NCBI GenBank assembly: GCA_009392285.1 | Contig: VFGU01000013.1 | Span: 1-64,000 of the forward strand | Source of the DNA: SAR202 cluster bacterium | GTDB lineage: Bacteria; Chloroflexota; Dehalococcoidia; Lucifugimonadales; Lucifugimonadaceae | Direction of reading: 5' to 3' | Length of the DNA stretch: 64,000 nt | Part shown: positions 1 to 64,000 of the stretch, one piece after another | Position numbering within the stretch: position 1 is the first letter of the stretch | Layout of the letters: each line of letters begins with the position of its first letter | Translations under genes and position numbers: made by a program | Notes under the pieces: generated by a model | The model's input: only the letters and a program-made list of their open reading frames with translations | The model's database searches: none | What the model was told of the DNA's origin: nothing

Positions 1-417
1 ATCTTTAGTTACCTGATCTTTTGATCCAAATTCAACTAATTTTGCTCCAGCATATGTTAAGCATCTTTCATAATGATATCTTTGCCTAGACTGAATTAAT
101 ATCTCGTCTTTAATTCCTGTTGTGTCAGGCAATTGAACTATTAAATCATCGTTGTCCCCAGCCATAAAAGCCGCAGTAGTTAAAGTAAGTGCTGAACCAG
201 CTCCGGAAGTAATGTAGCATGCTTCTGCACCAAAAAGTTCCGCTAAATAATTTCCTGCCTTTTCTTCGAGTTCGTCCATTGGGACATACATATCTTGTGC
301 GCTTTGCATGGCATCTATAACTTCAGGAGGTTGAGTAGAACCTCCTAGTAAAGTCACGCTTCCAATAGCATTAATAATTGGTTCAATTCCCAGATCAGAA
401 TAAATTTTTTTGCTCAT
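1..417 (-). CDS. SelA-like PLP-dependent enzyme, 5' part of gene (runs off window start)
   Basis: Minus-strand ORF read by hand from ATG at 417: MSKKIYSDLGIEPIINAIGSVTLLGGSTQPPEVIDAMQSA...FGAEACYITSGAGSALTLTTAAFMAG; typical N-terminus of SelA-like/aminotransferase-V fold proteins. Confidence 0.75.
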   Translation of the reverse strand, partial: MSKKIYSDLGIEPIINAIGSVTLLGGSTQPPEVIDAMQSAQDMYVPMDELEEKAGNYLAELFGAEACYITSGAGSALTLTTAAFMAGDNDDLIVQLPDTTGIKDEILIQSRQRYHYERCLTYAGAKLVEFGSKDQVTKD

Positions 418-473
418 AATAACCCCTAATAAAACAAATTAGTTATATTATTAGTTTAACAATGTGAAAATAA

Positions 474-1739
474 ATGACAATGATTAGTAAAAAAATTATT
501 AAATCTAAAAATATTTCTAATGCATCAACTGACGGATGGTTAAAGGACCACTGCATTTTAATCAAAGATAATTTAATAACAAATATAATGCCTGAGTCGG
601 ATCTACCAAATGACTATTCTCAGAGCCATGAAATAATTGACCTAGGTGATTCATTTGCATTGCCAGGGCTGATTGAAAGCCATGCACATTTTCAATTTTC
701 TGCTACACCTGATGCATATAAAATATATTTTGAGGAAAGTGATTTACAAAAAATGGAAAGGGCTAAAAATAATGCAAAAACTGCTCTTCATTCAGGTGTT
801 ACTACCATAAGAGATTTAGGAGCACCCAACGAATTAATTTTTCCTCTAAAATCTTTAATAGATAATGAAGAAATAGATGGCCCAGAAATCTTTCCAACCG
901 GAACCCCACTTACTATAAAAGATGGCCATTGCTGGTTTTTTGGCACTATTGCCAATAATTCCAAAGAAATATGTTCAATTATTGAAAAGCAACTTAAATT
1001 AGGTGCAACGCATATTAAGATCATGGCCTCTGGAGGGTATTTTACGCCTAGCTCTAACCCTAGAATATCTCAATATTCATTTGAAACTTTAAGGGACGTT
1101 GTAAATTTTTGTAACAATAACGATACATACTTATGTGCACATACACTTTCTAATGAATCTACGAAAAGTTGCATTGATGCAGGCGTCCACAACATTATTC
1201 ATGGAAGATGGTTTGATAAATCTTTAGATAAATCATATAAATTTGAAGAAAATTATTCCAAGAAAATATCAGAAAAAGGGATATTTGTTGACTCAACCAT
1301 TTCTAAGCACTTGTTAGAGTATGAGTCTAAGTTAAAAGGCGAAAAACAACGAAAACCTAATCCGAATGTAATTAAATCTGAACCAACTCTTGAAGAGATC
1401 ATAAATATATTTAGAAGATTAGATCAAGACAATGTGGATATTATAGGAGCATTGGACATGGGAATGTCCCAGGCTTTTTTTGATAAATGCGTTGCTAGTG
1501 CTTGGGCTCACGTGGAATGGCTTGGATTCGATCATTGGAAAGCTATAAGAAGCATAACAAGCCTAAACGCAAAAGCTTTAAAAATTGATAATTACAAAGG
1601 GTCGTTAAAAAAAGATTATGTCGCTGATATTGTATCTTTCTCTAATGACCCAACTCTGAACATTAGAAACTTAAAAACTAACCCTAGTTCAGTAATAAAA
1701 GCTGGTAAGGCTATAAAAATAAATGGTCAAATAATATAG
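474..1739 (+). CDS. Amidohydrolase family protein (imidazolonepropionase-like)
   Basis: HAHFQFS metal motif, HIKIMASGG, CAHTLSNES, GALDMGMS; cyclic amidohydrolase architecture. Confidence 0.85.
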   Translation: MTMISKKIIKSKNISNASTDGWLKDHCILIKDNLITNIMPESDLPNDYSQSHEIIDLGDSFALPGLIESHAHFQFSATPDAYKIYFEESDLQKMERAKNNAKTALHSGVTTIRDLGAPNELIFPLKSLIDNEEIDGPEIFPTGTPLTIKDGHCWFFGTIANNSKEICSIIEKQLKLGATHIKIMASGGYFTPSSNPRISQYSFETLRDVVNFCNNNDTYLCAHTLSNESTKSCIDAGVHNIIHGRWFDKSLDKSYKFEENYSKKISEKGIFVDSTISKHLLEYESKLKGEKQRKPNPNVIKSEPTLEEIINIFRRLDQDNVDIIGALDMGMSQAFFDKCVASAWAHVEWLGFDHWKAIRSITSLNAKALKIDNYKGSLKKDYVADIVSFSNDPTLNIRNLKTNPSSVIKAGKAIKINGQII

Positions 1740-3491
1740 TTAATCATCTTCAAGGGTTGAAATATCACCTTCAGGAAGCCCTAATTCTCTGGCTTTAAGC
1801 AATCTTCTCATTATCTTTCCGCTTCTTGTTTTTGGCATTGTTTCTACGTAATCAATATCTCTAGGAGCGACTGCAGCTGAAAGTTTCCCTCTCGAGAACT
1901 TCATTAACTCTAACCTCAGTTCTTTATTCCATTCATAGCCATTATTCAAAGCAACAAACGCCTTTACTACCTCCATAGCTAATTTATCAGGAATGCCGAT
2001 TACTCCTGCTTCTGCCACTGCTTCATGCTCGATTAATGCGCTTTCAACTTCGAAAGGACTGACAAGATGACCTGCAGTATTAATTACATCGTCAGATCTC
2101 CCTTGGAACCAAAAATATCCATCCTCATCCATGAATGCCTCATCCCCTGTTATGTACCAACCTCTTTTAAATCTAGAATTATACCTTTCGTCATTTTTCC
2201 AATAAGCAAAAAATTGAGAAGGCCATCCTGGCTTCACCGCAAGAATTCCTGGCTCATTTGGAGGAAGCCTTTTTAAATCCTTATCAAGTATAGCAAGTTC
2301 AATTCCAGGCATAGGCAACCCCATGCTCCCCGGCCTAATTTGCATAGAAGAAAGATTTGCGCACATTATTGCCCCTGTTTCAGTTTGCCACCAATTATCA
2401 TGGATAGGCATTCCATAATTTTCATTACCCCATACAACTGCCTCAGGGTTTAATGGTTCTCCAACACTCGCAATAAATCTTAAAGATGACAGATCACTCT
2501 TTTTTATTGGAGAATCGCCTGCCTTCATTAGCATTCTTATAGCTGTAGGGGCTGTATACCAAACATTTACGTCATACTTTTCTATAACTGAATACCATTT
2601 AGATGCCGAAAATCCACCTTCATAAATTATTTGAGTAATTCCATTGCTCCAAGGAGCAAACATACCGTATGATGTTCCAGTAACCCATCCAGGATCTGCA
2701 GTACACCAATAAATATCATTCTTTTGGAAATCAAGGGCCCATTTTCCTGTCGCATACTGCTGAACTATAGATTGATGCCTATGCAATGCACCCTTAGGCT
2801 TACCAGTAGTTCCAGAAGTATAATGCATAATTGAATAGTCATATTGTGATGTGTTCTCAATTGATTCAATGGGCTCTGATGATGCCATCAGTTCTTCGTA
2901 AGACAAATCTTCTCCTACCAAAGCATTCTCTTCTCTATTATTTTTATTAACAATTATGATTTTTTCTAAATCAGGTAGATCAGGAAGAATACTTTCTATC
3001 TTTTTTCTTAACTCTGGCTGTGTAACAAGAATTTTTGCGCCTGAATCTAGCATCCTATCTTTTACAGGATCAGGACCAAATGCTGAGAATAAAGGTCCAA
3101 CTATTGCACCTATCTTAAGGCCTCCGAATACAGAAATATAGCATTCAGGCAATCTATCCATAAACACAAAAACTCTGTCTCCTTTATTAACCCCAAGACT
3201 TTTGAGTACATTGGCAAATTTATCAGTATGAACTTTTAAGTCTTTGAATGTATATGTCTCTTCTTCATCATTTTTTCCATTCCATATCATTGCCACATTA
3301 TCACCGGCACCAGAATCTACGTGACTGTCAATACATACATAAGCATTATTGAGTCCGCCTCCAGGCAACCAAGGTATTTCTTCAAACATTTCTTCCCAGA
3401 TAAAATCCTTCTTAAAATCTGAGATATTTTCTATATTTGGTGTTATTTTTGGTTTTCTGTTTCCATCCTTATTTATGTATTCGAAAGCCAT
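1740..3491 (-). CDS. acsA: Acetyl-CoA synthetase-like AMP-dependent acyl-CoA synthetase
   Basis: YTSGTTGKPKGALH, TADPGWVTGTSYG, GWYITGDEAFMDEDGYFWFQGRSDDVINTAGHLVSPFEVE, KTRSGKIMRR. Confidence 0.88.
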   Translation of the reverse strand: MAFEYINKDGNRKPKITPNIENISDFKKDFIWEEMFEEIPWLPGGGLNNAYVCIDSHVDSGAGDNVAMIWNGKNDEEETYTFKDLKVHTDKFANVLKSLGVNKGDRVFVFMDRLPECYISVFGGLKIGAIVGPLFSAFGPDPVKDRMLDSGAKILVTQPELRKKIESILPDLPDLEKIIIVNKNNREENALVGEDLSYEELMASSEPIESIENTSQYDYSIMHYTSGTTGKPKGALHRHQSIVQQYATGKWALDFQKNDIYWCTADPGWVTGTSYGMFAPWSNGITQIIYEGGFSASKWYSVIEKYDVNVWYTAPTAIRMLMKAGDSPIKKSDLSSLRFIASVGEPLNPEAVVWGNENYGMPIHDNWWQTETGAIMCANLSSMQIRPGSMGLPMPGIELAILDKDLKRLPPNEPGILAVKPGWPSQFFAYWKNDERYNSRFKRGWYITGDEAFMDEDGYFWFQGRSDDVINTAGHLVSPFEVESALIEHEAVAEAGVIGIPDKLAMEVVKAFVALNNGYEWNKELRLELMKFSRGKLSAAVAPRDIDYVETMPKTRSGKIMRRLLKARELGLPEGDISTLEDD

Positions 3492-3634
3492 ACTTTTCCC
3501 CTAATCTACTAATAGCCATTTAAGTTTTTCCATAACTGATATAAGATAATTTAACCAATTATTTAGAACATGATATAAATATTATTCTAATAAAATCGTG
3601 TTAAGTTGAAAAATCGATAGAAATATATTGAAAA

Positions 3635-4258
3635 ATGAAAGTTTTATTTTTAAAAGATAACCTACCAACAGCAATGGCTGGTGAGATAAAAGAGGTAAAA
3701 TCAGGATTTGCAAGGAATTTTTTAATTCCTCAAGGTATAGCTGAAAGGGCCAATAAGTCATCAGTGGCTAGGGTAGAGAAGTTAAGAAAGCAAGCTGAGA
3801 TAAGGCGTGCAGATATGAAAACTAAATGGCAAAGTGTTTCGGAACTGATTAATGATATGAAATTAGAGATTGTGGCCCAAACTGGACCGACTGGCAAACT
3901 TTTCGGATCTGTTACAAATTCCCAAATTGCTAGTTCCCTAGAAGAGAATTTAGATGGGGTTACTATAGATAGGAGATCAATAAGGATATCGGAACCAATA
4001 AAAATGATTGGAAATTATGAAGTTCCAATTAAATTATTTGAAGGAGTTGAGGCTCAAGTAAAAATTCAAGTTAAATCAGATGGAAATGTTGAGTTTGCTG
4101 AAGAACTTTTGGAAATTAGTGAAGGCAAGAGTGAAGAATCTCCTGAAGAATCTCCTGAAGTAGAAAACTTACAAGAAGAAAACACTAATGATTCAGACGT
4201 TGAGTCAGAAGAAAATAAAGAAAGCGCCCCAGAAGAAAAAATAAGTAAAGAAGAGTAA
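3635..4258 (+). CDS. rplI: 50S ribosomal protein L9 with acidic C-terminal extension
   Basis: MKVLFLKDNLPTAMAGEIKEVKSGFARNFLIPQGIA; followed by dnaB as in many bacteria. Confidence 0.93.
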   Translation: MKVLFLKDNLPTAMAGEIKEVKSGFARNFLIPQGIAERANKSSVARVEKLRKQAEIRRADMKTKWQSVSELINDMKLEIVAQTGPTGKLFGSVTNSQIASSLEENLDGVTIDRRSIRISEPIKMIGNYEVPIKLFEGVEAQVKIQVKSDGNVEFAEELLEISEGKSEESPEESPEVENLQEENTNDSDVESEENKESAPEEKISKEE

Positions 4259-4259
4259 A

Positions 4260-5621
4260 TTGCTAGGTGAAAAATTACCACCTCATGACCTTGCTGCAGA
4301 GACCGCAGTAATTGGTTCTATAATTTTAGATGGTGACTCTCTGGTTAAAATCTCAGGTTTCTTATCGCCTTCTGATTTTTTCAATAAAGCTCATTCTGTT
4401 TGCTACCAATCTTGCATAGACATGCTTGATAAAGGTATTGCAATAGATGAAAAAACTCTAGGTGATTTTCTTGAAACTAGTGACAGTCTAAATGAAATAG
4501 AAGGGGGCAGATCTTATTTAACTTATTTAGTTTCTCAGACACCAACATATATGCACATTGAGTTCTATGCTAGAACTGTCCACAGGACAGCTACTCACAG
4601 AAGGCTCATTACTGCTGCATCTGACATAGCCAATCTAGGATATGAAAATTCTCAAGATGTAGATCAAGCACTAAATCAGGCTGAAGATATACTTTATGGC
4701 ATTAGATCAACCCATGATTCCAGAGATTTCGTTGATATAAGCGTGCCTCTAGATAGTTGGTTAACTTTTGATGATGAAAATGACAGTGATATCGCGCCAA
4801 TCCCTTCTGGCTTCCCTGATTTAGATAACTTGCTGGGAGGATTAAATAGATCAGACATGATTGTCCTTGCAGCTAGGCCAAGTATTGGAAAAAGTACACT
4901 CGGGCTAAACATAGCTAGAAATGTTGCAGGAGGAGGCCATAAAGTTGCTATTTTTAGCCTTGAAATGGGAAGAGACCAGATTGCGATGAGACTACTATCA
5001 TCAGAAGCACTAATTGAAACAAACCGAATAAGGCAAAGATTCACAACAGATACCGAAGATGGAAGAATTTTAGAGGCAATTGGTAGACTCTCAGACCTTG
5101 ATATATCGATCGATGATACTCCTTTCCAAACTGTTACAGAAATGAGAGCAAAAGCGAAGAGGCTTCAAAAGGAACGAGGCTTAGATTTTATAGTAGTTGA
5201 CTACATGCAGTTAATCTATGGCGGAAGGAATATGAGCGACAACAATAGGGCTCAAGAAGTGAGTAAGATATCTAGAGCATTAAAGGGCATGGCGAGAGAC
5301 TTAAATGTGCCAGTAATAGCGATTTCTCAATTAAGCAGGTCTATTGAGCAAAGACAAAGTCATAGGCCAGTTTTATCAGACTTAAGAGAAAGCGGAAGCA
5401 TTGAGCAAGATGCTGACATCGTTGCATTTATACACCGAGAAGAAAAATATATTACGGAAGAAGAATGGCTTAGGTCTAGATCTGCAGGAGAGGCATATCC
5501 TAGAGGCATTTCAGAACTAATTATTGCGAAACACAGAAATGGCCCAATAGGCAATATAGACCTAGTTGTTCAAGATCAATATGCAAGATTTAGGTCAATA
5601 AAAAAACAATCCGCTAATTAA
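4260..5621 (+). CDS. dnaB: Replicative DNA helicase DnaB (TTG start)
   Basis: PPHDLAAETAVIGSIILD, ARPSIGKSTLGLNIARN, DFIVVDYMQLI, SDLRESGSIEQDADIVAFIHREE. Confidence 0.95.
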   Translation: MLGEKLPPHDLAAETAVIGSIILDGDSLVKISGFLSPSDFFNKAHSVCYQSCIDMLDKGIAIDEKTLGDFLETSDSLNEIEGGRSYLTYLVSQTPTYMHIEFYARTVHRTATHRRLITAASDIANLGYENSQDVDQALNQAEDILYGIRSTHDSRDFVDISVPLDSWLTFDDENDSDIAPIPSGFPDLDNLLGGLNRSDMIVLAARPSIGKSTLGLNIARNVAGGGHKVAIFSLEMGRDQIAMRLLSSEALIETNRIRQRFTTDTEDGRILEAIGRLSDLDISIDDTPFQTVTEMRAKAKRLQKERGLDFIVVDYMQLIYGGRNMSDNNRAQEVSKISRALKGMARDLNVPVIAISQLSRSIEQRQSHRPVLSDLRESGSIEQDADIVAFIHREEKYITEEEWLRSRSAGEAYPRGISELIIAKHRNGPIGNIDLVVQDQYARFRSIKKQSAN

Positions 5622-5626
5622 AAATC

Positions 5627-6025
5627 ATGAAACCTATGCAGGGTGAGATGTGGGAACAAGAATATCCGGAGTGGCTTATTATTCTTGACAGATTAAATGA
5701 GGTAACTATTTCTGATGCTGATGATAATTTCATAAAAGATATTGAAAAAGACTACGAATCGATAAATATTGTAGATGAAGCTAAGAAATTCGAGTACTAT
5801 TGGAGTGGTAAAAGAAAACTTAAAACAAATAGAAAAGGAAGTTGGAAACTAGGCTGGAAAAATTGGTTAGACAAAACTAAGAGGCAAAAAGAATATTATG
5901 AAAGAACTAAGCAAGGAACTCCAAAAAATTCAGCGGCAAATAATTACTTCAGGTCAAAAGAATATCTCCAAGAAGTCAGAAGAAAACAAGAAGAAAGAAA
6001 ATCAAGAAGATCAGAAATTGATTAA
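5627..6025 (+). CDS. Hypothetical basic protein, possibly replication-associated
   Basis: ORF directly downstream of dnaB and upstream of a DnaC/DnaI-like ATPase, same strand, 5-nt gap; no confident family. Confidence 0.5.
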   Translation: MKPMQGEMWEQEYPEWLIILDRLNEVTISDADDNFIKDIEKDYESINIVDEAKKFEYYWSGKRKLKTNRKGSWKLGWKNWLDKTKRQKEYYERTKQGTPKNSAANNYFRSKEYLQEVRRKQEERKSRRSEID

Positions 6026-6722
6026 TTGCTCTATCTGTGATGATTTACACTGGATATCTCCATTAGATCAGAATATAAATTCTGCAAATTACATTCTTTG
6101 CGAGTGTGTTAAAGATGAGGTTATAAGTCGCCAAAAAGAAAGTATCACCAGCTCTCAAGACCTTGGGGATCTTACTCCATCTATGCTCAAAAGAATGACC
6201 TTTGGGACTTTTAAAACTAACCAAAGAGATTCAAATCTCGCTGAAGCCCTAGAAATATCAAAAGCATATTTTGAAAACCCAGATGGATGGCTACTTTTTA
6301 CAGGCCCAACCGGGGTAGGAAAAACACACCTTTCAGTTGCAATAGCTGAAAAAAGAATCAAATCATTAAAGCCTGTGTACTTTGGTTTTATCCCAAACAT
6401 ACTAGAAAAATTAAGGAATTTTAATAACTACAATAATCAAACTGAAGGATATTTATCTTTTTTAATTGAATGCCCATTCTTGATAATTGATGATTTAGGT
6501 TCGCAAGTTAATAGTAACTGGTCAGAAGAAAAAATATATCAAATCATAGTAAATAGGCACAACAATGGATTACCTACAATTATCACTACACGCGCAAGTG
6601 ATATTAGCGAACAATTAGTATTCAATCCGCAAATCAGTGAAGCTATACAATCAAGGCTCCAAGACACAAAAATGGTAAATGAATTTGCAATCGTTTCTCA
6701 GGATTATAGAAACAGGAAATAA
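5898..6722 (+). CDS. DnaC/DnaI-like helicase-loader AAA+ ATPase (start uncertain; TTG at 6018 is an alternative)
   Basis: Walker A LLFTGPTGVGKTHL, Walker B FLIIDDLGSQ, sensor-like TIITTRAS; zinc-like CSICDD...LCEC near N-terminus. Confidence 0.75.
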   Translation: MKELSKELQKIQRQIITSGQKNISKKSEENKKKENQEDQKLINCSICDDLHWISPLDQNINSANYILCECVKDEVISRQKESITSSQDLGDLTPSMLKRMTFGTFKTNQRDSNLAEALEISKAYFENPDGWLLFTGPTGVGKTHLSVAIAEKRIKSLKPVYFGFIPNILEKLRNFNNYNNQTEGYLSFLIECPFLIIDDLGSQVNSNWSEEKIYQIIVNRHNNGLPTIITTRASDISEQLVFNPQISEAIQSRLQDTKMVNEFAIVSQDYRNRK

Positions 6723-6724
6723 AT

Positions 6725-7618
6725 ATGCGAAATAAATTTTCTAAATTAATACCTAATGTAGATTTAATAAAACTATACTCTGGGACTGTATGGGCAGAAG
6801 GGCCTGCGTGGATAGATAATATATCTTCTCTTGTATGGAGTGATGTCAGAAGCAATAAGATGCTAATTTATGATTCTAAGAAAGAGTCCGTAAGCACATT
6901 TAGAAGCCCTTCAAATTTTAATAATGGAAATTGCCTAGATAATTCACAAAGACTCATTAGTTGCCAACATGAAACTAGGCGCATTGTAAGAGAGGAAGGC
7001 GATGGAAGTTTAACAGTAATTGCTGATAATTTTGAAGGCAAAAAGTTCAACTCGCCTAACGACGTAGTTGTTAAAAGTGACAATTCTATATGGTTTACCG
7101 ATCCTCCATATGGAATATTAACAAATGAAGAAGGAAAGAAATCTGAAAGCGAGATAGGAGGAAATCATGTATACAAAGTAGATGATAATGGCAGAGTTTC
7201 AAAAATTTTAGACAACTTTGACAAGCCTAATGGAATAGTTTTTTCTCCTGATGAAAAATATCTTTACGTGGCAGATAGCGGAGCAGCAGAACCAGGAAAT
7301 ATAAATTTTAATAAGCCCCATCATGTTAAAAGATACGATTTAGACAATAATGGCAATTTAAGTAATGAAATCATTTTTTGCGATATAGAAGAAGGCTTTC
7401 CTGACGGAATGACAACAGATGTTGATGGAAATTTATTTATTTGTGATCCCCATGGCCATAAAATTCATATATATGAAAACTCTGGGGATTTTATTGGGCA
7501 CATAAATATTCCTGAGCGGGTTGCAAATTGTACATTTGGAGGAGAAAATAACTCTTTACTATATATAACTGCATCCACATCTTTATATCTGCTAAAGACA
7601 GGAACAATTGGGCAATGA
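6725..7618 (+). CDS. SMP-30/gluconolactonase family protein
   Basis: WAEGPAWI, SPNDVVVKSDNSIWFTDPPYGI, KPNGIVFSPDEKYLYVADSG, GFPDGMTTDVDGNLFI. Confidence 0.88.
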   Translation: MRNKFSKLIPNVDLIKLYSGTVWAEGPAWIDNISSLVWSDVRSNKMLIYDSKKESVSTFRSPSNFNNGNCLDNSQRLISCQHETRRIVREEGDGSLTVIADNFEGKKFNSPNDVVVKSDNSIWFTDPPYGILTNEEGKKSESEIGGNHVYKVDDNGRVSKILDNFDKPNGIVFSPDEKYLYVADSGAAEPGNINFNKPHHVKRYDLDNNGNLSNEIIFCDIEEGFPDGMTTDVDGNLFICDPHGHKIHIYENSGDFIGHINIPERVANCTFGGENNSLLYITASTSLYLLKTGTIGQ

Positions 7619-9549
7619 CAATTACTGATATAGAAAAAAAATGTATTAATGCAATCCGATTTTTATCGATTGATATGGTTCAAAAAGCAAATTCTGGGCA
7701 TCCTGGTGCACCAATGAGTCTAGCCCCACTAACATTTGTATTGTGGAGGGATCACTTAAGGTTTAATCCAAACAAACCTAAATGGACAAATCGTGATAAA
7801 TTTATTTTATCTGCAGGCCACGCTTCTGCCCTTCTTTACTCCATACTCCATTTAACAGGCTACAAAATTTCCATTAACGATATAAAAAATTTCAGGCAAT
7901 ATGAAAGTATAACTCCTGGTCACCCAGAATATGGACTAACAGATGGGGTCGAAGCTACTACTGGACCTTTAGGTCAAGGATTCGCAAACGGAGTTGGGAT
8001 GGCAATAGCATCAAAAAGAAAAGAAAGCATAACCGGAGAAGTTAATGACAACACAATTTATTCTATAGTCTCTGACGGAGACCTTATGGAAGGCATATCT
8101 TCTGAGGCAGCTTCAATTGCAGGGACTCTGAAGCTGGGCAATATTATATATTTTTATGATTCTAATAATATCTCTATTGAAGGCTCTACAGATCTAGCTT
8201 TTAAAGAAGATGTGGCTAAGCGATTTCAATCTTACGGATGGAATGTAATTGAAAATGTTGAAGGTGAAGATATTTATAAAATATCAGAGTCCATAGTTTT
8301 GGCTAAAAGCTCGGATTTACCTACTTTAATTATATTAAAGACTGAAATTGGACACGGAAGTCCTAATAAATCTGGAACTGAGAAAGCTCATGGTGAAGCG
8401 CTAGGCGAAGAGGAAGTTAAATTAACAAGAAAAGAATTAAATTGGGCCCATGATCCATTTGATATACCAAATGATGTATATAAATATTTTGAAGAATTTG
8501 TAAATAAAAAGATTGCAAGTTATGAGAAGTTAAAAAATAATAAGAAAATCGATTTTGGGGAAACTGATTTTTCAAAATCTTTCTTAGAACTTAAATCTTC
8601 CAGCGTAAAAGAAAATATCTCTACTAGAGATTCATCAGGGGTAATCCTAAACAAGTTAAGCGAAGATTCAAATTTATTTATTGGGGGTTCTGCTGATTTA
8701 GCTGGATCAACTAAAACCTATATAAACTCTTCCACTTCTATTAATTCTGATAATTTTTCAGGGGTAAATATGCATTATGGAGTTAGAGAACATGCGATGG
8801 GCGGGATAAGCAATGGCCTTGCGCTATCAGGATTTGTTCCATTTGCAGGCACTTTTCTGATTTTTTCTGATTATATGAGGAACTCGATCAGGCTTTCTGC
8901 ATTAAGTGAACTGCAAGTTTTGTATATCTTGACTCACGATTCAATCGGTTTAGGTGAAGATGGACCAACCCATCAACCAGTTTCCCAATTAATGTCTCTT
9001 AGATTAATACCCAATTTATTAGTATTTAGGCCAGCAGATTATTTTGAAACTATAAATTGCTTTGAGGAATCCTTAAAGAATACCAAAAGGCCCTCTGTAT
9101 TTGCATTAACTAGGCAAAATGTTACCACCATGACCAAAAATGATACCTCTGAATCCAATAAAGGGGGTTATGTATTATCAGGAAATTCAGAGGAAACTCA
9201 AGACATTATACTTATAGGAACTGGATCTGAGGTTCAGTTATGCATAGAAGTTCAAAAAGAGTTAGAAAAAATAAATATCTCCTCAAGAGTTGTTTCTATG
9301 CCTTGCTGGGAATTATTTGAAATGCAGTCAGATGAATATAAAAATAAAGTGCTTCCTCCTGAAATGAAAAAGAGAGTTTCAGTTGAGGCAGGGGCAACTT
9401 TGGGATGGCAAAAATATATTGGTGATAATGGCATATCAATTGGAATAGATGAATTCGGGTCATCCGCTCCAGGTAATATTGTACTAGAAAAAAAAGGCTT
9501 TTCAGTAGAAAATATACTCAACGTATCTAAAAAAATACTGGAAAGGTAG
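7615..9549 (+). CDS. tkt: Transketolase
   Basis: KANSGHPGAPMSLAPL, TTGPLGQGFANGVGMAIA, SDGDLMEGISSEAAS, GLGEDGPTHQP. Confidence 0.95.
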   Translation: MTITDIEKKCINAIRFLSIDMVQKANSGHPGAPMSLAPLTFVLWRDHLRFNPNKPKWTNRDKFILSAGHASALLYSILHLTGYKISINDIKNFRQYESITPGHPEYGLTDGVEATTGPLGQGFANGVGMAIASKRKESITGEVNDNTIYSIVSDGDLMEGISSEAASIAGTLKLGNIIYFYDSNNISIEGSTDLAFKEDVAKRFQSYGWNVIENVEGEDIYKISESIVLAKSSDLPTLIILKTEIGHGSPNKSGTEKAHGEALGEEEVKLTRKELNWAHDPFDIPNDVYKYFEEFVNKKIASYEKLKNNKKIDFGETDFSKSFLELKSSSVKENISTRDSSGVILNKLSEDSNLFIGGSADLAGSTKTYINSSTSINSDNFSGVNMHYGVREHAMGGISNGLALSGFVPFAGTFLIFSDYMRNSIRLSALSELQVLYILTHDSIGLGEDGPTHQPVSQLMSLRLIPNLLVFRPADYFETINCFEESLKNTKRPSVFALTRQNVTTMTKNDTSESNKGGYVLSGNSEETQDIILIGTGSEVQLCIEVQKELEKINISSRVVSMPCWELFEMQSDEYKNKVLPPEMKKRVSVEAGATLGWQKYIGDNGISIGIDEFGSSAPGNIVLEKKGFSVENILNVSKKILER

Positions 9550-9556
9550 TATTCTA

Positions 9557-10012
9557 ATGAAAATAGCTATAGGTGGCGATCATGGCGGATTTGAACTAAA
9601 AGACAAATTGATTACTTTTTTAAAGTCTCAAAATCATGAAGTAATTGATATGGGTGCGTATGAATTTAATTCAACTGATGACTATCCTGATTTTTGTTTC
9701 CCAGTCGCAAAAATGGTTGCAGAAAAAAAAGCAGATAGAGGGATTATTTCTTGTATGAGCGGAATTGGTGCAGTAATAACTGCAAATAAGGTGAAAGGGG
9801 TTAGGGCAGGATTATGTCACACGGAATATTTAGCAAGGCAAGGTGTAGAGCATGATGATATGAATGTCTTATGCCTTGGAGCTATAATTGTAGATCACAA
9901 TATTGTAGAAAACTTAGTATTAGAATTTTTAAATGCTAAGTTCCTCACTGACGAAAAATACACTAGAAGGCTAAACAAAGTTATAAATATTGAAAATTCG
10001 GAAGAACTCTAA
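9557..10012 (+). CDS. rpiB: Ribose 5-phosphate isomerase B
   Basis: MKIAIGGDHGGFELKDKL, ISCMSGIGAVITANKVKGVRAGLC, HDDMNVLCLGA. Confidence 0.93.
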   Translation: MKIAIGGDHGGFELKDKLITFLKSQNHEVIDMGAYEFNSTDDYPDFCFPVAKMVAEKKADRGIISCMSGIGAVITANKVKGVRAGLCHTEYLARQGVEHDDMNVLCLGAIIVDHNIVENLVLEFLNAKFLTDEKYTRRLNKVINIENSEEL

Positions 10013-11086
10013 GTGAATTCAGAAATACAAAAAATTAATGCCTTAGGCCAATCTATTTGGCTAGATTCTATTTCTAGGGGAATGATTAATTCTGGAAAAC
10101 TAAGTTCCATGATTTCAGAAGGAATTTCAGGTATTACATCCAATCCTGCTATATTTCAAAAAGCACTATCTTCTGAAAATACTTACGACAAAGATATAAA
10201 ATCTCTAACTAATTTAGATGGTAATGCAAAAAATATTTTCCAAAATTTATCTATAAAAGACATATCAGATGCCTGTGAATTACTAAGGCCTATTCATAAT
10301 AATACTCAAGGCAAGGATGGATTTGTAAGCATAGAAATAGATCCTAAATTTGCTAATGATACTGAAAAGAGCATTAGTGAAGGGATTTATCTTCATAAAT
10401 CCATTAATCAACCCAATGTGATGATTAAGGTCCCTGGCACAAAAAATGGGATGCCTGTAATAGAACATCTAATTAGTCTGGGAATAAATGTTAATGTGAC
10501 ATTATTGTTTTCAAGATCTATGTATAGAAAGGCAGCAAAGGCATATATAAATGGGCTAAATAAGTTATCTCCAGATCAAATGAAAAAAGTAAATTCTGTA
10601 GCTTCTTTTTTTATTAGCAGAATAGACACATCTGCAGATAAAGTTATTGATAAAAAATCTCAAGGTAAAGTTGCTATCTCAAACGCAATTCTTGCTTACC
10701 AAGATTATAAAAATATATTCTCTAGGGAGTCTTTTGGTCAATTAGAAAAGGAAGGTGCTAATAAACAGAGACTTCTTTGGGCTTCTACTTCGGTTAAAAA
10801 CCCAAACTATCAAAAACTTCTCTACGTTAGCGAACTTACAGGACCCGAAACCGTAAACACAGTTCCAGAAAATGTATATGAAGAAATTACCTCAAATAAT
10901 GTCCAATACAAAGATTTGCTTAATTCAGACACTAAATATCACGAAGGAATTATTAAAAATGTCCTTAGTGATGACGAATTAGAAAATATTACTGATGAAT
11001 TATTGAGTGACGGCATAAGGCTTTTTGAAGAAGCTTTTGATGGTCTTTTGAATGAAATAAAAAATAAAATTACTCATCATTCATAA
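10013..11086 (+). CDS. tal: Transaldolase (GTG start)
   Basis: GQSIWLDSISRGMI, GITSNPAIFQKAL, MIKVPGTKNGMPVIEHLISLGINVNVTLLFS, WASTSVKNPNY. Confidence 0.93.
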   Translation: MNSEIQKINALGQSIWLDSISRGMINSGKLSSMISEGISGITSNPAIFQKALSSENTYDKDIKSLTNLDGNAKNIFQNLSIKDISDACELLRPIHNNTQGKDGFVSIEIDPKFANDTEKSISEGIYLHKSINQPNVMIKVPGTKNGMPVIEHLISLGINVNVTLLFSRSMYRKAAKAYINGLNKLSPDQMKKVNSVASFFISRIDTSADKVIDKKSQGKVAISNAILAYQDYKNIFSRESFGQLEKEGANKQRLLWASTSVKNPNYQKLLYVSELTGPETVNTVPENVYEEITSNNVQYKDLLNSDTKYHEGIIKNVLSDDELENITDELLSDGIRLFEEAFDGLLNEIKNKITHHS

Positions 11087-11089
11087 GGC

Positions 11090-12625
11090 ATGTCAGATTA
11101 TAGCCTACAGCATAATGACCCTATCTTGCTCAATGATATTGAAAAGGACTTATTTAGGCTTCATGGGTCAAAAAATATCTGGATAGAGCACTCTCTTTCT
11201 TACCAAGAAAGGTTGGGCTGGGTTGAAACTCCAACGCTCATAGAGGAATCAATAAAATTGTGCAAAAATGCCTTTGATCGGGCAGTCAGCCACCTAAACC
11301 CTTCTTCAGTTGTATTTATTGGAATGGGCGGCAGTATTCAAACTGGAAAAGTGCTAAATCAAATATCTTTGAAGAGTAAGTATCAACTTATTTTCTTGGA
11401 CAGCACAAACCCTAGAGATGTTTCATCAGTTCGAGAAAAAATAGATATACTCAAGACCCTATTTGTTTTTATGAGCAAATCTGGAACAACATTAGAAACA
11501 AATAAATTAATGAATTTTTTCACCAAAGAACTCACCCAAAAAGGAAAATTTGATTTTGGCGATAGGTTTATTGTGCTAACTGATGCTAAAAATTCTTTAG
11601 AAAAGTTTGCCCTTAAAAATAATTTTTTTCAAATAATAAATACTCCAAAAAATATAGGAGGAAGATTTTCTTCGGCCACAGCATTTGGAATTTTTCCTGC
11701 GACGTTTATGAATGAGATATTAACTTCATTTAAAAATAATTATCTTTGGGATTCAAATCAAGTTATAAAAAAATGTTCCCTCCTTACTTCTATATTAATA
11801 GATTCTTACGAAAATCATAACGGTATTTTAAACTTAAAAATACCTGAAGAAATAAGTCAAATGGGTATTTGGTTAGAGCAAATAATTGCCGAATCAACTG
11901 GCAAAGACGGAAAAGGTATAACCCCAATAATTAATAATTATATTGATATTGGTTGTCCTAAAATATTGATAAATAGCAAGGATCAAAAAAAATATACTAG
12001 TACTAGAGCAGATGAACTAGTAATTAGTTTCGATAAAAATACAATTTTCGAAGACATGTTTATATGGCAGGCATCAATATCAATATTATGCAAACACATG
12101 TCTATTTTTCCATTTGATGAACCTGACGTGGAAAGATCTAAACTAAACACTAAAAATATACTTAAAAAATATAAAGATATGAGAAAGGTTACAATTCCTT
12201 ATTCTAGATCTGATATAAATAATATGATAAATGAAAATGAAACAAATCGAGTTTTATACATAAATTTATATATAAATGAAACAAAAAATATTAATACTTC
12301 ATTGAATAAGTTGAAAGAAAAATTAAGTTCATATCATGGCATAAAAGTAGTTGCAGGGTTTGGGCCACGATACTTGCATTCAGTTGGCCAACTACAAAAA
12401 GGTGGACCAAAAGATGTGTGGTCCATATTTTTTTATGACGAAAACTTAATTAATTCATATACCGAAAAAAATAATTACAAAGATTTAAGCGATACATTTA
12501 AAGCTCAAATGCTAGGAGACCTTGATGCTTTAAAGGATCTTGAGATAAACACTTATTTAGTTAACATTGATTCAAACAACAAGGATCCTTTTAAAAATGT
12601 TATAAATAAAATAAAGGAGGAATAG
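11090..12625 (+). CDS. pgi: Glucose-6-phosphate isomerase (tal-pgi-type)
   Basis: VFIGMGGSIQTGKVL, FVFMSKSGTTLETN, GGRFSSATAFGIFPA, VAGFGPRYLHSVGQLQKGGP. Confidence 0.87.
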   Translation: MSDYSLQHNDPILLNDIEKDLFRLHGSKNIWIEHSLSYQERLGWVETPTLIEESIKLCKNAFDRAVSHLNPSSVVFIGMGGSIQTGKVLNQISLKSKYQLIFLDSTNPRDVSSVREKIDILKTLFVFMSKSGTTLETNKLMNFFTKELTQKGKFDFGDRFIVLTDAKNSLEKFALKNNFFQIINTPKNIGGRFSSATAFGIFPATFMNEILTSFKNNYLWDSNQVIKKCSLLTSILIDSYENHNGILNLKIPEEISQMGIWLEQIIAESTGKDGKGITPIINNYIDIGCPKILINSKDQKKYTSTRADELVISFDKNTIFEDMFIWQASISILCKHMSIFPFDEPDVERSKLNTKNILKKYKDMRKVTIPYSRSDINNMINENETNRVLYINLYINETKNINTSLNKLKEKLSSYHGIKVVAGFGPRYLHSVGQLQKGGPKDVWSIFFYDENLINSYTEKNNYKDLSDTFKAQMLGDLDALKDLEINTYLVNIDSNNKDPFKNVINKIKEE

Positions 12626-13533
12626 TGGAAATTGCAGTAATAGGGCTAGGAAAGATGGGGCTAGGTATATCAAAAAGGCTTATGAAAAATGGACATACTG
12701 TTTTTGGTTATGATTCAAGTTGGGATACTAAAAAATATAAAAGCAATCAAATAGAAGAATTAAAATCTCTAAATGAAATACCAGGCAAATTCAGAAATAA
12801 TTCTAGGAAAATAATATGGGTTATGGTTCCTTCTGGAGAGCCAACAAAATCCACTATAAATGAATTAAGTTCAATATTAGATAAGAATGACATAATTATA
12901 GATGGAGGAAATTCTTTTTACAAAGAGTCAGTTAAAACATCTTCAGAGCTATCAAAAAAAAATATTTATCTTATAGACTCCGGTACCAGCGGAGGAATAT
13001 GGGGTGAAAAAGAGGGATATTGCTTGATGATAGGAGGAGATAAAGATGCTTATGAATACTGCGAAAGTATTTTTGAATCGCTTTCAACTGACGGAAAAGG
13101 TTACGGATATATGGGGCCAAGTGGTTCTGGTCACTTTGTAAAAATGATACACAATGGAATTGAATACGGAATGATGCAGTCAATGGCAGAAGGAATTGAA
13201 ATATTGCATGAAAAGAAGGAATTTAATCTTAATTTAGCTCAAATAACATCCCTGTGGCAACATGGGAGTGTTGTAAGATCATGGCTTTTAGATTTATTAA
13301 ATAACGCTTTAGAAGAAGATTCTGAGTTATCAAGTGTTGCGCCTTATGTTGAAGATTCAGGAGAAGGCAGATGGACTATAAAAGAAGGGATAGACCTAGA
13401 TGTGCCAACACATGCAATAACATCCTCTCTTTATTCAAGATTCTACTCAAGAAATAATGATTCTTTTGGATTCAAGATATTGGCTTCACTTCGGAATCAA
13501 TTTGGTGGTCATTCTATAAAAAAAGTTAACTGA
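12625..13533 (+). CDS. gnd: 6-phosphogluconate dehydrogenase, short decarboxylating form
   Basis: MEIAVIGLGKMGLGISKRLMKNGHTV, DGGNSFYKES, DSGTSGGIWGEKEGYCLMIGG, GSGHFVKMIHNGIEYGMMQ. Confidence 0.92.
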   Translation: MEIAVIGLGKMGLGISKRLMKNGHTVFGYDSSWDTKKYKSNQIEELKSLNEIPGKFRNNSRKIIWVMVPSGEPTKSTINELSSILDKNDIIIDGGNSFYKESVKTSSELSKKNIYLIDSGTSGGIWGEKEGYCLMIGGDKDAYEYCESIFESLSTDGKGYGYMGPSGSGHFVKMIHNGIEYGMMQSMAEGIEILHEKKEFNLNLAQITSLWQHGSVVRSWLLDLLNNALEEDSELSSVAPYVEDSGEGRWTIKEGIDLDVPTHAITSSLYSRFYSRNNDSFGFKILASLRNQFGGHSIKKVN

Positions 13534-15049
13534 AAATTTTTGAATAAAGTTCTTCCTGCCTATTCATTGCATTCTGATATATGATCATGTTTTTTTCATT
13601 TGGCTCATAAAATTTAGTTACCTCAAATTCAAAATCATTAAACGAACTTGATATGCCCATAGCATTTAATGCTAAAATTGCAGTTCCTCTACCTGTATCC
13701 TCTTGCACATTTGATACACCAACCCGCATACCTAAAACATCTGATAGCATTTGAAGCCAATATTTTGAAGATTGAACTGCTCCCCCGGAGGCAATTACTG
13801 AACATTCTTCTTGAAGCAAAGTCATTAGTCTTTTTGAAACTAAACCAAATCTATATGCTATAGATTCTAGAAAAGCCTGATAAATTTCTGGCTTGGTTGT
13901 AGATAATCTAAGTCCTGTTAATGTACCTGTAGCATTTTCAGCCCATCCTACAGCTCTTTCCCCTGCCAAAAAAGGCAAAACAGTTAAACCATGAGCATCA
14001 GGCTTAGACCTTAATAGAATATTTTCCAACTCTAGGCTAGATTCATTTGTGCTAATTTCTTCATTTAAATTTTCATCTGAATCTAATTGAATATTCATTA
14101 ATTTTTTTAACCATAACCCCACATTACCACCTTCTGAAAAAGCACCTCCTAGCAAACTATGATTTTCCCCTAACCTATAATTCCATAACCCCTGAGGAAT
14201 ATTAATTTTTGTTTTATTAGTTAGTACTCTTAGCGCTCCAGTTGTTCCAATAGATAAGGCTATCTTGTTTTCGGAATTGCACCCAACTCCTATATTAGAT
14301 GAAGCTCCGTCACCTACTGGTAAAAAAAATGGCACATTAGATAAACTAGGCCATCTTTTTGAGTATTCTCTATTCAACCCTTTTATATTTTTTGTATAAG
14401 GACTTAAATTAGGAAGATTATCCTCTTTTAAGCCAATAAAATTTAATCCAGGCGCATACCAAGTTAATTTTTTTCTATCTAGCAGGCCTGTCCAACTAGC
14501 CACTGAATAACTTATATCAATATCTTTCTTCTGCATCCATTTTCTTAGTAGGTAATTAGAAAAATCAGTCCAAATATGAATCTTTTTGTCCAAATCTGGA
14601 TATTTCTCTTTAAACCAAATAATTCTTGAAGGGATATAAGAAGTGTGCATTGGGCATCCAGTATCGTCATAAAAAAGTTTCTGATTAACACCTTCTTTAA
14701 GTTTTGCAAGTTGCTTATATGGCCTTGTATCTGCATATGTAAATACATCTGTTAAAGGGGCGTAGTTTTTATCAAGACCAACTATAGTGCTAGCCATTGT
14801 GTCGGTTGAAAAGGCGACTATTTGATATTCGGCGGCTTTTAAAAGTAACTCATCAAGCCCTCTCTCAATAATTTTAGAAGATTCAAGGGCACTAAAAGTA
14901 TAGGTGCCATCCGTCTTTATTGTCATCCAATGCTCAAATTTTATCTGACAATTTTTAATGGGGTTTGCAGATAAATCAAATAAACCAATTTTTACAAATG
15001 ATGTGCCAATATCTAAAACTAAAACTGCTTTTTTGTTTTGAGGAGCCAC
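13526..15049 (-). CDS. FGGY-family carbohydrate kinase, gluconokinase-like
   Basis: VLDIGTSFVKIGLFD, HTSYIPSRIIWFKEKYPDL, DGASSNIGVGC, SIGTTGALRV, SGGAVQSSKYWLQMLSDVLG. Confidence 0.85.
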   Translation of the reverse strand: MAPQNKKAVLVLDIGTSFVKIGLFDLSANPIKNCQIKFEHWMTIKTDGTYTFSALESSKIIERGLDELLLKAAEYQIVAFSTDTMASTIVGLDKNYAPLTDVFTYADTRPYKQLAKLKEGVNQKLFYDDTGCPMHTSYIPSRIIWFKEKYPDLDKKIHIWTDFSNYLLRKWMQKKDIDISYSVASWTGLLDRKKLTWYAPGLNFIGLKEDNLPNLSPYTKNIKGLNREYSKRWPSLSNVPFFLPVGDGASSNIGVGCNSENKIALSIGTTGALRVLTNKTKINIPQGLWNYRLGENHSLLGGAFSEGGNVGLWLKKLMNIQLDSDENLNEEISTNESSLELENILLRSKPDAHGLTVLPFLAGERAVGWAENATGTLTGLRLSTTKPEIYQAFLESIAYRFGLVSKRLMTLLQEECSVIASGGAVQSSKYWLQMLSDVLGMRVGVSNVQEDTGRGTAILALNAMGISSSFNDFEFEVTKFYEPNEKNMIIYQNAMNRQEELYSKIFS

Positions 15050-15104
15050 TAGAAATAAAAACTATTAGTGATTAGGCAGGATTGGTTCCAATTTATATTG
15101 GTTA

Positions 15105-15977
15105 TTACTTTCTCCATCCCACTGAAGGTGCTGTTACAATTTTTTCCTGAGTTTTTTTCATATCCAATTTTCCCCATCTTTTATTTGGATCGGCTTCAGG
15201 TATAGAGTCGATAAGCAACTGTGTGTAAGGATGGGCAGGTTTTTTAATTACCGTTTCAACATTACCAGCCTCCACCAAATTACCTTTGTAAAGAATCATA
15301 ATTTCATCGCTAATCTGATAAGCAGTAGTTAAGTCATGGGTAACATAAACAACAGCAATACCCAATTCTTTATTTAATCTAGAAACAGCATCTAAAATTG
15401 TCGCTCGCAATGATGCATCAACAGCAGATACAGGCTCATCAGCCAATATAACCCTTGGCTTTAACAGGAGGGCCCTAGCAACCATAACTCTCTGCCTTTG
15501 CCCACCACTTAACTGATGAGGAAGTCTGCCTAATGTTTCTGCAGGAACCAAACCTACCATTTCTAAAGCTTGGTTGACCATATGAACAGCCTCATCTCTA
15601 TTTTCTGCCATTTTAAAATTTTTAACAGGACTAAATAGGACATGATCAACTTTGTAAAAAGGATTATAAGAACCATAAGGATCTTGGAATATAGGTTGAA
15701 CCTCTCTCCTGAATTCTCTTCTTTCTGCTCTAGAGATTTCTTTTAGGTCTTTTCCATCATACTCCACTGACCCACTTGTTGGATCAGCAATTCCTAACAA
15801 TAATCTAGCCAATGTTGTCTTTCCGCTACCTGATTCACCAGCAACAGCTACAATCTTTGGTTTTTTCTGATCTAAACTCATAGAAATATCATTTACTGCA
15901 ACATTTTCTTCTTCTCGGCTAAGAAATCCTCCTCCGAATACTTTTGTTACATTTTTTGCTTCTAATACTGCTGGCAT
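15105..15977 (-). CDS. Oligo/dipeptide ABC transporter ATP-binding protein (DppF/OppF-like)
   Basis: AGESGSGKTTLARLLLG, LSGGQRQRVMVARALLLKPRVILADEPVSAVD, HPYTQLLIDSIP. Confidence 0.92.
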   Translation of the reverse strand: MPAVLEAKNVTKVFGGGFLSREEENVAVNDISMSLDQKKPKIVAVAGESGSGKTTLARLLLGIADPTSGSVEYDGKDLKEISRAERREFRREVQPIFQDPYGSYNPFYKVDHVLFSPVKNFKMAENRDEAVHMVNQALEMVGLVPAETLGRLPHQLSGGQRQRVMVARALLLKPRVILADEPVSAVDASLRATILDAVSRLNKELGIAVVYVTHDLTTAYQISDEIMILYKGNLVEAGNVETVIKKPAHPYTQLLIDSIPEADPNKRWGKLDMKKTQEKIVTAPSVGWRK

Positions 15978-15993
15978 TTTTTCTCCTAATTAA

Positions 15994-17004
15994 TTATTTC
16001 CCGTAACTAGAACATTTTTTACAATCTTGAATAAAGTGGTCTTTTGCTACATTAACCCACGGAATCTTTTCAGGGTTGGTTTGTCCAATTCGTAAGCAAA
16101 AAGCACAACCTTCAGGAAGATTTAAAAGGGTAGCAGGAAGTCCTGGGATTCCTATGAAATCTTTCTTGTTGCTTAATGTAGGCAGGCTCTTTATTAGAAG
16201 CCTTGTATATGGATGCTTTGGCGATTTAAATACTGTTTTCACAGGACCAACCTCAACCAGTCTTCCAGCGTACATAACCCCAACATGGTCAGAAAACTGA
16301 GCGACTAAGCCCATGTCATGACCTATTAATATAATAGATGCATGCAAACCTTCTTGCAGCCTTCCTAGAGTCTGCATAACATTTCTTTGCACAACTACAT
16401 CCAATGCACTTGTAGGTTCGTCTGCAACTATTACTCTTGGCTCCATTGAAGTTGCTATTGCTATTGCCACTCTCTGCTTCATTCCTCCGCTCAATTCGTG
16501 AGGATACATTTCAGCAACTGAAGGCGCTAAATCAACAGCCGTCAAAAGCTTTTCAACGATTTCAACTTGCTCCTCCTTAGACATTTTTTGATCGCCTTCT
16601 GTTTGATGGTCATATAATCCATCAAGTAATTGATTCTTTATTTTCATAACAGGATTCAATGAATTCATAGCTCCTTGAGGCACTAAGGCAACTTCATTTA
16701 ATCTCTGAAGTCTCATCTCTTCTTCATCCAAATCCAGCATATCTCTACCGCCAACATATACTTGGCCACCAGCAATTCTTCCTGGGGCTCTGGTAAGCCT
16801 CATTAAAGCCATCGCCAATGTACTTTTACCACTTCCAGATTCACCTACTAGCGCCATTCTTTCGCCTTGCCTTAATGAAAAACTAACTCCATCAACAGCC
16901 TTAACAACTCCATCAGGAGTGTCATAATGAACCTTTAGATCTTTTACGTCTATTCCTAATTCAGACTTAGAGGATTTAGACGCAACTTTTTTAGCAGTTG
17001 TCAT
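15994..17004 (-). CDS. Oligo/dipeptide ABC transporter ATP-binding protein (DppD/OppD-like)
   Basis: VGESGSGKSTLAMALMRL, ELSGGMKQRVAIAIATSMEPRVIVADEPTSALD, HPYTRLLIKSLPTL, C-terminal GCAFCLR. Confidence 0.92.
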   Translation of the reverse strand: MTTAKKVASKSSKSELGIDVKDLKVHYDTPDGVVKAVDGVSFSLRQGERMALVGESGSGKSTLAMALMRLTRAPGRIAGGQVYVGGRDMLDLDEEEMRLQRLNEVALVPQGAMNSLNPVMKIKNQLLDGLYDHQTEGDQKMSKEEQVEIVEKLLTAVDLAPSVAEMYPHELSGGMKQRVAIAIATSMEPRVIVADEPTSALDVVVQRNVMQTLGRLQEGLHASIILIGHDMGLVAQFSDHVGVMYAGRLVEVGPVKTVFKSPKHPYTRLLIKSLPTLSNKKDFIGIPGLPATLLNLPEGCAFCLRIGQTNPEKIPWVNVAKDHFIQDCKKCSSYGK

Positions 17005-17942
17005 ACTCTTTTCCTTAATCTAGGGTTTGACCATTCATCCAAACCTGCAGTTATCAAAAATAAACCAACAAATATCATTGCTAGTACTAATATAGGCGGA
17101 CCGAACCACCACCACATTCCGTGAAGAATAGACGAAAACTGAATATTCCAGTAAATTGTCATTCCAAGAGTTGGGCTATCAAAAGGTCCTAAACCAAGCG
17201 CCTCAAGACCTACAGATGCTAAAATTGCTGAAGCTACAGATCCAACTAAAGAAGCACCGATATACGGAGCTAAATTCGGCAACATTTCTTTGAACATAAT
17301 CGAGAATCCGCTAGTGCCACTCAACCTTGCTATTTCAACATATAACTGCTCCCTCATTACAAGAACTTGAGCCCTAATTGTTCTCGCAGGCCAAACCCAA
17401 GCAACTGCCGATACTGCCAGACCCATCTGCTGAACACTTAATCCACTTTGTATATTTACAGCAATAACGATTAGGATTAGGATTCCAGGTATGGTCAATC
17501 CTACGTCTACTATTGTACTAATAACCTGATCAACCCATCCTCCGTAATAAGCAGCAACAAACGCAAGAATAGTTCCAACGCTAATGCCAATCAGCCCTGC
17601 TATCAAACCTATCTGTAAAGTTAGAGGTATTCCAGCAATCATAACTGACATTACATCCCTGCCCTGCCTATCTGTTCCTAATATATATCCTCCATCTCTT
17701 GTGCCTGGGTTATATGGATCAGGCTCAAATGGCGCCAAATCTGGCCCACCACTTAATGGCCTAAATCTTTCAACTTCATAAGTTGCATATCCAATTATTA
17801 CGAATAGTAAAAGGGAAGCTAGCAATGCTATCCCCACACCTAGAGACGGATTTCTCCTGATATATCTACCAAAGTCTTCCAGTCTTCTTCTGAAAGTCTT
17901 TTTTGTTAAATCTGCACTTGCATCAGTAGTGGCTGTCGTCAT
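17001..17942 (-). CDS. Peptide ABC transporter permease (DppC/OppC-like)
   Basis: GTDRQGRDVMSVMIAGIPLTLQIGLIAGLIGISVG; multiple TM segments; 4-nt overlap with dppD-like gene. Confidence 0.92.
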   Translation of the reverse strand: MTTATTDASADLTKKTFRRRLEDFGRYIRRNPSLGVGIALLASLLLFVIIGYATYEVERFRPLSGGPDLAPFEPDPYNPGTRDGGYILGTDRQGRDVMSVMIAGIPLTLQIGLIAGLIGISVGTILAFVAAYYGGWVDQVISTIVDVGLTIPGILILIVIAVNIQSGLSVQQMGLAVSAVAWVWPARTIRAQVLVMREQLYVEIARLSGTSGFSIMFKEMLPNLAPYIGASLVGSVASAILASVGLEALGLGPFDSPTLGMTIYWNIQFSSILHGMWWWFGPPILVLAMIFVGLFLITAGLDEWSNPRLRKRV

Positions 17943-17944
17943 TA

Positions 17945-18979
17945 TTAACTTCCTTTCTTGTAACTAACTCTTGGGTCCAATAGAGGGTATGTTACGTCTA
18001 TAATGAAAGTAGCTAGCCCTAAGGTCACAATCACAATAAATATCATACCTCTAATAACAAAGAAATCGTTCAACTTAATTGCCTGATAAAGTGTATTACC
18101 AAGCCCTGGATATCTAAAAATAACTTCTACTAACACAGATCCAGTGAACACTGTACCAAGTGATAGGGCCAATGCTGTAGTTTGAGGAAGAACTGCATTT
18201 CTAACTGCATAGTTAAAGAATAGCCTTATACTTCTTAATCCTTTTGCTTCGGCAGCAATCATAAAGTCTTCACCCTGATTGGTAACCATCATTCCTCTCA
18301 TCCCAAGAGCCCAAAAACCTAATGAAGCAAGAACAATTGAGGATGCAGGTAATACAGCATGATGAACTACATCCCATGCGAAATTAAAACTCCACTCTGG
18401 TAATGTGGCCACTGCATATCCACCAAAAAGCGGAAACCAGTCAAGATTGAATGCAAAAATATAAATCAATACAAGGGCAAGTAGATAATAAGGTATTGCG
18501 GCCAACGTAAGTATAGGCATGAATATGTATTGAAGGAAATTAGGGGACTTAGGCCAACCCAATAAGGCGCCAGCAATCGTCCCTACAAAGAATGCAATAA
18601 ATGTACAAACTGCTAGCAATCCAAATGTCCATATGACGGAATCGCCAATTAATGAATTAACAGACTTGGGGAAGTAAGCAATTGATGGCCCAAAATCAAA
18701 TCTGAACAGATCTGCCATATAGTTACCATACTGAACTAATAATGGCTTATCTAAGCCAAATTTTCTAGAATACTCAGCTGCCATCTCCTCTAGACCTGCC
18801 TGCATATGTCCACCTCTTTGGGCTTCTAGCAACAACTTCTCTTTTACAGGATCTTGACCCGATAGTCTTGGTATTAAAAATATTGCTGTACTGGCTATCC
18901 AAATAATGAGTAAAAAAAACAAAAATCTTCTAAAAATGTAATTTGTATAAATGCTAGCTAAAATATCCCGAAAGGTCAT
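17945..18979 (-). CDS. Peptide ABC transporter permease (DppB/OppB-like)
   Basis: PLLVQYGNYMADLFRFDFGPS, EAKGLRSIRLFFNYAVRNAVLPQTTALALSLGTVFTGSVLVEVIFRYPGLG. Confidence 0.92.
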   Translation of the reverse strand: MTFRDILASIYTNYIFRRFLFFLLIIWIASTAIFLIPRLSGQDPVKEKLLLEAQRGGHMQAGLEEMAAEYSRKFGLDKPLLVQYGNYMADLFRFDFGPSIAYFPKSVNSLIGDSVIWTFGLLAVCTFIAFFVGTIAGALLGWPKSPNFLQYIFMPILTLAAIPYYLLALVLIYIFAFNLDWFPLFGGYAVATLPEWSFNFAWDVVHHAVLPASSIVLASLGFWALGMRGMMVTNQGEDFMIAAEAKGLRSIRLFFNYAVRNAVLPQTTALALSLGTVFTGSVLVEVIFRYPGLGNTLYQAIKLNDFFVIRGMIFIVIVTLGLATFIIDVTYPLLDPRVSYKKGS

Positions 18980-19068
18980 AATTTAATTTCCCTTAAATAG
19001 TTTATTCAAATTTTTAGTATATATATAATATAAAGCCTGAAATATATTCATAACAGAATAACTTAGTA

Positions 19069-19130
19069 AATATAACCCTGATTGATACCTTTTACAAGTG
19101 TTTGTTTCAAAAATGTTTCTAGTATGTTTC
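19069..19130 (-). promoter_or_regulatory. Predicted promoter of the permease/ATPase operon with three 11-bp-phased GAAAC boxes
   Basis: Minus strand: GAAAC (19130-19126) N6 GAAAC (19119-19115) N6 GAAAC (19108-19104) N6 TTGTAA (19097-19092) N17 TATATT (19074-19069). Confidence 0.6.
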
Positions 19131-19258
19131 TCAAATTATTGCATTTTTAAAAATTGTGGTATTATTCCATAATCATCTTAATTGGTGTGAGTTGTGATTT
19201 TGTTATTTTTCAACTTGAACGCTGACTAATTTATTAAGGTGGTTTTTAAAAACTACGT

Positions 19259-19274
19259 ACGGGCAACTGCCCGT
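19259..19274 (+). other. 5'-UTR hairpin just upstream of the Shine-Dalgarno of the solute-binding protein gene
   Basis: ACGGGC AACT GCCCGT (6-bp GC-rich stem, 4-nt loop), then AAAGGAG about 7 nt downstream, ATG at 19295. Confidence 0.65.
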
Positions 19275-19294
19275 TCATAAAGGAGAATAGGTAG

Positions 19295-21187
19295 ATGAGT
19301 CGAAAACTTCTATCATTAATGCTTGCCGTATTGATGTCTCTTTCTCTTGTTATGGTTGCTTGTGGTGGAGACGATGATGCAGAAACTGCATCTTCATCAA
19401 CATCATCTTCTTCTGAGTCTAAGTCAGAAGTTAAGATTCTTGAAAAGAGCACTCAACCACCAGCGAAAAAAGAGGAATCTGCCAGTTCTAGCTCGGGTGG
19501 ACTCAAATCAGTGGACCGTGCAAAAACTTTCATAACCTTCCAAGGAGGTTCTGAAGGTCGACACACAGACCATGAATTGTGGAACCCGTATGCAATTGGT
19601 GCTAACCACCAAAGAGGTCCAAACATTATTTATGAACCTCTAGCTTTCTTCAGTGCTTTCGCTGATGAGACAATTCCTTGGTTGGCAACAAGCTGGGATT
19701 GGAACGGTGACTTCACTGAACTTACAATTAACCTCCGAAAGGGAGTTAACTGGAGTGATGGTGAAGAATTCAACGCGGATGACGTTGTATACACCCTTAA
19801 CACTTTGAAGGACTATGCAGAAGAAGTGCGATGGGGTACTGACATCGATGCAGTGATGGATACTGCTACTAAAGTAGATAGCCACACTGTAAAAGTTTCA
19901 TTAACTAGACCAGACCCAAGATTTATGTTCTTGTTAACTTACAAGTTCGATATTGGTGTTTACATGGTTCCTGAACACGTATTTAACGGTCAGGACTGGA
20001 CAACTTTCAAGGCTTTTGATGTTGATGCTGGACTTCCAGTAACAACTGGTCCTTGGAGAGTAGTCGCTGGAACACCTGAACAAAAAGTTTTTGACAGAGC
20101 TGATTCATGGTGGGGAGAAGGAAAATCTGACCTTAAAGGTTATGGTGTTCTTCCTGAAGTAGAAAGAATAATCTACTTACCTGGAACAGGTGATCAACAG
20201 ACTACTGCACAAGCTCTAATTAAGGGTGATGTGGACTATGCTGCAATGACTACACCAAAAACTATTAAAGAAACACTAGCTCAAAACTCTAAGCTTCTTA
20301 CTCACTCTGAGCAAGAATCACCATATGGATATGTTGACTGGTGGCCAGTATCACTTGCGTTTAACAACTCAGGTAAATACGGTCCTTACGATGACAAAGA
20401 TATCCGATGGGCTATGAGTTACTTACTAGACAGAAAAGAATTGTCTAAAGTGGCTTATGATGGTGCAGCAGCGCTTAACCCGTTGACTATGCCTCAATAC
20501 CCGCCTCTTCAGAAATACTTTGATGGTGTTGCTGACCTACTTGTAGGTGACAGAGACACTACATTGTTTGCTCCTGAAAAGGCTGCTGCTATCTTCACTG
20601 AAAAAGGCTGGGCGAAAAACTCAGACGGAATGTGGGAAAAAGATGGCGAGATGATTAACTGTGAAATTATTGGATTTAGCCCATGGGTTGACCTTGGTCC
20701 TCTTACTGCTGAGCAGTTGAGAAAACAAGGTATTAACGCTAGCTACATTCAACCACCTGATGCTTCATCTAGAATGGCTGAAGGTAACTTCGAGTGTCTA
20801 ATGTTTGGACACGGTGGTTCAGTAAGAGACCCTTACTTTACTATGAAGCTTTACCAGAGTTCATCTGTGAACATTCCAGGTGGTCACCAAGTTAACTTCT
20901 ACCACTGGGAGAATGCTACATGGGACGAACTTACTGATAAGATCGCTCAGACTCACCCAGATGAAACTGACACAATCATGGACTACTACCATGACGCTAT
21001 GGAAATTTGGATCGAAGAACTTCCAGACGTGCCAATTCTTGAGTTCTACCACAGAATTGTGATGAGCAGAGAGTATTGGGATGGATGGCCTGTTGACCGA
21101 GGTCCTAAGCAAGACAGTTATGTAAACGAAGCTTCTTGGCACCTTACATGGGGTCTAGTGCTTCACAAACTAACTGCTGTTCAGTAA
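19295..21187 (+). CDS. ABC transporter solute-binding lipoprotein, family 5 (oligo/dipeptide)
   Basis: Lipobox [62 protein letters not shown]; adjacent to divergent permease/ATPase genes. Confidence 0.93.
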
Positions 21188-21210
21188 AAATAACTAGAAA
21201 TAGTTTTTAG

Positions 21211-21240
21211 AAAGAGCCCACATTGTTGGGCTCTTTCTTT
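21211..21240 (+). terminator. Intrinsic terminator downstream of the solute-binding protein gene
   Basis: AAAGAGCCCA CATTGT TGGGCTCTTT, perfect 10-bp stem, 6-nt loop, then CTTT. Confidence 0.85.
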
Positions 21241-21296
21241 ATTTAACTCTTTGATTCGAATAAACTAACTTTCTATATATTTGTAAGGAGAAAGTT

Positions 21297-22085
21297 TTGT
21301 TAGCAGATTTATCTGGAAAAACCGCAATTATTACTGGTGGTGGTCAAGGTTTGGGTTTTGGCATATCTACTAAAATGGCTCAACAAGGGGCAAATTTAAT
21401 TATTACTGATATAGATGATAGGAATAAATCAGCAATAAGTGATCTGGCAAGTAAATACGATATTAAATACTTGTATATCGAAATGAATGTTACAGACCAA
21501 TCCCAAGTTGAAAATGGAATAAATGAAGCTTTAGAGTTTTCTGATGTAGATATATTAGTAAATAATGCTGGAGTGGCTGGTGCTCCTGGATCTACAGGGA
21601 CAGTTTGGAGAGACGAAGATTGGGATTTTACATGGGAAGTTAATGTTAAAGGATTGCACAGGGTGACAGAGGCAGTCTTACCACATATGATTGAAAAACA
21701 GTCTGGAAAAATTATTAATATCTCTTCTGTTGCAGCTAGGGCAGCAAAATACACTACTTCATACTATGCAACTACAAAAATGGCTGTAATTGCCTATACA
21801 CAGGCTTTAGCAAGAGAATTTGGCCCAAAGAATATTAATGTTAATGCTATAGCTCCTGGAAGAATACTCACAAACTTCCATAAAGAGTGGGTAGAGAACA
21901 GAAAAAAACTTGGAGACACCACAACAGATCTTTTTTCAAAAGAAGCACTAGGTCAGGTTATGCCTCTTGGTAGAGCTCAAACACCTGAAGATATTGGGGC
22001 TTTGGCAGCTTTTCTTGCTTCTGAAGATGCAAAAAATATTACAGGACAGACGATTCAGTGTGATGGTGGACAGGTTATGGCGTAG
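21297..22085 (+). CDS. Short-chain dehydrogenase/reductase (TTG start)
   Basis: TGGGQGLGFGI, NNAGVAG, SYYATTKMAV, C-terminal TGQTIQCDGGQVM; AAGGAG upstream of TTG. Confidence 0.9.
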   Translation: MLADLSGKTAIITGGGQGLGFGISTKMAQQGANLIITDIDDRNKSAISDLASKYDIKYLYIEMNVTDQSQVENGINEALEFSDVDILVNNAGVAGAPGSTGTVWRDEDWDFTWEVNVKGLHRVTEAVLPHMIEKQSGKIINISSVAARAAKYTTSYYATTKMAVIAYTQALAREFGPKNINVNAIAPGRILTNFHKEWVENRKKLGDTTTDLFSKEALGQVMPLGRAQTPEDIGALAAFLASEDAKNITGQTIQCDGGQVMA

Positions 22086-22638
22086 TAATTAGCAATGAAA
22101 GTAAATTTGAACACGTATTTCTAGATTCAAGTTCGTCTTTTCCTTCGCACATTACTATAACATTATTAAATACTACGAAATCTCCATATTTTGAAGTGTA
22201 ATTACATCCTGAATGTGGTTGACCCGGGGGTCTGCTACACCTTCTCCTATCTTTTTCTCCGTCTTCCCAAGGAACATCACCTGTTACTATGCCATTTTTA
22301 CCAGTTACCAATTTAGCGTCATCTGAACCTTTTCCTATAGCTTCCTGATGATTGGAATAAAACCTAAGTTCATAATCCATCTTTTTATATATTCCATGAA
22401 AAGCAGCGGAAAGTGGAGGGATTTCTTCAACGCTCTTGTACTCTCTGAGCGACTTAAATCCTACAGACTTAAAATCTTGTATGCTTAAATTATTTCCATT
22501 ATTAGTAATTTCAGGAAAAGCTTGTTCAATGAGATCTGCCTCTGATTGAGCATTATCAGAGGAACATGAAAAAATAAAAACAAATAATAGGATTTGGAAG
22601 ATTAGAAATAAGTTAGTTTTGGAGTGTGAATTACTCAG
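22075..22638 (-). CDS. Small lipoprotein, paralogous family (non-canonical CTG start proposed; the tracked ORF 22075-22380 is only the 3' part)
   Basis: In-frame translation upstream of 22380 gives KTNLFLIFQILLFVFIFSCSSDNAQSEADLIEQAFPEITNNGNNLSIQDFKSVGFKSLREYKSVEEIPPLSAAFHGIYKK-MDYELRFY...; no in-frame ATG/GTG/TTG before the upstream stops. Confidence 0.55.
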   Translation of the reverse strand: MSNSHSKTNLFLIFQILLFVFIFSCSSDNAQSEADLIEQAFPEITNNGNNLSIQDFKSVGFKSLREYKSVEEIPPLSAAFHGIYKKMDYELRFYSNHQEAIGKGSDDAKLVTGKNGIVTGDVPWEDGEKDRRRCSRPPGQPHSGCNYTSKYGDFVVFNNVIVMCEGKDELESRNTCSNLLSLLITTP

Positions 22639-23254
22639 TTATTACCCCTTTTAAACCATTTACAATTAAATTAATGTTTTTATGAGATTCTTCTAAGTCA
22701 GCACCTTGCCCCAAAATAATTACATTTCCAAATATTTTATAGTCAGCATATTTTGGGATAATACATGCTCCAGTATGATGCCCTCCATCACCTTGGCATT
22801 CTCTTGCCTCTTTAAGTAATTCTTGCCAATCTGCTCCTATAGGATGAACTGCTTTAGGGTCATTTGTAGTCTTCTTTCTAATTTGTGCATTTTCTCCAGT
22901 TCTTAGGTCGGCAGATTTTTCCCCCATACTTACTGCATCAGAATGAGAAGCATAGAACCTTAACTCATAGTCAATCATGTCTTTTCCTGACCAATCCTTA
23001 TATGGGACCTTCCAAAAACCCCAATATGCATTAGTCATGCCATCCATTAGTTTGTCTTCTTTTACAGACTTGCCTTTTTTATATCCTATTGCAATAAAAT
23101 CATCTAGCGAGTAGGTACTGCCACTATCTTCAATCTGTTCAAAAATAACTGCTGCACTAGACGAGTCGCTAGAAGACGAGTCTGAGCCTCCTCCGCAAGC
23201 TACTATCATCAAAGACGTAAAAATTAATAAAAATGAAATAAGTATTTTCTTCAT
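22631..23254 (-). CDS. Small lipoprotein, paralogous family
   Basis: MKKILISFLLIFTSLMIVACGGGSD lipobox; YELRFYASHSDAVSMGEKSADLRTGENA; PKYADYKIFGNVIIL. Confidence 0.85.
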   Translation of the reverse strand: MKKILISFLLIFTSLMIVACGGGSDSSSSDSSSAAVIFEQIEDSGSTYSLDDFIAIGYKKGKSVKEDKLMDGMTNAYWGFWKVPYKDWSGKDMIDYELRFYASHSDAVSMGEKSADLRTGENAQIRKKTTNDPKAVHPIGADWQELLKEARECQGDGGHHTGACIIPKYADYKIFGNVIILGQGADLEESHKNINLIVNGLKGVITE

Positions 23255-23381
23255 TAAATCGCTCCTAATACAATTATCTCTTTGTTTATTTTATTAAACT
23301 AAGTGATTCTTCATGTTAAGATATAATTTGATAGTTTATCAAAAATTCTTAACAATACCCAAAAAAGGCAAGTAAGATTTT

Positions 23382-25208
23382 ATGTTGAAAAAAAACACAT
23401 TAACACTCTTTATTACTGTTTTATGTTTAATCGCATTCGGATGCTCTTCTAGCGAGAATGAAACACCAAAAACAGAAAAACCACTTACTACTAACACTAG
23501 CCCCAAATCAGAAATCATTCCTGATAACAATGTCAAAGCTGTTCCATATGCAGTTAAAGGAAGATCGGTGGATATTGAATTTGATGGAACTCATATATGG
23601 ATTGCACACTACGAAGATTCAATAATTTCTAAAGTAGATTTGGAAGGAAAAACTATTGGGACATATGAAGTTCAAGGAGAACCAATAAAACTAACCTTTG
23701 ATGGGGAATTCATTTGGGTGGCTCATTTCACAGAGCCAATAGTAACTAAATTAAACCTAAATGGTGAAATTGTCGGGGTTCATGCTACAGGCGAATCACC
23801 TGGCGGCATATTTAGAGACGGAGAAGATATTTGGGTTGCGAATGGAATGTCTAACTACATATCTAAAATATCGAGAGATACAGGAGAGACATTAGCAGAG
23901 TACCCGGTAGGTGGAGGCGAAATGCCAGGTCCATATGCAATGGAGTTTGATGGGGAAAATTTATGGGTAGCTAATTATTTTGAAAATACGGTTGAAAGGC
24001 TTAATTTACAAGGAGAAGTTATACAAACTATTATGCCCGGATTTGATCCTGTTTCATTAGAATACGATGGGCAAAATTTATGGGTTGTACTTGTTGATGA
24101 GGATAGTGTTGCATTAATTGATAATGAAGGCGAAATAGAAAGTGTGCACCCAGTGCCCAATGGCCCAAGGCAAATATTGTTTGATGAAAAGAGTTTGTGG
24201 GTTGTAAGTTTTGATGAAAAAAAATTATCTAGACTCGACTTAAATGGAAAAGTTGAGGGAGAAATTTCACTAGATGGAGGACCTTGGGCAATGGAATTTG
24301 ATGGGGAAAATTTATGGGTTGTAGATTCTACTTCTCCCAAATTATGGAAAATAACCAACAAAGACGGTCAACTTAATGAACCAAAACCAATTAGTGAAAA
24401 ATATTATAGCCTTAATGAAATTGAATCACTTCCACATATTGTCACAACTGATCAAGGCTTTTTTTCATCCCCATACCCATCAATAATCATCGAAGACACA
24501 ATCTGGCTTTCGATAAGAGAAGAGCAAAGGATTGTCCTCATAGATGCAAACGGAGAGGAAAAGAAATCCATTAAAATTGATGGCGAACTTTCTGACATGA
24601 AATTTGACGGAAATTTTGTTTGGGTTTCTGACCCAAAGGAAAGGTCCATATCAAAATACACATCTGATGGATCTTTTGTTGCAGAATATGATGTATCTTC
24701 AAGGCCTACAAAGATTGAATTTGTTGAAAATAATATTTGGTTTATTAGCACCGAAGATGATTCTTTAAGTTGGATGACAAAATCAGGAGAAATTGGAGAA
24801 GTATATCAAATTGGGGGGTGGCCTCTTGATATATTGTACGATGGCAAATATGTCTGGACATCCAATTCTAGGGATAAAACTGTAACAAGAATCACTCTAG
24901 ATGGAGAGGAATTAAAGAAATATAGAGTTGGAGATACACCTATTCAAATTCTTTTTTCAGATTATCACGGAGAAGGTCATATATGGGTACTTAATTATGG
25001 TGATAATAGTTTAATGAAACTTACAAGATACGGGATGAGGCTTGCAGTTGTTTCACTAAGCAAAGGTTCCTCTGACCTTGCATCGTTTCAAGGCAAAATA
25101 ATTACATATAATCCAATAACAGAGGAATTTAAGGAAGTTTCTGCTGAAATTGGAGGAGAGTCTATGGAAAATAATAAATGGAGAGAACCATCAAGATTCA
25201 CAAAATAA
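23382..25208 (+). CDS. Beta-propeller (NHL/Vgb-like) lipoprotein
   Basis: Lipobox LCLIAFGCSSSE; about 12 copies of a [FY]DGxx[IVL]W[VI] motif. Confidence 0.82.
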   Translation: MLKKNTLTLFITVLCLIAFGCSSSENETPKTEKPLTTNTSPKSEIIPDNNVKAVPYAVKGRSVDIEFDGTHIWIAHYEDSIISKVDLEGKTIGTYEVQGEPIKLTFDGEFIWVAHFTEPIVTKLNLNGEIVGVHATGESPGGIFRDGEDIWVANGMSNYISKISRDTGETLAEYPVGGGEMPGPYAMEFDGENLWVANYFENTVERLNLQGEVIQTIMPGFDPVSLEYDGQNLWVVLVDEDSVALIDNEGEIESVHPVPNGPRQILFDEKSLWVVSFDEKKLSRLDLNGKVEGEISLDGGPWAMEFDGENLWVVDSTSPKLWKITNKDGQLNEPKPISEKYYSLNEIESLPHIVTTDQGFFSSPYPSIIIEDTIWLSIREEQRIVLIDANGEEKKSIKIDGELSDMKFDGNFVWVSDPKERSISKYTSDGSFVAEYDVSSRPTKIEFVENNIWFISTEDDSLSWMTKSGEIGEVYQIGGWPLDILYDGKYVWTSNSRDKTVTRITLDGEELKKYRVGDTPIQILFSDYHGEGHIWVLNYGDNSLMKLTRYGMRLAVVSLSKGSSDLASFQGKIITYNPITEEFKEVSAEIGGESMENNKWREPSRFTK

Positions 25209-25726
25209 AAATTTTGATAATCCTTATTTTGTTTGTATTTTTAACCCTAATTGGATGTTCTTCTGAAGAATCAGTAAATAATAATCAATTAGAAAAAATA
25301 GTTAACCCTACCCTAATAACATCAATCGCTGAAATATCTATCCCTAAGTTTAAGTTAGGTAAGAACTATAAAGTTGAAGATCTACCAGAAGCTATTGCTG
25401 TCTCAAGAGCAATATTTAATAAAAAAGATATAGAAATAAGAGAATATAAAACTCATGAGGATGCTATACAATTTGGAGAAAAATTTGCATCAAGCGTTTC
25501 TGGAAAAGACGCTATAGTAAGTGGAGACAATGTGATGTGGAAAGAAGGGGCTAAAGACAGAAGAAAATGTGTGCCAAGAGCAGGGAATTCTGAAGCTGGA
25601 TGCGACCAAACTCCTAGATTTGGAGGATATATAATTTTAGGAAATCTAATTATTTTATGTGAAGGCCTTAGCGATCAAGAGTCTTTGGAATTATGTCATT
25701 CATTTAAAAACTCATTAATTCAATAA
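25178..25726 (+). CDS. Small lipoprotein, paralogous family
   Basis: LFVFLTLIGCSSEES lipobox; KDRRKCVPRAGNSEAGCDQTPRFGGYIILGNLIILCEG matches the 22075 paralog. Confidence 0.82.
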   Translation: MERTIKIHKIKILIILILFVFLTLIGCSSEESVNNNQLEKIVNPTLITSIAEISIPKFKLGKNYKVEDLPEAIAVSRAIFNKKDIEIREYKTHEDAIQFGEKFASSVSGKDAIVSGDNVMWKEGAKDRRKCVPRAGNSEAGCDQTPRFGGYIILGNLIILCEGLSDQESLELCHSFKNSLIQ

Positions 25727-25727
25727 C

Positions 25728-26525
25728 TTATTCTCCCTGGTCACCTGTATCCCAATTCCCCCAAGCCATCATTCCTCCATCAACAACTAAATATTCTCCT
25801 GTAATAAATGAAGCTTTATCGCTACACAAGAATGATGCTGCATGACCAATCTCTTCCGGTTGACCAATTCTCCCAATTGGATGGGCCTCCCCCATTGTCT
25901 TGAAACCTTCTTCAATATCTCCTGCCATAGAGTTCCTTAGCAAAGGAGTATTAAATGCCCCGGGACAAATAGCCATAACTCTTATTTGCTCTTTTGCATA
26001 GTCAAGAGACATGTTTCTAGTAAGAGACAATACTCCTCCTTTACTAGCCGCATAAGCAGGAACTCCTCTCATAGACTGAAGACCTTGCACGCTAGCAATA
26101 TGAATTATTGCCCCCTTGCCATTCTTTCTCATATGTGGAATTGCATATTTAGACATTAAGTAATAACTCTTTAAGTTAACATTTAGTATTGCATCCCATA
26201 TATCTTCAGGAGTTTCCTCAACATTTTTATAGGAAGCAGGAGGCTGAATACCCACATTATTAATAAGAATATCTACTCCACCAAAAGCACTAACGCACTC
26301 ATTTACAACTTTTTCAGGGACATCCGATTTTTCAAAATTGGCCTTTACAAATATCGCCGAACCACCATTTTTGTTTATAGTTTCTGCTGCCTCTTGTCCG
26401 TGCTCATCTGAAATATCAGCTATACATACTTTTGCTCCTTCTGAAGATAGAACATCGACCACTCCCCTTCCTATGCCTTGAGCCCCTCCGGTTACTATTG
26501 CTACTTTATTGTCATGAGTACCCAT
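25728..26525 (-). CDS. Short-chain dehydrogenase/reductase
   Basis: VTGGAQGIGRGVVDVL, NNVGIQPP, AYAASKGGVLSLTRNMSLDYA, TGEYLVVDGGM. Confidence 0.9.
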   Translation of the reverse strand: MGTHDNKVAIVTGGAQGIGRGVVDVLSSEGAKVCIADISDEHGQEAAETINKNGGSAIFVKANFEKSDVPEKVVNECVSAFGGVDILINNVGIQPPASYKNVEETPEDIWDAILNVNLKSYYLMSKYAIPHMRKNGKGAIIHIASVQGLQSMRGVPAYAASKGGVLSLTRNMSLDYAKEQIRVMAICPGAFNTPLLRNSMAGDIEEGFKTMGEAHPIGRIGQPEEIGHAASFLCSDKASFITGEYLVVDGGMMAWGNWDTGDQGE

Positions 26526-26618
26526 AAATTACCCCTTTATAATTTTTTTCAAAGTATACACGATATAAATATATCCTGATAATATGATAAAACATATCTA
26601 ATTAAGTTAAGGAGTGTC

Positions 26619-27527
26619 ATGGAATATCACATTGAAAAATTAGCATCTCCAGGTGCAATTGTAGGCGAAGGTCCTGTATGGAATCCCGAAGAAAATAAAC
26701 TTTACTGGACAGATATACAAGGTGGCAAACTATTTAAGTATGACCCAGAGACTGGGGCAAATGATGTAATTCATGATGGAGTAGAGGTAGGAGGATACAG
26801 ATTCAATGAAGGGGGAGGTCTGGTTTTAGGAACATGGGAAGGCGTGATGTTATGGCATTCTGATGACGATTACAAATGGATTCAAAATGGAAATTTCGAA
26901 GGAAAGGATACTGCGATCAAGATAAATGATGCGACTTCAGGTCCTGATGGGAGTTTTTACTGTGGCACCGATGCTTCAGACTGGCAAAGTGACATCCTTT
27001 TTAGAGTTAATACTGACACATCTATAGATATATTAGATGAGGGGATAACTTTATGTAATGGGATGGGGTTCTCTCCTGATGAAACCAAATTCTACAATAC
27101 TGACACCCTTGCAAAAACTATATATCAATGGGACTACAACACCAGTACAAAGGCTCTGTCCAATAAAAAGGTATTAGTAAAAATTGATGATGATTCTGAA
27201 GGAATCACCGACGGAATGACTGTTGACTCTGAAGGATTTATTTGGTCAGCAATATGGTGGGGCTCAAAAGTTATGCGATTTGATCCTGATGGAAAATTAG
27301 AAAGAGAAATTTATTTTCCTGCATCTCAAACTTCATGCCCTATGTTTGGAGGAAAAGATTTAAATGAACTTTATGTTAGTAGTGCAGCATGGGGATCAGG
27401 AAGCACCCCAGAAGAAGCAACCGGCATTGAACCAAAAGGATATGACTTTAGTTCATACAGGGGCGGAGATTTATTTAGAGTTAAATTAGATATTCAAGGT
27501 AAGCCAGAATATAAGACTAAATTCTAA
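26619..27527 (+). CDS. SMP-30/gluconolactonase family protein
   Basis: VGEGPVWNPEENKLYWTDIQGGKLFKYDP, INDATSGPDGSFYCGT, LCNGMGFSPDETKFYNTDTLAKTIYQWDY. Confidence 0.9.
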   Translation: MEYHIEKLASPGAIVGEGPVWNPEENKLYWTDIQGGKLFKYDPETGANDVIHDGVEVGGYRFNEGGGLVLGTWEGVMLWHSDDDYKWIQNGNFEGKDTAIKINDATSGPDGSFYCGTDASDWQSDILFRVNTDTSIDILDEGITLCNGMGFSPDETKFYNTDTLAKTIYQWDYNTSTKALSNKKVLVKIDDDSEGITDGMTVDSEGFIWSAIWWGSKVMRFDPDGKLEREIYFPASQTSCPMFGGKDLNELYVSSAAWGSGSTPEEATGIEPKGYDFSSYRGGDLFRVKLDIQGKPEYKTKF

Positions 27528-28181
27528 TTAAAATACTCTGTATTTAAGGTAGGCTTCTTGAGGATCAACTCCTGAAAGTATATCTTTTCTGAGAGCGCTT
27601 TCGGTATTTATGTAGTCTTCCGTTTCAGAAATTACCTCGGAAGCAATTTCTTTAGGAATAACTACTACTCCGTCTATATCTCCTAATACATAATCTCCGG
27701 AGTTTATTATTAAATCGCCTATTTTAATTGGTTCGCCTAAAGATGTGATTTTCCATCTGCATACTACATCAGAAGGAGTAAAGTATTTACAAAAAACAGG
27801 AAAACCTAGATTAAGGATAAAGTCTACATCTCTGCACCCACCATCAACTATGTATCCTTTAACTCCCCTGTACTTTAATGTTTCCGCTGATAATTCCCCC
27901 ATATGAGCAATTGTTCCATCGTTAGGCTGGCACATTATCACTGACCCGGAAGGCGCTTTGCTAAGCATTTCTGTCCAACTAAGCATTGTTGTGTCTTTAT
28001 CTAAAGTCTCATCGATTTCTCCACTACAAGTCCATATTTCTCCCGCTAATTTTTTAGATGGATCAATAGACTTAATTTCATGAGGAAGGATAGAATTCTT
28101 ATTACCTCTTTCTCTAAGAACATCATAAACTGCCCCTGTATAACATTTTTCTAATCTCTGTACTAAATTATTTTTTTGCAT
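27528..28181 (-). CDS. RraA-like protein (hydroxy-oxoglutarate aldolase-type)
   Basis: GTIAHMGELSAETLKYRGVKGYIVDGGCRDVDFI, GDYVLGDIDGVVVIPKEIA. Confidence 0.82.
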   Translation of the reverse strand: MQKNNLVQRLEKCYTGAVYDVLRERGNKNSILPHEIKSIDPSKKLAGEIWTCSGEIDETLDKDTTMLSWTEMLSKAPSGSVIMCQPNDGTIAHMGELSAETLKYRGVKGYIVDGGCRDVDFILNLGFPVFCKYFTPSDVVCRWKITSLGEPIKIGDLIINSGDYVLGDIDGVVVIPKEIASEVISETEDYINTESALRKDILSGVDPQEAYLKYRVF

Positions 28182-29199
28182 TTCTTTTTACCGAATCAAT
28201 TGTTGCTTGAATATAACCGTTAGCAAAGGCTCTTCCTCTGTGCCCCCATGTTGTATCATTAACACCTACTGGAACATGATCGTCTACAAATACACCCTCA
28301 AACCCAACATCATGGTATATTTCCATAGCTTTAAGCATATCCACATATCCTGTATTTATAAATTCTTCATGAAATTTAGGAACTTGAGCTGACACATTTC
28401 TGAAATGCACATATAAAATCTTATCTCTTTCTCCAAAGTATCTGATCATTTCATAAATATCTTCATTCATTTCAGAAAAAGTGCCTTGGCAAAATTCAAT
28501 TGCATTGCTATCAGATGGATAGATTTCTATTAATCTTTTATAGGCTTCAAAACTTCTAAATAACATTGCAGCCCCTCCTAATTTAGGTACTGGAGGATCG
28601 CATGGATGAATTCCTAGCCTAATCCCCTCTTCTTCAGCAATAGGAGTTATTATTTTTATCCAATATTCAAGGTTTTCCCACATCTCATCATCTTCATATA
28701 TTCTCCCGTGAGCTAAAGAAGGCTTCTCATCAACTATTGCTCCATTTTCTAGTCCCTCTTCAACAATCTTGTAGTCAAATGCAGTTGCCTTAGCTCCACC
28801 TCTTATAGGCATTTCTCTTTCCGTTCTCCAAACCCTTGAAGGCATCCAATTGTAACCAAATATAGAGACTCCTGCCCTAGCAATATTTCTAATGGTATAA
28901 ATCATATTTTCAATTTGCTCATCTCTCTTAGGGCCTCCGAGCATGACATGATCATAAAATCTAGTAGGAACATTCTCAAATGCTTCAATTTTGCATCCAT
29001 AACTTTCTACTTTCTCTTTTAATGACAATATGTCCTTTAGCTCCCACTTTTCTTCTCCTAGTATGGCTCCTTCAACATATGACTGTATTATCAGGTCTGT
29101 AGCTCCAAATTGAGCAGCAAATTGCAATGTTTCGTCTACTATTGACTGAGGCTTTTCATAATTCACTGGATCAACTCCCATATTAAATCCGGGTCTCAT
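28168..29199 (-). CDS. Mannonate dehydratase-like TIM-barrel enzyme (UxuA family)
   Basis: IRNIARAGVSIFGYNWMPSRVWRT, GIRLGIHPCDPPVPKLGGAAMLF, FCQGTFSEMNEDIYEMIRYFG, HFRNVSAQVPKFHEEFINTGYVDM. Confidence 0.82.
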   Translation of the reverse strand: MRPGFNMGVDPVNYEKPQSIVDETLQFAAQFGATDLIIQSYVEGAILGEEKWELKDILSLKEKVESYGCKIEAFENVPTRFYDHVMLGGPKRDEQIENMIYTIRNIARAGVSIFGYNWMPSRVWRTEREMPIRGGAKATAFDYKIVEEGLENGAIVDEKPSLAHGRIYEDDEMWENLEYWIKIITPIAEEEGIRLGIHPCDPPVPKLGGAAMLFRSFEAYKRLIEIYPSDSNAIEFCQGTFSEMNEDIYEMIRYFGERDKILYVHFRNVSAQVPKFHEEFINTGYVDMLKAMEIYHDVGFEGVFVDDHVPVGVNDTTWGHRGRAFANGYIQATIDSVKRNAKK

Positions 29200-29279
29200 A
29201 ATATTTCCTTTCGCTATCTATTTGATAATAGGTAATCTATACATTAATATAATTTCAAATTATAGTCAGGTGTAAAATC

Positions 29280-29903
29280 ATGAAAATCAATTCTTATATA
29301 TTCTTATTAATTATCTTATCGACGATTTTTATTGCATGTGGCGGATCATCATCCAGCGAAGAATTTGTTTCATCAGATAATGTTTACGAAATGTCTGATG
29401 TTACGTCTGCTGGGTGGAAAATGAAAAGAGGCTTCGAAATTGCTGAATTTCCAAATTCTTCAGATGCTAGATGGGGGTTTGCTCCACCAAACGGCAGAGA
29501 AGTTGCTGTCATTAGATATCCTTCTGTTGATTTAGCAAATTCTGATGGGCTACAGGCAGCCAAAGAACAGACAGAATACATAGAGCCTATAGAAGGGATT
29601 AAAGCTTATGGTGACAAGGTTGAAAAAACAGCATGCAGAGGTTTTGCTGATTACCCTCCTCCATATAAGTTAACTGATTCTAATGGAATAAATAAAACTT
29701 ATTTATTAAACAAAAATACATTTGTAGAAGAAACCAAGATTCCTTTTTCTGCTGACTGCCCAAGAAGAGAACCTTTTTACAGAGTTTATTTGATTGAAGG
29801 AAACTTAGTATTTCTTGGAGAGCTCATGAGAAAAGAAGACTTAAATATGGTTGAAGTTTCATTAAAGGAATTAGCAATTAAAATAAGGGAAGGAAAAGAA
29901 TAA
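29280..29903 (+). CDS. Small lipoprotein, likely divergent member of the paralogous family
   Basis: Lipobox LSTIFIACGGSSS; VYEMSDVTSAGWKMKRGFE; C-terminal YLIEGNLVFLGEL. Confidence 0.75.
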   Translation: MKINSYIFLLIILSTIFIACGGSSSSEEFVSSDNVYEMSDVTSAGWKMKRGFEIAEFPNSSDARWGFAPPNGREVAVIRYPSVDLANSDGLQAAKEQTEYIEPIEGIKAYGDKVEKTACRGFADYPPPYKLTDSNGINKTYLLNKNTFVEETKIPFSADCPRREPFYRVYLIEGNLVFLGELMRKEDLNMVEVSLKELAIKIREGKE

Positions 29904-30796
29904 TGCCAAGAATTAATAAACTTATTGATTTAATAGAACAAGGCCAACAAATATACATAAGTCATCCAGATGAACTTTCTTTTCAATGCGGAAAAGAGAT
30001 GGCAAGTACTTGGGCTGATCTATTACTAGTTGATTTTGAACATCACTATTTTGATATAAAGGGACTGCATGAATTTATGAAGGGACTAAAGGCTGGCGGA
30101 CCAACAAAAAGTGGTCATTTAACTCCAGCGGTTATTACAACTTTACCTTCAAACGCTACTACTGTTAATGAAGTTTTGGCCAATGCTTGGCAATCTAGAC
30201 ATGTACTTAGTACTGGTGTACATGGAATACTAAATACTCACACTAGATCAGCAGAGTCAGTTGCAGCATTTGTTGCAACATGCAGATACCCATTCCAAAA
30301 ATTGGGTGAAGAGGTAATACCTGAAGGTTTACGAGGAGCAGGCGGGCAAGGTGAACCTGCAGAACTATGGGGTATGTCAAAGGAAGAATACGTTCAAAAA
30401 GCTGACCCTTGGCCCTTAAATCCAGAAGGAGAACTTTTCTTAGGTCTAAAAATTGAAGATAGGCATTGCGTAGAAAATGTAGATGAAATTGCTACAGTCC
30501 CTGGAATTGCATTTGCAGAATGGGGGCCTGGAGATATGGGGATGTCGTACGGACTTCCTGATGCCCATGACCCACCATATCCAGAAATTATGGATCAGGC
30601 TAGAGAAAAGATAAAAACTGCCCTTAAAAAGAATAATAAAGTTTTTTATTCCAGTTGGAATGATTTTTCAATGAATCCAGAAGAAAGAATAAAATTTATA
30701 ATTGAAGAACTAGGGTCAGGCATGGTAGGAGGGCCTGATATTGTAGAAATGGCTTCAGCAGGAAGAAAACTTACAGCCAGAAAAATGCCTTACTAA
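29903..30796 (+). CDS. HpcH/HpaI-type aldolase family protein (long subfamily)
   Basis: LLVDFEHHYFDIKGL, STGVHGILNTHTRSAESVAAFVATCRYP, GLKIEDRHCVENVDEIATVPGIAFAEWGPGDMGMSYG. Confidence 0.8.
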   Translation: MPRINKLIDLIEQGQQIYISHPDELSFQCGKEMASTWADLLLVDFEHHYFDIKGLHEFMKGLKAGGPTKSGHLTPAVITTLPSNATTVNEVLANAWQSRHVLSTGVHGILNTHTRSAESVAAFVATCRYPFQKLGEEVIPEGLRGAGGQGEPAELWGMSKEEYVQKADPWPLNPEGELFLGLKIEDRHCVENVDEIATVPGIAFAEWGPGDMGMSYGLPDAHDPPYPEIMDQAREKIKTALKKNNKVFYSSWNDFSMNPEERIKFIIEELGSGMVGGPDIVEMASAGRKLTARKMPY

Positions 30797-31629
30797 TTTG
30801 GGATTTCTATAAATTTATCTTTGGTAAAATTTTTATTAATATTTATCATTCTAAACCCAGAATTATCTTCACCAAGAGGAAGCCCTAACGAACTGGTAAC
30901 AGTTATTTTTATACCGTTGAAACTTGTTAGAAGATTAGAATGCAAATGGCCAGAATATATAGATTTATTCTTAAATGGCTCAAGAAGACCCATAAATTCA
31001 TTAATGGTCTCTTTAGGAAAAATCCAATAATCAATAGATCTATCTTCTAGTAGATATTGAGCTTGACTCTTACTTAGGTCATTTACATTTATATAAGGCG
31101 GATGGTGCAAGAAAATAACAACATTTGTATCAAAATCTAAACCTGACAATGTTTCTTTTAAAAATTTATTTTGTAAATTAAATTCACTTTGAAGTTCTTT
31201 GTGATTAATAAATAATGAACTATTAAGAAATAGGAAAATGCTGTTTTCTTTGCTAATACTGTAATAGTCTTTTCCGAAATTATTTCTATAAAAATCTAGT
31301 CCAAAAGAAGACGCTATATTAGGGTCTATTCCAACGTCATGGTTGCCTGGCACATGATATATTGGTATAGGATTCAGGTCCTCTATTAAATTCAAGTATT
31401 CCTTTATAGGCAATTTATCCTCTATCCTATTAACTATGTCACCACAATGAACCACGAAATCAGGATTTTCTTTGATTGCATAATCTATGAAATATTTAAG
31501 ATTTTCCTTCTCTTTTTCTATTCCTTTAGAAGAAATGGACCATTTTTCAGCTCTTTTTGACCATTTTTCAGATGACAAATTATCATCACACATTCCAAAT
31601 TGATTGTCTGTTATTAGTAATATCTTCAT
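30793..31629 (-). CDS. Calcineurin-like metallophosphoesterase
   Basis: VVHCGDIVNRIED, YHVPGNHDVG, VIFLHHPPYI, YSGHLHSNLL. Confidence 0.85.
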   Translation of the reverse strand: MKILLITDNQFGMCDDNLSSEKWSKRAEKWSISSKGIEKEKENLKYFIDYAIKENPDFVVHCGDIVNRIEDKLPIKEYLNLIEDLNPIPIYHVPGNHDVGIDPNIASSFGLDFYRNNFGKDYYSISKENSIFLFLNSSLFINHKELQSEFNLQNKFLKETLSGLDFDTNVVIFLHHPPYINVNDLSKSQAQYLLEDRSIDYWIFPKETINEFMGLLEPFKNKSIYSGHLHSNLLTSFNGIKITVTSSLGLPLGEDNSGFRMININKNFTKDKFIEIPN

Positions 31630-31666
31630 TATTTTTTTACGAATTAATCATAATTAATACATTTTT

Positions 31667-31717
31667 GAAACATTTTTGAAACATTTCATTGCATTCTTTT
31701 GCTTAATATATTCTAAT
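31667..31717 (+). promoter_or_regulatory. Predicted glnA promoter with two 11-bp-phased GAAAC boxes
   Basis: GAAAC (31667-31671) N6 GAAAC (31678-31682) N6 TTGCAT (31689-31694) N17 TCTAAT (31712-31717); ATG at 31749 preceded by AGGAGG. Confidence 0.6.
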
Positions 31718-31748
31718 AATATCTTAATAATTAAAACAGGAGGTAAAA

Positions 31749-33179
31749 ATGGCTGATTCTAATGTTTCTTCAGTATTGAAGTTGATGAAAGATAATGATT
31801 GTGACATTTTAGATTTAAAATTTATAGACGTACCTGGAACATGGCAACATGTGGCTCTACCTATTTCAGAAGTAAATGATGCATTATTTGAAAAAGGTAC
31901 TGGATTTGATGGGTCTAGCGTAAGAGGTTTCCAAACCATTGATGAGTCAGACATGCTTTTGCTACCTCATGCAGAGACAGCAAAAGTTGATCCATTTATG
32001 GAAAAGACAGTTTCGATAATAGCAGACATCAGAGATCCACTAACCAATGGGAATTATACTAGAGATCCGAGATATATAACTATTAAAGCAGAGCAATACC
32101 TTAAAGATTCTGGGGTAGGTGACACTTCTTATTGGGGACCTGAGTTAGAATTCTTTGTTTTTGATTCAGTTCAGTTTTTTCAAAAAGAAAATGAAGCATA
32201 CTTCAAGGTAGATTCTGATGAAGGAATTTGGAATTCAGGATCAGAAACAATGATAGATGGTGGGCCGAATATTGGTCAGAGGCCGGGATATAAAGGTGGC
32301 TATTTTCCTGCATCTCCAATCGACACTATGCATGATATGCGAGGTGAAATGACAAGGATCATGATTGATCTCGGGATTGAAATTGAGAAACATCATCATG
32401 AGGTTGCTACAGGTGGTCAAGGAGAAATTGATCTTAGGTATGACACTATGCTAAGTATGGCTGATAAAGTAATGAGATATAAATATGTTGTAAAAAATGT
32501 AGCTCAAAGTTGGGGCAAGGTTGCAACATTTATGCCTAAGCCACTGTTTAATGATAATGGAACAGGAATGCACACACACCAAAGTATTTGGAAGGATGGA
32601 AAACCTTTGTTTGCGGGTAAAGAGTATGCAGGATTGAGCAAGATGGCATTGAACTATATCGGAGGAATTATAAAGCATGGAAGAGCCTTAATGGGATTAT
32701 GTGCTCCTACATCTAATAGTTACAAAAGATTGGTACCTGGGTTTGAAGCACCTACTATTCTAGCGCTTTCAGCTAGAAACAGAAGTGCTGCATGTAGAGT
32801 GCCTATGTATTTCGATAATCCGGCTGCAAAAAGAGTAGAATTTAGGTCTGCGGATCCTACTTGTAATCCTTACTTAGCATTCCCAGCAATGTTAATGGCT
32901 GGGCTTGACGGAATAGAGAATGGTTATGACCCTGGAGAAGCTTTAGAAGATGACCTTTTTGAACTCTCTAACGAAGAACAAGCTAAATTGAAGCAAGTTC
33001 CTGGAAGCATAGAAGGGGCGCTTGATGCTCTTGAAGAGGATCATGACTTCCTTCTAAAAGGCGATGTATTCACATCTGATCTGCTTGAAGCTTTCATTTC
33101 TTATAAGAGAGAAACAGAGGTTGATGAAGTTAGAACTAGGCCTCATCCTTGGGAATACTTCTTGACTTTCAACTCATAA
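31749..33179 (+). CDS. glnA: Glutamine synthetase, type I
   Basis: GTGFDGSSVRGFQTIDESDM, KPLFNDNGTGMHTHQSIWKDGKPLF, LVPGFEAPTILALSARNRSAACRVP, RSADPTCNPYLAFPAMLMAGLDGI. Confidence 0.95.
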   Translation: MADSNVSSVLKLMKDNDCDILDLKFIDVPGTWQHVALPISEVNDALFEKGTGFDGSSVRGFQTIDESDMLLLPHAETAKVDPFMEKTVSIIADIRDPLTNGNYTRDPRYITIKAEQYLKDSGVGDTSYWGPELEFFVFDSVQFFQKENEAYFKVDSDEGIWNSGSETMIDGGPNIGQRPGYKGGYFPASPIDTMHDMRGEMTRIMIDLGIEIEKHHHEVATGGQGEIDLRYDTMLSMADKVMRYKYVVKNVAQSWGKVATFMPKPLFNDNGTGMHTHQSIWKDGKPLFAGKEYAGLSKMALNYIGGIIKHGRALMGLCAPTSNSYKRLVPGFEAPTILALSARNRSAACRVPMYFDNPAAKRVEFRSADPTCNPYLAFPAMLMAGLDGIENGYDPGEALEDDLFELSNEEQAKLKQVPGSIEGALDALEEDHDFLLKGDVFTSDLLEAFISYKRETEVDEVRTRPHPWEYFLTFNS

Positions 33180-33193
33180 ACTAACAGGAATAC

Positions 33194-33232
33194 AAAAAAG
33201 GAGAGAATGATTTATTCATCCTCTCCTTTTTT
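33194..33232. terminator. Bidirectional intrinsic terminator between glnA and the DUF1232 gene
   Basis: AAAAAAGGAGAG ... CTCTCCTTTTTT inverted repeat in the convergent interval; A-tract on one side, T-tract on the other. Confidence 0.8.
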
Positions 33233-33514
33233 ATCTCTCACTTCATAATCTGTTTCAATATATTCTTTGGAATCTAAATATTTTTTAGATAGCCTTTCAA
33301 ACCAATAAAATGCAATATAAATTATAAATAAATCATCTATAAGGCCTATCCCGAAAATCCTTATTTCGGGTAATAAATCTAGAGGCATAATAAAATAAAT
33401 AACCCCAGCCATAGGTATCAATTTATATCTAGTTGGAATTTCTTTATTAAATAAATATCTGAATGAGTTACGGGCAGTTTTTATAACATTTATAAATCTA
33501 ATTAATTTAAACAT
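33212..33514 (-). CDS. DUF1232/YkvA-like small membrane protein
   Basis: YFIMPLDLLPEIRIFGIGLIDDLFIIYIAFYW. Confidence 0.8.
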   Translation of the reverse strand: MFKLIRFINVIKTARNSFRYLFNKEIPTRYKLIPMAGVIYFIMPLDLLPEIRIFGIGLIDDLFIIYIAFYWFERLSKKYLDSKEYIETDYEVRDKKGEDE

Positions 33515-34381
33515 TTATCTCCAAGACCATTCCGTAAAAATTTTATAACTTTCACCTGGGTTCACATAAAGCACGCCAGTGTCAGTGACATTTTTTTCAT
33601 TTAACTGAAAAGGATTTATGGTTGCAGTTTGAGGCTCTACACATACAAGATCTGAATTTGGACCAGAAGGGGTATATACCATTAAATGTCCGCATTCATT
33701 TGAAGAGTTAATTTTAAGAGTTAGTTCTGGCCACACTAGGTATACTAATGATTTTTCATTAATTCTATAACACTCATCCAGTGTCCCAGGTTCTGGAGAG
33801 TACCCTTTAAAAAAATATTTAATTTCATTTGAATCTAGTTTACTAGAGGTAGGAATTTCATTTTTAGTTTCCCATTTATATTTAGCATCAAATTTTATTT
33901 TTACACCTTCATCTTTTAAATTTCTTTTAAACCAAGGGTGCCACCCCATTGAAAATGGCATTACATCTGAATCTTTATTTAAAATTGATAATTCTTGCTT
34001 GATGCTTTGGCCATTCAATGAAATTGCAAAAGTAACATTTCCTTTGTATGGCCAAGGTTTATTCAGATTGGTAGAAATAGAAACGTAATTTTCGCTTGCT
34101 TCATTTAAAGTCCATTCTGAAAACATTGCTGTTCCATGAATCGCATGCTTGAAATCAAACGGGTTTTTTTCTAATAGATCAAAATTACCTTTGGCACATT
34201 TAAATTTCCCTTCATTTATCCTGTTGGCCCAAGGCGCCATAATAAAGGATGAAACACGATTCTTTGCGTCGTAACCTAAAATTTCATATTTATTTGAACC
34301 TATAAGTATTTTTATAGATTTTATAGAACCTCTATAAACCTCAATTTCACAGTCTTCATTTTTAATTTTATGTATTTCCAT
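33515..34381 (-). CDS. Aldose 1-epimerase (mutarotase) family protein
   Basis: APWANRINEGKF, HAIHGTAMFSEWTL, PFSMGWHPWFKR, VCVEPQTATINPFQL; start placed at internal ATG (MEIHKIK). Confidence 0.8.
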   Translation of the reverse strand: MEIHKIKNEDCEIEVYRGSIKSIKILIGSNKYEILGYDAKNRVSSFIMAPWANRINEGKFKCAKGNFDLLEKNPFDFKHAIHGTAMFSEWTLNEASENYVSISTNLNKPWPYKGNVTFAISLNGQSIKQELSILNKDSDVMPFSMGWHPWFKRNLKDEGVKIKFDAKYKWETKNEIPTSSKLDSNEIKYFFKGYSPEPGTLDECYRINEKSLVYLVWPELTLKINSSNECGHLMVYTPSGPNSDLVCVEPQTATINPFQLNEKNVTDTGVLYVNPGESYKIFTEWSWR

Positions 34382-34448
34382 GTTATAAATTTTGCAATGT
34401 AAGAATATTAATAGCAAACTAATATTAACTTTTGTAAAGGAGATAGTT

Positions 34449-35222
34449 ATGAACAAGAATTCAATGAAGCAGAAATTAGAAAATAATGAGCTAACTTTGG
34501 GTGCTTTTGTAAGTACGCCGTCACCTTCAACTGTAGAAATGCTAGGATGGCTAGGTATGGATTATGTAATGATTGATTGTGAGCATGGTGTTACAGATTA
34601 TGAGACAGCGGAGAATATGATTAGGGCTGCAGAATTATCAAATATTACTCCAATGGTAAGGGCTGGCCTGAATATGCAACAAAATCTGCAAAGATATCTT
34701 GATGCTGGGGCACAAGGAGTGTTAATACCCCTCATAAATAATGCTGAAGATGGAAAAAGGGTTGTAGATAGTTGTAAATACCCTCCAGTAGGGAAAAGAG
34801 GGTTGTTTAGCGCTTCAAGGACAGGAAAATATGGGACTATACCTATTCCAGAGCACGTCAAAACAAGCAACGAAGAAATATTTGTAGCAATTCAAATTGA
34901 AACTTTGGAAGGAATTGAAAATCAGGATGAGATAATCTCCTTAGATGGAGTAGACAGTGTATTTTTAGGTCCTGGCGACTTATCTTCTGTTCTAGGTGTT
35001 CATGGACAAGTAACTCACGAAAAAGTTCGCTCCACTATGGAGAAAATGATACCTAAGATAATTAAGGCAGGAAAACATCCTGGAACGCTTGTTACAGATG
35101 CTGATCAGGCAAAATACTGGCATGATAAAGGAATCAATTTCCTTATAGGCAGTGCTAACAGATACTTGATGAACGGAACTAAAGAATTTATAGAGACAAC
35201 AAAAGAAAAACTTAAGTCATAA
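34449..35222 (+). CDS. HpcH/HpaI aldolase/citrate lyase family protein (canonical type)
   Basis: LGAFVSTPSPSTVEMLGWLGMDYVMIDCEHGVTDYETAENMIRAAE, GAQGVLIPLINNAEDGKRVVDSCKYPPVGKRG, VFLGPGDLSSVLG; start at ATG after AAGGAG. Confidence 0.9.
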   Translation: MNKNSMKQKLENNELTLGAFVSTPSPSTVEMLGWLGMDYVMIDCEHGVTDYETAENMIRAAELSNITPMVRAGLNMQQNLQRYLDAGAQGVLIPLINNAEDGKRVVDSCKYPPVGKRGLFSASRTGKYGTIPIPEHVKTSNEEIFVAIQIETLEGIENQDEIISLDGVDSVFLGPGDLSSVLGVHGQVTHEKVRSTMEKMIPKIIKAGKHPGTLVTDADQAKYWHDKGINFLIGSANRYLMNGTKEFIETTKEKLKS

Positions 35223-36156
35223 GAGGGCTCAGCCTATCCATAATCTTTTGCAATTCTAATTGATCTGAACTATCAAAAGGTTTTGTTACAGGAAGCCTAG
35301 TAGTAGGACTCTCTATAATTCCCCTTTTCCAAAAAACCCATTTATATGCAGTAACTCCAAACCTACGTTCAAAATTAAGAGATGGCAATAATGATTCCCA
35401 CAGTATTCTAGCCCTATCATTAATTACAAAATTTCCGTCTTTATCTTTTTTTTGGGTATCAAGAGCATTCCATATGCTTACAACTATATCTGTAAAATGT
35501 CCTGCAGGCATTGTTCCGCTAGCACCTCTTCTGTATTCATCCATTAAAAATGTCCCTCCAATACCTCCCATAATAGACTTGCACTTACTCCCCACTTTTT
35601 CGACTACTTCACTAATTACATGACCAGCGAATCCACTTTCTTCTTTAAGGTAAATTATGTTTTCAAAATCATTAATTAAATCAATTATTACCTTTGTAGG
35701 AACTAATTTACCTTGCATATCGTTATTTTGTATCCATAAAGGAATACCAACAGTCTTAGAGATTTCTCCAAAATAATCATAAATATACTGAGCAGAAGAA
35801 ATCTTAACTGCTGGCATCGTCATGATAGAATCTGCACCCAAATCTTGTGCAATTCTTGATCTTTCCGTGACTTGCTCAATTGAATTTCCTGTTACTCCTG
35901 CAACAAAATGAACAGATCCTGAAACAGTTTTAATTGCTTCTTTCAAGACTAGGTCTCTTTCTATATCTGTTAATGTTGATACTTCGCTTGCATTAACAGG
36001 CATTACTATTCCGTGAGCGCCTTTTTCTAAGCAAAATTCTATACATTTTTTTAGGGATTTAATATCAAGTTCACCATTATCTTTAAAAGGTGTCACTGGT
36101 ATTGAATAAACACCTCTTGGATTTTGTAATTCTTTAGACATCTTAATTGTTGTCAT
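35212..36156 (-). CDS. Dihydrodipicolinate synthase/N-acetylneuraminate lyase family protein
   Basis: GVYSIPVTPFKDNGELDIKSLKKCIEFCLEKGAHGIVMPVNASEVSTLT, IYLKEESGFAGHVISEV. Confidence 0.88.
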   Translation of the reverse strand: MTTIKMSKELQNPRGVYSIPVTPFKDNGELDIKSLKKCIEFCLEKGAHGIVMPVNASEVSTLTDIERDLVLKEAIKTVSGSVHFVAGVTGNSIEQVTERSRIAQDLGADSIMTMPAVKISSAQYIYDYFGEISKTVGIPLWIQNNDMQGKLVPTKVIIDLINDFENIIYLKEESGFAGHVISEVVEKVGSKCKSIMGGIGGTFLMDEYRRGASGTMPAGHFTDIVVSIWNALDTQKKDKDGNFVINDRARILWESLLPSLNFERRFGVTAYKWVFWKRGIIESPTTRLPVTKPFDSSDQLELQKIMDRLSPLMT

Positions 36157-36896
36157 TAATCGCACTCCACTCTAGGCGGAGGATTTAAGACACAATGAAT
36201 TGCCAATAAAGTTCCTTTACTATCAAACGGGTTATTACATCCGTGCCTTGCCTTCACCTCTGCAGTAAACATGTCTCCTGCATTCAATTCAATATTATTT
36301 TCTTCTAAATAAACTGCATTTAGTTTTCCTTCTAAGCAGTACATAGATTCTTCATGATGCGGATGATAATGATTTGGGGCATCAGAGCCTGGGTCAAAGT
36401 TTAGTTCTGAAAAATAACTAGATATTGCACCTGAAAAATCTCCAACCATATCATACCTCATTATTCCAGGAGCGAATTCATAAGGCTCCATTTCTTTTCT
36501 TATTGAAACGTATTTATCTGGAACCCCAGGAGAAGTAGTATGATTTTCAACAGCCTCTCTTCCAAATTTTATTTTTGGGAACATAACAAGTAATCTTGCG
36601 GTATTGCTAGATTTATTCTTCATACCATGAGGCATTCCAGCAGGAGCTAGCATGCAATCCCTGCTATTCATAATAAATTCGTTATTACCTAAAATTGCTG
36701 TTAACTCGCCATCGATTAAAAAGTGCGTTTCTTCAACATCTGGATGTAAATGAACTGGAATTTCTGCGCCTGGCTCAAGAAATAATTCTTTAACTGTAAT
36801 CATTTTATCTCCTCTTTCAGGCCCAGAAAGAGAAGTCATGGTTATGCCATTATCATTACTATCTGGCTTTAAACTTTCTTTTTTATGTATTGCCAT
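36156..36896 (-). CDS. Bicupin domain protein
   Basis: Two cupin cores: PVHLHPDVEETHFLIDGELTAILG and APNHYHPHHEESMYCLEGKLNAVYLEENNIELNAGDMF. Confidence 0.88.
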   Translation of the reverse strand: MAIHKKESLKPDSNDNGITMTSLSGPERGDKMITVKELFLEPGAEIPVHLHPDVEETHFLIDGELTAILGNNEFIMNSRDCMLAPAGMPHGMKNKSSNTARLLVMFPKIKFGREAVENHTTSPGVPDKYVSIRKEMEPYEFAPGIMRYDMVGDFSGAISSYFSELNFDPGSDAPNHYHPHHEESMYCLEGKLNAVYLEENNIELNAGDMFTAEVKARHGCNNPFDSKGTLLAIHCVLNPPPRVECD

Positions 36897-36905
36897 TTTT
36901 TCTCC

Positions 36906-37964
36906 TTATACATTCAATGAAGTATCAAATAAATCCATGTTACTCCATCTATTATTTTCCTTTGTTTTCATTAAAGCAATAGTTTTGATTACTTCAGGAT
37001 TGGCCAATCCATGAGGAGCTTCGCCTTTCAAAATTTTTATTACATTCTCTGCTTGCTTTCTAGTTCCAATTTCTCTAGAAACATTTGAAGAGCCGGCAGT
37101 GTGAGGAGTTATAATTAAATTATCCAAACTCAATAGTGGATCCTCAGATGATATAGGCTCTTTTTCTGTTACATCAATCCCTGCGCCAGGAATTATATTA
37201 TTTTTTAACGCATTAAAAAGCGCAGAAGGATCCACAAGAGGCCCTCTGGCACAATTAATTAATAAGCAATTGCTCTTCATTTTATTGAACGCATCTTCAT
37301 TAATAATATGATGAGTTTCTTCAGTTGAAGGCGCATGAATAGTTATAAAATCAGAAATTTTTAGCAATTCATCTAATTCGACTAATTCAACACCATATAA
37401 GTCTGCGGTAGTTCTATCAATATATGGATCATAAGAGATAATTTTTTCAGGCCCAAAACCTTTTATTCTAGTAGCAAATGCTTTTCCTATATTTCCAAGA
37501 CCAATAATTCCAACAACATTTCCTGCAATTCTTCCTAACTCTGATCTATACGGATGAACTAACTCTGTTCTGTCTGCCCAATAGCCTTTCTTTACTAAAG
37601 CATCCTGTTCTCTAATTTTTCTTGTTAGTGACAGTAGTAATGCCATTGCATGGTCTGCTACTTCAGTTGTATTTATCCCAGGTGTGTTGCATATACAAAT
37701 TCCTAACTCAGTAGCAGCATCAAGGTCTACTGAGTCAACTCCAACTCCCCCTCTACTTATAACTTTTAAATTATTAGTTTCTTCCATAACCTTTCTGGTT
37801 GTAGGAGGATGAATATATATTAGTGCTCCATCTGCTTCTTTGAGTAACTCTATATATTCTTTTTCATTTGTACATTCTTTTTCTATTAACTCAAATCCTT
37901 CTCCATTAAATAAATCTCTTAAGTATGGGGGGTTATCACCATGAGCAACTAGCGCTACTTTCAT
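36906..37964 (-). CDS. D-isomer-specific 2-hydroxyacid dehydrogenase
   Basis: VISRGGVGVDSVDLDAATELGI, VGIIGLGNIGKAFATRIKGFG, LLINCARGPLVDPSAL, LLSLDNLIITPHTAGSS; AAGGAGAATT before ATG at 37964. Confidence 0.9.
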   Translation of the reverse strand: MKVALVAHGDNPPYLRDLFNGEGFELIEKECTNEKEYIELLKEADGALIYIHPPTTRKVMEETNNLKVISRGGVGVDSVDLDAATELGICICNTPGINTTEVADHAMALLLSLTRKIREQDALVKKGYWADRTELVHPYRSELGRIAGNVVGIIGLGNIGKAFATRIKGFGPEKIISYDPYIDRTTADLYGVELVELDELLKISDFITIHAPSTEETHHIINEDAFNKMKSNCLLINCARGPLVDPSALFNALKNNIIPGAGIDVTEKEPISSEDPLLSLDNLIITPHTAGSSNVSREIGTRKQAENVIKILKGEAPHGLANPEVIKTIALMKTKENNRWSNMDLFDTSLNV

Positions 37965-38035
37965 AATTCTCCTTTGCAAAGTATTTAGGTTAGTTTAGGA
38001 TAAAAACATATTTTAACAAAAATTAACATTAAAAG

Positions 38036-38494
38036 ATGAAACAAATCACAGTCCGAATTGCAAAATTACCTGATCTATCGTCTCTGCAAAACTTGCAAGT
38101 CGATATGGAGCACACCATCGAAGATGAACCTTATCCAGACGAATTAGGTAAATTAGGAGTTGAATACATACTCAATAATCCTGACCAAGGATTTTATTTA
38201 GTTGCAGAACATTCTGAGGAAGTAATTGGGGCGTTAAGAATTTCTTATGAAAGAAGTGTTAGCAGGAATGGTTTTTTTTGGTGGATACAAAATGTGTGCA
38301 TCAATGAAAATTACAGAGGTAACGGCATTTTTCAAAAATTACACGATAAAGTGGTTAATTTAGCTAAAAAAAATAAAGAAGTAGTCGCTATAAAACTACA
38401 CGTACATACTAATAACCGAAGTGCCATAAAGGCCTATGAAAAGGCGGGCATGAAAAAAACCCCAGAGTATCCATATATTTTTAATTTGAAATGA
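38036..38494 (+). CDS. GNAT family N-acetyltransferase
   Basis: IQNVCINENYRGNGIFQKLHDKVVNLAKK, LHVHTNNRSAIKAYEKAGMKKT. Confidence 0.87.
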   Translation: MKQITVRIAKLPDLSSLQNLQVDMEHTIEDEPYPDELGKLGVEYILNNPDQGFYLVAEHSEEVIGALRISYERSVSRNGFFWWIQNVCINENYRGNGIFQKLHDKVVNLAKKNKEVVAIKLHVHTNNRSAIKAYEKAGMKKTPEYPYIFNLK

Positions 38495-38844
38495 AGCCAA
38501 TTGGAGTGATAATTTGGACTGAAAAATTAGAAAACTTATTAGGGTTTTATAAATTAATTTTCAATTCAAAAGTATCAAAGAAAAAAGATACCTCGGCATA
38601 TTTTATAAGAGATAACTTTAAATTTTATATTGCTGAGCATTCTGAGGTAAGTGGAAATTCTAAAGACCCTAATAGAATCATTTTTAACCTAGAGACTGAT
38701 GACATAGAACTTGAATACAACAGATTAAGTAATGCCGGTGTCACATTCCTGAGATCTCCCGAAATTGAAAAATGGGGCGGGAAAGTTGCAACTTTTGAAG
38801 ATCCGGAGAAGAATAGAGTTAATTTAATTGAACAACCGAAATAA
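38491..38844 (+). CDS. VOC (glyoxalase/bleomycin-resistance) superfamily protein
   Basis: GVIIWTEKLENLLGFYKLIFNSKV, VTFLRSPEIEKWGGKVATFEDPEKNRVNLIEQ; 4-nt overlap with GNAT gene. Confidence 0.85.
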   Translation: MKPIGVIIWTEKLENLLGFYKLIFNSKVSKKKDTSAYFIRDNFKFYIAEHSEVSGNSKDPNRIIFNLETDDIELEYNRLSNAGVTFLRSPEIEKWGGKVATFEDPEKNRVNLIEQPK

Positions 38845-39384
38845 ATGAATATGAAAATGATCCGAATAATATTTCCTCTTCTTTTGCTATCGCTAGTTTT
38901 AATCTCATGTGAAGCAGCTGACTCATTGTCAGGAGGAAAAGACCCTAAAATGAATAATAATAAAGATATGATGAGAGGGGACAGAGAGAGGATGGAGATG
39001 GAGATGATGAGAGACAGAGAGAGGATGGAGATGGAGATGATGAGAGACAGAGAGAGGATGGAGATGGAGAGAAGGAATTTTGGCATGCAAGACGAGCAGA
39101 TGAAGATGGATAAACAAAGAAGGCAAGATGAAATGAATTTTGAAAAGGAGAGAATTGCTGCAGACGAAGAAAGAAGAAAACTAGATAAAGAGATGCAAAA
39201 AGAAATGATTGCCATGGAAGAATCTAGATTAAATATGGAAAAAGAAATGATGAAAATGCGTCTTGAATATGAAAAAGAAATAATGCAACTTCAAATAGAG
39301 CATGAAAAAGCTATGTACGATTTAAGAATTCAAGGAGAAACAGATATTCTAGAAGCTAAGAAAGGTCTTCAGTCTCAACCGTAA
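38845..39384 (+). CDS. Lipoprotein with Met/Glu/Arg-rich charged helical repeat domain
   Basis: Lipobox LLSLVLISCEAAD; RDRERMEMEMM repeats followed by long Glu/Lys/Met-rich predicted helix. Confidence 0.65.
   Translation: MNMKMIRIIFPLLLLSLVLISCEAADSLSGGKDPKMNNNKDMMRGDRERMEMEMMRDRERMEMEMMRDRERMEMERRNFGMQDEQMKMDKQRRQDEMNFEKERIAADEERRKLDKEMQKEMIAMEESRLNMEKEMMKMRLEYEKEIMQLQIEHEKAMYDLRIQGETDILEAKKGLQSQP
38971..39072 (+). repeat. Three in-frame 33-nt-class tandem repeats (first copy 36 nt)
   Basis: atgagagacagagagaggatggagatggagatg-type unit, encodes M-R-D-R-E-R-M-E-M-E-M. Confidence 0.9.
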
Positions 39385-40566
39385 TTAATTGCCAGTATTA
39401 TCTGGCCAAGCACCCCCATAAAAACCTTCATTATTTCTTTCTGGAAGAGACCTTTTAAACTCTTTATAAGGATAATCATTTAATTTTTCTTCATTCAAAG
39501 CTATACCTAAACCAGGAGAATCATTTAGTGTTATATACCCATCTACTGGAATAAGTGGCCTATCAGAGATAACTAAGCCTACATCTTCGAATGGCATAAA
39601 ATACTCTGTTATTAAAAAATTAGGCATAGTTATTGATGCATGCAAAGTAGAAGCAAGAGCAATTGTCGTAGAATTATAATTATGAGGTGACATAGCAACT
39701 TGACTCGCTTCGGCCATAGCCCCTATTTCTTTTAACTCAAGTATGCCTCCAGTATTCGCAACATCTGGATTTATTATATCGGCACATTTTTTTGAGAATA
39801 CTTCTGGATAAGCATTTTTTGTATACAATGCTTCTCCAGTAACTACGGGCATATTTATAGAGCTTCTAATTTCAGATAAGTTATCCAAAAATTCTGGAGG
39901 ACATGGCTCCTCAAACCAAAAAATATCAAATTCTTCAATTTCATTGGCAAATTTAATTGCAGTCATTGGGGAAAATCTTCTGTGTACTTCAATCAATAAA
40001 TCAACATCATCACCTACCGCATTCCTTACTTGCCTAACAGTTTCAATTGATTGTTTCATGTTATTGCTAGAAATTGCTGATCTAAATGGGCCTGGGATTG
40101 GATCAAACTTCAAGGCTGTAAAACCTTTTTCAATCGTCAGTTTGGCTTTCTCAGCATAGTCTTCAGGTTTTGTTGAGCCGGCGTACCAACCGTTTGCATA
40201 TACTCTGAGTTTTCCTCTACATGGCCCACCTAAAAGTTTATTCACTGGCTGATTTGTTGCTTTTCCGCATATATCCCAAAGCGCTTGCTCAATTCCACTT
40301 AAAGCAGAATATATTTCCATGGAACCTCTTCTAGATGAATAGTCATCAAAAACTATTTGATTAAAATATTTTATTTCAAAAGGATCTCTCCCAATAAGAT
40401 AAGTTGATAGATGGTCAATATGAACAACTATTGTTTTATCTCTATCCGATTGCGTATAGCATTCCCCCCAACCAACTAGGCCATTGTCAGTTGTAACTTT
40501 AACAAAAAGAAGGTTCTTGCCCCATCCAGGATTTACCAAAAAATGATCTACACTCTTTACTTTCAT
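39385..40566 (-). CDS. Enolase-superfamily enzyme (mandelate racemase/muconate lactonizing; galactonate dehydratase-like)
   Basis: GWGECYTQSDRDKTIV, LLGGPCRGKLRVYANGWY, DLLIEVHRRFSP, FWFEEPCPPE, VVTGEALYT, SPHNYNSTTIALA. Confidence 0.9.
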   Translation of the reverse strand: MKVKSVDHFLVNPGWGKNLLFVKVTTDNGLVGWGECYTQSDRDKTIVVHIDHLSTYLIGRDPFEIKYFNQIVFDDYSSRRGSMEIYSALSGIEQALWDICGKATNQPVNKLLGGPCRGKLRVYANGWYAGSTKPEDYAEKAKLTIEKGFTALKFDPIPGPFRSAISSNNMKQSIETVRQVRNAVGDDVDLLIEVHRRFSPMTAIKFANEIEEFDIFWFEEPCPPEFLDNLSEIRSSINMPVVTGEALYTKNAYPEVFSKKCADIINPDVANTGGILELKEIGAMAEASQVAMSPHNYNSTTIALASTLHASITMPNFLITEYFMPFEDVGLVISDRPLIPVDGYITLNDSPGLGIALNEEKLNDYPYKEFKRSLPERNNEGFYGGAWPDNTGN

Positions 40567-40577
40567 TTACCTCTCCT

Positions 40578-41471
40578 TTAGTAAGGCATCTTTCTTTTAG
40601 TATATTTTCTGCCTTCTTCAGCTAATTCAGGATCACCACCTGAGATGATTCTTGCTCCAGTATCAATAACCTTTTTCAATGCTTCTACTTTTTCACCGTC
40701 TCCATGTACACCTCCAAGAAACCTTACTCCATTTTTTTCACAGGCATTGTTTACTCTTGTTCTTGCTTCTTCAACTCTTTCATCATCATGATCTCCTCTA
40801 ACCAACCCCATTGACATATGCATATCTCCGGGGCCCATCTCGGCCCATGCAATGCCAGGGACAGTAAATATTTGCTCACAATGATTAAGTCCTCTAACTG
40901 TTTCAATTTTTAATCCTAATAAAAGTTCTCCGTCAGGATTTATAGGCCAAGGGTCTGCTTTAGAAAGATATTCATCTCTATCAACACCCCAAATAGGAGC
41001 TGCAGTATTCTCAGACCCAACTCCACGCGTTCCTTTACTTAAACCTTTCCCAACTCCATTCATATTCGTTGGGTACCTGCAAGCCTCAACGAACGCTCTT
41101 ACTGCATCAGCACTTTCTGCGGTACATAATAATATCCCATGTACCCCTCTCGCCAATATTTGCCTAATTTGCCAAGCATTATATTTGATAATATTTTCTT
41201 CAGTTCCTTCTACAGGCAATTCTACTATTACTGGAGGTGTTCTGTGTCCTGATTTTGTAGGCCCTCCATCCACAAGACCTCTTAAATAATTATCTAGTCC
41301 TGTCATATCAAAACACCCATGTTCCATACCTACATTAATATAATCTGCCCAAGTTTGAGAATCTTCTAGTCCCTGCTCATATGTCAAAACATGACCAGAA
41401 TGCGGGCCCATATAATATATCGGCTGGTCTTGATCCAATAGTTCGATGGCTCTATTTATTCTTTTTGGCAT
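40578..41471 (-). CDS. HpcH/HpaI-type aldolase family protein (long subfamily)
   Basis: INVGMEHGCFDMTGLDNYLRGL, ARGVHGILLCTAESADAVRAFVEACRYPTN, IFTVPGIAWAEMGPGDMHMSMG; paralogous to 29903-30796. Confidence 0.82.
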   Translation of the reverse strand: MPKRINRAIELLDQDQPIYYMGPHSGHVLTYEQGLEDSQTWADYINVGMEHGCFDMTGLDNYLRGLVDGGPTKSGHRTPPVIVELPVEGTEENIIKYNAWQIRQILARGVHGILLCTAESADAVRAFVEACRYPTNMNGVGKGLSKGTRGVGSENTAAPIWGVDRDEYLSKADPWPINPDGELLLGLKIETVRGLNHCEQIFTVPGIAWAEMGPGDMHMSMGLVRGDHDDERVEEARTRVNNACEKNGVRFLGGVHGDGEKVEALKKVIDTGARIISGGDPELAEEGRKYTKRKMPY

Positions 41472-41522
41472 TTTGACCTCTCTTAACAAATATTATTTAC
41501 ATAAGAATAGCAACATTTTAAA

Positions 41523-41993
41523 ATGAATAACAGTTTGAATTTAGTACTATACAATCCAGAAATACCTCAGAACACAGGCAATATAATTAGACTATGCCAT
41601 AACACAGGCACTAGACTTCACTTAATCAAGCCTCTGGGTTTCAATTTTCAGGATAATAAACTAAAAAGGGCCCATATGGATTATGACAAGGGCAATAAAC
41701 CTATTATTCATAATTCCTTTAACCATTTTGTTGAATCCGAAAAACCAAAAAAATTATATGCAGTTGATACTCATGGAGAAGACAATTACTCCGATATTAA
41801 TTATGAAGGATCAGAATATTTTATTTTTGGAAGTGAAAGCTCTGGCTTACCAAAAGATGTCTTTTTTGATAAGTCTATTTCTAATAGAATCAAAATTCCG
41901 ATGAAAAAAGATAGCAGAAGTATAAACCTCTCAAACTCTGTAGCAATAGTATTATATGAATCATTAAGACAAATTAATTTTAATAATCTTTAA
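41523..41993 (+). CDS. trmL: tRNA (cytidine(34)-2'-O)-methyltransferase, SpoU family
   Basis: LYNPEIPQNTGNIIRLCHNTGTRLHLIKPLGF, FIFGSESSGLPKD, RIKIPMKKDSRSINLSNSVAIVLYE. Confidence 0.9.
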   Translation: MNNSLNLVLYNPEIPQNTGNIIRLCHNTGTRLHLIKPLGFNFQDNKLKRAHMDYDKGNKPIIHNSFNHFVESEKPKKLYAVDTHGEDNYSDINYEGSEYFIFGSESSGLPKDVFFDKSISNRIKIPMKKDSRSINLSNSVAIVLYESLRQINFNNL

Positions 41994-41994
41994 T

Positions 41995-42534
41995 ATGACC
42001 ACTGAAGAAATAATAGTATCAATCGTAAGAGTGCTTGGGGCTCTTCCAGTATTAAAGTATGCATTATTTGGATCAATATTTGCTGTACTAGTTGATCTTT
42101 CTGATTTATTCATTATCGGAAATTTGAAACTAGGCGGAGTAAGAAATTATCAAGATCTTGATAAAATACTAGACCTTGCCTATATGGCAACATTTCTTTT
42201 AGTTTCGCTAAGATGGACTGGCCTAGAAAAAAGAGTTTCTATATTTCTTTTCTCTTTCAGGATAATAGGAATGGTTTTATTCGAAATAACAGGAAGTAGG
42301 ATCATTTTATTTTCATTTCCTAATATTTTTGAATTTTGGATAATAGGAATTTCTTACCTGAAATTAAGAAATAAAAATCAAATAATTTCTAAAAATAAAT
42401 TATATTACGTACTTTCTATAGCTTTTGTTTTAAAAATGACCCAAGAGTGGATTCTTCACTGGAATAGATTTCTAGATAACTATGCAATGGGGGACATATT
42501 ATCTGTTATAAAAGATATCTTTATTTTCCTCTAA
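41995..42534 (+). CDS. Hypothetical multi-pass membrane protein
   Basis: Several hydrophobic stretches in a 179-aa ORF adjacent to trmL-like gene on the same strand. Confidence 0.6.
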   Translation: MTTEEIIVSIVRVLGALPVLKYALFGSIFAVLVDLSDLFIIGNLKLGGVRNYQDLDKILDLAYMATFLLVSLRWTGLEKRVSIFLFSFRIIGMVLFEITGSRIILFSFPNIFEFWIIGISYLKLRNKNQIISKNKLYYVLSIAFVLKMTQEWILHWNRFLDNYAMGDILSVIKDIFIFL

Positions 42535-45391
42535 ACATTTGAAGAAAAGTGGTGCCAACAGTCACTACTATACCAATCATTGCGAGTGTACCAGGATCTG
42601 AAAGATTATCAGTTACTCCACCCTGCCTTACAGTACCTGCAATTGGGTTACCAAAAAAACCTCTCTCACCTTCCTGATAAAGTTCATTATTTTCAATTAC
42701 AGTTTGCATGTTTTGGTATTGCCTTTGATCAAACTCTAAGTCTCTCAATCTCTGGTCATATTCAGAATCAATTTCATATTGTCTCTCTAAATACCATCTA
42801 TCATAATCACTTAGCATCTCTTGATATTCTTCTTCAGATAAATTTTGTTCAGATCTTCTTCTTTCTAATTCTTCTAGCCTAATGCTAGATTCGTTTTCTA
42901 GATTCATTACTGATTCATTATAAAATCTGTCGGTTTCGCTTTGTCTTGCGGTCAAATCAGTTTGCATTTGCATCATTTCAGCTTCCAATTGAGCCTGATC
43001 CATAGATAATCTTTGCTTCTCTAATTCTGCTTGAAATTTAACTTCTTCTTTCTGATTTTGGTAATCCATAAATTGATTTTCATAATCAAGCTGAATCTGC
43101 TGACGTCTCAAATCCCATTGCATTTCTCTTCTCTCAAGCTCCATAGCCATTTGCTGATTTCCATATGCAATATTCATTTCTACGTCTTGAAGACTAGATT
43201 CCTCTCGGAGCTTATAATCTTCGAATTCAAATTTATGACGCTCTAGTAATGAGGCTCTTTCTCTTTCTCTGTTACTAACAAAAGTTACAATTTCTTGTTC
43301 TCTTATAGCTTTTTCATTCTCCATAGCCTTAGTAACATTTTCTTTGTTTCTTGCATATCTATTTTCGCTATCAGCATCTTGAAATGTTTTCTCATCCTCA
43401 AGATCCCAAATAGATCTTTGGTTATCGCTAAATGCATCTTCTAATTCTCTTGCTCTGTCTGTTTCAACATCTTCCTTGTCTCTTGCTTTTCTTTTGTTAT
43501 GGTAGTCAACTGCCTCTTGGTCTCCGTCTCGTATATTCTCCTGGATTATGTCGTTCCAATAGCCATCAAGATATATCAGATAATCATCCCACCTATTATT
43601 AATCTCGCCAGCCCTATTTTGATACTCCCAATCAATAGATTGCAATTCATTGGTATACCATATTCTGGTTTCTTCAATTTCTCTAAGTCGATCTTGTTCA
43701 ACTTCATCCAATCGTCTTTGGTATTCAAAGGTTTGCCAGTTTTCTGAATCCTCTTTCTTTGCTTTAAGGTCATATTGAGTCATTTCATCAAAATCGGTTA
43801 ATTCGTATTGATGGCGAGTCTTCAAGTCTTTTAGTTGAAATTCCCATTGATACTTAACATCTTCAATAGCTCTATTATTCATATCCACATTCTGATTGTG
43901 CTGTTGCATATAACTGTCAATTTCAAGTTCTAGCATTTTTAGTTCAGATTCTCTTATATATTCTAATTCAGCTATATAACTATTTATTCTGTCCATTTCT
44001 AACTGAACCTGCTTGTCATACTGATCTTCTAGAGATTCTTCTTGTTTAAAAATATCATTAACTCCGCCACCTACATCAACCTTTAATCCTATTGCGCCTA
44101 CTCCTATTTCTAAAGCCCCTTCTGATCCATCTAGTCCTTTTTCATAAAAAGACCAGCTTATTGGTGAGCCATCCGTGAGATCTAAACGATAATCCAGATC
44201 CTGTCCTATAATAAAATCTGCCATTCCGGCAATGCTTACATTACTATTATCTGCGAAATGACCGCTTTCATAGTTGTCGCCAATGTATCTCTTAACCATT
44301 ATTTGACCATTTCGAGTGATATATGCAATTCCTTCTCCTGCTGGACTAACTTCAGGAAAAGCAGCCGTACAACAACCTGTTCCACCTCTGTGGCTTGTGT
44401 TTGTTGCAAAAGCTTGACTAGAGGTTAAATACTCTGGGCTTTCATCATCAATGCCATGCTCACATGTGACTATTATCTTTTCCGAATCATCCTCAATGCC
44501 ATGCTCACCATCATCAGGAATCCAGCCAGTAGTATGATAAGCAAATACTTCTGCTCTAGGATCACAATTAACAGTCCCGTCATCATTCATAAGCCCTGGG
44601 ATACGCCAATAATTTTGAACATCAGTACCCAATTGATCATTAGATCCAAAATCACCTCTAATTATTATAGGGCTGCCAATAAACTGAATATCATCTCCTT
44701 TGTGCCTAGAAATTGCAGGTACTGAAATTACTCCATCTGACCATAAACGAACTGCGCCTTCAGGTGTCATAGCCGTAAGGAAATCTCCGTCAGGTGCAAA
44801 ATATGGATCCCAAATCTGATCAATATCTCCTATTTTTTTAAATGCATCAATTTTTCCCAAGGCTGAAGATCCAATTTGATCATAAAAATTAATATAATAA
44901 ACTTGGCTTTTGCCCTGAATATCCGAATCAAATGCTAGCTTTGATCCTGTAGGATCCCAAGTTGGATTTCTTGAATTAAAATTAGAATTTTTTTCTCTTC
45001 CTATAGTCATTGGGTACCATTCAGACGTATCTTCCAGATTAATTGCTGCGATCCAGTATTTAAAATTTGGGTTATATCCGTAGAAATCACAATCAGTCGC
45101 AAATGCTAGCCATTTTCCATTTGGGGACAAAGAAGGATCTCTTTGATTACATTCACCCTGATCTAAGATCCCGTCAAGCCTTACTAAGAATTTTCTGCCA
45201 TTTTCCCAGTCGGTATCAGCATCCCAAACAACTATATCTCTATCAGGCGTACTAGATTCTTCAAATGTAACATAAGCTAATCTTCCATACGAAGACCATG
45301 AACCACTTGCATCAATCCTAGAATCACTAAAACTGAATGCACTTGCAATTAATACAACTATAAATAATCTCGAAAAAAATTTTATAAACAT
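42521..45391 (-). CDS. Large envelope protein: signal peptide, TolB/WD40-like propeller, long coiled coil, C-terminal TM segment
   Basis: N-terminal hydrophobic signal; DPSLSPNGKWLAFATD, PTWDPTGSKLAFDSD, DPYFAPDGDFLTAM blades; about 400 aa of E/Q/R/Y-rich helix; DPGTLAMIGIVVTVGTTFLQMFRGK end. Confidence 0.8.
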   Translation of the reverse strand: MFIKFFSRLFIVVLIASAFSFSDSRIDASGSWSSYGRLAYVTFEESSTPDRDIVVWDADTDWENGRKFLVRLDGILDQGECNQRDPSLSPNGKWLAFATDCDFYGYNPNFKYWIAAINLEDTSEWYPMTIGREKNSNFNSRNPTWDPTGSKLAFDSDIQGKSQVYYINFYDQIGSSALGKIDAFKKIGDIDQIWDPYFAPDGDFLTAMTPEGAVRLWSDGVISVPAISRHKGDDIQFIGSPIIIRGDFGSNDQLGTDVQNYWRIPGLMNDDGTVNCDPRAEVFAYHTTGWIPDDGEHGIEDDSEKIIVTCEHGIDDESPEYLTSSQAFATNTSHRGGTGCCTAAFPEVSPAGEGIAYITRNGQIMVKRYIGDNYESGHFADNSNVSIAGMADFIIGQDLDYRLDLTDGSPISWSFYEKGLDGSEGALEIGVGAIGLKVDVGGGVNDIFKQEESLEDQYDKQVQLEMDRINSYIAELEYIRESELKMLELEIDSYMQQHNQNVDMNNRAIEDVKYQWEFQLKDLKTRHQYELTDFDEMTQYDLKAKKEDSENWQTFEYQRRLDEVEQDRLREIEETRIWYTNELQSIDWEYQNRAGEINNRWDDYLIYLDGYWNDIIQENIRDGDQEAVDYHNKRKARDKEDVETDRARELEDAFSDNQRSIWDLEDEKTFQDADSENRYARNKENVTKAMENEKAIREQEIVTFVSNRERERASLLERHKFEFEDYKLREESSLQDVEMNIAYGNQQMAMELERREMQWDLRRQQIQLDYENQFMDYQNQKEEVKFQAELEKQRLSMDQAQLEAEMMQMQTDLTARQSETDRFYNESVMNLENESSIRLEELERRRSEQNLSEEEYQEMLSDYDRWYLERQYEIDSEYDQRLRDLEFDQRQYQNMQTVIENNELYQEGERGFFGNPIAGTVRQGGVTDNLSDPGTLAMIGIVVTVGTTFLQMFRGK

Positions 45392-45498
45392 ACGTAAGTC
45401 ATTTTATATTAAATCTCATTTGTAATACAGATATTTTCTAATTTCTTATTTAATCTGATAAATTTATATAATAATTTTAGAATAGGAGCTTAACTAAA

Positions 45499-46026
45499 AT
45501 GAAAAAAGAATTAATTCTCGGCATATTTTTATCTACTTTGTTTGTATTTGGTTGCGGAGGTTCTGATGGAGAAAGTTCATCACAATCTGACGAAGGCCCT
45601 AAATATTTTGAAATAATCAACGCAGATAAAACTTATACGATGGATGACGTAAAAGCCGCAGGACTAAAAGGCACTAAAACTTTCAAGACTGATGCAGTTG
45701 ATAAAAAAACCGGAGAAGCACTTACGCCAGGCGCAACAGAAATTGTATTAGGATTCTTCAAAAGTTCTTCTGGACCGAAAGATATTGAAGTCAGATTGTA
45801 TGGCTCTCATCAAGATGCTGTAGACCTAGGTCAAGCTCCTGCAGAATCAATCACAGAAAAACCTTCTAATTTAGTTGGGAACTCATCTGTAACTACTCTT
45901 GCTGATGCTGGAGTAGGTATGAAAGGTAGCACCAAATATGGTGGGTACGCAATAAATGGAAATATGGTTATTCTTTGCGAAAGAGAACTTCAAGCTTGCC
46001 TTGATTTCATTGAGAAATTACCTTAA
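45499..46026 (+). CDS. Small lipoprotein, paralogous family
   Basis: Lipobox LFVFGCGGSDG; KTYTMDDVKAAGLKGTKTFK; IEVRLYGSHQDAVDLGQ; KYGGYAINGNMVILCE. Confidence 0.82.
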   Translation: MKKELILGIFLSTLFVFGCGGSDGESSSQSDEGPKYFEIINADKTYTMDDVKAAGLKGTKTFKTDAVDKKTGEALTPGATEIVLGFFKSSSGPKDIEVRLYGSHQDAVDLGQAPAESITEKPSNLVGNSSVTTLADAGVGMKGSTKYGGYAINGNMVILCERELQACLDFIEKLP

Positions 46027-46028
46027 AT

Positions 46029-46355
46029 TTATTCAGCAAAATTTTCAAAAAGGTTCAAATTAATTTCCTGATTTTTTGATATTTCACGAAATCTTATTTC
46101 TAATTTTTTGGTAATACGCCAAGAATTCAATGTAGTTAAGTGATGTTTCGAGGATCTAGATAGAAAGTCATTCCTTTCTAAATTCTTTATTGCTTTATCG
46201 AAATTAATCTTGATTACATTTTTTCTATGAGTATTTTTTATTTCCTCTTTTATAAATGCTTCAGAAAATTCTGTTAAATAAGAATCATTGTGACTGAACG
46301 ACGAATTATTATATATAGAATAAATTATTAAAATTTCCAAATTCATATCAACCAT
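46029..46355 (-). CDS. Hypothetical protein
   Basis: 108-aa ORF filling the gap between two coding regions; no recognisable family. Confidence 0.35.
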   Translation of the reverse strand: MVDMNLEILIIYSIYNNSSFSHNDSYLTEFSEAFIKEEIKNTHRKNVIKINFDKAIKNLERNDFLSRSSKHHLTTLNSWRITKKLEIRFREISKNQEINLNLFENFAE

Positions 46356-46398
46356 ATTGTCATAAAATTTAATATTGTGAGATAGTTATTTCTATAAA

Positions 46399-47154
46399 AT
46401 GAATAATAATGATAACAAAATAGCTGTAATCACAGGTGCTGCTCGCGGAAATGGAAAAGCAACTGCACTGAGCCTTGGTAGGTCAGGGTCTTCTCTATAC
46501 CTTACTGATCTTAATTCTCAAGAACTAGAGGAAACAATAACTGATATAAAAAATGAGGGAATTGATGTATCAGGCGGGGTATATGACGCAAGTAAAATTT
46601 CTGACGCTAAAATTTTAATTGATGATGTTATTAAAAACTGCGGAAGAATAGACATACTGGTAAATAATGCGGGAGCATCAAAGCCAGTAAAATTTCCTGA
46701 TGTAGATGAAGATACTTGGGATTGGGTATTAGATCTTAACTTAAAAGGGCCCTACTTTATTATGCAAGAGGCTGCCAAACATATGATGAAGCAAAAATCT
46801 GGATCAATAGTTAACATAGCTTCAATCTCTGCTTCAGGAGGAATGACATCATCTCCTTCATATGCGATTGCAAAAGCTGGTGTTGTTACTATGACAGTTA
46901 CTGCAGCAGCATATCTTGCAGAATACGGTATTAGAGTTAATGCTGTATCTCCTGGAATAGTAAATACACAATTCCATGATGAGGTTAAGGTAACCAATCC
47001 AGATGTGCTTGACCAACAAGTAAAATCTATCCCGCTTGGAAGACTTGCAGAACCAGAAGATATTGCTTCTACAATAAGTTTTATTACCTCGGATGAAGCA
47101 AGTTATATCACTGGAGAAATTATTACAGTAGGTGGCGGCAAAAATAGTCTATGA
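46399..47154 (+). CDS. Short-chain dehydrogenase/reductase
   Basis: VITGAARGNGKATALSLG, NNAGASKPV, SYAIAKAGVVTMT, TGEIITVGGG. Confidence 0.9.
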   Translation: MNNNDNKIAVITGAARGNGKATALSLGRSGSSLYLTDLNSQELEETITDIKNEGIDVSGGVYDASKISDAKILIDDVIKNCGRIDILVNNAGASKPVKFPDVDEDTWDWVLDLNLKGPYFIMQEAAKHMMKQKSGSIVNIASISASGGMTSSPSYAIAKAGVVTMTVTAAAYLAEYGIRVNAVSPGIVNTQFHDEVKVTNPDVLDQQVKSIPLGRLAEPEDIASTISFITSDEASYITGEIITVGGGKNSL

Positions 47155-47178
47155 ATATTAAGACTCTAAATCCTGTCT

Positions 47179-48453
47179 TTAATCAATAATATATTTAGAC
47201 CTAATATCATTGACTATAAATTCTGCATCCTCTCCTACACCGATAAACTGAGCAGATTTTGAAGTATGCATCCATTGCAATCCCATGAAATATAATCCAT
47301 TGTGCCTAGTTACGCCCCTTCTTTGAATAGGATGGCCGTTCTTGTCAGTTAATTCCAACTTTATCCAATCAAAATTATATCTGAATCCTGTTGCCCATAT
47401 TACGCTTGAAATAGATGGAGATAGTGTCATTTCTGGCACAGAATTAATATTCCCTTTATTTATTCTTTTATCTCTTATTACACTGCTAGGAGGCGTCACC
47501 ATATTTTCTCGAATAATAAAATCGTCTACTCTTTTGGACCAATTTATAGCGAAATCATCAGAAAATTTTAGATTCTCGTATAAATCATCATTAAAAATTA
47601 CTTTGTTATCTGAACAACTGTAAACAGAGCCACAAAGATTCAAGCCTTTTTCATAAAGATCCATCAAATTAATATCATGGCCCCCTCTGCCTCCAGAAGT
47701 ATGAGGGCTACACTTCCATCTATCGTTAAATGGAACTTCATCCACTGTTTTATCAAATAAACCCATCTTATAATTCCACCAAGATGAATCTTTTCCTTTA
47801 TATTTTCTTAATCTTCTGCCACATTTACTTACAGCCAACCAAACTTCTTTTCCTGATTCAATCAAATCTTCAGCTATTTGAGCACCTGATTGACCTGACC
47901 CGACAACCAAAACCCCACCTTCAGACAACTGTTTATGATTTTTGTATTCTGCCGAATGAATTTGAAAAATATTATTACTGAGATCTGAGTTTATTTTTGG
48001 AATATAAGAATTTCCGAATGCACCTGATGCAACTATGACTATATCCGATCTTATAACTCGTTTTGAAGTAACTATTTTATAACTCTCTTTTTCTTTAGTT
48101 ACAGCATCTACATTTTCATTAGTATAAATTTTTGAACCAACAAAACCTCCAAAAGATTTAAGATATTCGATTGTCTGTGACTTGTTCAAAAATCCGTCGG
48201 GATTTTTTGAAGGAAAAAATTTGGTACCAAATCCAAATTCTGGAATCTTAATAGCCCAGTTAGGATTAACAAGAGAAAAATTATCCCATCTCTCATTTAT
48301 CCAAGTATTGGCCACCTCTCCCCTCTCCAGTATGATGTGAGAAATATTTTTTTTAGTTAAATAATAACTAGCACAAAGCCCAGCTACACCTGCCCCAATA
48401 ATTATCACTGGCAAATTTGTCTTTTGTTTGCTTGCTAAATCATTCAAGATCAT
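47179..48453 (-). CDS. FMO/CzcO-like NAD(P)/FAD-dependent oxidoreductase
   Basis: VIIIGAGVAGLCASYYLTKKNISHIILERG, VLVVGSGQSGAQIAEDLIESGKEVWLAVS, VIWATGFRYNFDW. Confidence 0.87.
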   Translation of the reverse strand: MILNDLASKQKTNLPVIIIGAGVAGLCASYYLTKKNISHIILERGEVANTWINERWDNFSLVNPNWAIKIPEFGFGTKFFPSKNPDGFLNKSQTIEYLKSFGGFVGSKIYTNENVDAVTKEKESYKIVTSKRVIRSDIVIVASGAFGNSYIPKINSDLSNNIFQIHSAEYKNHKQLSEGGVLVVGSGQSGAQIAEDLIESGKEVWLAVSKCGRRLRKYKGKDSSWWNYKMGLFDKTVDEVPFNDRWKCSPHTSGGRGGHDINLMDLYEKGLNLCGSVYSCSDNKVIFNDDLYENLKFSDDFAINWSKRVDDFIIRENMVTPPSSVIRDKRINKGNINSVPEMTLSPSISSVIWATGFRYNFDWIKLELTDKNGHPIQRRGVTRHNGLYFMGLQWMHTSKSAQFIGVGEDAEFIVNDIRSKYIID

Positions 48454-48471
48454 TCCTTGCTGAAAATCTTA

Positions 48472-48547
48472 TGGTGGGCCCTGTGAGGCTCGAACTCACG
48501 ACCTACTGATTAAAAGTCAGTTGCTCTACCAACTGAGCTAAGGGCCC
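48472..48547 (-). tRNA. tRNA-Lys (anticodon TTT), CCA encoded
   Basis: GGGCCCTTAGCTCAGTTGGTAGAGCAACTGACTTTTAATCAGTAGGTCGTGAGTTCGAGCCTCACAGGGCCCACCA; full cloverleaf. Confidence 0.97.
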
Positions 48548-48552
48548 GGCTA

Positions 48553-49140
48553 TTAGGATTCATTAAGCGTAGAAATTAGATTATAATCAAAAATCTTCAA
48601 ATTAGAAAAAGGCCAGTAAATTATCCACACTCTTCCTGTAATGCTAGATCTTGGTACCAACCCGAAACTTCTAGAATCATTTGATTCATTTCTATTATCT
48701 CCTAAAAGATAGTAATAATCTTCAGGAATAAGTATTTTTTCTTCTTTGGAAATTTCTGAGGTAGACCCAAACTTATTAGCGAAAGGTTTACCGTTAACTA
48801 ATATTGTTCCATTATAGTTCTCAATAGTATCGCCTGGCTTACCTATAACCCTTTTAACAAACTCTTTGCCGGTAGTGTCGTAGGGAAACGGAGGATCAAA
48901 TGTTACAACATCCCCATTATCAGGATTCAATTTAAATTTATTTATCAAATTAATATCAATCTGGCTCTCATAAGGTATATGGAAATAAATAAATTTATTA
49001 ACAAATACTCTTTGATTGTGATTCAAAGTAGGGCTCATACTGTCCCCATCTACTATGTAGTTTCCCAAAACAATCTGAAGGAAAAGAGATAGCCCGAAAG
49101 CAAATATTAAATTTTTTGATATATTTCTTAACTGATTCAT
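48553..49140 (-). CDS. lepB: Signal peptidase I
   Basis: YIVDGDSMSPTLNHNQRVFVNK, FVKRVIGKPGDTIE, YYLLGDNRNESNDSRSFGLVPRSSITGRVWIIYWP. Confidence 0.93.
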   Translation of the reverse strand: MNQLRNISKNLIFAFGLSLFLQIVLGNYIVDGDSMSPTLNHNQRVFVNKFIYFHIPYESQIDINLINKFKLNPDNGDVVTFDPPFPYDTTGKEFVKRVIGKPGDTIENYNGTILVNGKPFANKFGSTSEISKEEKILIPEDYYYLLGDNRNESNDSRSFGLVPRSSITGRVWIIYWPFSNLKIFDYNLISTLNES

Positions 49141-49196
49141 AATTTTAATTTGTATTATCCCATTTTAAACCTATAATCAAAAATGAAGGAGACATA

Positions 49197-49784
49197 ATGG
49201 TATTAAGTGACAAAACAATTAAAGAATATTTAGAAAGTGGCAAAATATTAATCGACCCAGTTGATCATAAAGATATTCAACCTGCCAGTGTAGATTTGCA
49301 TATAGATAAAGGGATTTTAATATTTAAAAACTCATCAGAGCCTTTTATAGATTTAAGAAAAGAACTTCCCAATCTCACAGAATCAGTTGAAATTCAAAAG
49401 GGAGAGCCTTTCATGTTGCATCCCGGAGAATTTGTGCTTGCTTCAACTATTGAAAGAATTAAGTTAGGAACAGACGTTGTAGGTAGACTTGAAGGAAAAA
49501 GTAGTCTTGGAAGAGTAGGTCTGCTAATTCATTCTACTGCAGGATATGTTGACCCTGGATGGGATGGACAATTAACACTAGAATTAACAAATGTTGCTAA
49601 ACTTCCAATCACCTTATATTACGGAATGAGGATAGGACAGATATCTTTTCTAGACTTATCTTCAAAGGCAGAAAATCCTTATGGATCTGAAAAACTTTCT
49701 AGTAGATATCAAGGCCAAAAGGACCCTACTGCTAGCAAGATACATATTGATTTTGATGATCAAATAAAACATACAGATGACTGA
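49197..49784 (+). CDS. dcd: dCTP deaminase
   Basis: QPASVDLHIDKG, GRLEGKSSLGRVGLLIHSTAGYVDPGWDGQLTLELTNVAKLPI, MRIGQISFL. Confidence 0.93.
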   Translation: MVLSDKTIKEYLESGKILIDPVDHKDIQPASVDLHIDKGILIFKNSSEPFIDLRKELPNLTESVEIQKGEPFMLHPGEFVLASTIERIKLGTDVVGRLEGKSSLGRVGLLIHSTAGYVDPGWDGQLTLELTNVAKLPITLYYGMRIGQISFLDLSSKAENPYGSEKLSSRYQGQKDPTASKIHIDFDDQIKHTDD

Positions 49785-50877
49785 AAATCTTAATGACTAC
49801 GAATTAGCTCTAAATCTAGCAGAAAATATTTCTGTAAATTTAAGTCCTAGGCCTCCAGTAGGTGCAATTATAACAAATGAAGGAGAATTATTAGGAAAAG
49901 GTGTGACCCAACCCTCTCCAGGAAATCACGCAGAGATAAATGCAATATTAGATTGTAAAAATAATAATTTTTCTACAAAAGGCTCTACTATGTATACCAC
50001 GCTTGAACCCTGCTTTCATGAAGGAGAAACTAACCCTTGCGTAGACAAAATAATAGAGTCAGGAATTTCTCAAGTTTTTATTGGAGTAGTTGACCCCAAC
50101 CCTAAGGTAAATGAGAAGAGTATAAATAAATTATTAAGCAATGGAATTAAAGTAAATATTATTGAAGATGAAGTTCAAAGAAAAAGGTCTGAAGATTTAA
50201 TAGAACCTTTTAAGCATTTTATTACAACAGGGATGCCTTATGTAACATCAAAAATAGCAATAAGTTTAGATGGAAAAATAGCAACTAAAACAGGTGATTC
50301 TAAGTGGATATCATCTGAAAAATCTAGAGAAATAGTTCAAAAAATGAGATCTCTATCTGATGCAATAATCATAGGTTCAAAAACTCTTAAAATTGACAAG
50401 CCAAGTTTAAGTGCAAAAGAAATTTCCGAGCAACCTAGATATAAAGTGGTATTAAACTCGAAGCCATCAAATCCAGAAAGATATCTTACATTAAAATCTG
50501 AAAGTGAAATAATAGTTTTTTGTGAAAAAACTCCTACTGATTTATCTAGTTGGAAAGGAATAGAGTTTATAGAAATTGCTTCTAAAGATAATAAACTTGA
50601 CTTAAAGGAAGCTCTAAGAATATTAGGAGAGAGGAATTGCATGAATGTGTTAGTAGAAGGTGGTGGACAATTAATAGGATCTTTAATTGACTTAAACTTA
50701 ATAAATAAAATGCGACTATTTATCTCACCTATGCTTATAGGAGGAATTAACTCTGCTGACTCTATAGGAGGAGAAGGAATAGAATTCATTAGTCAGAGCA
50801 AAAAACTTACTGACATGGAAGTTGTAAGAGTAGAAAGCGATATAATGGTCACAGGAAAAGTAAAAAGTCATGTTTAG
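49777..50877 (+). CDS. ribD: Bifunctional diaminohydroxyphosphoribosylaminopyrimidine deaminase/reductase
   Basis: GNHAEINAI, TMYTTLEPCFHEGETNPCVDKIIESGISQVFIGVVDPNPKV, KIAISLDGKIATKTGDSKWIS, VLVEGGGQLIGSLI. Confidence 0.94.
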   Translation: MTENLNDYELALNLAENISVNLSPRPPVGAIITNEGELLGKGVTQPSPGNHAEINAILDCKNNNFSTKGSTMYTTLEPCFHEGETNPCVDKIIESGISQVFIGVVDPNPKVNEKSINKLLSNGIKVNIIEDEVQRKRSEDLIEPFKHFITTGMPYVTSKIAISLDGKIATKTGDSKWISSEKSREIVQKMRSLSDAIIIGSKTLKIDKPSLSAKEISEQPRYKVVLNSKPSNPERYLTLKSESEIIVFCEKTPTDLSSWKGIEFIEIASKDNKLDLKEALRILGERNCMNVLVEGGGQLIGSLIDLNLINKMRLFISPMLIGGINSADSIGGEGIEFISQSKKLTDMEVVRVESDIMVTGKVKSHV

Positions 50878-51451
50878 CGGAATAGTCCAAGAAATAGGAA
50901 AAGTTGTAAAAATGGAAGGTGAAAACCTTACAATTGAGTCTGAATTTATATCTAAAAATAGTCAAATTTCAGAAAGTATTTCTGTTTCTGGTGCATGCCT
51001 AACTATCACTAATATTGAAGACAATAAATTTTCGGTAAATGTGGTTAATGAAACCTTGTCTAGAACAAATCTAGGAAGTTTAAATTCAAACTCAAAAGTC
51101 AACTTAGAATCATCGTTAAAATTAGGAGACAAAATTGGTGGTCATATGGTTCAAGGTCATGTAGATTGCACAACCAAGGTAGTGTCAATTAATAAAGATT
51201 CTGGATCTTGGAGAGTTGAGTTCGAAAAACCAGAAAAAATTTCTTCTTATTTAGTAGAAAAAGGGTTTATTGCAATTGATGGGGTTAGTTTAACAGTAAC
51301 TAAGAACGAAAATACTAACTTTGAGGTATCTATTATTCCTTATACTTGGGAGCATACTATTTTTAGTGGCTATCAATCAGGATCTATTGTAAATTTAGAA
51401 ACAGATATGACTGCAAAGTATATTGAAAACTTTATGTTTTTAAAAAAATAA
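50870..51451 (+). CDS. ribE: Riboflavin synthase alpha chain
   Basis: MFSGIVQEIGKV, SVSGACLTI, GGHMVQGHVD, FIAIDGVSLTV. Confidence 0.94.
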   Translation: MFSGIVQEIGKVVKMEGENLTIESEFISKNSQISESISVSGACLTITNIEDNKFSVNVVNETLSRTNLGSLNSNSKVNLESSLKLGDKIGGHMVQGHVDCTTKVVSINKDSGSWRVEFEKPEKISSYLVEKGFIAIDGVSLTVTKNENTNFEVSIIPYTWEHTIFSGYQSGSIVNLETDMTAKYIENFMFLKK

Positions 51452-51472
51452 TAAAAAAGGTATAAATACAGA

Positions 51473-52672
51473 ATGAAAACTAATACTATCGAAGAAGCAA
51501 TTCAGGATTACAAAAATGGAAAATTTGTAATTATTGTAGATGATGAAGACAGAGAGAATGAAGGAGATATTACGATTGCTGCGGACTTTATAACTCCTGA
51601 AAAAGTTAATTTCATGGCATTGAATGCAAGGGGTTTAATATGCGTCGCTATAAATGGTTCAATTTTAGACCAATTAAAAATACCTTTGATGGTAGATGAA
51701 TCAAACGATAGTAATTACACCGCTTTTACAGTTTCTGTTGATTATATTCCTGGAACAACAACTGGCATTTCTGCAGAGGATAGGTCAAAAACTATTTTAG
51801 GTTTAATTGATAAGAAATCAGATAGTTCCATGTTTCAAAAGCCAGGGCATATATTTCCAATAAAGTATAAGGAGGGGGGTGTCTTGGTAAGGGCTGGTCA
51901 TACAGAAGCATCTGTAGATTTAGCAAAATTAGCTGGACTCAGTCCTGCAGCTGTAATGTGCGAAATAGTTAAAAAAGATGGAACTATGGCTAGAAGACCT
52001 GATCTAGAGGAATTTGCAAAAGAAGCTGATATAAAAATTATTACAATAGCAGACCTAATATCATACAGATATAGTACTGAAAAAATTATTGAAAAAACCT
52101 CCACTGCTAATCTCCCAACTAAGTTTGGGGATTTTAAGGCTATCGGGTATAAGTCACTATATGACAACGATGAGCACGTAGCACTAGTGAGGGGAAATAT
52201 AGATAAAGATCCTACATTAGTAAGGGTTCATAGTGAATGTCTTTCTGGAGATTTCTTAGGTAGTTTAAGGTGTGATTGCGGAGACCAAGCTTCAGCAGCA
52301 CTAGAGAGCATAGGAAAAGAAAAATCGGGTGTATTTTTATATATGAAACAAGAAGGAAGAGGGATTGGTCTTCACAATAAATTAAAGGCTTACGAACTTC
52401 AAGATGAGGGGGCAGACACAGTAGAAGCGAATGAATTATTAGGATTTCCTCCAGACCTTAGACACTATGGAGTAGGTGCACAAATTCTTGCTGATATAGG
52501 ACTAAAAAAAATAAAACTTATGACTAATAACCCTAAAAAGGTAATTGGACTAGAAGGCTACGGAATGGAAATTGTAAGTACCGTCCCATTAAATATAGAA
52601 CCTAACCCAATAAACGAAGCTTATCTAAAAACTAAGAAAAATAAATTGGGCCACAAAATAGAAAATGTCTAA
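51473..52672 (+). CDS. ribBA: Bifunctional DHBP synthase/GTP cyclohydrolase II
   Basis: IVDDEDRENEGDITIAADF, RAGHTEASVDLAKLAGL, VRVHSECLSGDFLGSLRCDCGDQ, YMKQEGRGIGLHNKLKAYELQD. Confidence 0.95.
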   Translation: MKTNTIEEAIQDYKNGKFVIIVDDEDRENEGDITIAADFITPEKVNFMALNARGLICVAINGSILDQLKIPLMVDESNDSNYTAFTVSVDYIPGTTTGISAEDRSKTILGLIDKKSDSSMFQKPGHIFPIKYKEGGVLVRAGHTEASVDLAKLAGLSPAAVMCEIVKKDGTMARRPDLEEFAKEADIKIITIADLISYRYSTEKIIEKTSTANLPTKFGDFKAIGYKSLYDNDEHVALVRGNIDKDPTLVRVHSECLSGDFLGSLRCDCGDQASAALESIGKEKSGVFLYMKQEGRGIGLHNKLKAYELQDEGADTVEANELLGFPPDLRHYGVGAQILADIGLKKIKLMTNNPKKVIGLEGYGMEIVSTVPLNIEPNPINEAYLKTKKNKLGHKIENV

Positions 52673-53117
52673 AGGTTTTCCTGAAAACAATGATTTTTCG
52701 AAAAGAGATCTTGATAATAAAAAAATAACATTCGTTGTATCTAAGTTTAATGAAGATATTGTCAGCAGATTGCTGAATACCACCAAAGAAAGATTATTAG
52801 AGTTAGGGATTAATAAAAAAAATATCAACATATTATATGTACCAGGAGCTTTTGAGATACCATTTGCTGTTAAAAAATCAATTGATAAATATAGCCAAAA
52901 TGCGGTTATATGCTTAGGGGCTATAATAAGAGGTGAAACATCTCACTATGAATTAATCTCAAATCATGTTTTTTCCTCTCTGGCAAATTTAAACATTTCT
53001 CAAAAAATTCCTATTATCAATGGAATTTTAACGACTGAAAACATTAATCAAGCAGAGAAAAGAATTGAAAATGGAAAATACTATGCAGAAACTTGCATAG
53101 AAATGATTAATCTTTAA
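52665..53117 (+). CDS. ribH: 6,7-dimethyl-8-ribityllumazine synthase
   Basis: FVVSKFNEDIVSRLL, YVPGAFEIPFAVKK, CLGAIIRGETSHYELISN, INGILTTEN. Confidence 0.93.
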   Translation: MSKGFPENNDFSKRDLDNKKITFVVSKFNEDIVSRLLNTTKERLLELGINKKNINILYVPGAFEIPFAVKKSIDKYSQNAVICLGAIIRGETSHYELISNHVFSSLANLNISQKIPIINGILTTENINQAEKRIENGKYYAETCIEMINL

Positions 53118-53174
53118 TTTTGAGAATTCAAAATAAATCTCTATTCTGCTAATATTCCAATAAAGTTTCGCTTA

Positions 53175-53248
53175 TGGCGATTCGTCTAGCGGTAGGACCC
53201 CAGACTCTGAATCTGGTAGCCCAGGTTCGAATCCTGGATCGCCAGCCA
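53175..53248 (+). tRNA. tRNA-Gln (anticodon CTG), CCA encoded
   Basis: TGGCGATTCGTCTAGCGGTAGGACCCCAGACTCTGAATCTGGTAGCCCAGGTTCGAATCCTGGATCGCCAGCCA; full cloverleaf. Confidence 0.96.
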
Positions 53249-53253
53249 GATAT

Positions 53254-53330
53254 GGCCCCTTCGTCTAGCGGCCTAGGACACCACCCTCTCAAGGTGGAGA
53301 TCACGGGTTCGAATCCCGTAGGGGCTACCA
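53254..53330 (+). tRNA. tRNA-Glu (anticodon CTC), CCA encoded
   Basis: GGCCCCTTCGTCTAGCGGCCTAGGACACCACCCTCTCAAGGTGGAGATCACGGGTTCGAATCCCGTAGGGGCTACCA; full cloverleaf. Confidence 0.96.
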
Positions 53331-53354
53331 AAAACTTAATAATAAGGAGAAAAA

Positions 53355-54455
53355 ATGAAAAATATCAAAGGAATATATCTCGGCTATGCTGAAAATCTAG
53401 AGCCACAATCAAGGGCATTTGAGGAAGTTGGAGGAGAACTGATAAAAGGAAATCTTTCAGGTGGGGATTCTGGAGGAAGCCTACTTTCTCCTAAGGACGG
53501 AAGTAATGACAAAGTTGACCAAGTAGTATCTTTACTAGAAGAAACTAAGGCTCAATCGCTTGTGCTTCAAGGACACGGATTCCCTTTAAACAAGGAATTT
53601 TTTGATGCGGTAAGTAAAGTTGATACTTTCAAAGGTATCGCTTGTTTTGGTCATGGTTTTGATGGGATAGATATTGATAGTGCATCCGAAAATGGCATAC
53701 TTGTTGCAAATGCTGCTTCATTTGGAACAGAAGAAGTATCAAACCATGCCTTAATGTTAATGTTAGTTTGTGCTAAAAAATTCGTGTTGCATGACAAGTT
53801 AGTTAGAAGTGGAGTTTGGACTAGGGAACACCTTGCTCCTATGGGTCACATTTCTGGACAAACTATAGGTATAGTAGGAATCGGGAATATAGGTAGAGCC
53901 ATGGGAAGAAAGTGCAAAGCATTAGGAATGAATGTGATAGCCTACGACCCTTCGGTTTCTTCATGGGACTTCAAAGAATATGGAATAGAATATATCTCAA
54001 CTATAAATGAACTATGCGAAAAATCTGACTACATTAGTCTGCACTGCCCTTTGCTAGAAAGTACAGAAAAATTAATGGGTGCAGAACAATTCAAAAAAAT
54101 GAAGTCATCAGCATATCTCGTTAATTGCTCAAGAGGTCCTGTGGTGGATGAACTAGCACTTATTGATGCACTTAATAACAAAGAAATTGCCGGTGCAGGT
54201 TTAGATGTTTTTGAGGAAGAGCCGACCTATCCAGAAAATCCTCTACTAAAAATGGATAATGTGGCTGTAACAAATCATTATGCTAGTTATTCAGAAGTTG
54301 CGTGGGAAAGGGCAGAAACTCAACTTGGAGAAGAAGCTGTGAGAATATCTACTGACAGTTATCCAATGTCTCTTGTAAACCCAAGCGTGAAATCGAAAGT
54401 TTCAGGGAAAAAAGAGCCTCAAGGATGGGAAATTTATAGAGATACTTTAAAGTAA
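53355..54455 (+). CDS. D-isomer-specific 2-hydroxyacid dehydrogenase
   Basis: ACFGHGFDGIDIDSASENGI, IGIVGIGNIGRAMGRKCKALG, LVNCSRGPVVDELALIDAL, LLKMDNVAVTNHYA. Confidence 0.9.
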   Translation: MKNIKGIYLGYAENLEPQSRAFEEVGGELIKGNLSGGDSGGSLLSPKDGSNDKVDQVVSLLEETKAQSLVLQGHGFPLNKEFFDAVSKVDTFKGIACFGHGFDGIDIDSASENGILVANAASFGTEEVSNHALMLMLVCAKKFVLHDKLVRSGVWTREHLAPMGHISGQTIGIVGIGNIGRAMGRKCKALGMNVIAYDPSVSSWDFKEYGIEYISTINELCEKSDYISLHCPLLESTEKLMGAEQFKKMKSSAYLVNCSRGPVVDELALIDALNNKEIAGAGLDVFEEEPTYPENPLLKMDNVAVTNHYASYSEVAWERAETQLGEEAVRISTDSYPMSLVNPSVKSKVSGKKEPQGWEIYRDTLK

Positions 54456-54543
54456 CTTTTAAAAATTAATATTGAAAATACATTTTAGATTTGATTAGTT
54501 GTTTTATATCTATAATTGATTAAAATTACCTTGTTGAAAAATA

Positions 54544-57123
54544 TTGCATCAAAAAAATATGCTTGGTCCTAAACATAGAAAAAAATTTTCGTTAATTAAT
54601 TCCGGCATACTTGCAGAAATATTAGAGAAGTATTTTAACGATCCGGATTCGATAGATGATTCAGAAATAAAGCTTATTACTTCTTACTTCGGTATAGATT
54701 TAGTCAACAGTTCAAAATCTTCGACAAAAACTGAACTTGATAATGATTATGTGCGTGATTTTGGTTATCTGCATGCAGACATTAATCCCATAAAAGAAAA
54801 TGAAAATATTATCGGTAATGTTAATGTTTCACCTGAAATAGAAAGTGTTTACCTTAATAAGATCGGATGGGAATTTGCTCATATAAGAGAAAAATCTGAA
54901 AAAAAATGGTTATACGATTTGGTAGAAAATATAGAAATCAACATTAGCAATGACCAGAAATTTCAGATCTTAAAAAGGTTAATAGAGGTTGAAAATTTTG
55001 AACAATTCCTTCATAAATCTTTTGTTGGCGCAAGATGGTACAGCCTTGAAGGTTCAGAGTCACTAATAATTGTTTTAGACAAGATTATATCTGACTCTAA
55101 AAATTATGATTCGATAAATTTTGGTATGCCTCACAGAGGTAGACTGAATGTTTTAGCACATATATTTGATAAACCTTATTCTGAAATCTTCTCTGAGTTT
55201 AGAGAAGAGAATATTAACCATATGGGTTCAGGAAAAATTGATGAATATCTCAGGGATGTTAAGTATCATTTAGGGGCTAAAAAAGATCAGGATTCTGAGT
55301 TATTACTATTCCCTAATCCAAGCCACTTGGAAATGATAAATCCGGTTATACTTGGAGCAACAAAAGCCAAACAGATTATAGATAACAAAAGTTTTGGGGT
55401 TTTAGTTCATGGAGATGCGGCATTTCCTGGGGAAGGAATAAATTCTGAGTCTTTTAATTTGAGCAGACTGCCAAATTACAATTCGAATGGAAGTATTCAT
55501 ATAGTTACAAATAATCAGATAGGTTTTACAACTAACCCAGAAAATTCTTTTCCTTATATATTTGCTACAGATTTTGTTAGAGGTTTTGATATCCCAATTA
55601 TCCATATAAATGCCGATGATATTTTAAGTTGCTTAAAAGGCACTGAAGTGGCTATCAATTATAAAAATAAATTTAATAAGGATGTAGTTATAGATTTAAT
55701 TTCATATAGAAGATATGGACACCAAGAAATGGATGACCCAACTATAACTCAGCCAGTAATGTACGAAAAAATAAACAGTCACCCAACTATAACTAAAATT
55801 TATTCTGAAGAATTAATTCAAGAAAAAATATTAAATGAAGATGATATATCAGAAATTAAATCTTCCCATACTAAATACATGAATGATTCCAACAAACCTG
55901 CTGTTAATCAAGAGACAAGTATATGGCCAGGAGAGTTCATTACTGAAGAAATAGATTACGAAAAAAGTTCCCAAGCCATAAACATAAGTGAACTGAAAAA
56001 AATTAATACAGAATTATACGAAATCGATGGCAAATTCAATTTAAATAAAAGGCTAAAACAGATTTTTGATAAAAGATTAAAATTTGATGAAAATCTTAAA
56101 TTAGAATGGGGTCATGCGGAAATGCTTTCATTGGCCTCATTGGTGAAAAGCAATATTTCAATTAGATTGTCGGGACAAGATTCTCAAAGAGGAACTTTTA
56201 GTCAAAGAAATGCAGTAATTTGGGACACCAAAGGAAAAGGTAAAAAAAATCTTCTAGATAACTTCTCAGAAAAAAATGTTTACGCTGATGTTATTAACTC
56301 TCCCTTATCTGAAATGGCGGCTTTAGCATTTGAGTTTGGGTATAGCATTATAGAAAACAAATCATTGATAATTTGGGAAGCCCAATTTGGTGATTTTGTT
56401 AACAATGCTCAATCTGTTATAGATGAATTTATTGTCAGCTCTCAACCTAAATGGGGGCTAGACTCTAATTTGGTTCTATTGCTTCCACATGGCTATGAAG
56501 GTATGGGGCCAAATCATTCAAGCGGATGGATTGAGAGATTCCTTGAATCTGCAGATAATAACAACATTGCTATTGCAAATTGCAGCACATCTTCTCAATA
56601 TTTCCACCTTTTAAGGGCTCATACACTATCAACAAAACAATCAAATCCATTGATAATTTTTACCCCTAAAAGCCTGCTAAGACATCCTATTTCTTCTAGT
56701 TCAGTAAAAGAAATTTCGTCATCAAAATTTCAATCTATAATCAAAAATCGGAATACAAAAGATGCAAATAAGATCATTATTGGATCTGGGAAACTTATTG
56801 TTGATATTATGCACGATGAAAATTATAAATATTTATCTTCAAAAACAGAATTGATAAGCCTAGAAATGCTCTACCCATTTCCTAAAAATTCTTTAAAGAA
56901 AATATTTAATGGTCATAAAAATCTCAAAGAAATAATTTGGGCTCAAGAAGAACCTAAAAATAGAGGAGCGTGGAATTTTATCAAAGATAGAATTACTGAA
57001 ATTTTGCCAAATTCTGTTTCTTTAAAATACATTGGCAGAGAGCCTAGCGCAGCCTCAGCAACTGGCTCTGCATCAGTACATAAAATTCAGCAAAAAAGAA
57101 TAATAGACTCCATATTAAAATAA
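54544..57123 (+). CDS. sucA: 2-oxoglutarate dehydrogenase E1 component (TTG start, or ATG at 54559)
   Basis: INFGMPHRGRLNVLAHIFDKP, VKYHLGAKK, VHGDAAFPGEGI, TNNQIGFTT, SGQDSQRGTFSQRNAV, LLLPHGYEGMGPNHSSGWIERFL. Confidence 0.94.
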   Translation: MHQKNMLGPKHRKKFSLINSGILAEILEKYFNDPDSIDDSEIKLITSYFGIDLVNSSKSSTKTELDNDYVRDFGYLHADINPIKENENIIGNVNVSPEIESVYLNKIGWEFAHIREKSEKKWLYDLVENIEINISNDQKFQILKRLIEVENFEQFLHKSFVGARWYSLEGSESLIIVLDKIISDSKNYDSINFGMPHRGRLNVLAHIFDKPYSEIFSEFREENINHMGSGKIDEYLRDVKYHLGAKKDQDSELLLFPNPSHLEMINPVILGATKAKQIIDNKSFGVLVHGDAAFPGEGINSESFNLSRLPNYNSNGSIHIVTNNQIGFTTNPENSFPYIFATDFVRGFDIPIIHINADDILSCLKGTEVAINYKNKFNKDVVIDLISYRRYGHQEMDDPTITQPVMYEKINSHPTITKIYSEELIQEKILNEDDISEIKSSHTKYMNDSNKPAVNQETSIWPGEFITEEIDYEKSSQAINISELKKINTELYEIDGKFNLNKRLKQIFDKRLKFDENLKLEWGHAEMLSLASLVKSNISIRLSGQDSQRGTFSQRNAVIWDTKGKGKKNLLDNFSEKNVYADVINSPLSEMAALAFEFGYSIIENKSLIIWEAQFGDFVNNAQSVIDEFIVSSQPKWGLDSNLVLLLPHGYEGMGPNHSSGWIERFLESADNNNIAIANCSTSSQYFHLLRAHTLSTKQSNPLIIFTPKSLLRHPISSSSVKEISSSKFQSIIKNRNTKDANKIIIGSGKLIVDIMHDENYKYLSSKTELISLEMLYPFPKNSLKKIFNGHKNLKEIIWAQEEPKNRGAWNFIKDRITEILPNSVSLKYIGREPSAASATGSASVHKIQQKRIIDSILK

Positions 57124-57141
57124 TTGATAGAATGATCAATT

Positions 57142-58317
57142 ATGTTACATGAAATAATCGTTCCAGATCTTGCTGAGTCTACAGTAGAAGCGACTGTAGC
57201 AACATGGCTCAAAAAAAGTGGTGATATTGTCAATGAAGGCGAAGTATTGATTGAGTTAGACACAGATAAAGTAAGTTTGGAAGTAGTTTCTCCTTCATCA
57301 GGACAATTAACAGAAATAAGTAAAAATGAGGGTGAAACTGTAAATGTGGGAGAACTGCTAGGCAAAGTTGATGACTCAGTTTCTTCATCGGCTAAATCTG
57401 AAAAGCCAGTCACTAAAAATGAACCTAAACCTCAAGTTAATGAAAATCCAAAAACCAAACCCGATAATTCTGAAGTATCAGTAACCCCCGTTGCGAAAAA
57501 AATAGCAGAAAAAGACAACATTGATCTTACTAAAATTAAAGGCTCTGGTCCTAATGGGAAAATAACAAAAAATGATTTAGAGAATAAAAACGATACTCAA
57601 AAAACTTCTACTGCTGCAGGACCTGAAGAAGTTATTAAGTTATCTAGAAGAAGAATAACGATTGCTAAAAGGCTTAAAGAAGTACAGTCAGATACTGTAA
57701 TGACAACAACATACAATGAGGTAGATCTATCTTCTGTGATATCTATAAGAAAAAAATTCCAAGACCAATTTGTTGAAAAACATGGCGTAAAATTAGGTTT
57801 TATGAGTTTCTTTGTAAAAGCAACCGTAAATGCTTTGCAAAGTTTCCCGCATCTAAACGCAGAACTATACCAAGATGAACTTATATTGAAAAAATATTAC
57901 GACATGGGTATTGCTGTTGCAACTGAAGAAGGATTAGTAGTTCCTGTACTAAGAGAAGCAGATAAGAAATCGTCGGCTGAAATCGAAAAAGGGATAGCAG
58001 ATCTGGCAACTAAAGCGAGGGAAAGAAAAATAACCTTAGAAGAATTGCAAGGTGGAACATTTTCTATTACTAACGGAGGGGTTTTTGGATCATTAATGTC
58101 AACTCCACTGCTAAATCCTCCTCAAGTTGGAATACTAGGAATGCATAAAATACAAGAAAAGCCTATTGCTGTTAATGGAGAAGTGGTGATAAGACCTGTT
58201 ATGGTTCTTGCGGTTACTTATGACCACAGAATAATTGATGGTGCTATGGCGGTACAATTTCTAGTCAGGATAAAAAATTTATTAGAAGATCCATACCAAT
58301 TGCTTATTGATGCATAA
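57142..58317 (+). CDS. sucB: Dihydrolipoamide succinyltransferase E2
   Basis: [19 protein letters not shown] lipoyl domain, [51 protein letters not shown]. Confidence 0.94.
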
Positions 58318-58328
58318 ATATATACTTC

Positions 58329-59438
58329 ATGAAAATCACAGATATAGAAATAACTGTTTCAAAGGTTAAAGACCTTGGAGACCTTGATGATTCTCCTGCA
58401 AAAGATACAACAACTTCTACTTCTCCAGATATTGTTTTAGTGATTATCCACACAGAAGAAGGTATAGATGGTTATGGATTTGGGTGGGGAACTAAAGGAG
58501 GGCTTAGAACAGCACATACTATAGCAGAAGTGTTTAGGCCAGAATTAATTAATGAGGATGCTTTAGCAAGAGAATATCTTTGGCAGAAAGCCCATTATGC
58601 AGACAGACTTGGTGGCAATACCGCATTTACTTCGTATGGCCCTTTAGATGTTGCTCTTTGGGATATTGCGGCAAAGAAAGCTCAAATGCCTTTATATAAA
58701 TACCTTGGGTACTATAGGTCTAACATTCCTGCTTACGCAAGTTCTACTTTTTTAAATGAACCAGAAGAGTACGTTGAATTAGCCAAGCAAGCAGCGAAAG
58801 ATGGATATAAAGCGTTCAAGTTACATCCTCCAGGGATTCCTAAATTGGACATAGAATGTTGCAAGGCTGTAAGAGAAGCACTACCAGATATGGTTTTAAT
58901 GAGTGATCCTGTTGGTGGTCATTATAGCCATGAAGATGCAATTAGAGTTGGAAGAGAATTAGAGAAATTAGATTTTTTATGGCTTGAAGAGCCTATTTAT
59001 GATCATGATATTCATGGTTTGAGTAAGTTATGCTCAACCCTAGATATCCCTATCCTCTCAAGCGAATGGAACTCAGATTTTTTTTCAAAAGCTAATTATA
59101 TTAAATCAGGAGCCGCAGATATTCTAAGGGCTGATGTATCTTGGACAGGAGGAATCACTGGGGCTCTAAAAACAGCACATCTTGCTGAAGCATTTGGTAT
59201 GAATTGTGAAATACACATGACACTTTTGTCATTAATGGATTTGGCTAATCTACATCTTGCTCTTGCAATAAAAAATTGTGCCTATTTAGAAATACCCTAC
59301 CCTTCTGGGTCAACTTTTGGAATAAAAAATCCCGTAAAAATTAATTCTGACGGATTAGTTTATCCTGGCAATGGAATTGGCCTTGGAGTTGAATTAGACA
59401 TGGAAGAAATTGAATCATCAAAAATAATTTCGTTATAA
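58329..59438 (+). CDS. Enolase-superfamily enzyme (mandelate racemase/muconate lactonizing family)
   Basis: GYGFGWGTKG, GPLDVALWDIAAKKAQMPLYKYLGYYRSNIPAYASS, YKAFKLHPPG, FLWLEEPIYD, ILSSEWNSD. Confidence 0.88.
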   Translation: MKITDIEITVSKVKDLGDLDDSPAKDTTTSTSPDIVLVIIHTEEGIDGYGFGWGTKGGLRTAHTIAEVFRPELINEDALAREYLWQKAHYADRLGGNTAFTSYGPLDVALWDIAAKKAQMPLYKYLGYYRSNIPAYASSTFLNEPEEYVELAKQAAKDGYKAFKLHPPGIPKLDIECCKAVREALPDMVLMSDPVGGHYSHEDAIRVGRELEKLDFLWLEEPIYDHDIHGLSKLCSTLDIPILSSEWNSDFFSKANYIKSGAADILRADVSWTGGITGALKTAHLAEAFGMNCEIHMTLLSLMDLANLHLALAIKNCAYLEIPYPSGSTFGIKNPVKINSDGLVYPGNGIGLGVELDMEEIESSKIISL

Positions 59439-59471
59439 TTAAATAAAAAATTAAACTAAAAAAATAATATA

Positions 59472-60602
59472 GTGAAGAAAACAAAAATAGAAAATATTGA
59501 AACAATCCTCTGGGATAGATGGTTGCTATTAAAGATATTTTGTGAAGATGGAACAGTTGGGATTGGGGAAGGTGGTGTTCACGGATGGCAAAGACCAACC
59601 CAAACTATGATTAATACAATGAGTGACTACTTGATCGGAAAAGATCCGTCTCTCATAGAGCATCACTTCCAATGGCTATATAGATCTAGTCATTTTATGG
59701 GATCTGTGGTGCAAGGGGCATTATCTGCAATAGATATAGCTTTGTGGGATATAAAAGGAAAAAGATTATCAGTCCCTATATATGATCTAATCGCTGGAAA
59801 AACAAGAGATAAAGTTAGATGTTATATGCATGTGTATGGAGATACCCTAGATGACCTAGTAGAAGATTCACTAGAAAAAGTAAAAAAAGGGTTCACGGCT
59901 ATTAGATTTTCACCATATTCTTCAGAATTTTTTAAACATAAATCTCTTTCTGAATGGATTGAAGATGCTGTAAAAAGAGTGGGTGCTGTAAAGGAGGCTG
60001 TGGGAAATGATATAGATTTGTGCATAGAAATACACAGACAAATGAACCCTGCTGAATCTATTTCTTTAGGGAAAAGATTAGAAAAATTCTCTCCCTTCTT
60101 TTATGAAGACCCAATGCTACCTGACTCGCCATCTTCAATGAAAGAAATCAAAGATCATTGCAACATTCCTATTGCAACAGGCGAAAGATTTACATCTATT
60201 TTTGACTTCCAGCAACTATTAGAATTGAATGCAACGGATTATATTCGCCCAGATCTGTGCCTAGCTTCTGGTATATCAGGTTGTAAAAAAATCTCTGCAA
60301 TGGCTGAAGCGAAACATATAAAGGTTATTCCTCATAACCCTCTATCCCCTATCTCAACAGCTGCTTGTGTTCAACTTGATGCATCAATTCCTAACTTTGC
60401 CTTACAGGAGTACACAGGAGAGTCTGAATCTCCAAAAAAAGATTTAATAATTAATCCAATAAAACTGGATAATGGATATCTAATAGTACCCGATGAAGTT
60501 GGTCTTGGAATAACCATCAACGAAGAAAGTTTAAAAACTCCTGAAAACCCTAAAATACTTGATACACCTTTAGGATATGATGGCTCTGTTCAAGATAGAT
60601 AA
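59472..60602 (+). CDS. Enolase-superfamily enzyme (galactonate/gluconate dehydratase-like; GTG start)
   Basis: GIGEGGVHGWQRP, AIDIALWDIKGKRLSVPIYDLIAGKTRDKVRCYMHVYG, DLCIEIHRQMNP, FYEDPMLPDSP, IATGERFTS, IPHNPLSPISTAA. Confidence 0.9.
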   Translation: MKKTKIENIETILWDRWLLLKIFCEDGTVGIGEGGVHGWQRPTQTMINTMSDYLIGKDPSLIEHHFQWLYRSSHFMGSVVQGALSAIDIALWDIKGKRLSVPIYDLIAGKTRDKVRCYMHVYGDTLDDLVEDSLEKVKKGFTAIRFSPYSSEFFKHKSLSEWIEDAVKRVGAVKEAVGNDIDLCIEIHRQMNPAESISLGKRLEKFSPFFYEDPMLPDSPSSMKEIKDHCNIPIATGERFTSIFDFQQLLELNATDYIRPDLCLASGISGCKKISAMAEAKHIKVIPHNPLSPISTAACVQLDASIPNFALQEYTGESESPKKDLIINPIKLDNGYLIVPDEVGLGITINEESLKTPENPKILDTPLGYDGSVQDR

Positions 60603-61366
60603 AAACCATTTAATAGACCAAAAAGAACAATAATTCCAATTAAAATATTATAAATACTAAACCATTTGAAATGATAATTTTTTGAAATAACTATCATCAA
60701 CTTTATTCCTAGAAAAGAAAACAGGAAAGAAAACAGGAAAGAAATAGTTATGTTGAATAAATTATCTATTTCTTTGCTATTTACCAAAATACTATATAAA
60801 TCATAAGACGAAGCAAGAAGTATCACTGGAATGCTCATTAAGAATGAAATAATTACTGCTTTTCTAGGATCTAGCCCAAGAAGTAAACCGATTGCAATTG
60901 TTATTCCTGACCTTGATATTCCAGGGAAGGCCGCCAGAATTTGAAAAATAGCCATTAATAAAATAACTTGAGTAAATTTTAATTTGTATTGCTTAAATAA
61001 ATGTAGTGAAATAAATATACCTGAAACTACAAATGAGGCTGAAACTATCTCTAAGTCTCTTGCTCTTCCATCAAAAAAATCTCGAAAAAAATACCCAATT
61101 ACAAGTATTGGAATCCAAGATAAGAAAATAATTTTTAATGTCATACTCTTATCTAATAAATTATCTTTTTCGTTATCAAAATTTTTGTAAAAGAAAAATA
61201 AAATAGCTACTAAAGAGCCAAGGTGTGCGAATATATCGAAACTCAAAGTAAGGGGTTTTATATTAAATAATCTAGACAATAAAACATTATGCCCGCTACT
61301 GCTTATTGGGAGAAATTCTGTCAAACCTTGAACTACTCCATAAAATATTGATGCAAATATATCCAA
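60590..61366 (-). CDS. uppP: Undecaprenyl-diphosphatase
   Basis: GVVQGLTEFLPISSSGHNVLLSRLF, AAFPGISRSGITIAIGLLLGLDPRKAVIISFLMSIPVIL. Confidence 0.93.
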   Translation of the reverse strand: MDIFASIFYGVVQGLTEFLPISSSGHNVLLSRLFNIKPLTLSFDIFAHLGSLVAILFFFYKNFDNEKDNLLDKSMTLKIIFLSWIPILVIGYFFRDFFDGRARDLEIVSASFVVSGIFISLHLFKQYKLKFTQVILLMAIFQILAAFPGISRSGITIAIGLLLGLDPRKAVIISFLMSIPVILLASSYDLYSILVNSKEIDNLFNITISFLFSFLFSFLGIKLMIVISKNYHFKWFSIYNILIGIIVLFGLLNGFYLS

Positions 61367-61457
61367 CTTAATTATTCTGTATTTTTAATTATTTATCTTA
61401 TAGTATTGAATCTTATAATTTTATCCTAATAGTTTACATTAAGAGGAGATTAAGATT

Positions 61458-62663
61458 ATGCCAAAGATTACTAAAATTGACGTTATTAGAAATGAAAACT
61501 ATGCCAAAATAATATGGGTTTTAATCCATGATGAATCAGGCGAATTTGGGATAGGCGAGACATCATGGGGGCCTGATACGGTCGAGACTTTTATCCTTAA
61601 AGAAGCTGCACCATACTTAATTGGGCAGAACCCTATGCAACTAGAGAAGTTATGGAGTGATATTTGTAAACTTGGCATTACTGTTAGGCCTGCAGGTGCG
61701 GAAATAAGAGGGCTATCTGCCATAGATATGGCTTTACATGATTTAGTTGGAAAATTAACTCAACAGCCACTATACCAATTACTCGGGGGTTTATTTAGAG
61801 ATAAGATAAAAATATACAATACATGCGCGGGATATTCATATGGTGTAAACAGACCTGAAACCTATAGAAATATTCCCGGTGATATAGATCATAAGCCAGA
61901 ACAAAACTATGAAGATCAGCATGCTTTTATGACAGACGCTGGAAAATTAGCTAAAAGTTTACTTGACGAAGGAGTTTCAGCAATGAAAATATGGCCTTTT
62001 GATCAATTTGCTGGAAAAACAAATGGAGAATTTATTTCTTCAGAAGATATAGACAAAGGGCTTGAGCCATTTCAAAAAATTAGAGATGCCGTTGGTAGGA
62101 AAATGGATATTATGGTTGAACTTCATTCAATGTGGAATTTGCCATCAGCAAAAAGAATTGCAAAAGCTTTAGAGCCAATAGAGCCTCTATGGTATGAAGA
62201 CCCCATTCCAATGGATAATCTAGATGCTTTGGCTGACTTTAGGAAATTTACTCACATACCAGTTACTGCAAGTGAAACTCTATCTTTAAGGTGGAGCTTT
62301 AGAGAATTATTTGAAAAAAAAGCAGTAGATATTTGTATGTTTGATATTTGTTGGGTAGGTGGTATTTCTGAAGCCCATAAAATATCATCTATGGCAGCCG
62401 CGCATCACCTGCCTATAGCGCCTCATGATTGCGTTGGACCTATTACCCTACTGAATGGAATCCACTTAAGTTTAAGTGCTCCAAATGCAATGATCCAAGA
62501 AACTGTAAGAGCATTTAATAATACTTGGTATAGAGACATAATTGAAACTATGCCAAAAATAGAGAATGGATTCGTGTATGCCCCAGAAGGTGTTGGAATA
62601 GGAACGGTTTTTACAGATAAATTTATAAAAAGCAAAGACACTAAAACTAATTCTGTTACTTAA
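61458..62663 (+). CDS. Enolase-superfamily enzyme (dehydratase-like)
   Basis: GIGETSWGPDTVETF, IDMALHDLVGKLTQQPLYQLLGGLFRDKIKIYNTCAGY, IMVELHSMWNLP, LWYEDPIP, TASETLSLR, APHDCVGPITLL. Confidence 0.9.
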   Translation: MPKITKIDVIRNENYAKIIWVLIHDESGEFGIGETSWGPDTVETFILKEAAPYLIGQNPMQLEKLWSDICKLGITVRPAGAEIRGLSAIDMALHDLVGKLTQQPLYQLLGGLFRDKIKIYNTCAGYSYGVNRPETYRNIPGDIDHKPEQNYEDQHAFMTDAGKLAKSLLDEGVSAMKIWPFDQFAGKTNGEFISSEDIDKGLEPFQKIRDAVGRKMDIMVELHSMWNLPSAKRIAKALEPIEPLWYEDPIPMDNLDALADFRKFTHIPVTASETLSLRWSFRELFEKKAVDICMFDICWVGGISEAHKISSMAAAHHLPIAPHDCVGPITLLNGIHLSLSAPNAMIQETVRAFNNTWYRDIIETMPKIENGFVYAPEGVGIGTVFTDKFIKSKDTKTNSVT

Positions 62664-63730
62664 TGCCTATTTACTCTAAACAAAACTTAAAAGGCAGGGC
62701 CTTGACTGTTTGTGGCCCCATAAATCCAGCGGACTTAGGAAGAGTGATATGCCACGAACATTTACTAATTGATTTCAGGGTTGTTTTAAATGAGCCTCCA
62801 AATAAAAAAGATATTCATTACATGAAAGAAAAAGTTAAACTTTCTAATCTTGGATGGATAAGGACTTACTGGAACAGCAATGAAGATAATCTTTTACTAG
62901 AAAATATAAATGACTCTATAGACGAGATGATTGATTTTAAATCAAATGGAGGGCAAAGTTTGGTTGAAGTAACTCCATTGGGGCCTACTAGAGTAACAGA
63001 CCAAAATAAAAAACTTAAACATATAAGTGAAAAAACAGGCATCAATATTATTATGGGAACAGGTTTCTATGTAGATAACTCACTGCCTAGCTACTTTAAT
63101 AATAAATCTGTAGAAGAGCTTGCTCTAATAATTATAAAAGATATCCTTCAAGGAAATTCTGGAATTCACTCAGGCATCATTGGTGAAGTTGGTTGTAGTT
63201 TTCCACTAACAGATAATGAGAAGAAAAGTTTAAAGTCTGCAATTATGGCCCAAAAAGAAACAGGTGCTGCCATAATAATTCATCCGGGAAGAGACGAATC
63301 TTCCCCTGCTGAAATAGTTGATTTTATAAAATCAAATAAAGGAGTAATCGACCGAACAATAATAGGTCATATAGAAAGAACAATATATGATTATGAGAAA
63401 TTAGAATCATTAGCCAAAACAGGAGTATATTTAAATTTTGATCAACTCGGAATAGAGTCATCTTATTACCCTCTAAACCCTAAAAGTTATATGCCTAGCG
63501 ACCATCAAAAAATAGAACTTATTAAAGCAATTTCTGATTCTGGTTTTAATAATAAATTACTATTAGGTCATGATATATATTCAAAAAATAGACTAAAAAA
63601 GTATGGAGGTCATGGATATAGCCATACTTTCCAAAACATTTTAATGAGGATGGAAAATATAGGAATGGAAAAGAGAAAAATTGATGAAATTATCATTAAA
63701 AATCCCCAAAAAATACTAACTTTTGAATAA
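62663..63730 (+). CDS. Phosphotriesterase-related amidohydrolase-fold protein
   Basis: VICHEHLLIDFR, MGTGFYVDNSLP, IIGEVGCSFPLT, IIIHPGRDE, IIGHIERT, LLLGHDIYSK. Confidence 0.85.
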   Translation: MPIYSKQNLKGRALTVCGPINPADLGRVICHEHLLIDFRVVLNEPPNKKDIHYMKEKVKLSNLGWIRTYWNSNEDNLLLENINDSIDEMIDFKSNGGQSLVEVTPLGPTRVTDQNKKLKHISEKTGINIIMGTGFYVDNSLPSYFNNKSVEELALIIIKDILQGNSGIHSGIIGEVGCSFPLTDNEKKSLKSAIMAQKETGAAIIIHPGRDESSPAEIVDFIKSNKGVIDRTIIGHIERTIYDYEKLESLAKTGVYLNFDQLGIESSYYPLNPKSYMPSDHQKIELIKAISDSGFNNKLLLGHDIYSKNRLKKYGGHGYSHTFQNILMRMENIGMEKRKIDEIIIKNPQKILTFE

Positions 63731-63737
63731 TATTTTT

Positions 63738-64000
63738 ATGAAATTAATCCATATAATACTTTTTTTTACCTTAATATTAACTTTCTCATGTTCTAACAAT
63801 TCTCAATTAGTTGATAACAATTTATCCTTATTGCTTATTTCTTCTGACCATTCTTTAGGAAATAATAAATTTAGATTCGCTTTATTGGATGTAAATGGAA
63901 AATTGATCGATGAAGAACTTGACGAAGTAATAATTAGAAACTTGAATTCGAATAAAATACAAAGAATTGACCCAATTTATGAAGAATGGTTTACAGGAAA
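63738..64000 (+). CDS. Predicted lipoprotein of unknown function (runs off window end)
   Basis: Hand translation: MKLIHIILFFTLILTFSCSNNSQLVDNNLSLLLISSDHSLGNNKFRFALLDVNGKLIDEELDEVIIRNLNSNKIQRIDPIYEEWFTG; LTFSC lipobox. Confidence 0.65.
   Translation, partial: MKLIHIILFFTLILTFSCSNNSQLVDNNLSLLLISSDHSLGNNKFRFALLDVNGKLIDEELDEVIIRNLNSNKIQRIDPIYEEWFTG

Follow-up and report, generated by a model that had tools for sequence, protein, structure and literature searches.

Probable GlnR-type box arrays at the promoters of glnA and an ABC importer operon in a SAR202-type Chloroflexota genome

Introduction

Evenly spaced GAAAC boxes precede two otherwise unrelated promoters in a 64-kb stretch of DNA (hereafter the window; 34.7% G+C), those of an ABC importer operon and of the glutamine synthetase gene glnA. 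This raises the questions of whether the boxes form a genuine control element, which protein would bind them, and what the element would connect. The window belongs to a SAR202-type Chloroflexota genome, the near relatives of its GlnA being metagenome-assembled genomes of Dehalococcoidia, Chloroflexi or the SAR202 cluster (best 85%). The source assembly comprises 751 kb and is 55.6% complete, and a small genome agrees with the streamlined genomes of SAR202 (PMC11994032). A search of the open-access literature found no description of GlnR-type control in Chloroflexota.

Box arrays at the two promoters

The importer promoter reads GAAAC-ATACTA-GAAAC-ATTTTT-GAAAC-AAACAC-TTGTAA-17 nt-TATATT on the minus strand (19130-19069), letter for letter as the initial annotation had described it. 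Its three boxes (19126..19130, 19115..19119 and 19104..19108) follow a period of 11 bp, and the third is separated by 6 nt (AAACAC) from a -35-like TTGTAA (19092..19097), which a 17-nt spacer (19075..19091) divides from a -10-like TATATT (19069..19074). On its other side, box 1 is flanked at 8 nt by a promoter-like block on the plus strand (TTGCAT-N15-TATTAT, with TG before the -10; 19139..19165). Together with its flank (19139-19190), this block is conserved even in a related species that has lost the boxes (G001), and probably serves the divergent binding-protein gene as its promoter.

The glnA promoter on the plus strand (31667-31717) reads GAAAC-ATTTTT-GAAAC-ATTTCA-TTGCAT-17 nt-TCTAAT, with boxes at 31667..31671 and 31678..31682, TTGCAT at 31689-31694 and TCTAAT at 31712-31717. 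A weak third repeat, AATAC (31656..31660), is read directly upstream in the same 11-bp period. The downstream gene (31749..33179, plus strand) encodes a type I glutamine synthetase (TIGR00653, 620 bits against a cut-off of 429). The two promoters have the 16-mer GAAACATTTTTGAAAC in identical form, and the earlier claim that they agree in both the 6-nt distance from last box to -35 and the 17-nt spacer holds at both. The equal spacer alone carries little weight, because the -35 hexamers match weakly (TTGTAA at 4/6 positions, TTGCAT at 3/6); conservation in relatives does carry weight.

The published actinobacterial GlnR box, gTnAC-n6-GaAAC, is composed of 5-nt sites that have AC as their fourth and fifth letters and mostly begin with G (PMC10704036). 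For Streptomyces venezuelae, the sites given for GlnR ChIP peaks include exact GAAAC-N6-GAAAC (PMC3087709). The b-site GAAAC is exact in all boxes of the window, while the a-site at the importer promoter is GAAAC rather than GTnAC; the glnA pair (31667-31682) lies in the promoter where a GlnR box is expected. A conserved regulatory element is real at both promoters, and it is most likely a GlnR-type box.

Conservation among relatives

Five other species carry a close dppB orthologue (84-98% identity), and three of them (G004, G008 and G006) keep all three boxes before TTGTAA-N17-TATATT, with GTAAC as the third box and a 5-nt step to the -35 in G006. The -10-like element survives in each of the five species aligned, even in G001, whose promoter has also kept a TTGAAA and has lost the boxes; in G003, no boxes occur in the sequence read upstream of dppB. 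The initial annotation had tied its proposal to conservation of the repeats in close relatives, which is thus seen in three dpp orthologues and is lacking in two, those of the more distant species G001 and G003. Both G001 and G003 retain the candidate regulator gene described below, although they are without dpp boxes. A joint loss of regulator and boxes in G001 was considered and dropped, its regulator frame being intact with the stop at the normal end. In the G004 assembly, two contigs carry the same stretch with the same neighbour genes (G004:C13:1727 and G004:C14:17071; L175 and L185), so that this assembly seems to contain a duplicated or redundant contig.

At glnA, the exact pair recurs in one of five relatives (G008, where the TTGCAT-N17-TCTAAT promoter is also identical), and two more have GTAAC-N6-GAAAC (G007 and G009), while the boxes have diverged to GAAAT-N6-GAAAC in G003 and GAAAT-N6-GAAAT in G001. 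More broadly, the pattern [GT]WAAC-N6-[GT]WAAC, set after the data had been seen, occurs within 250 nt upstream of glnA at 12 of the 22 loci from Chloroflexota, where the background rate of these loci predicts 0.19, compared with none of 52 loci from other phyla (0.05 expected). Four of the 22 have the exact GAAAC pair (0.03 expected), and just two the strict actinobacterial pattern (0.1 expected). glnA is the most widely conserved target of the boxes, and the dpp link is, as judged from these alignments, the narrower of the two.

A candidate regulator

A search for the DNA-binding domain recovered only two OmpR-type genes in the source genome and one or two in each genome of the genus. One of the two, the candidate regulator (G000:C12:261117-261806, outside the window), has an OmpR-type winged helix. 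Among solved structures, three GlnR chains match it best (102-108 bits; next 79), compared with 56 bits for PhoB. A 32-sequence profile likewise places GlnR chains first (158-175 bits versus 140 for the next). Its predicted model (mean pLDDT 81.8) combines a receiver-like half with a winged helix, and a structure search with it supports the OmpR/PhoB architecture only. In the DNA-binding-domain tree, actinobacterial GlnR falls, with weak support, beside another Chloroflexota protein. Of 196 genomes of the class, 151 encode a related protein at E 1e-25; few genomes beyond the class do so.

Pfam detected no Response_reg domain in the receiver half at E 0.1, and the 3.2-kb regulator locus has no histidine kinase among its open reading frames of 150 aa or more, so that the candidate resembles GlnR in being an orphan regulator with an atypical receiver. 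The conserved Asp-50 of the GlnR receiver is absent, Gly-56 standing where aligned relatives such as L145 have Asp; because the acceptor is replaced, the protein is named GlnR-like and not GlnR. No box was seen upstream of the regulator gene in nine genomes, which offers no sign of autoregulation.

The regulator gene lies on the minus strand directly upstream of a glutamine synthetase (GS)-like gene, at a distance of 11 nt (locus L084, G000:C12:259641-262865; frames 107-1462 and 1474-2166). The GS-like protein is 32% identical to the GlnA of the window. The two genes adjoin in all nine genus genomes that have the regulator and in five further genomes of the same family. By sequence reading, rpsL/rpsG-like ribosomal genes run divergently from the pair. 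This setting, the match to the GlnR box and its conservation uphold one part of the earlier proposal of a co-regulated nitrogen regulon, namely a shared control element tied to nitrogen; what the importer takes up is another matter.

The importer operon and its substrate

The controlled operon, on the minus strand, begins with two ABC permeases of dppB/oppB type (17945..18979) and dppC type (17001..17942), both matching Pfam BPD_transp_1, and continues with two ATPases of dppD type (15994..17004) and dppF type (15105..15977), both matching ABC_tran and oligo_HPY. The last gene of the apparent operon encodes a gluconokinase-like FGGY sugar kinase (13526..15049), an order kept in four sister species, and a family-5 solute-binding protein is encoded divergently (19295..21187, plus strand). 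NCBIfam and Pfam matches do not fix the substrate of the transporter. In a profile comparison, the binding protein matched Thermotoga family-5 proteins at 84-104 bits, chito-oligosaccharide-binding types at 73-80 and DppA at 49. One of the Thermotoga matches is named as a mannoside sugar-binding protein; the others are known as saccharide-binding, although some of them have 'oligopeptide' in their record names. The binding protein is thus not closest to peptide-binding members, as would be expected of a Dpp/Opp importer, and appears saccharide-binding-like. Its identity to these proteins is low, and therefore peptide transport is made less likely rather than excluded.

The FGGY kinase is nearest to gluconate kinase and adjoins genes for 6-phosphogluconate dehydrogenase, transaldolase and transketolase in an order kept in sister species, with gluconolactonase-like and mannonate-dehydratase-like genes on the other side of the transporter. 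The surrounding sugar and sugar-acid island (7615-15049 and 21297-29199) encodes transketolase, transaldolase, a phosphoglucose-isomerase-like protein, 6-phosphogluconate dehydrogenase and the gluconokinase-like protein, as well as two short-chain dehydrogenases, two gluconolactonase-like proteins and mannonate dehydratase. Saccharides or sugar acids are, from gene content and protein similarity, a more likely substrate than peptides, and the regulatory link may be one of nitrogen to sugar or sugar-acid uptake. The 'peptide uptake' and 'nitrogen-scavenging' of the initial annotation fit poorly with the preference of the binding protein for saccharide-type relatives over DppA and with the gluconokinase-like gene in the operon. 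Either substrate is compatible with GlnR control, since GlnR in actinomycetes binds the promoters of carbohydrate ABC transporters and also controls oppABC and dppABC (PMC10704036). Sugars and sugar acids support growth of SAR202 isolates (PMC10444878).

Mode of control and rival explanations

We infer with considerable confidence, from sequence comparison, that the GAAAC arrays serve a GlnR-type regulator as binding sites, with binding, activation and a response to nitrogen limitation all forming part of that inference. The regulator would be an orphan member of the OmpR family whose receiver domain is too degenerate to be phosphorylated. Its winged-helix subunits would line up head to tail along a single face of the DNA, each on one 11-bp repeat, and would occupy three sites at the dpp promoter and two to three at glnA. 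The last of them would stand 6 nt from the weak -35, and the bound protein would recruit RNA polymerase to glnA and the transporter operon under nitrogen shortage. For GlnR, a promoter with four sites is reported to be occupied head to tail by four DNA-binding domains (PMC10704036).

The array might instead act as a repressor or dual switch between the divergent promoters, and not simply activate the permease operon. We regard this as the strongest of the alternatives, though an unlikely one: the array sits 6 nt from the dppB -35 and 8 nt from the conserved divergent block, and in actinomycetes GlnR acts as activator and as repressor (PMC10704036), but in both promoters the boxes end at an equal distance upstream of a weak -35, an arrangement expected of activator sites, and actinomycete glnA is itself GlnR-activated (PMC10704036). 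The geometry of array and -35 thus appears suited to activation.

A bolder version of GlnR-type activation can be entertained as a rather speculative possibility. A phosphorylation-independent GlnR-like activator might be controlled by the adjacent GS-like protein, the GS paralogue serving as nitrogen sensor, and a minimal regulon might couple glutamine synthesis to sugar or sugar-acid uptake. This would be a solution parallel to the GlnR-GlnA pair of Firmicutes, but with an OmpR-type regulator.

It is improbable that the boxes are bound by another direct-repeat regulator of OmpR/PhoB type (a phosphate or envelope regulator, or the second Trans_reg_C protein), the tie to nitrogen being incidental. 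Repeats of 11 bp upstream of the -35 are general for OmpR/PhoB-type activators, a second gene (L085) does exist, and the source genome is merely 55.6% complete. Sister genomes up to 89% complete nevertheless show only two such genes, and the L085 protein has a diverged winged helix (60 bits for Trans_reg_C versus 98 for the candidate) and no receiver match in Pfam. The box sequence is, moreover, that of GlnR, and glnA is the target most widely retained.

That the boxes are chance repeats in AT-rich intergenic DNA is very hard to sustain, even though exact GAAAC-N6-GAAAC pairs number three in the 751-kb genome against four occurrences of a reversed control pattern and about 1.8 expected from composition, and although in other genomes of the genus most of the pairs examined elsewhere fall in genes or at gene edges, because all three pairs of the source genome fall within the two promoters at an equal distance from the -35, exact triplets are expected only 0.002 times, and the boxes show both cross-species conservation and phylum-specific enrichment at glnA. 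In the window, 11 is the sole GAAAC-to-GAAAC distance to be repeated (three times; other distances once each). The pairs are not over-represented as such, whereas their placement, shared -35 distance and conservation are not chance.

A genome-wide regulon scan, as the initial annotation had suggested, was run with a sequence-only profile over whole genomes. Only the sites used to build the profile scored clearly (E below 1e-6), and the next matches (E 0.002 and worse) were on inspection mostly within genes. The scan misses weak sites, because the real dpp array of G006, with a spacer one base shorter, scores poorly. One of these next matches, the box-like pair TTACATTTTTGTAACATTTTGATA in another genome (G002:C2:13802; L170 1501-1580), precedes a 483-aa open frame by 79 nt; by eye, this frame resembles the start of a 2-oxoglutarate dehydrogenase E1.

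Relation to known systems

If GlnR-type control of these promoters is correct, such nitrogen control is not confined to Actinobacteria but extends to a marine group that is abundant and little studied, and nitrogen status is predicted to set how SAR202 takes up dissolved organic carbon. The prediction is testable, as cultured SAR202 strains exist (PMC10444878).

Among described systems, the PhoB/PhoP-type OmpR regulators share with the present case a winged-helix DNA-binding domain and 11-bp direct repeats ending near the -35. Their box sequence differs from the boxes found here, and the candidate regulator scores lower against PhoB than against GlnR (56 versus 108 bits). The GlnRA operon of Firmicutes is similar in that a nitrogen regulator gene lies directly upstream of a gene of the glutamine synthetase family, and the feedback-inhibited GS acts as its sensor (PMC9249791). 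The regulator families are however unrelated (MerR in Firmicutes, OmpR here), and the GS-like protein of the present pair shares only 32% identity with the GlnA of the window. The actinobacterial GlnR regulon of Streptomyces, Mycobacterium and Saccharopolyspora offers the broadest likeness, in box sequence, 6-nt spacing and tandem boxes, in glnA and ABC importers as targets, in an atypical orphan regulator and in the closest solved structures. The system described here is distinguished from it by its host, a Chloroflexota lineage (Dehalococcoidia/SAR202), by a receiver without a Pfam match and with Gly at the acceptor Asp, by the pairing of the regulator with a GS-like gene, by the lack of a box seen at the regulator's own promoter, and by a regulon of just two strong targets found in a source genome 55.6% complete.
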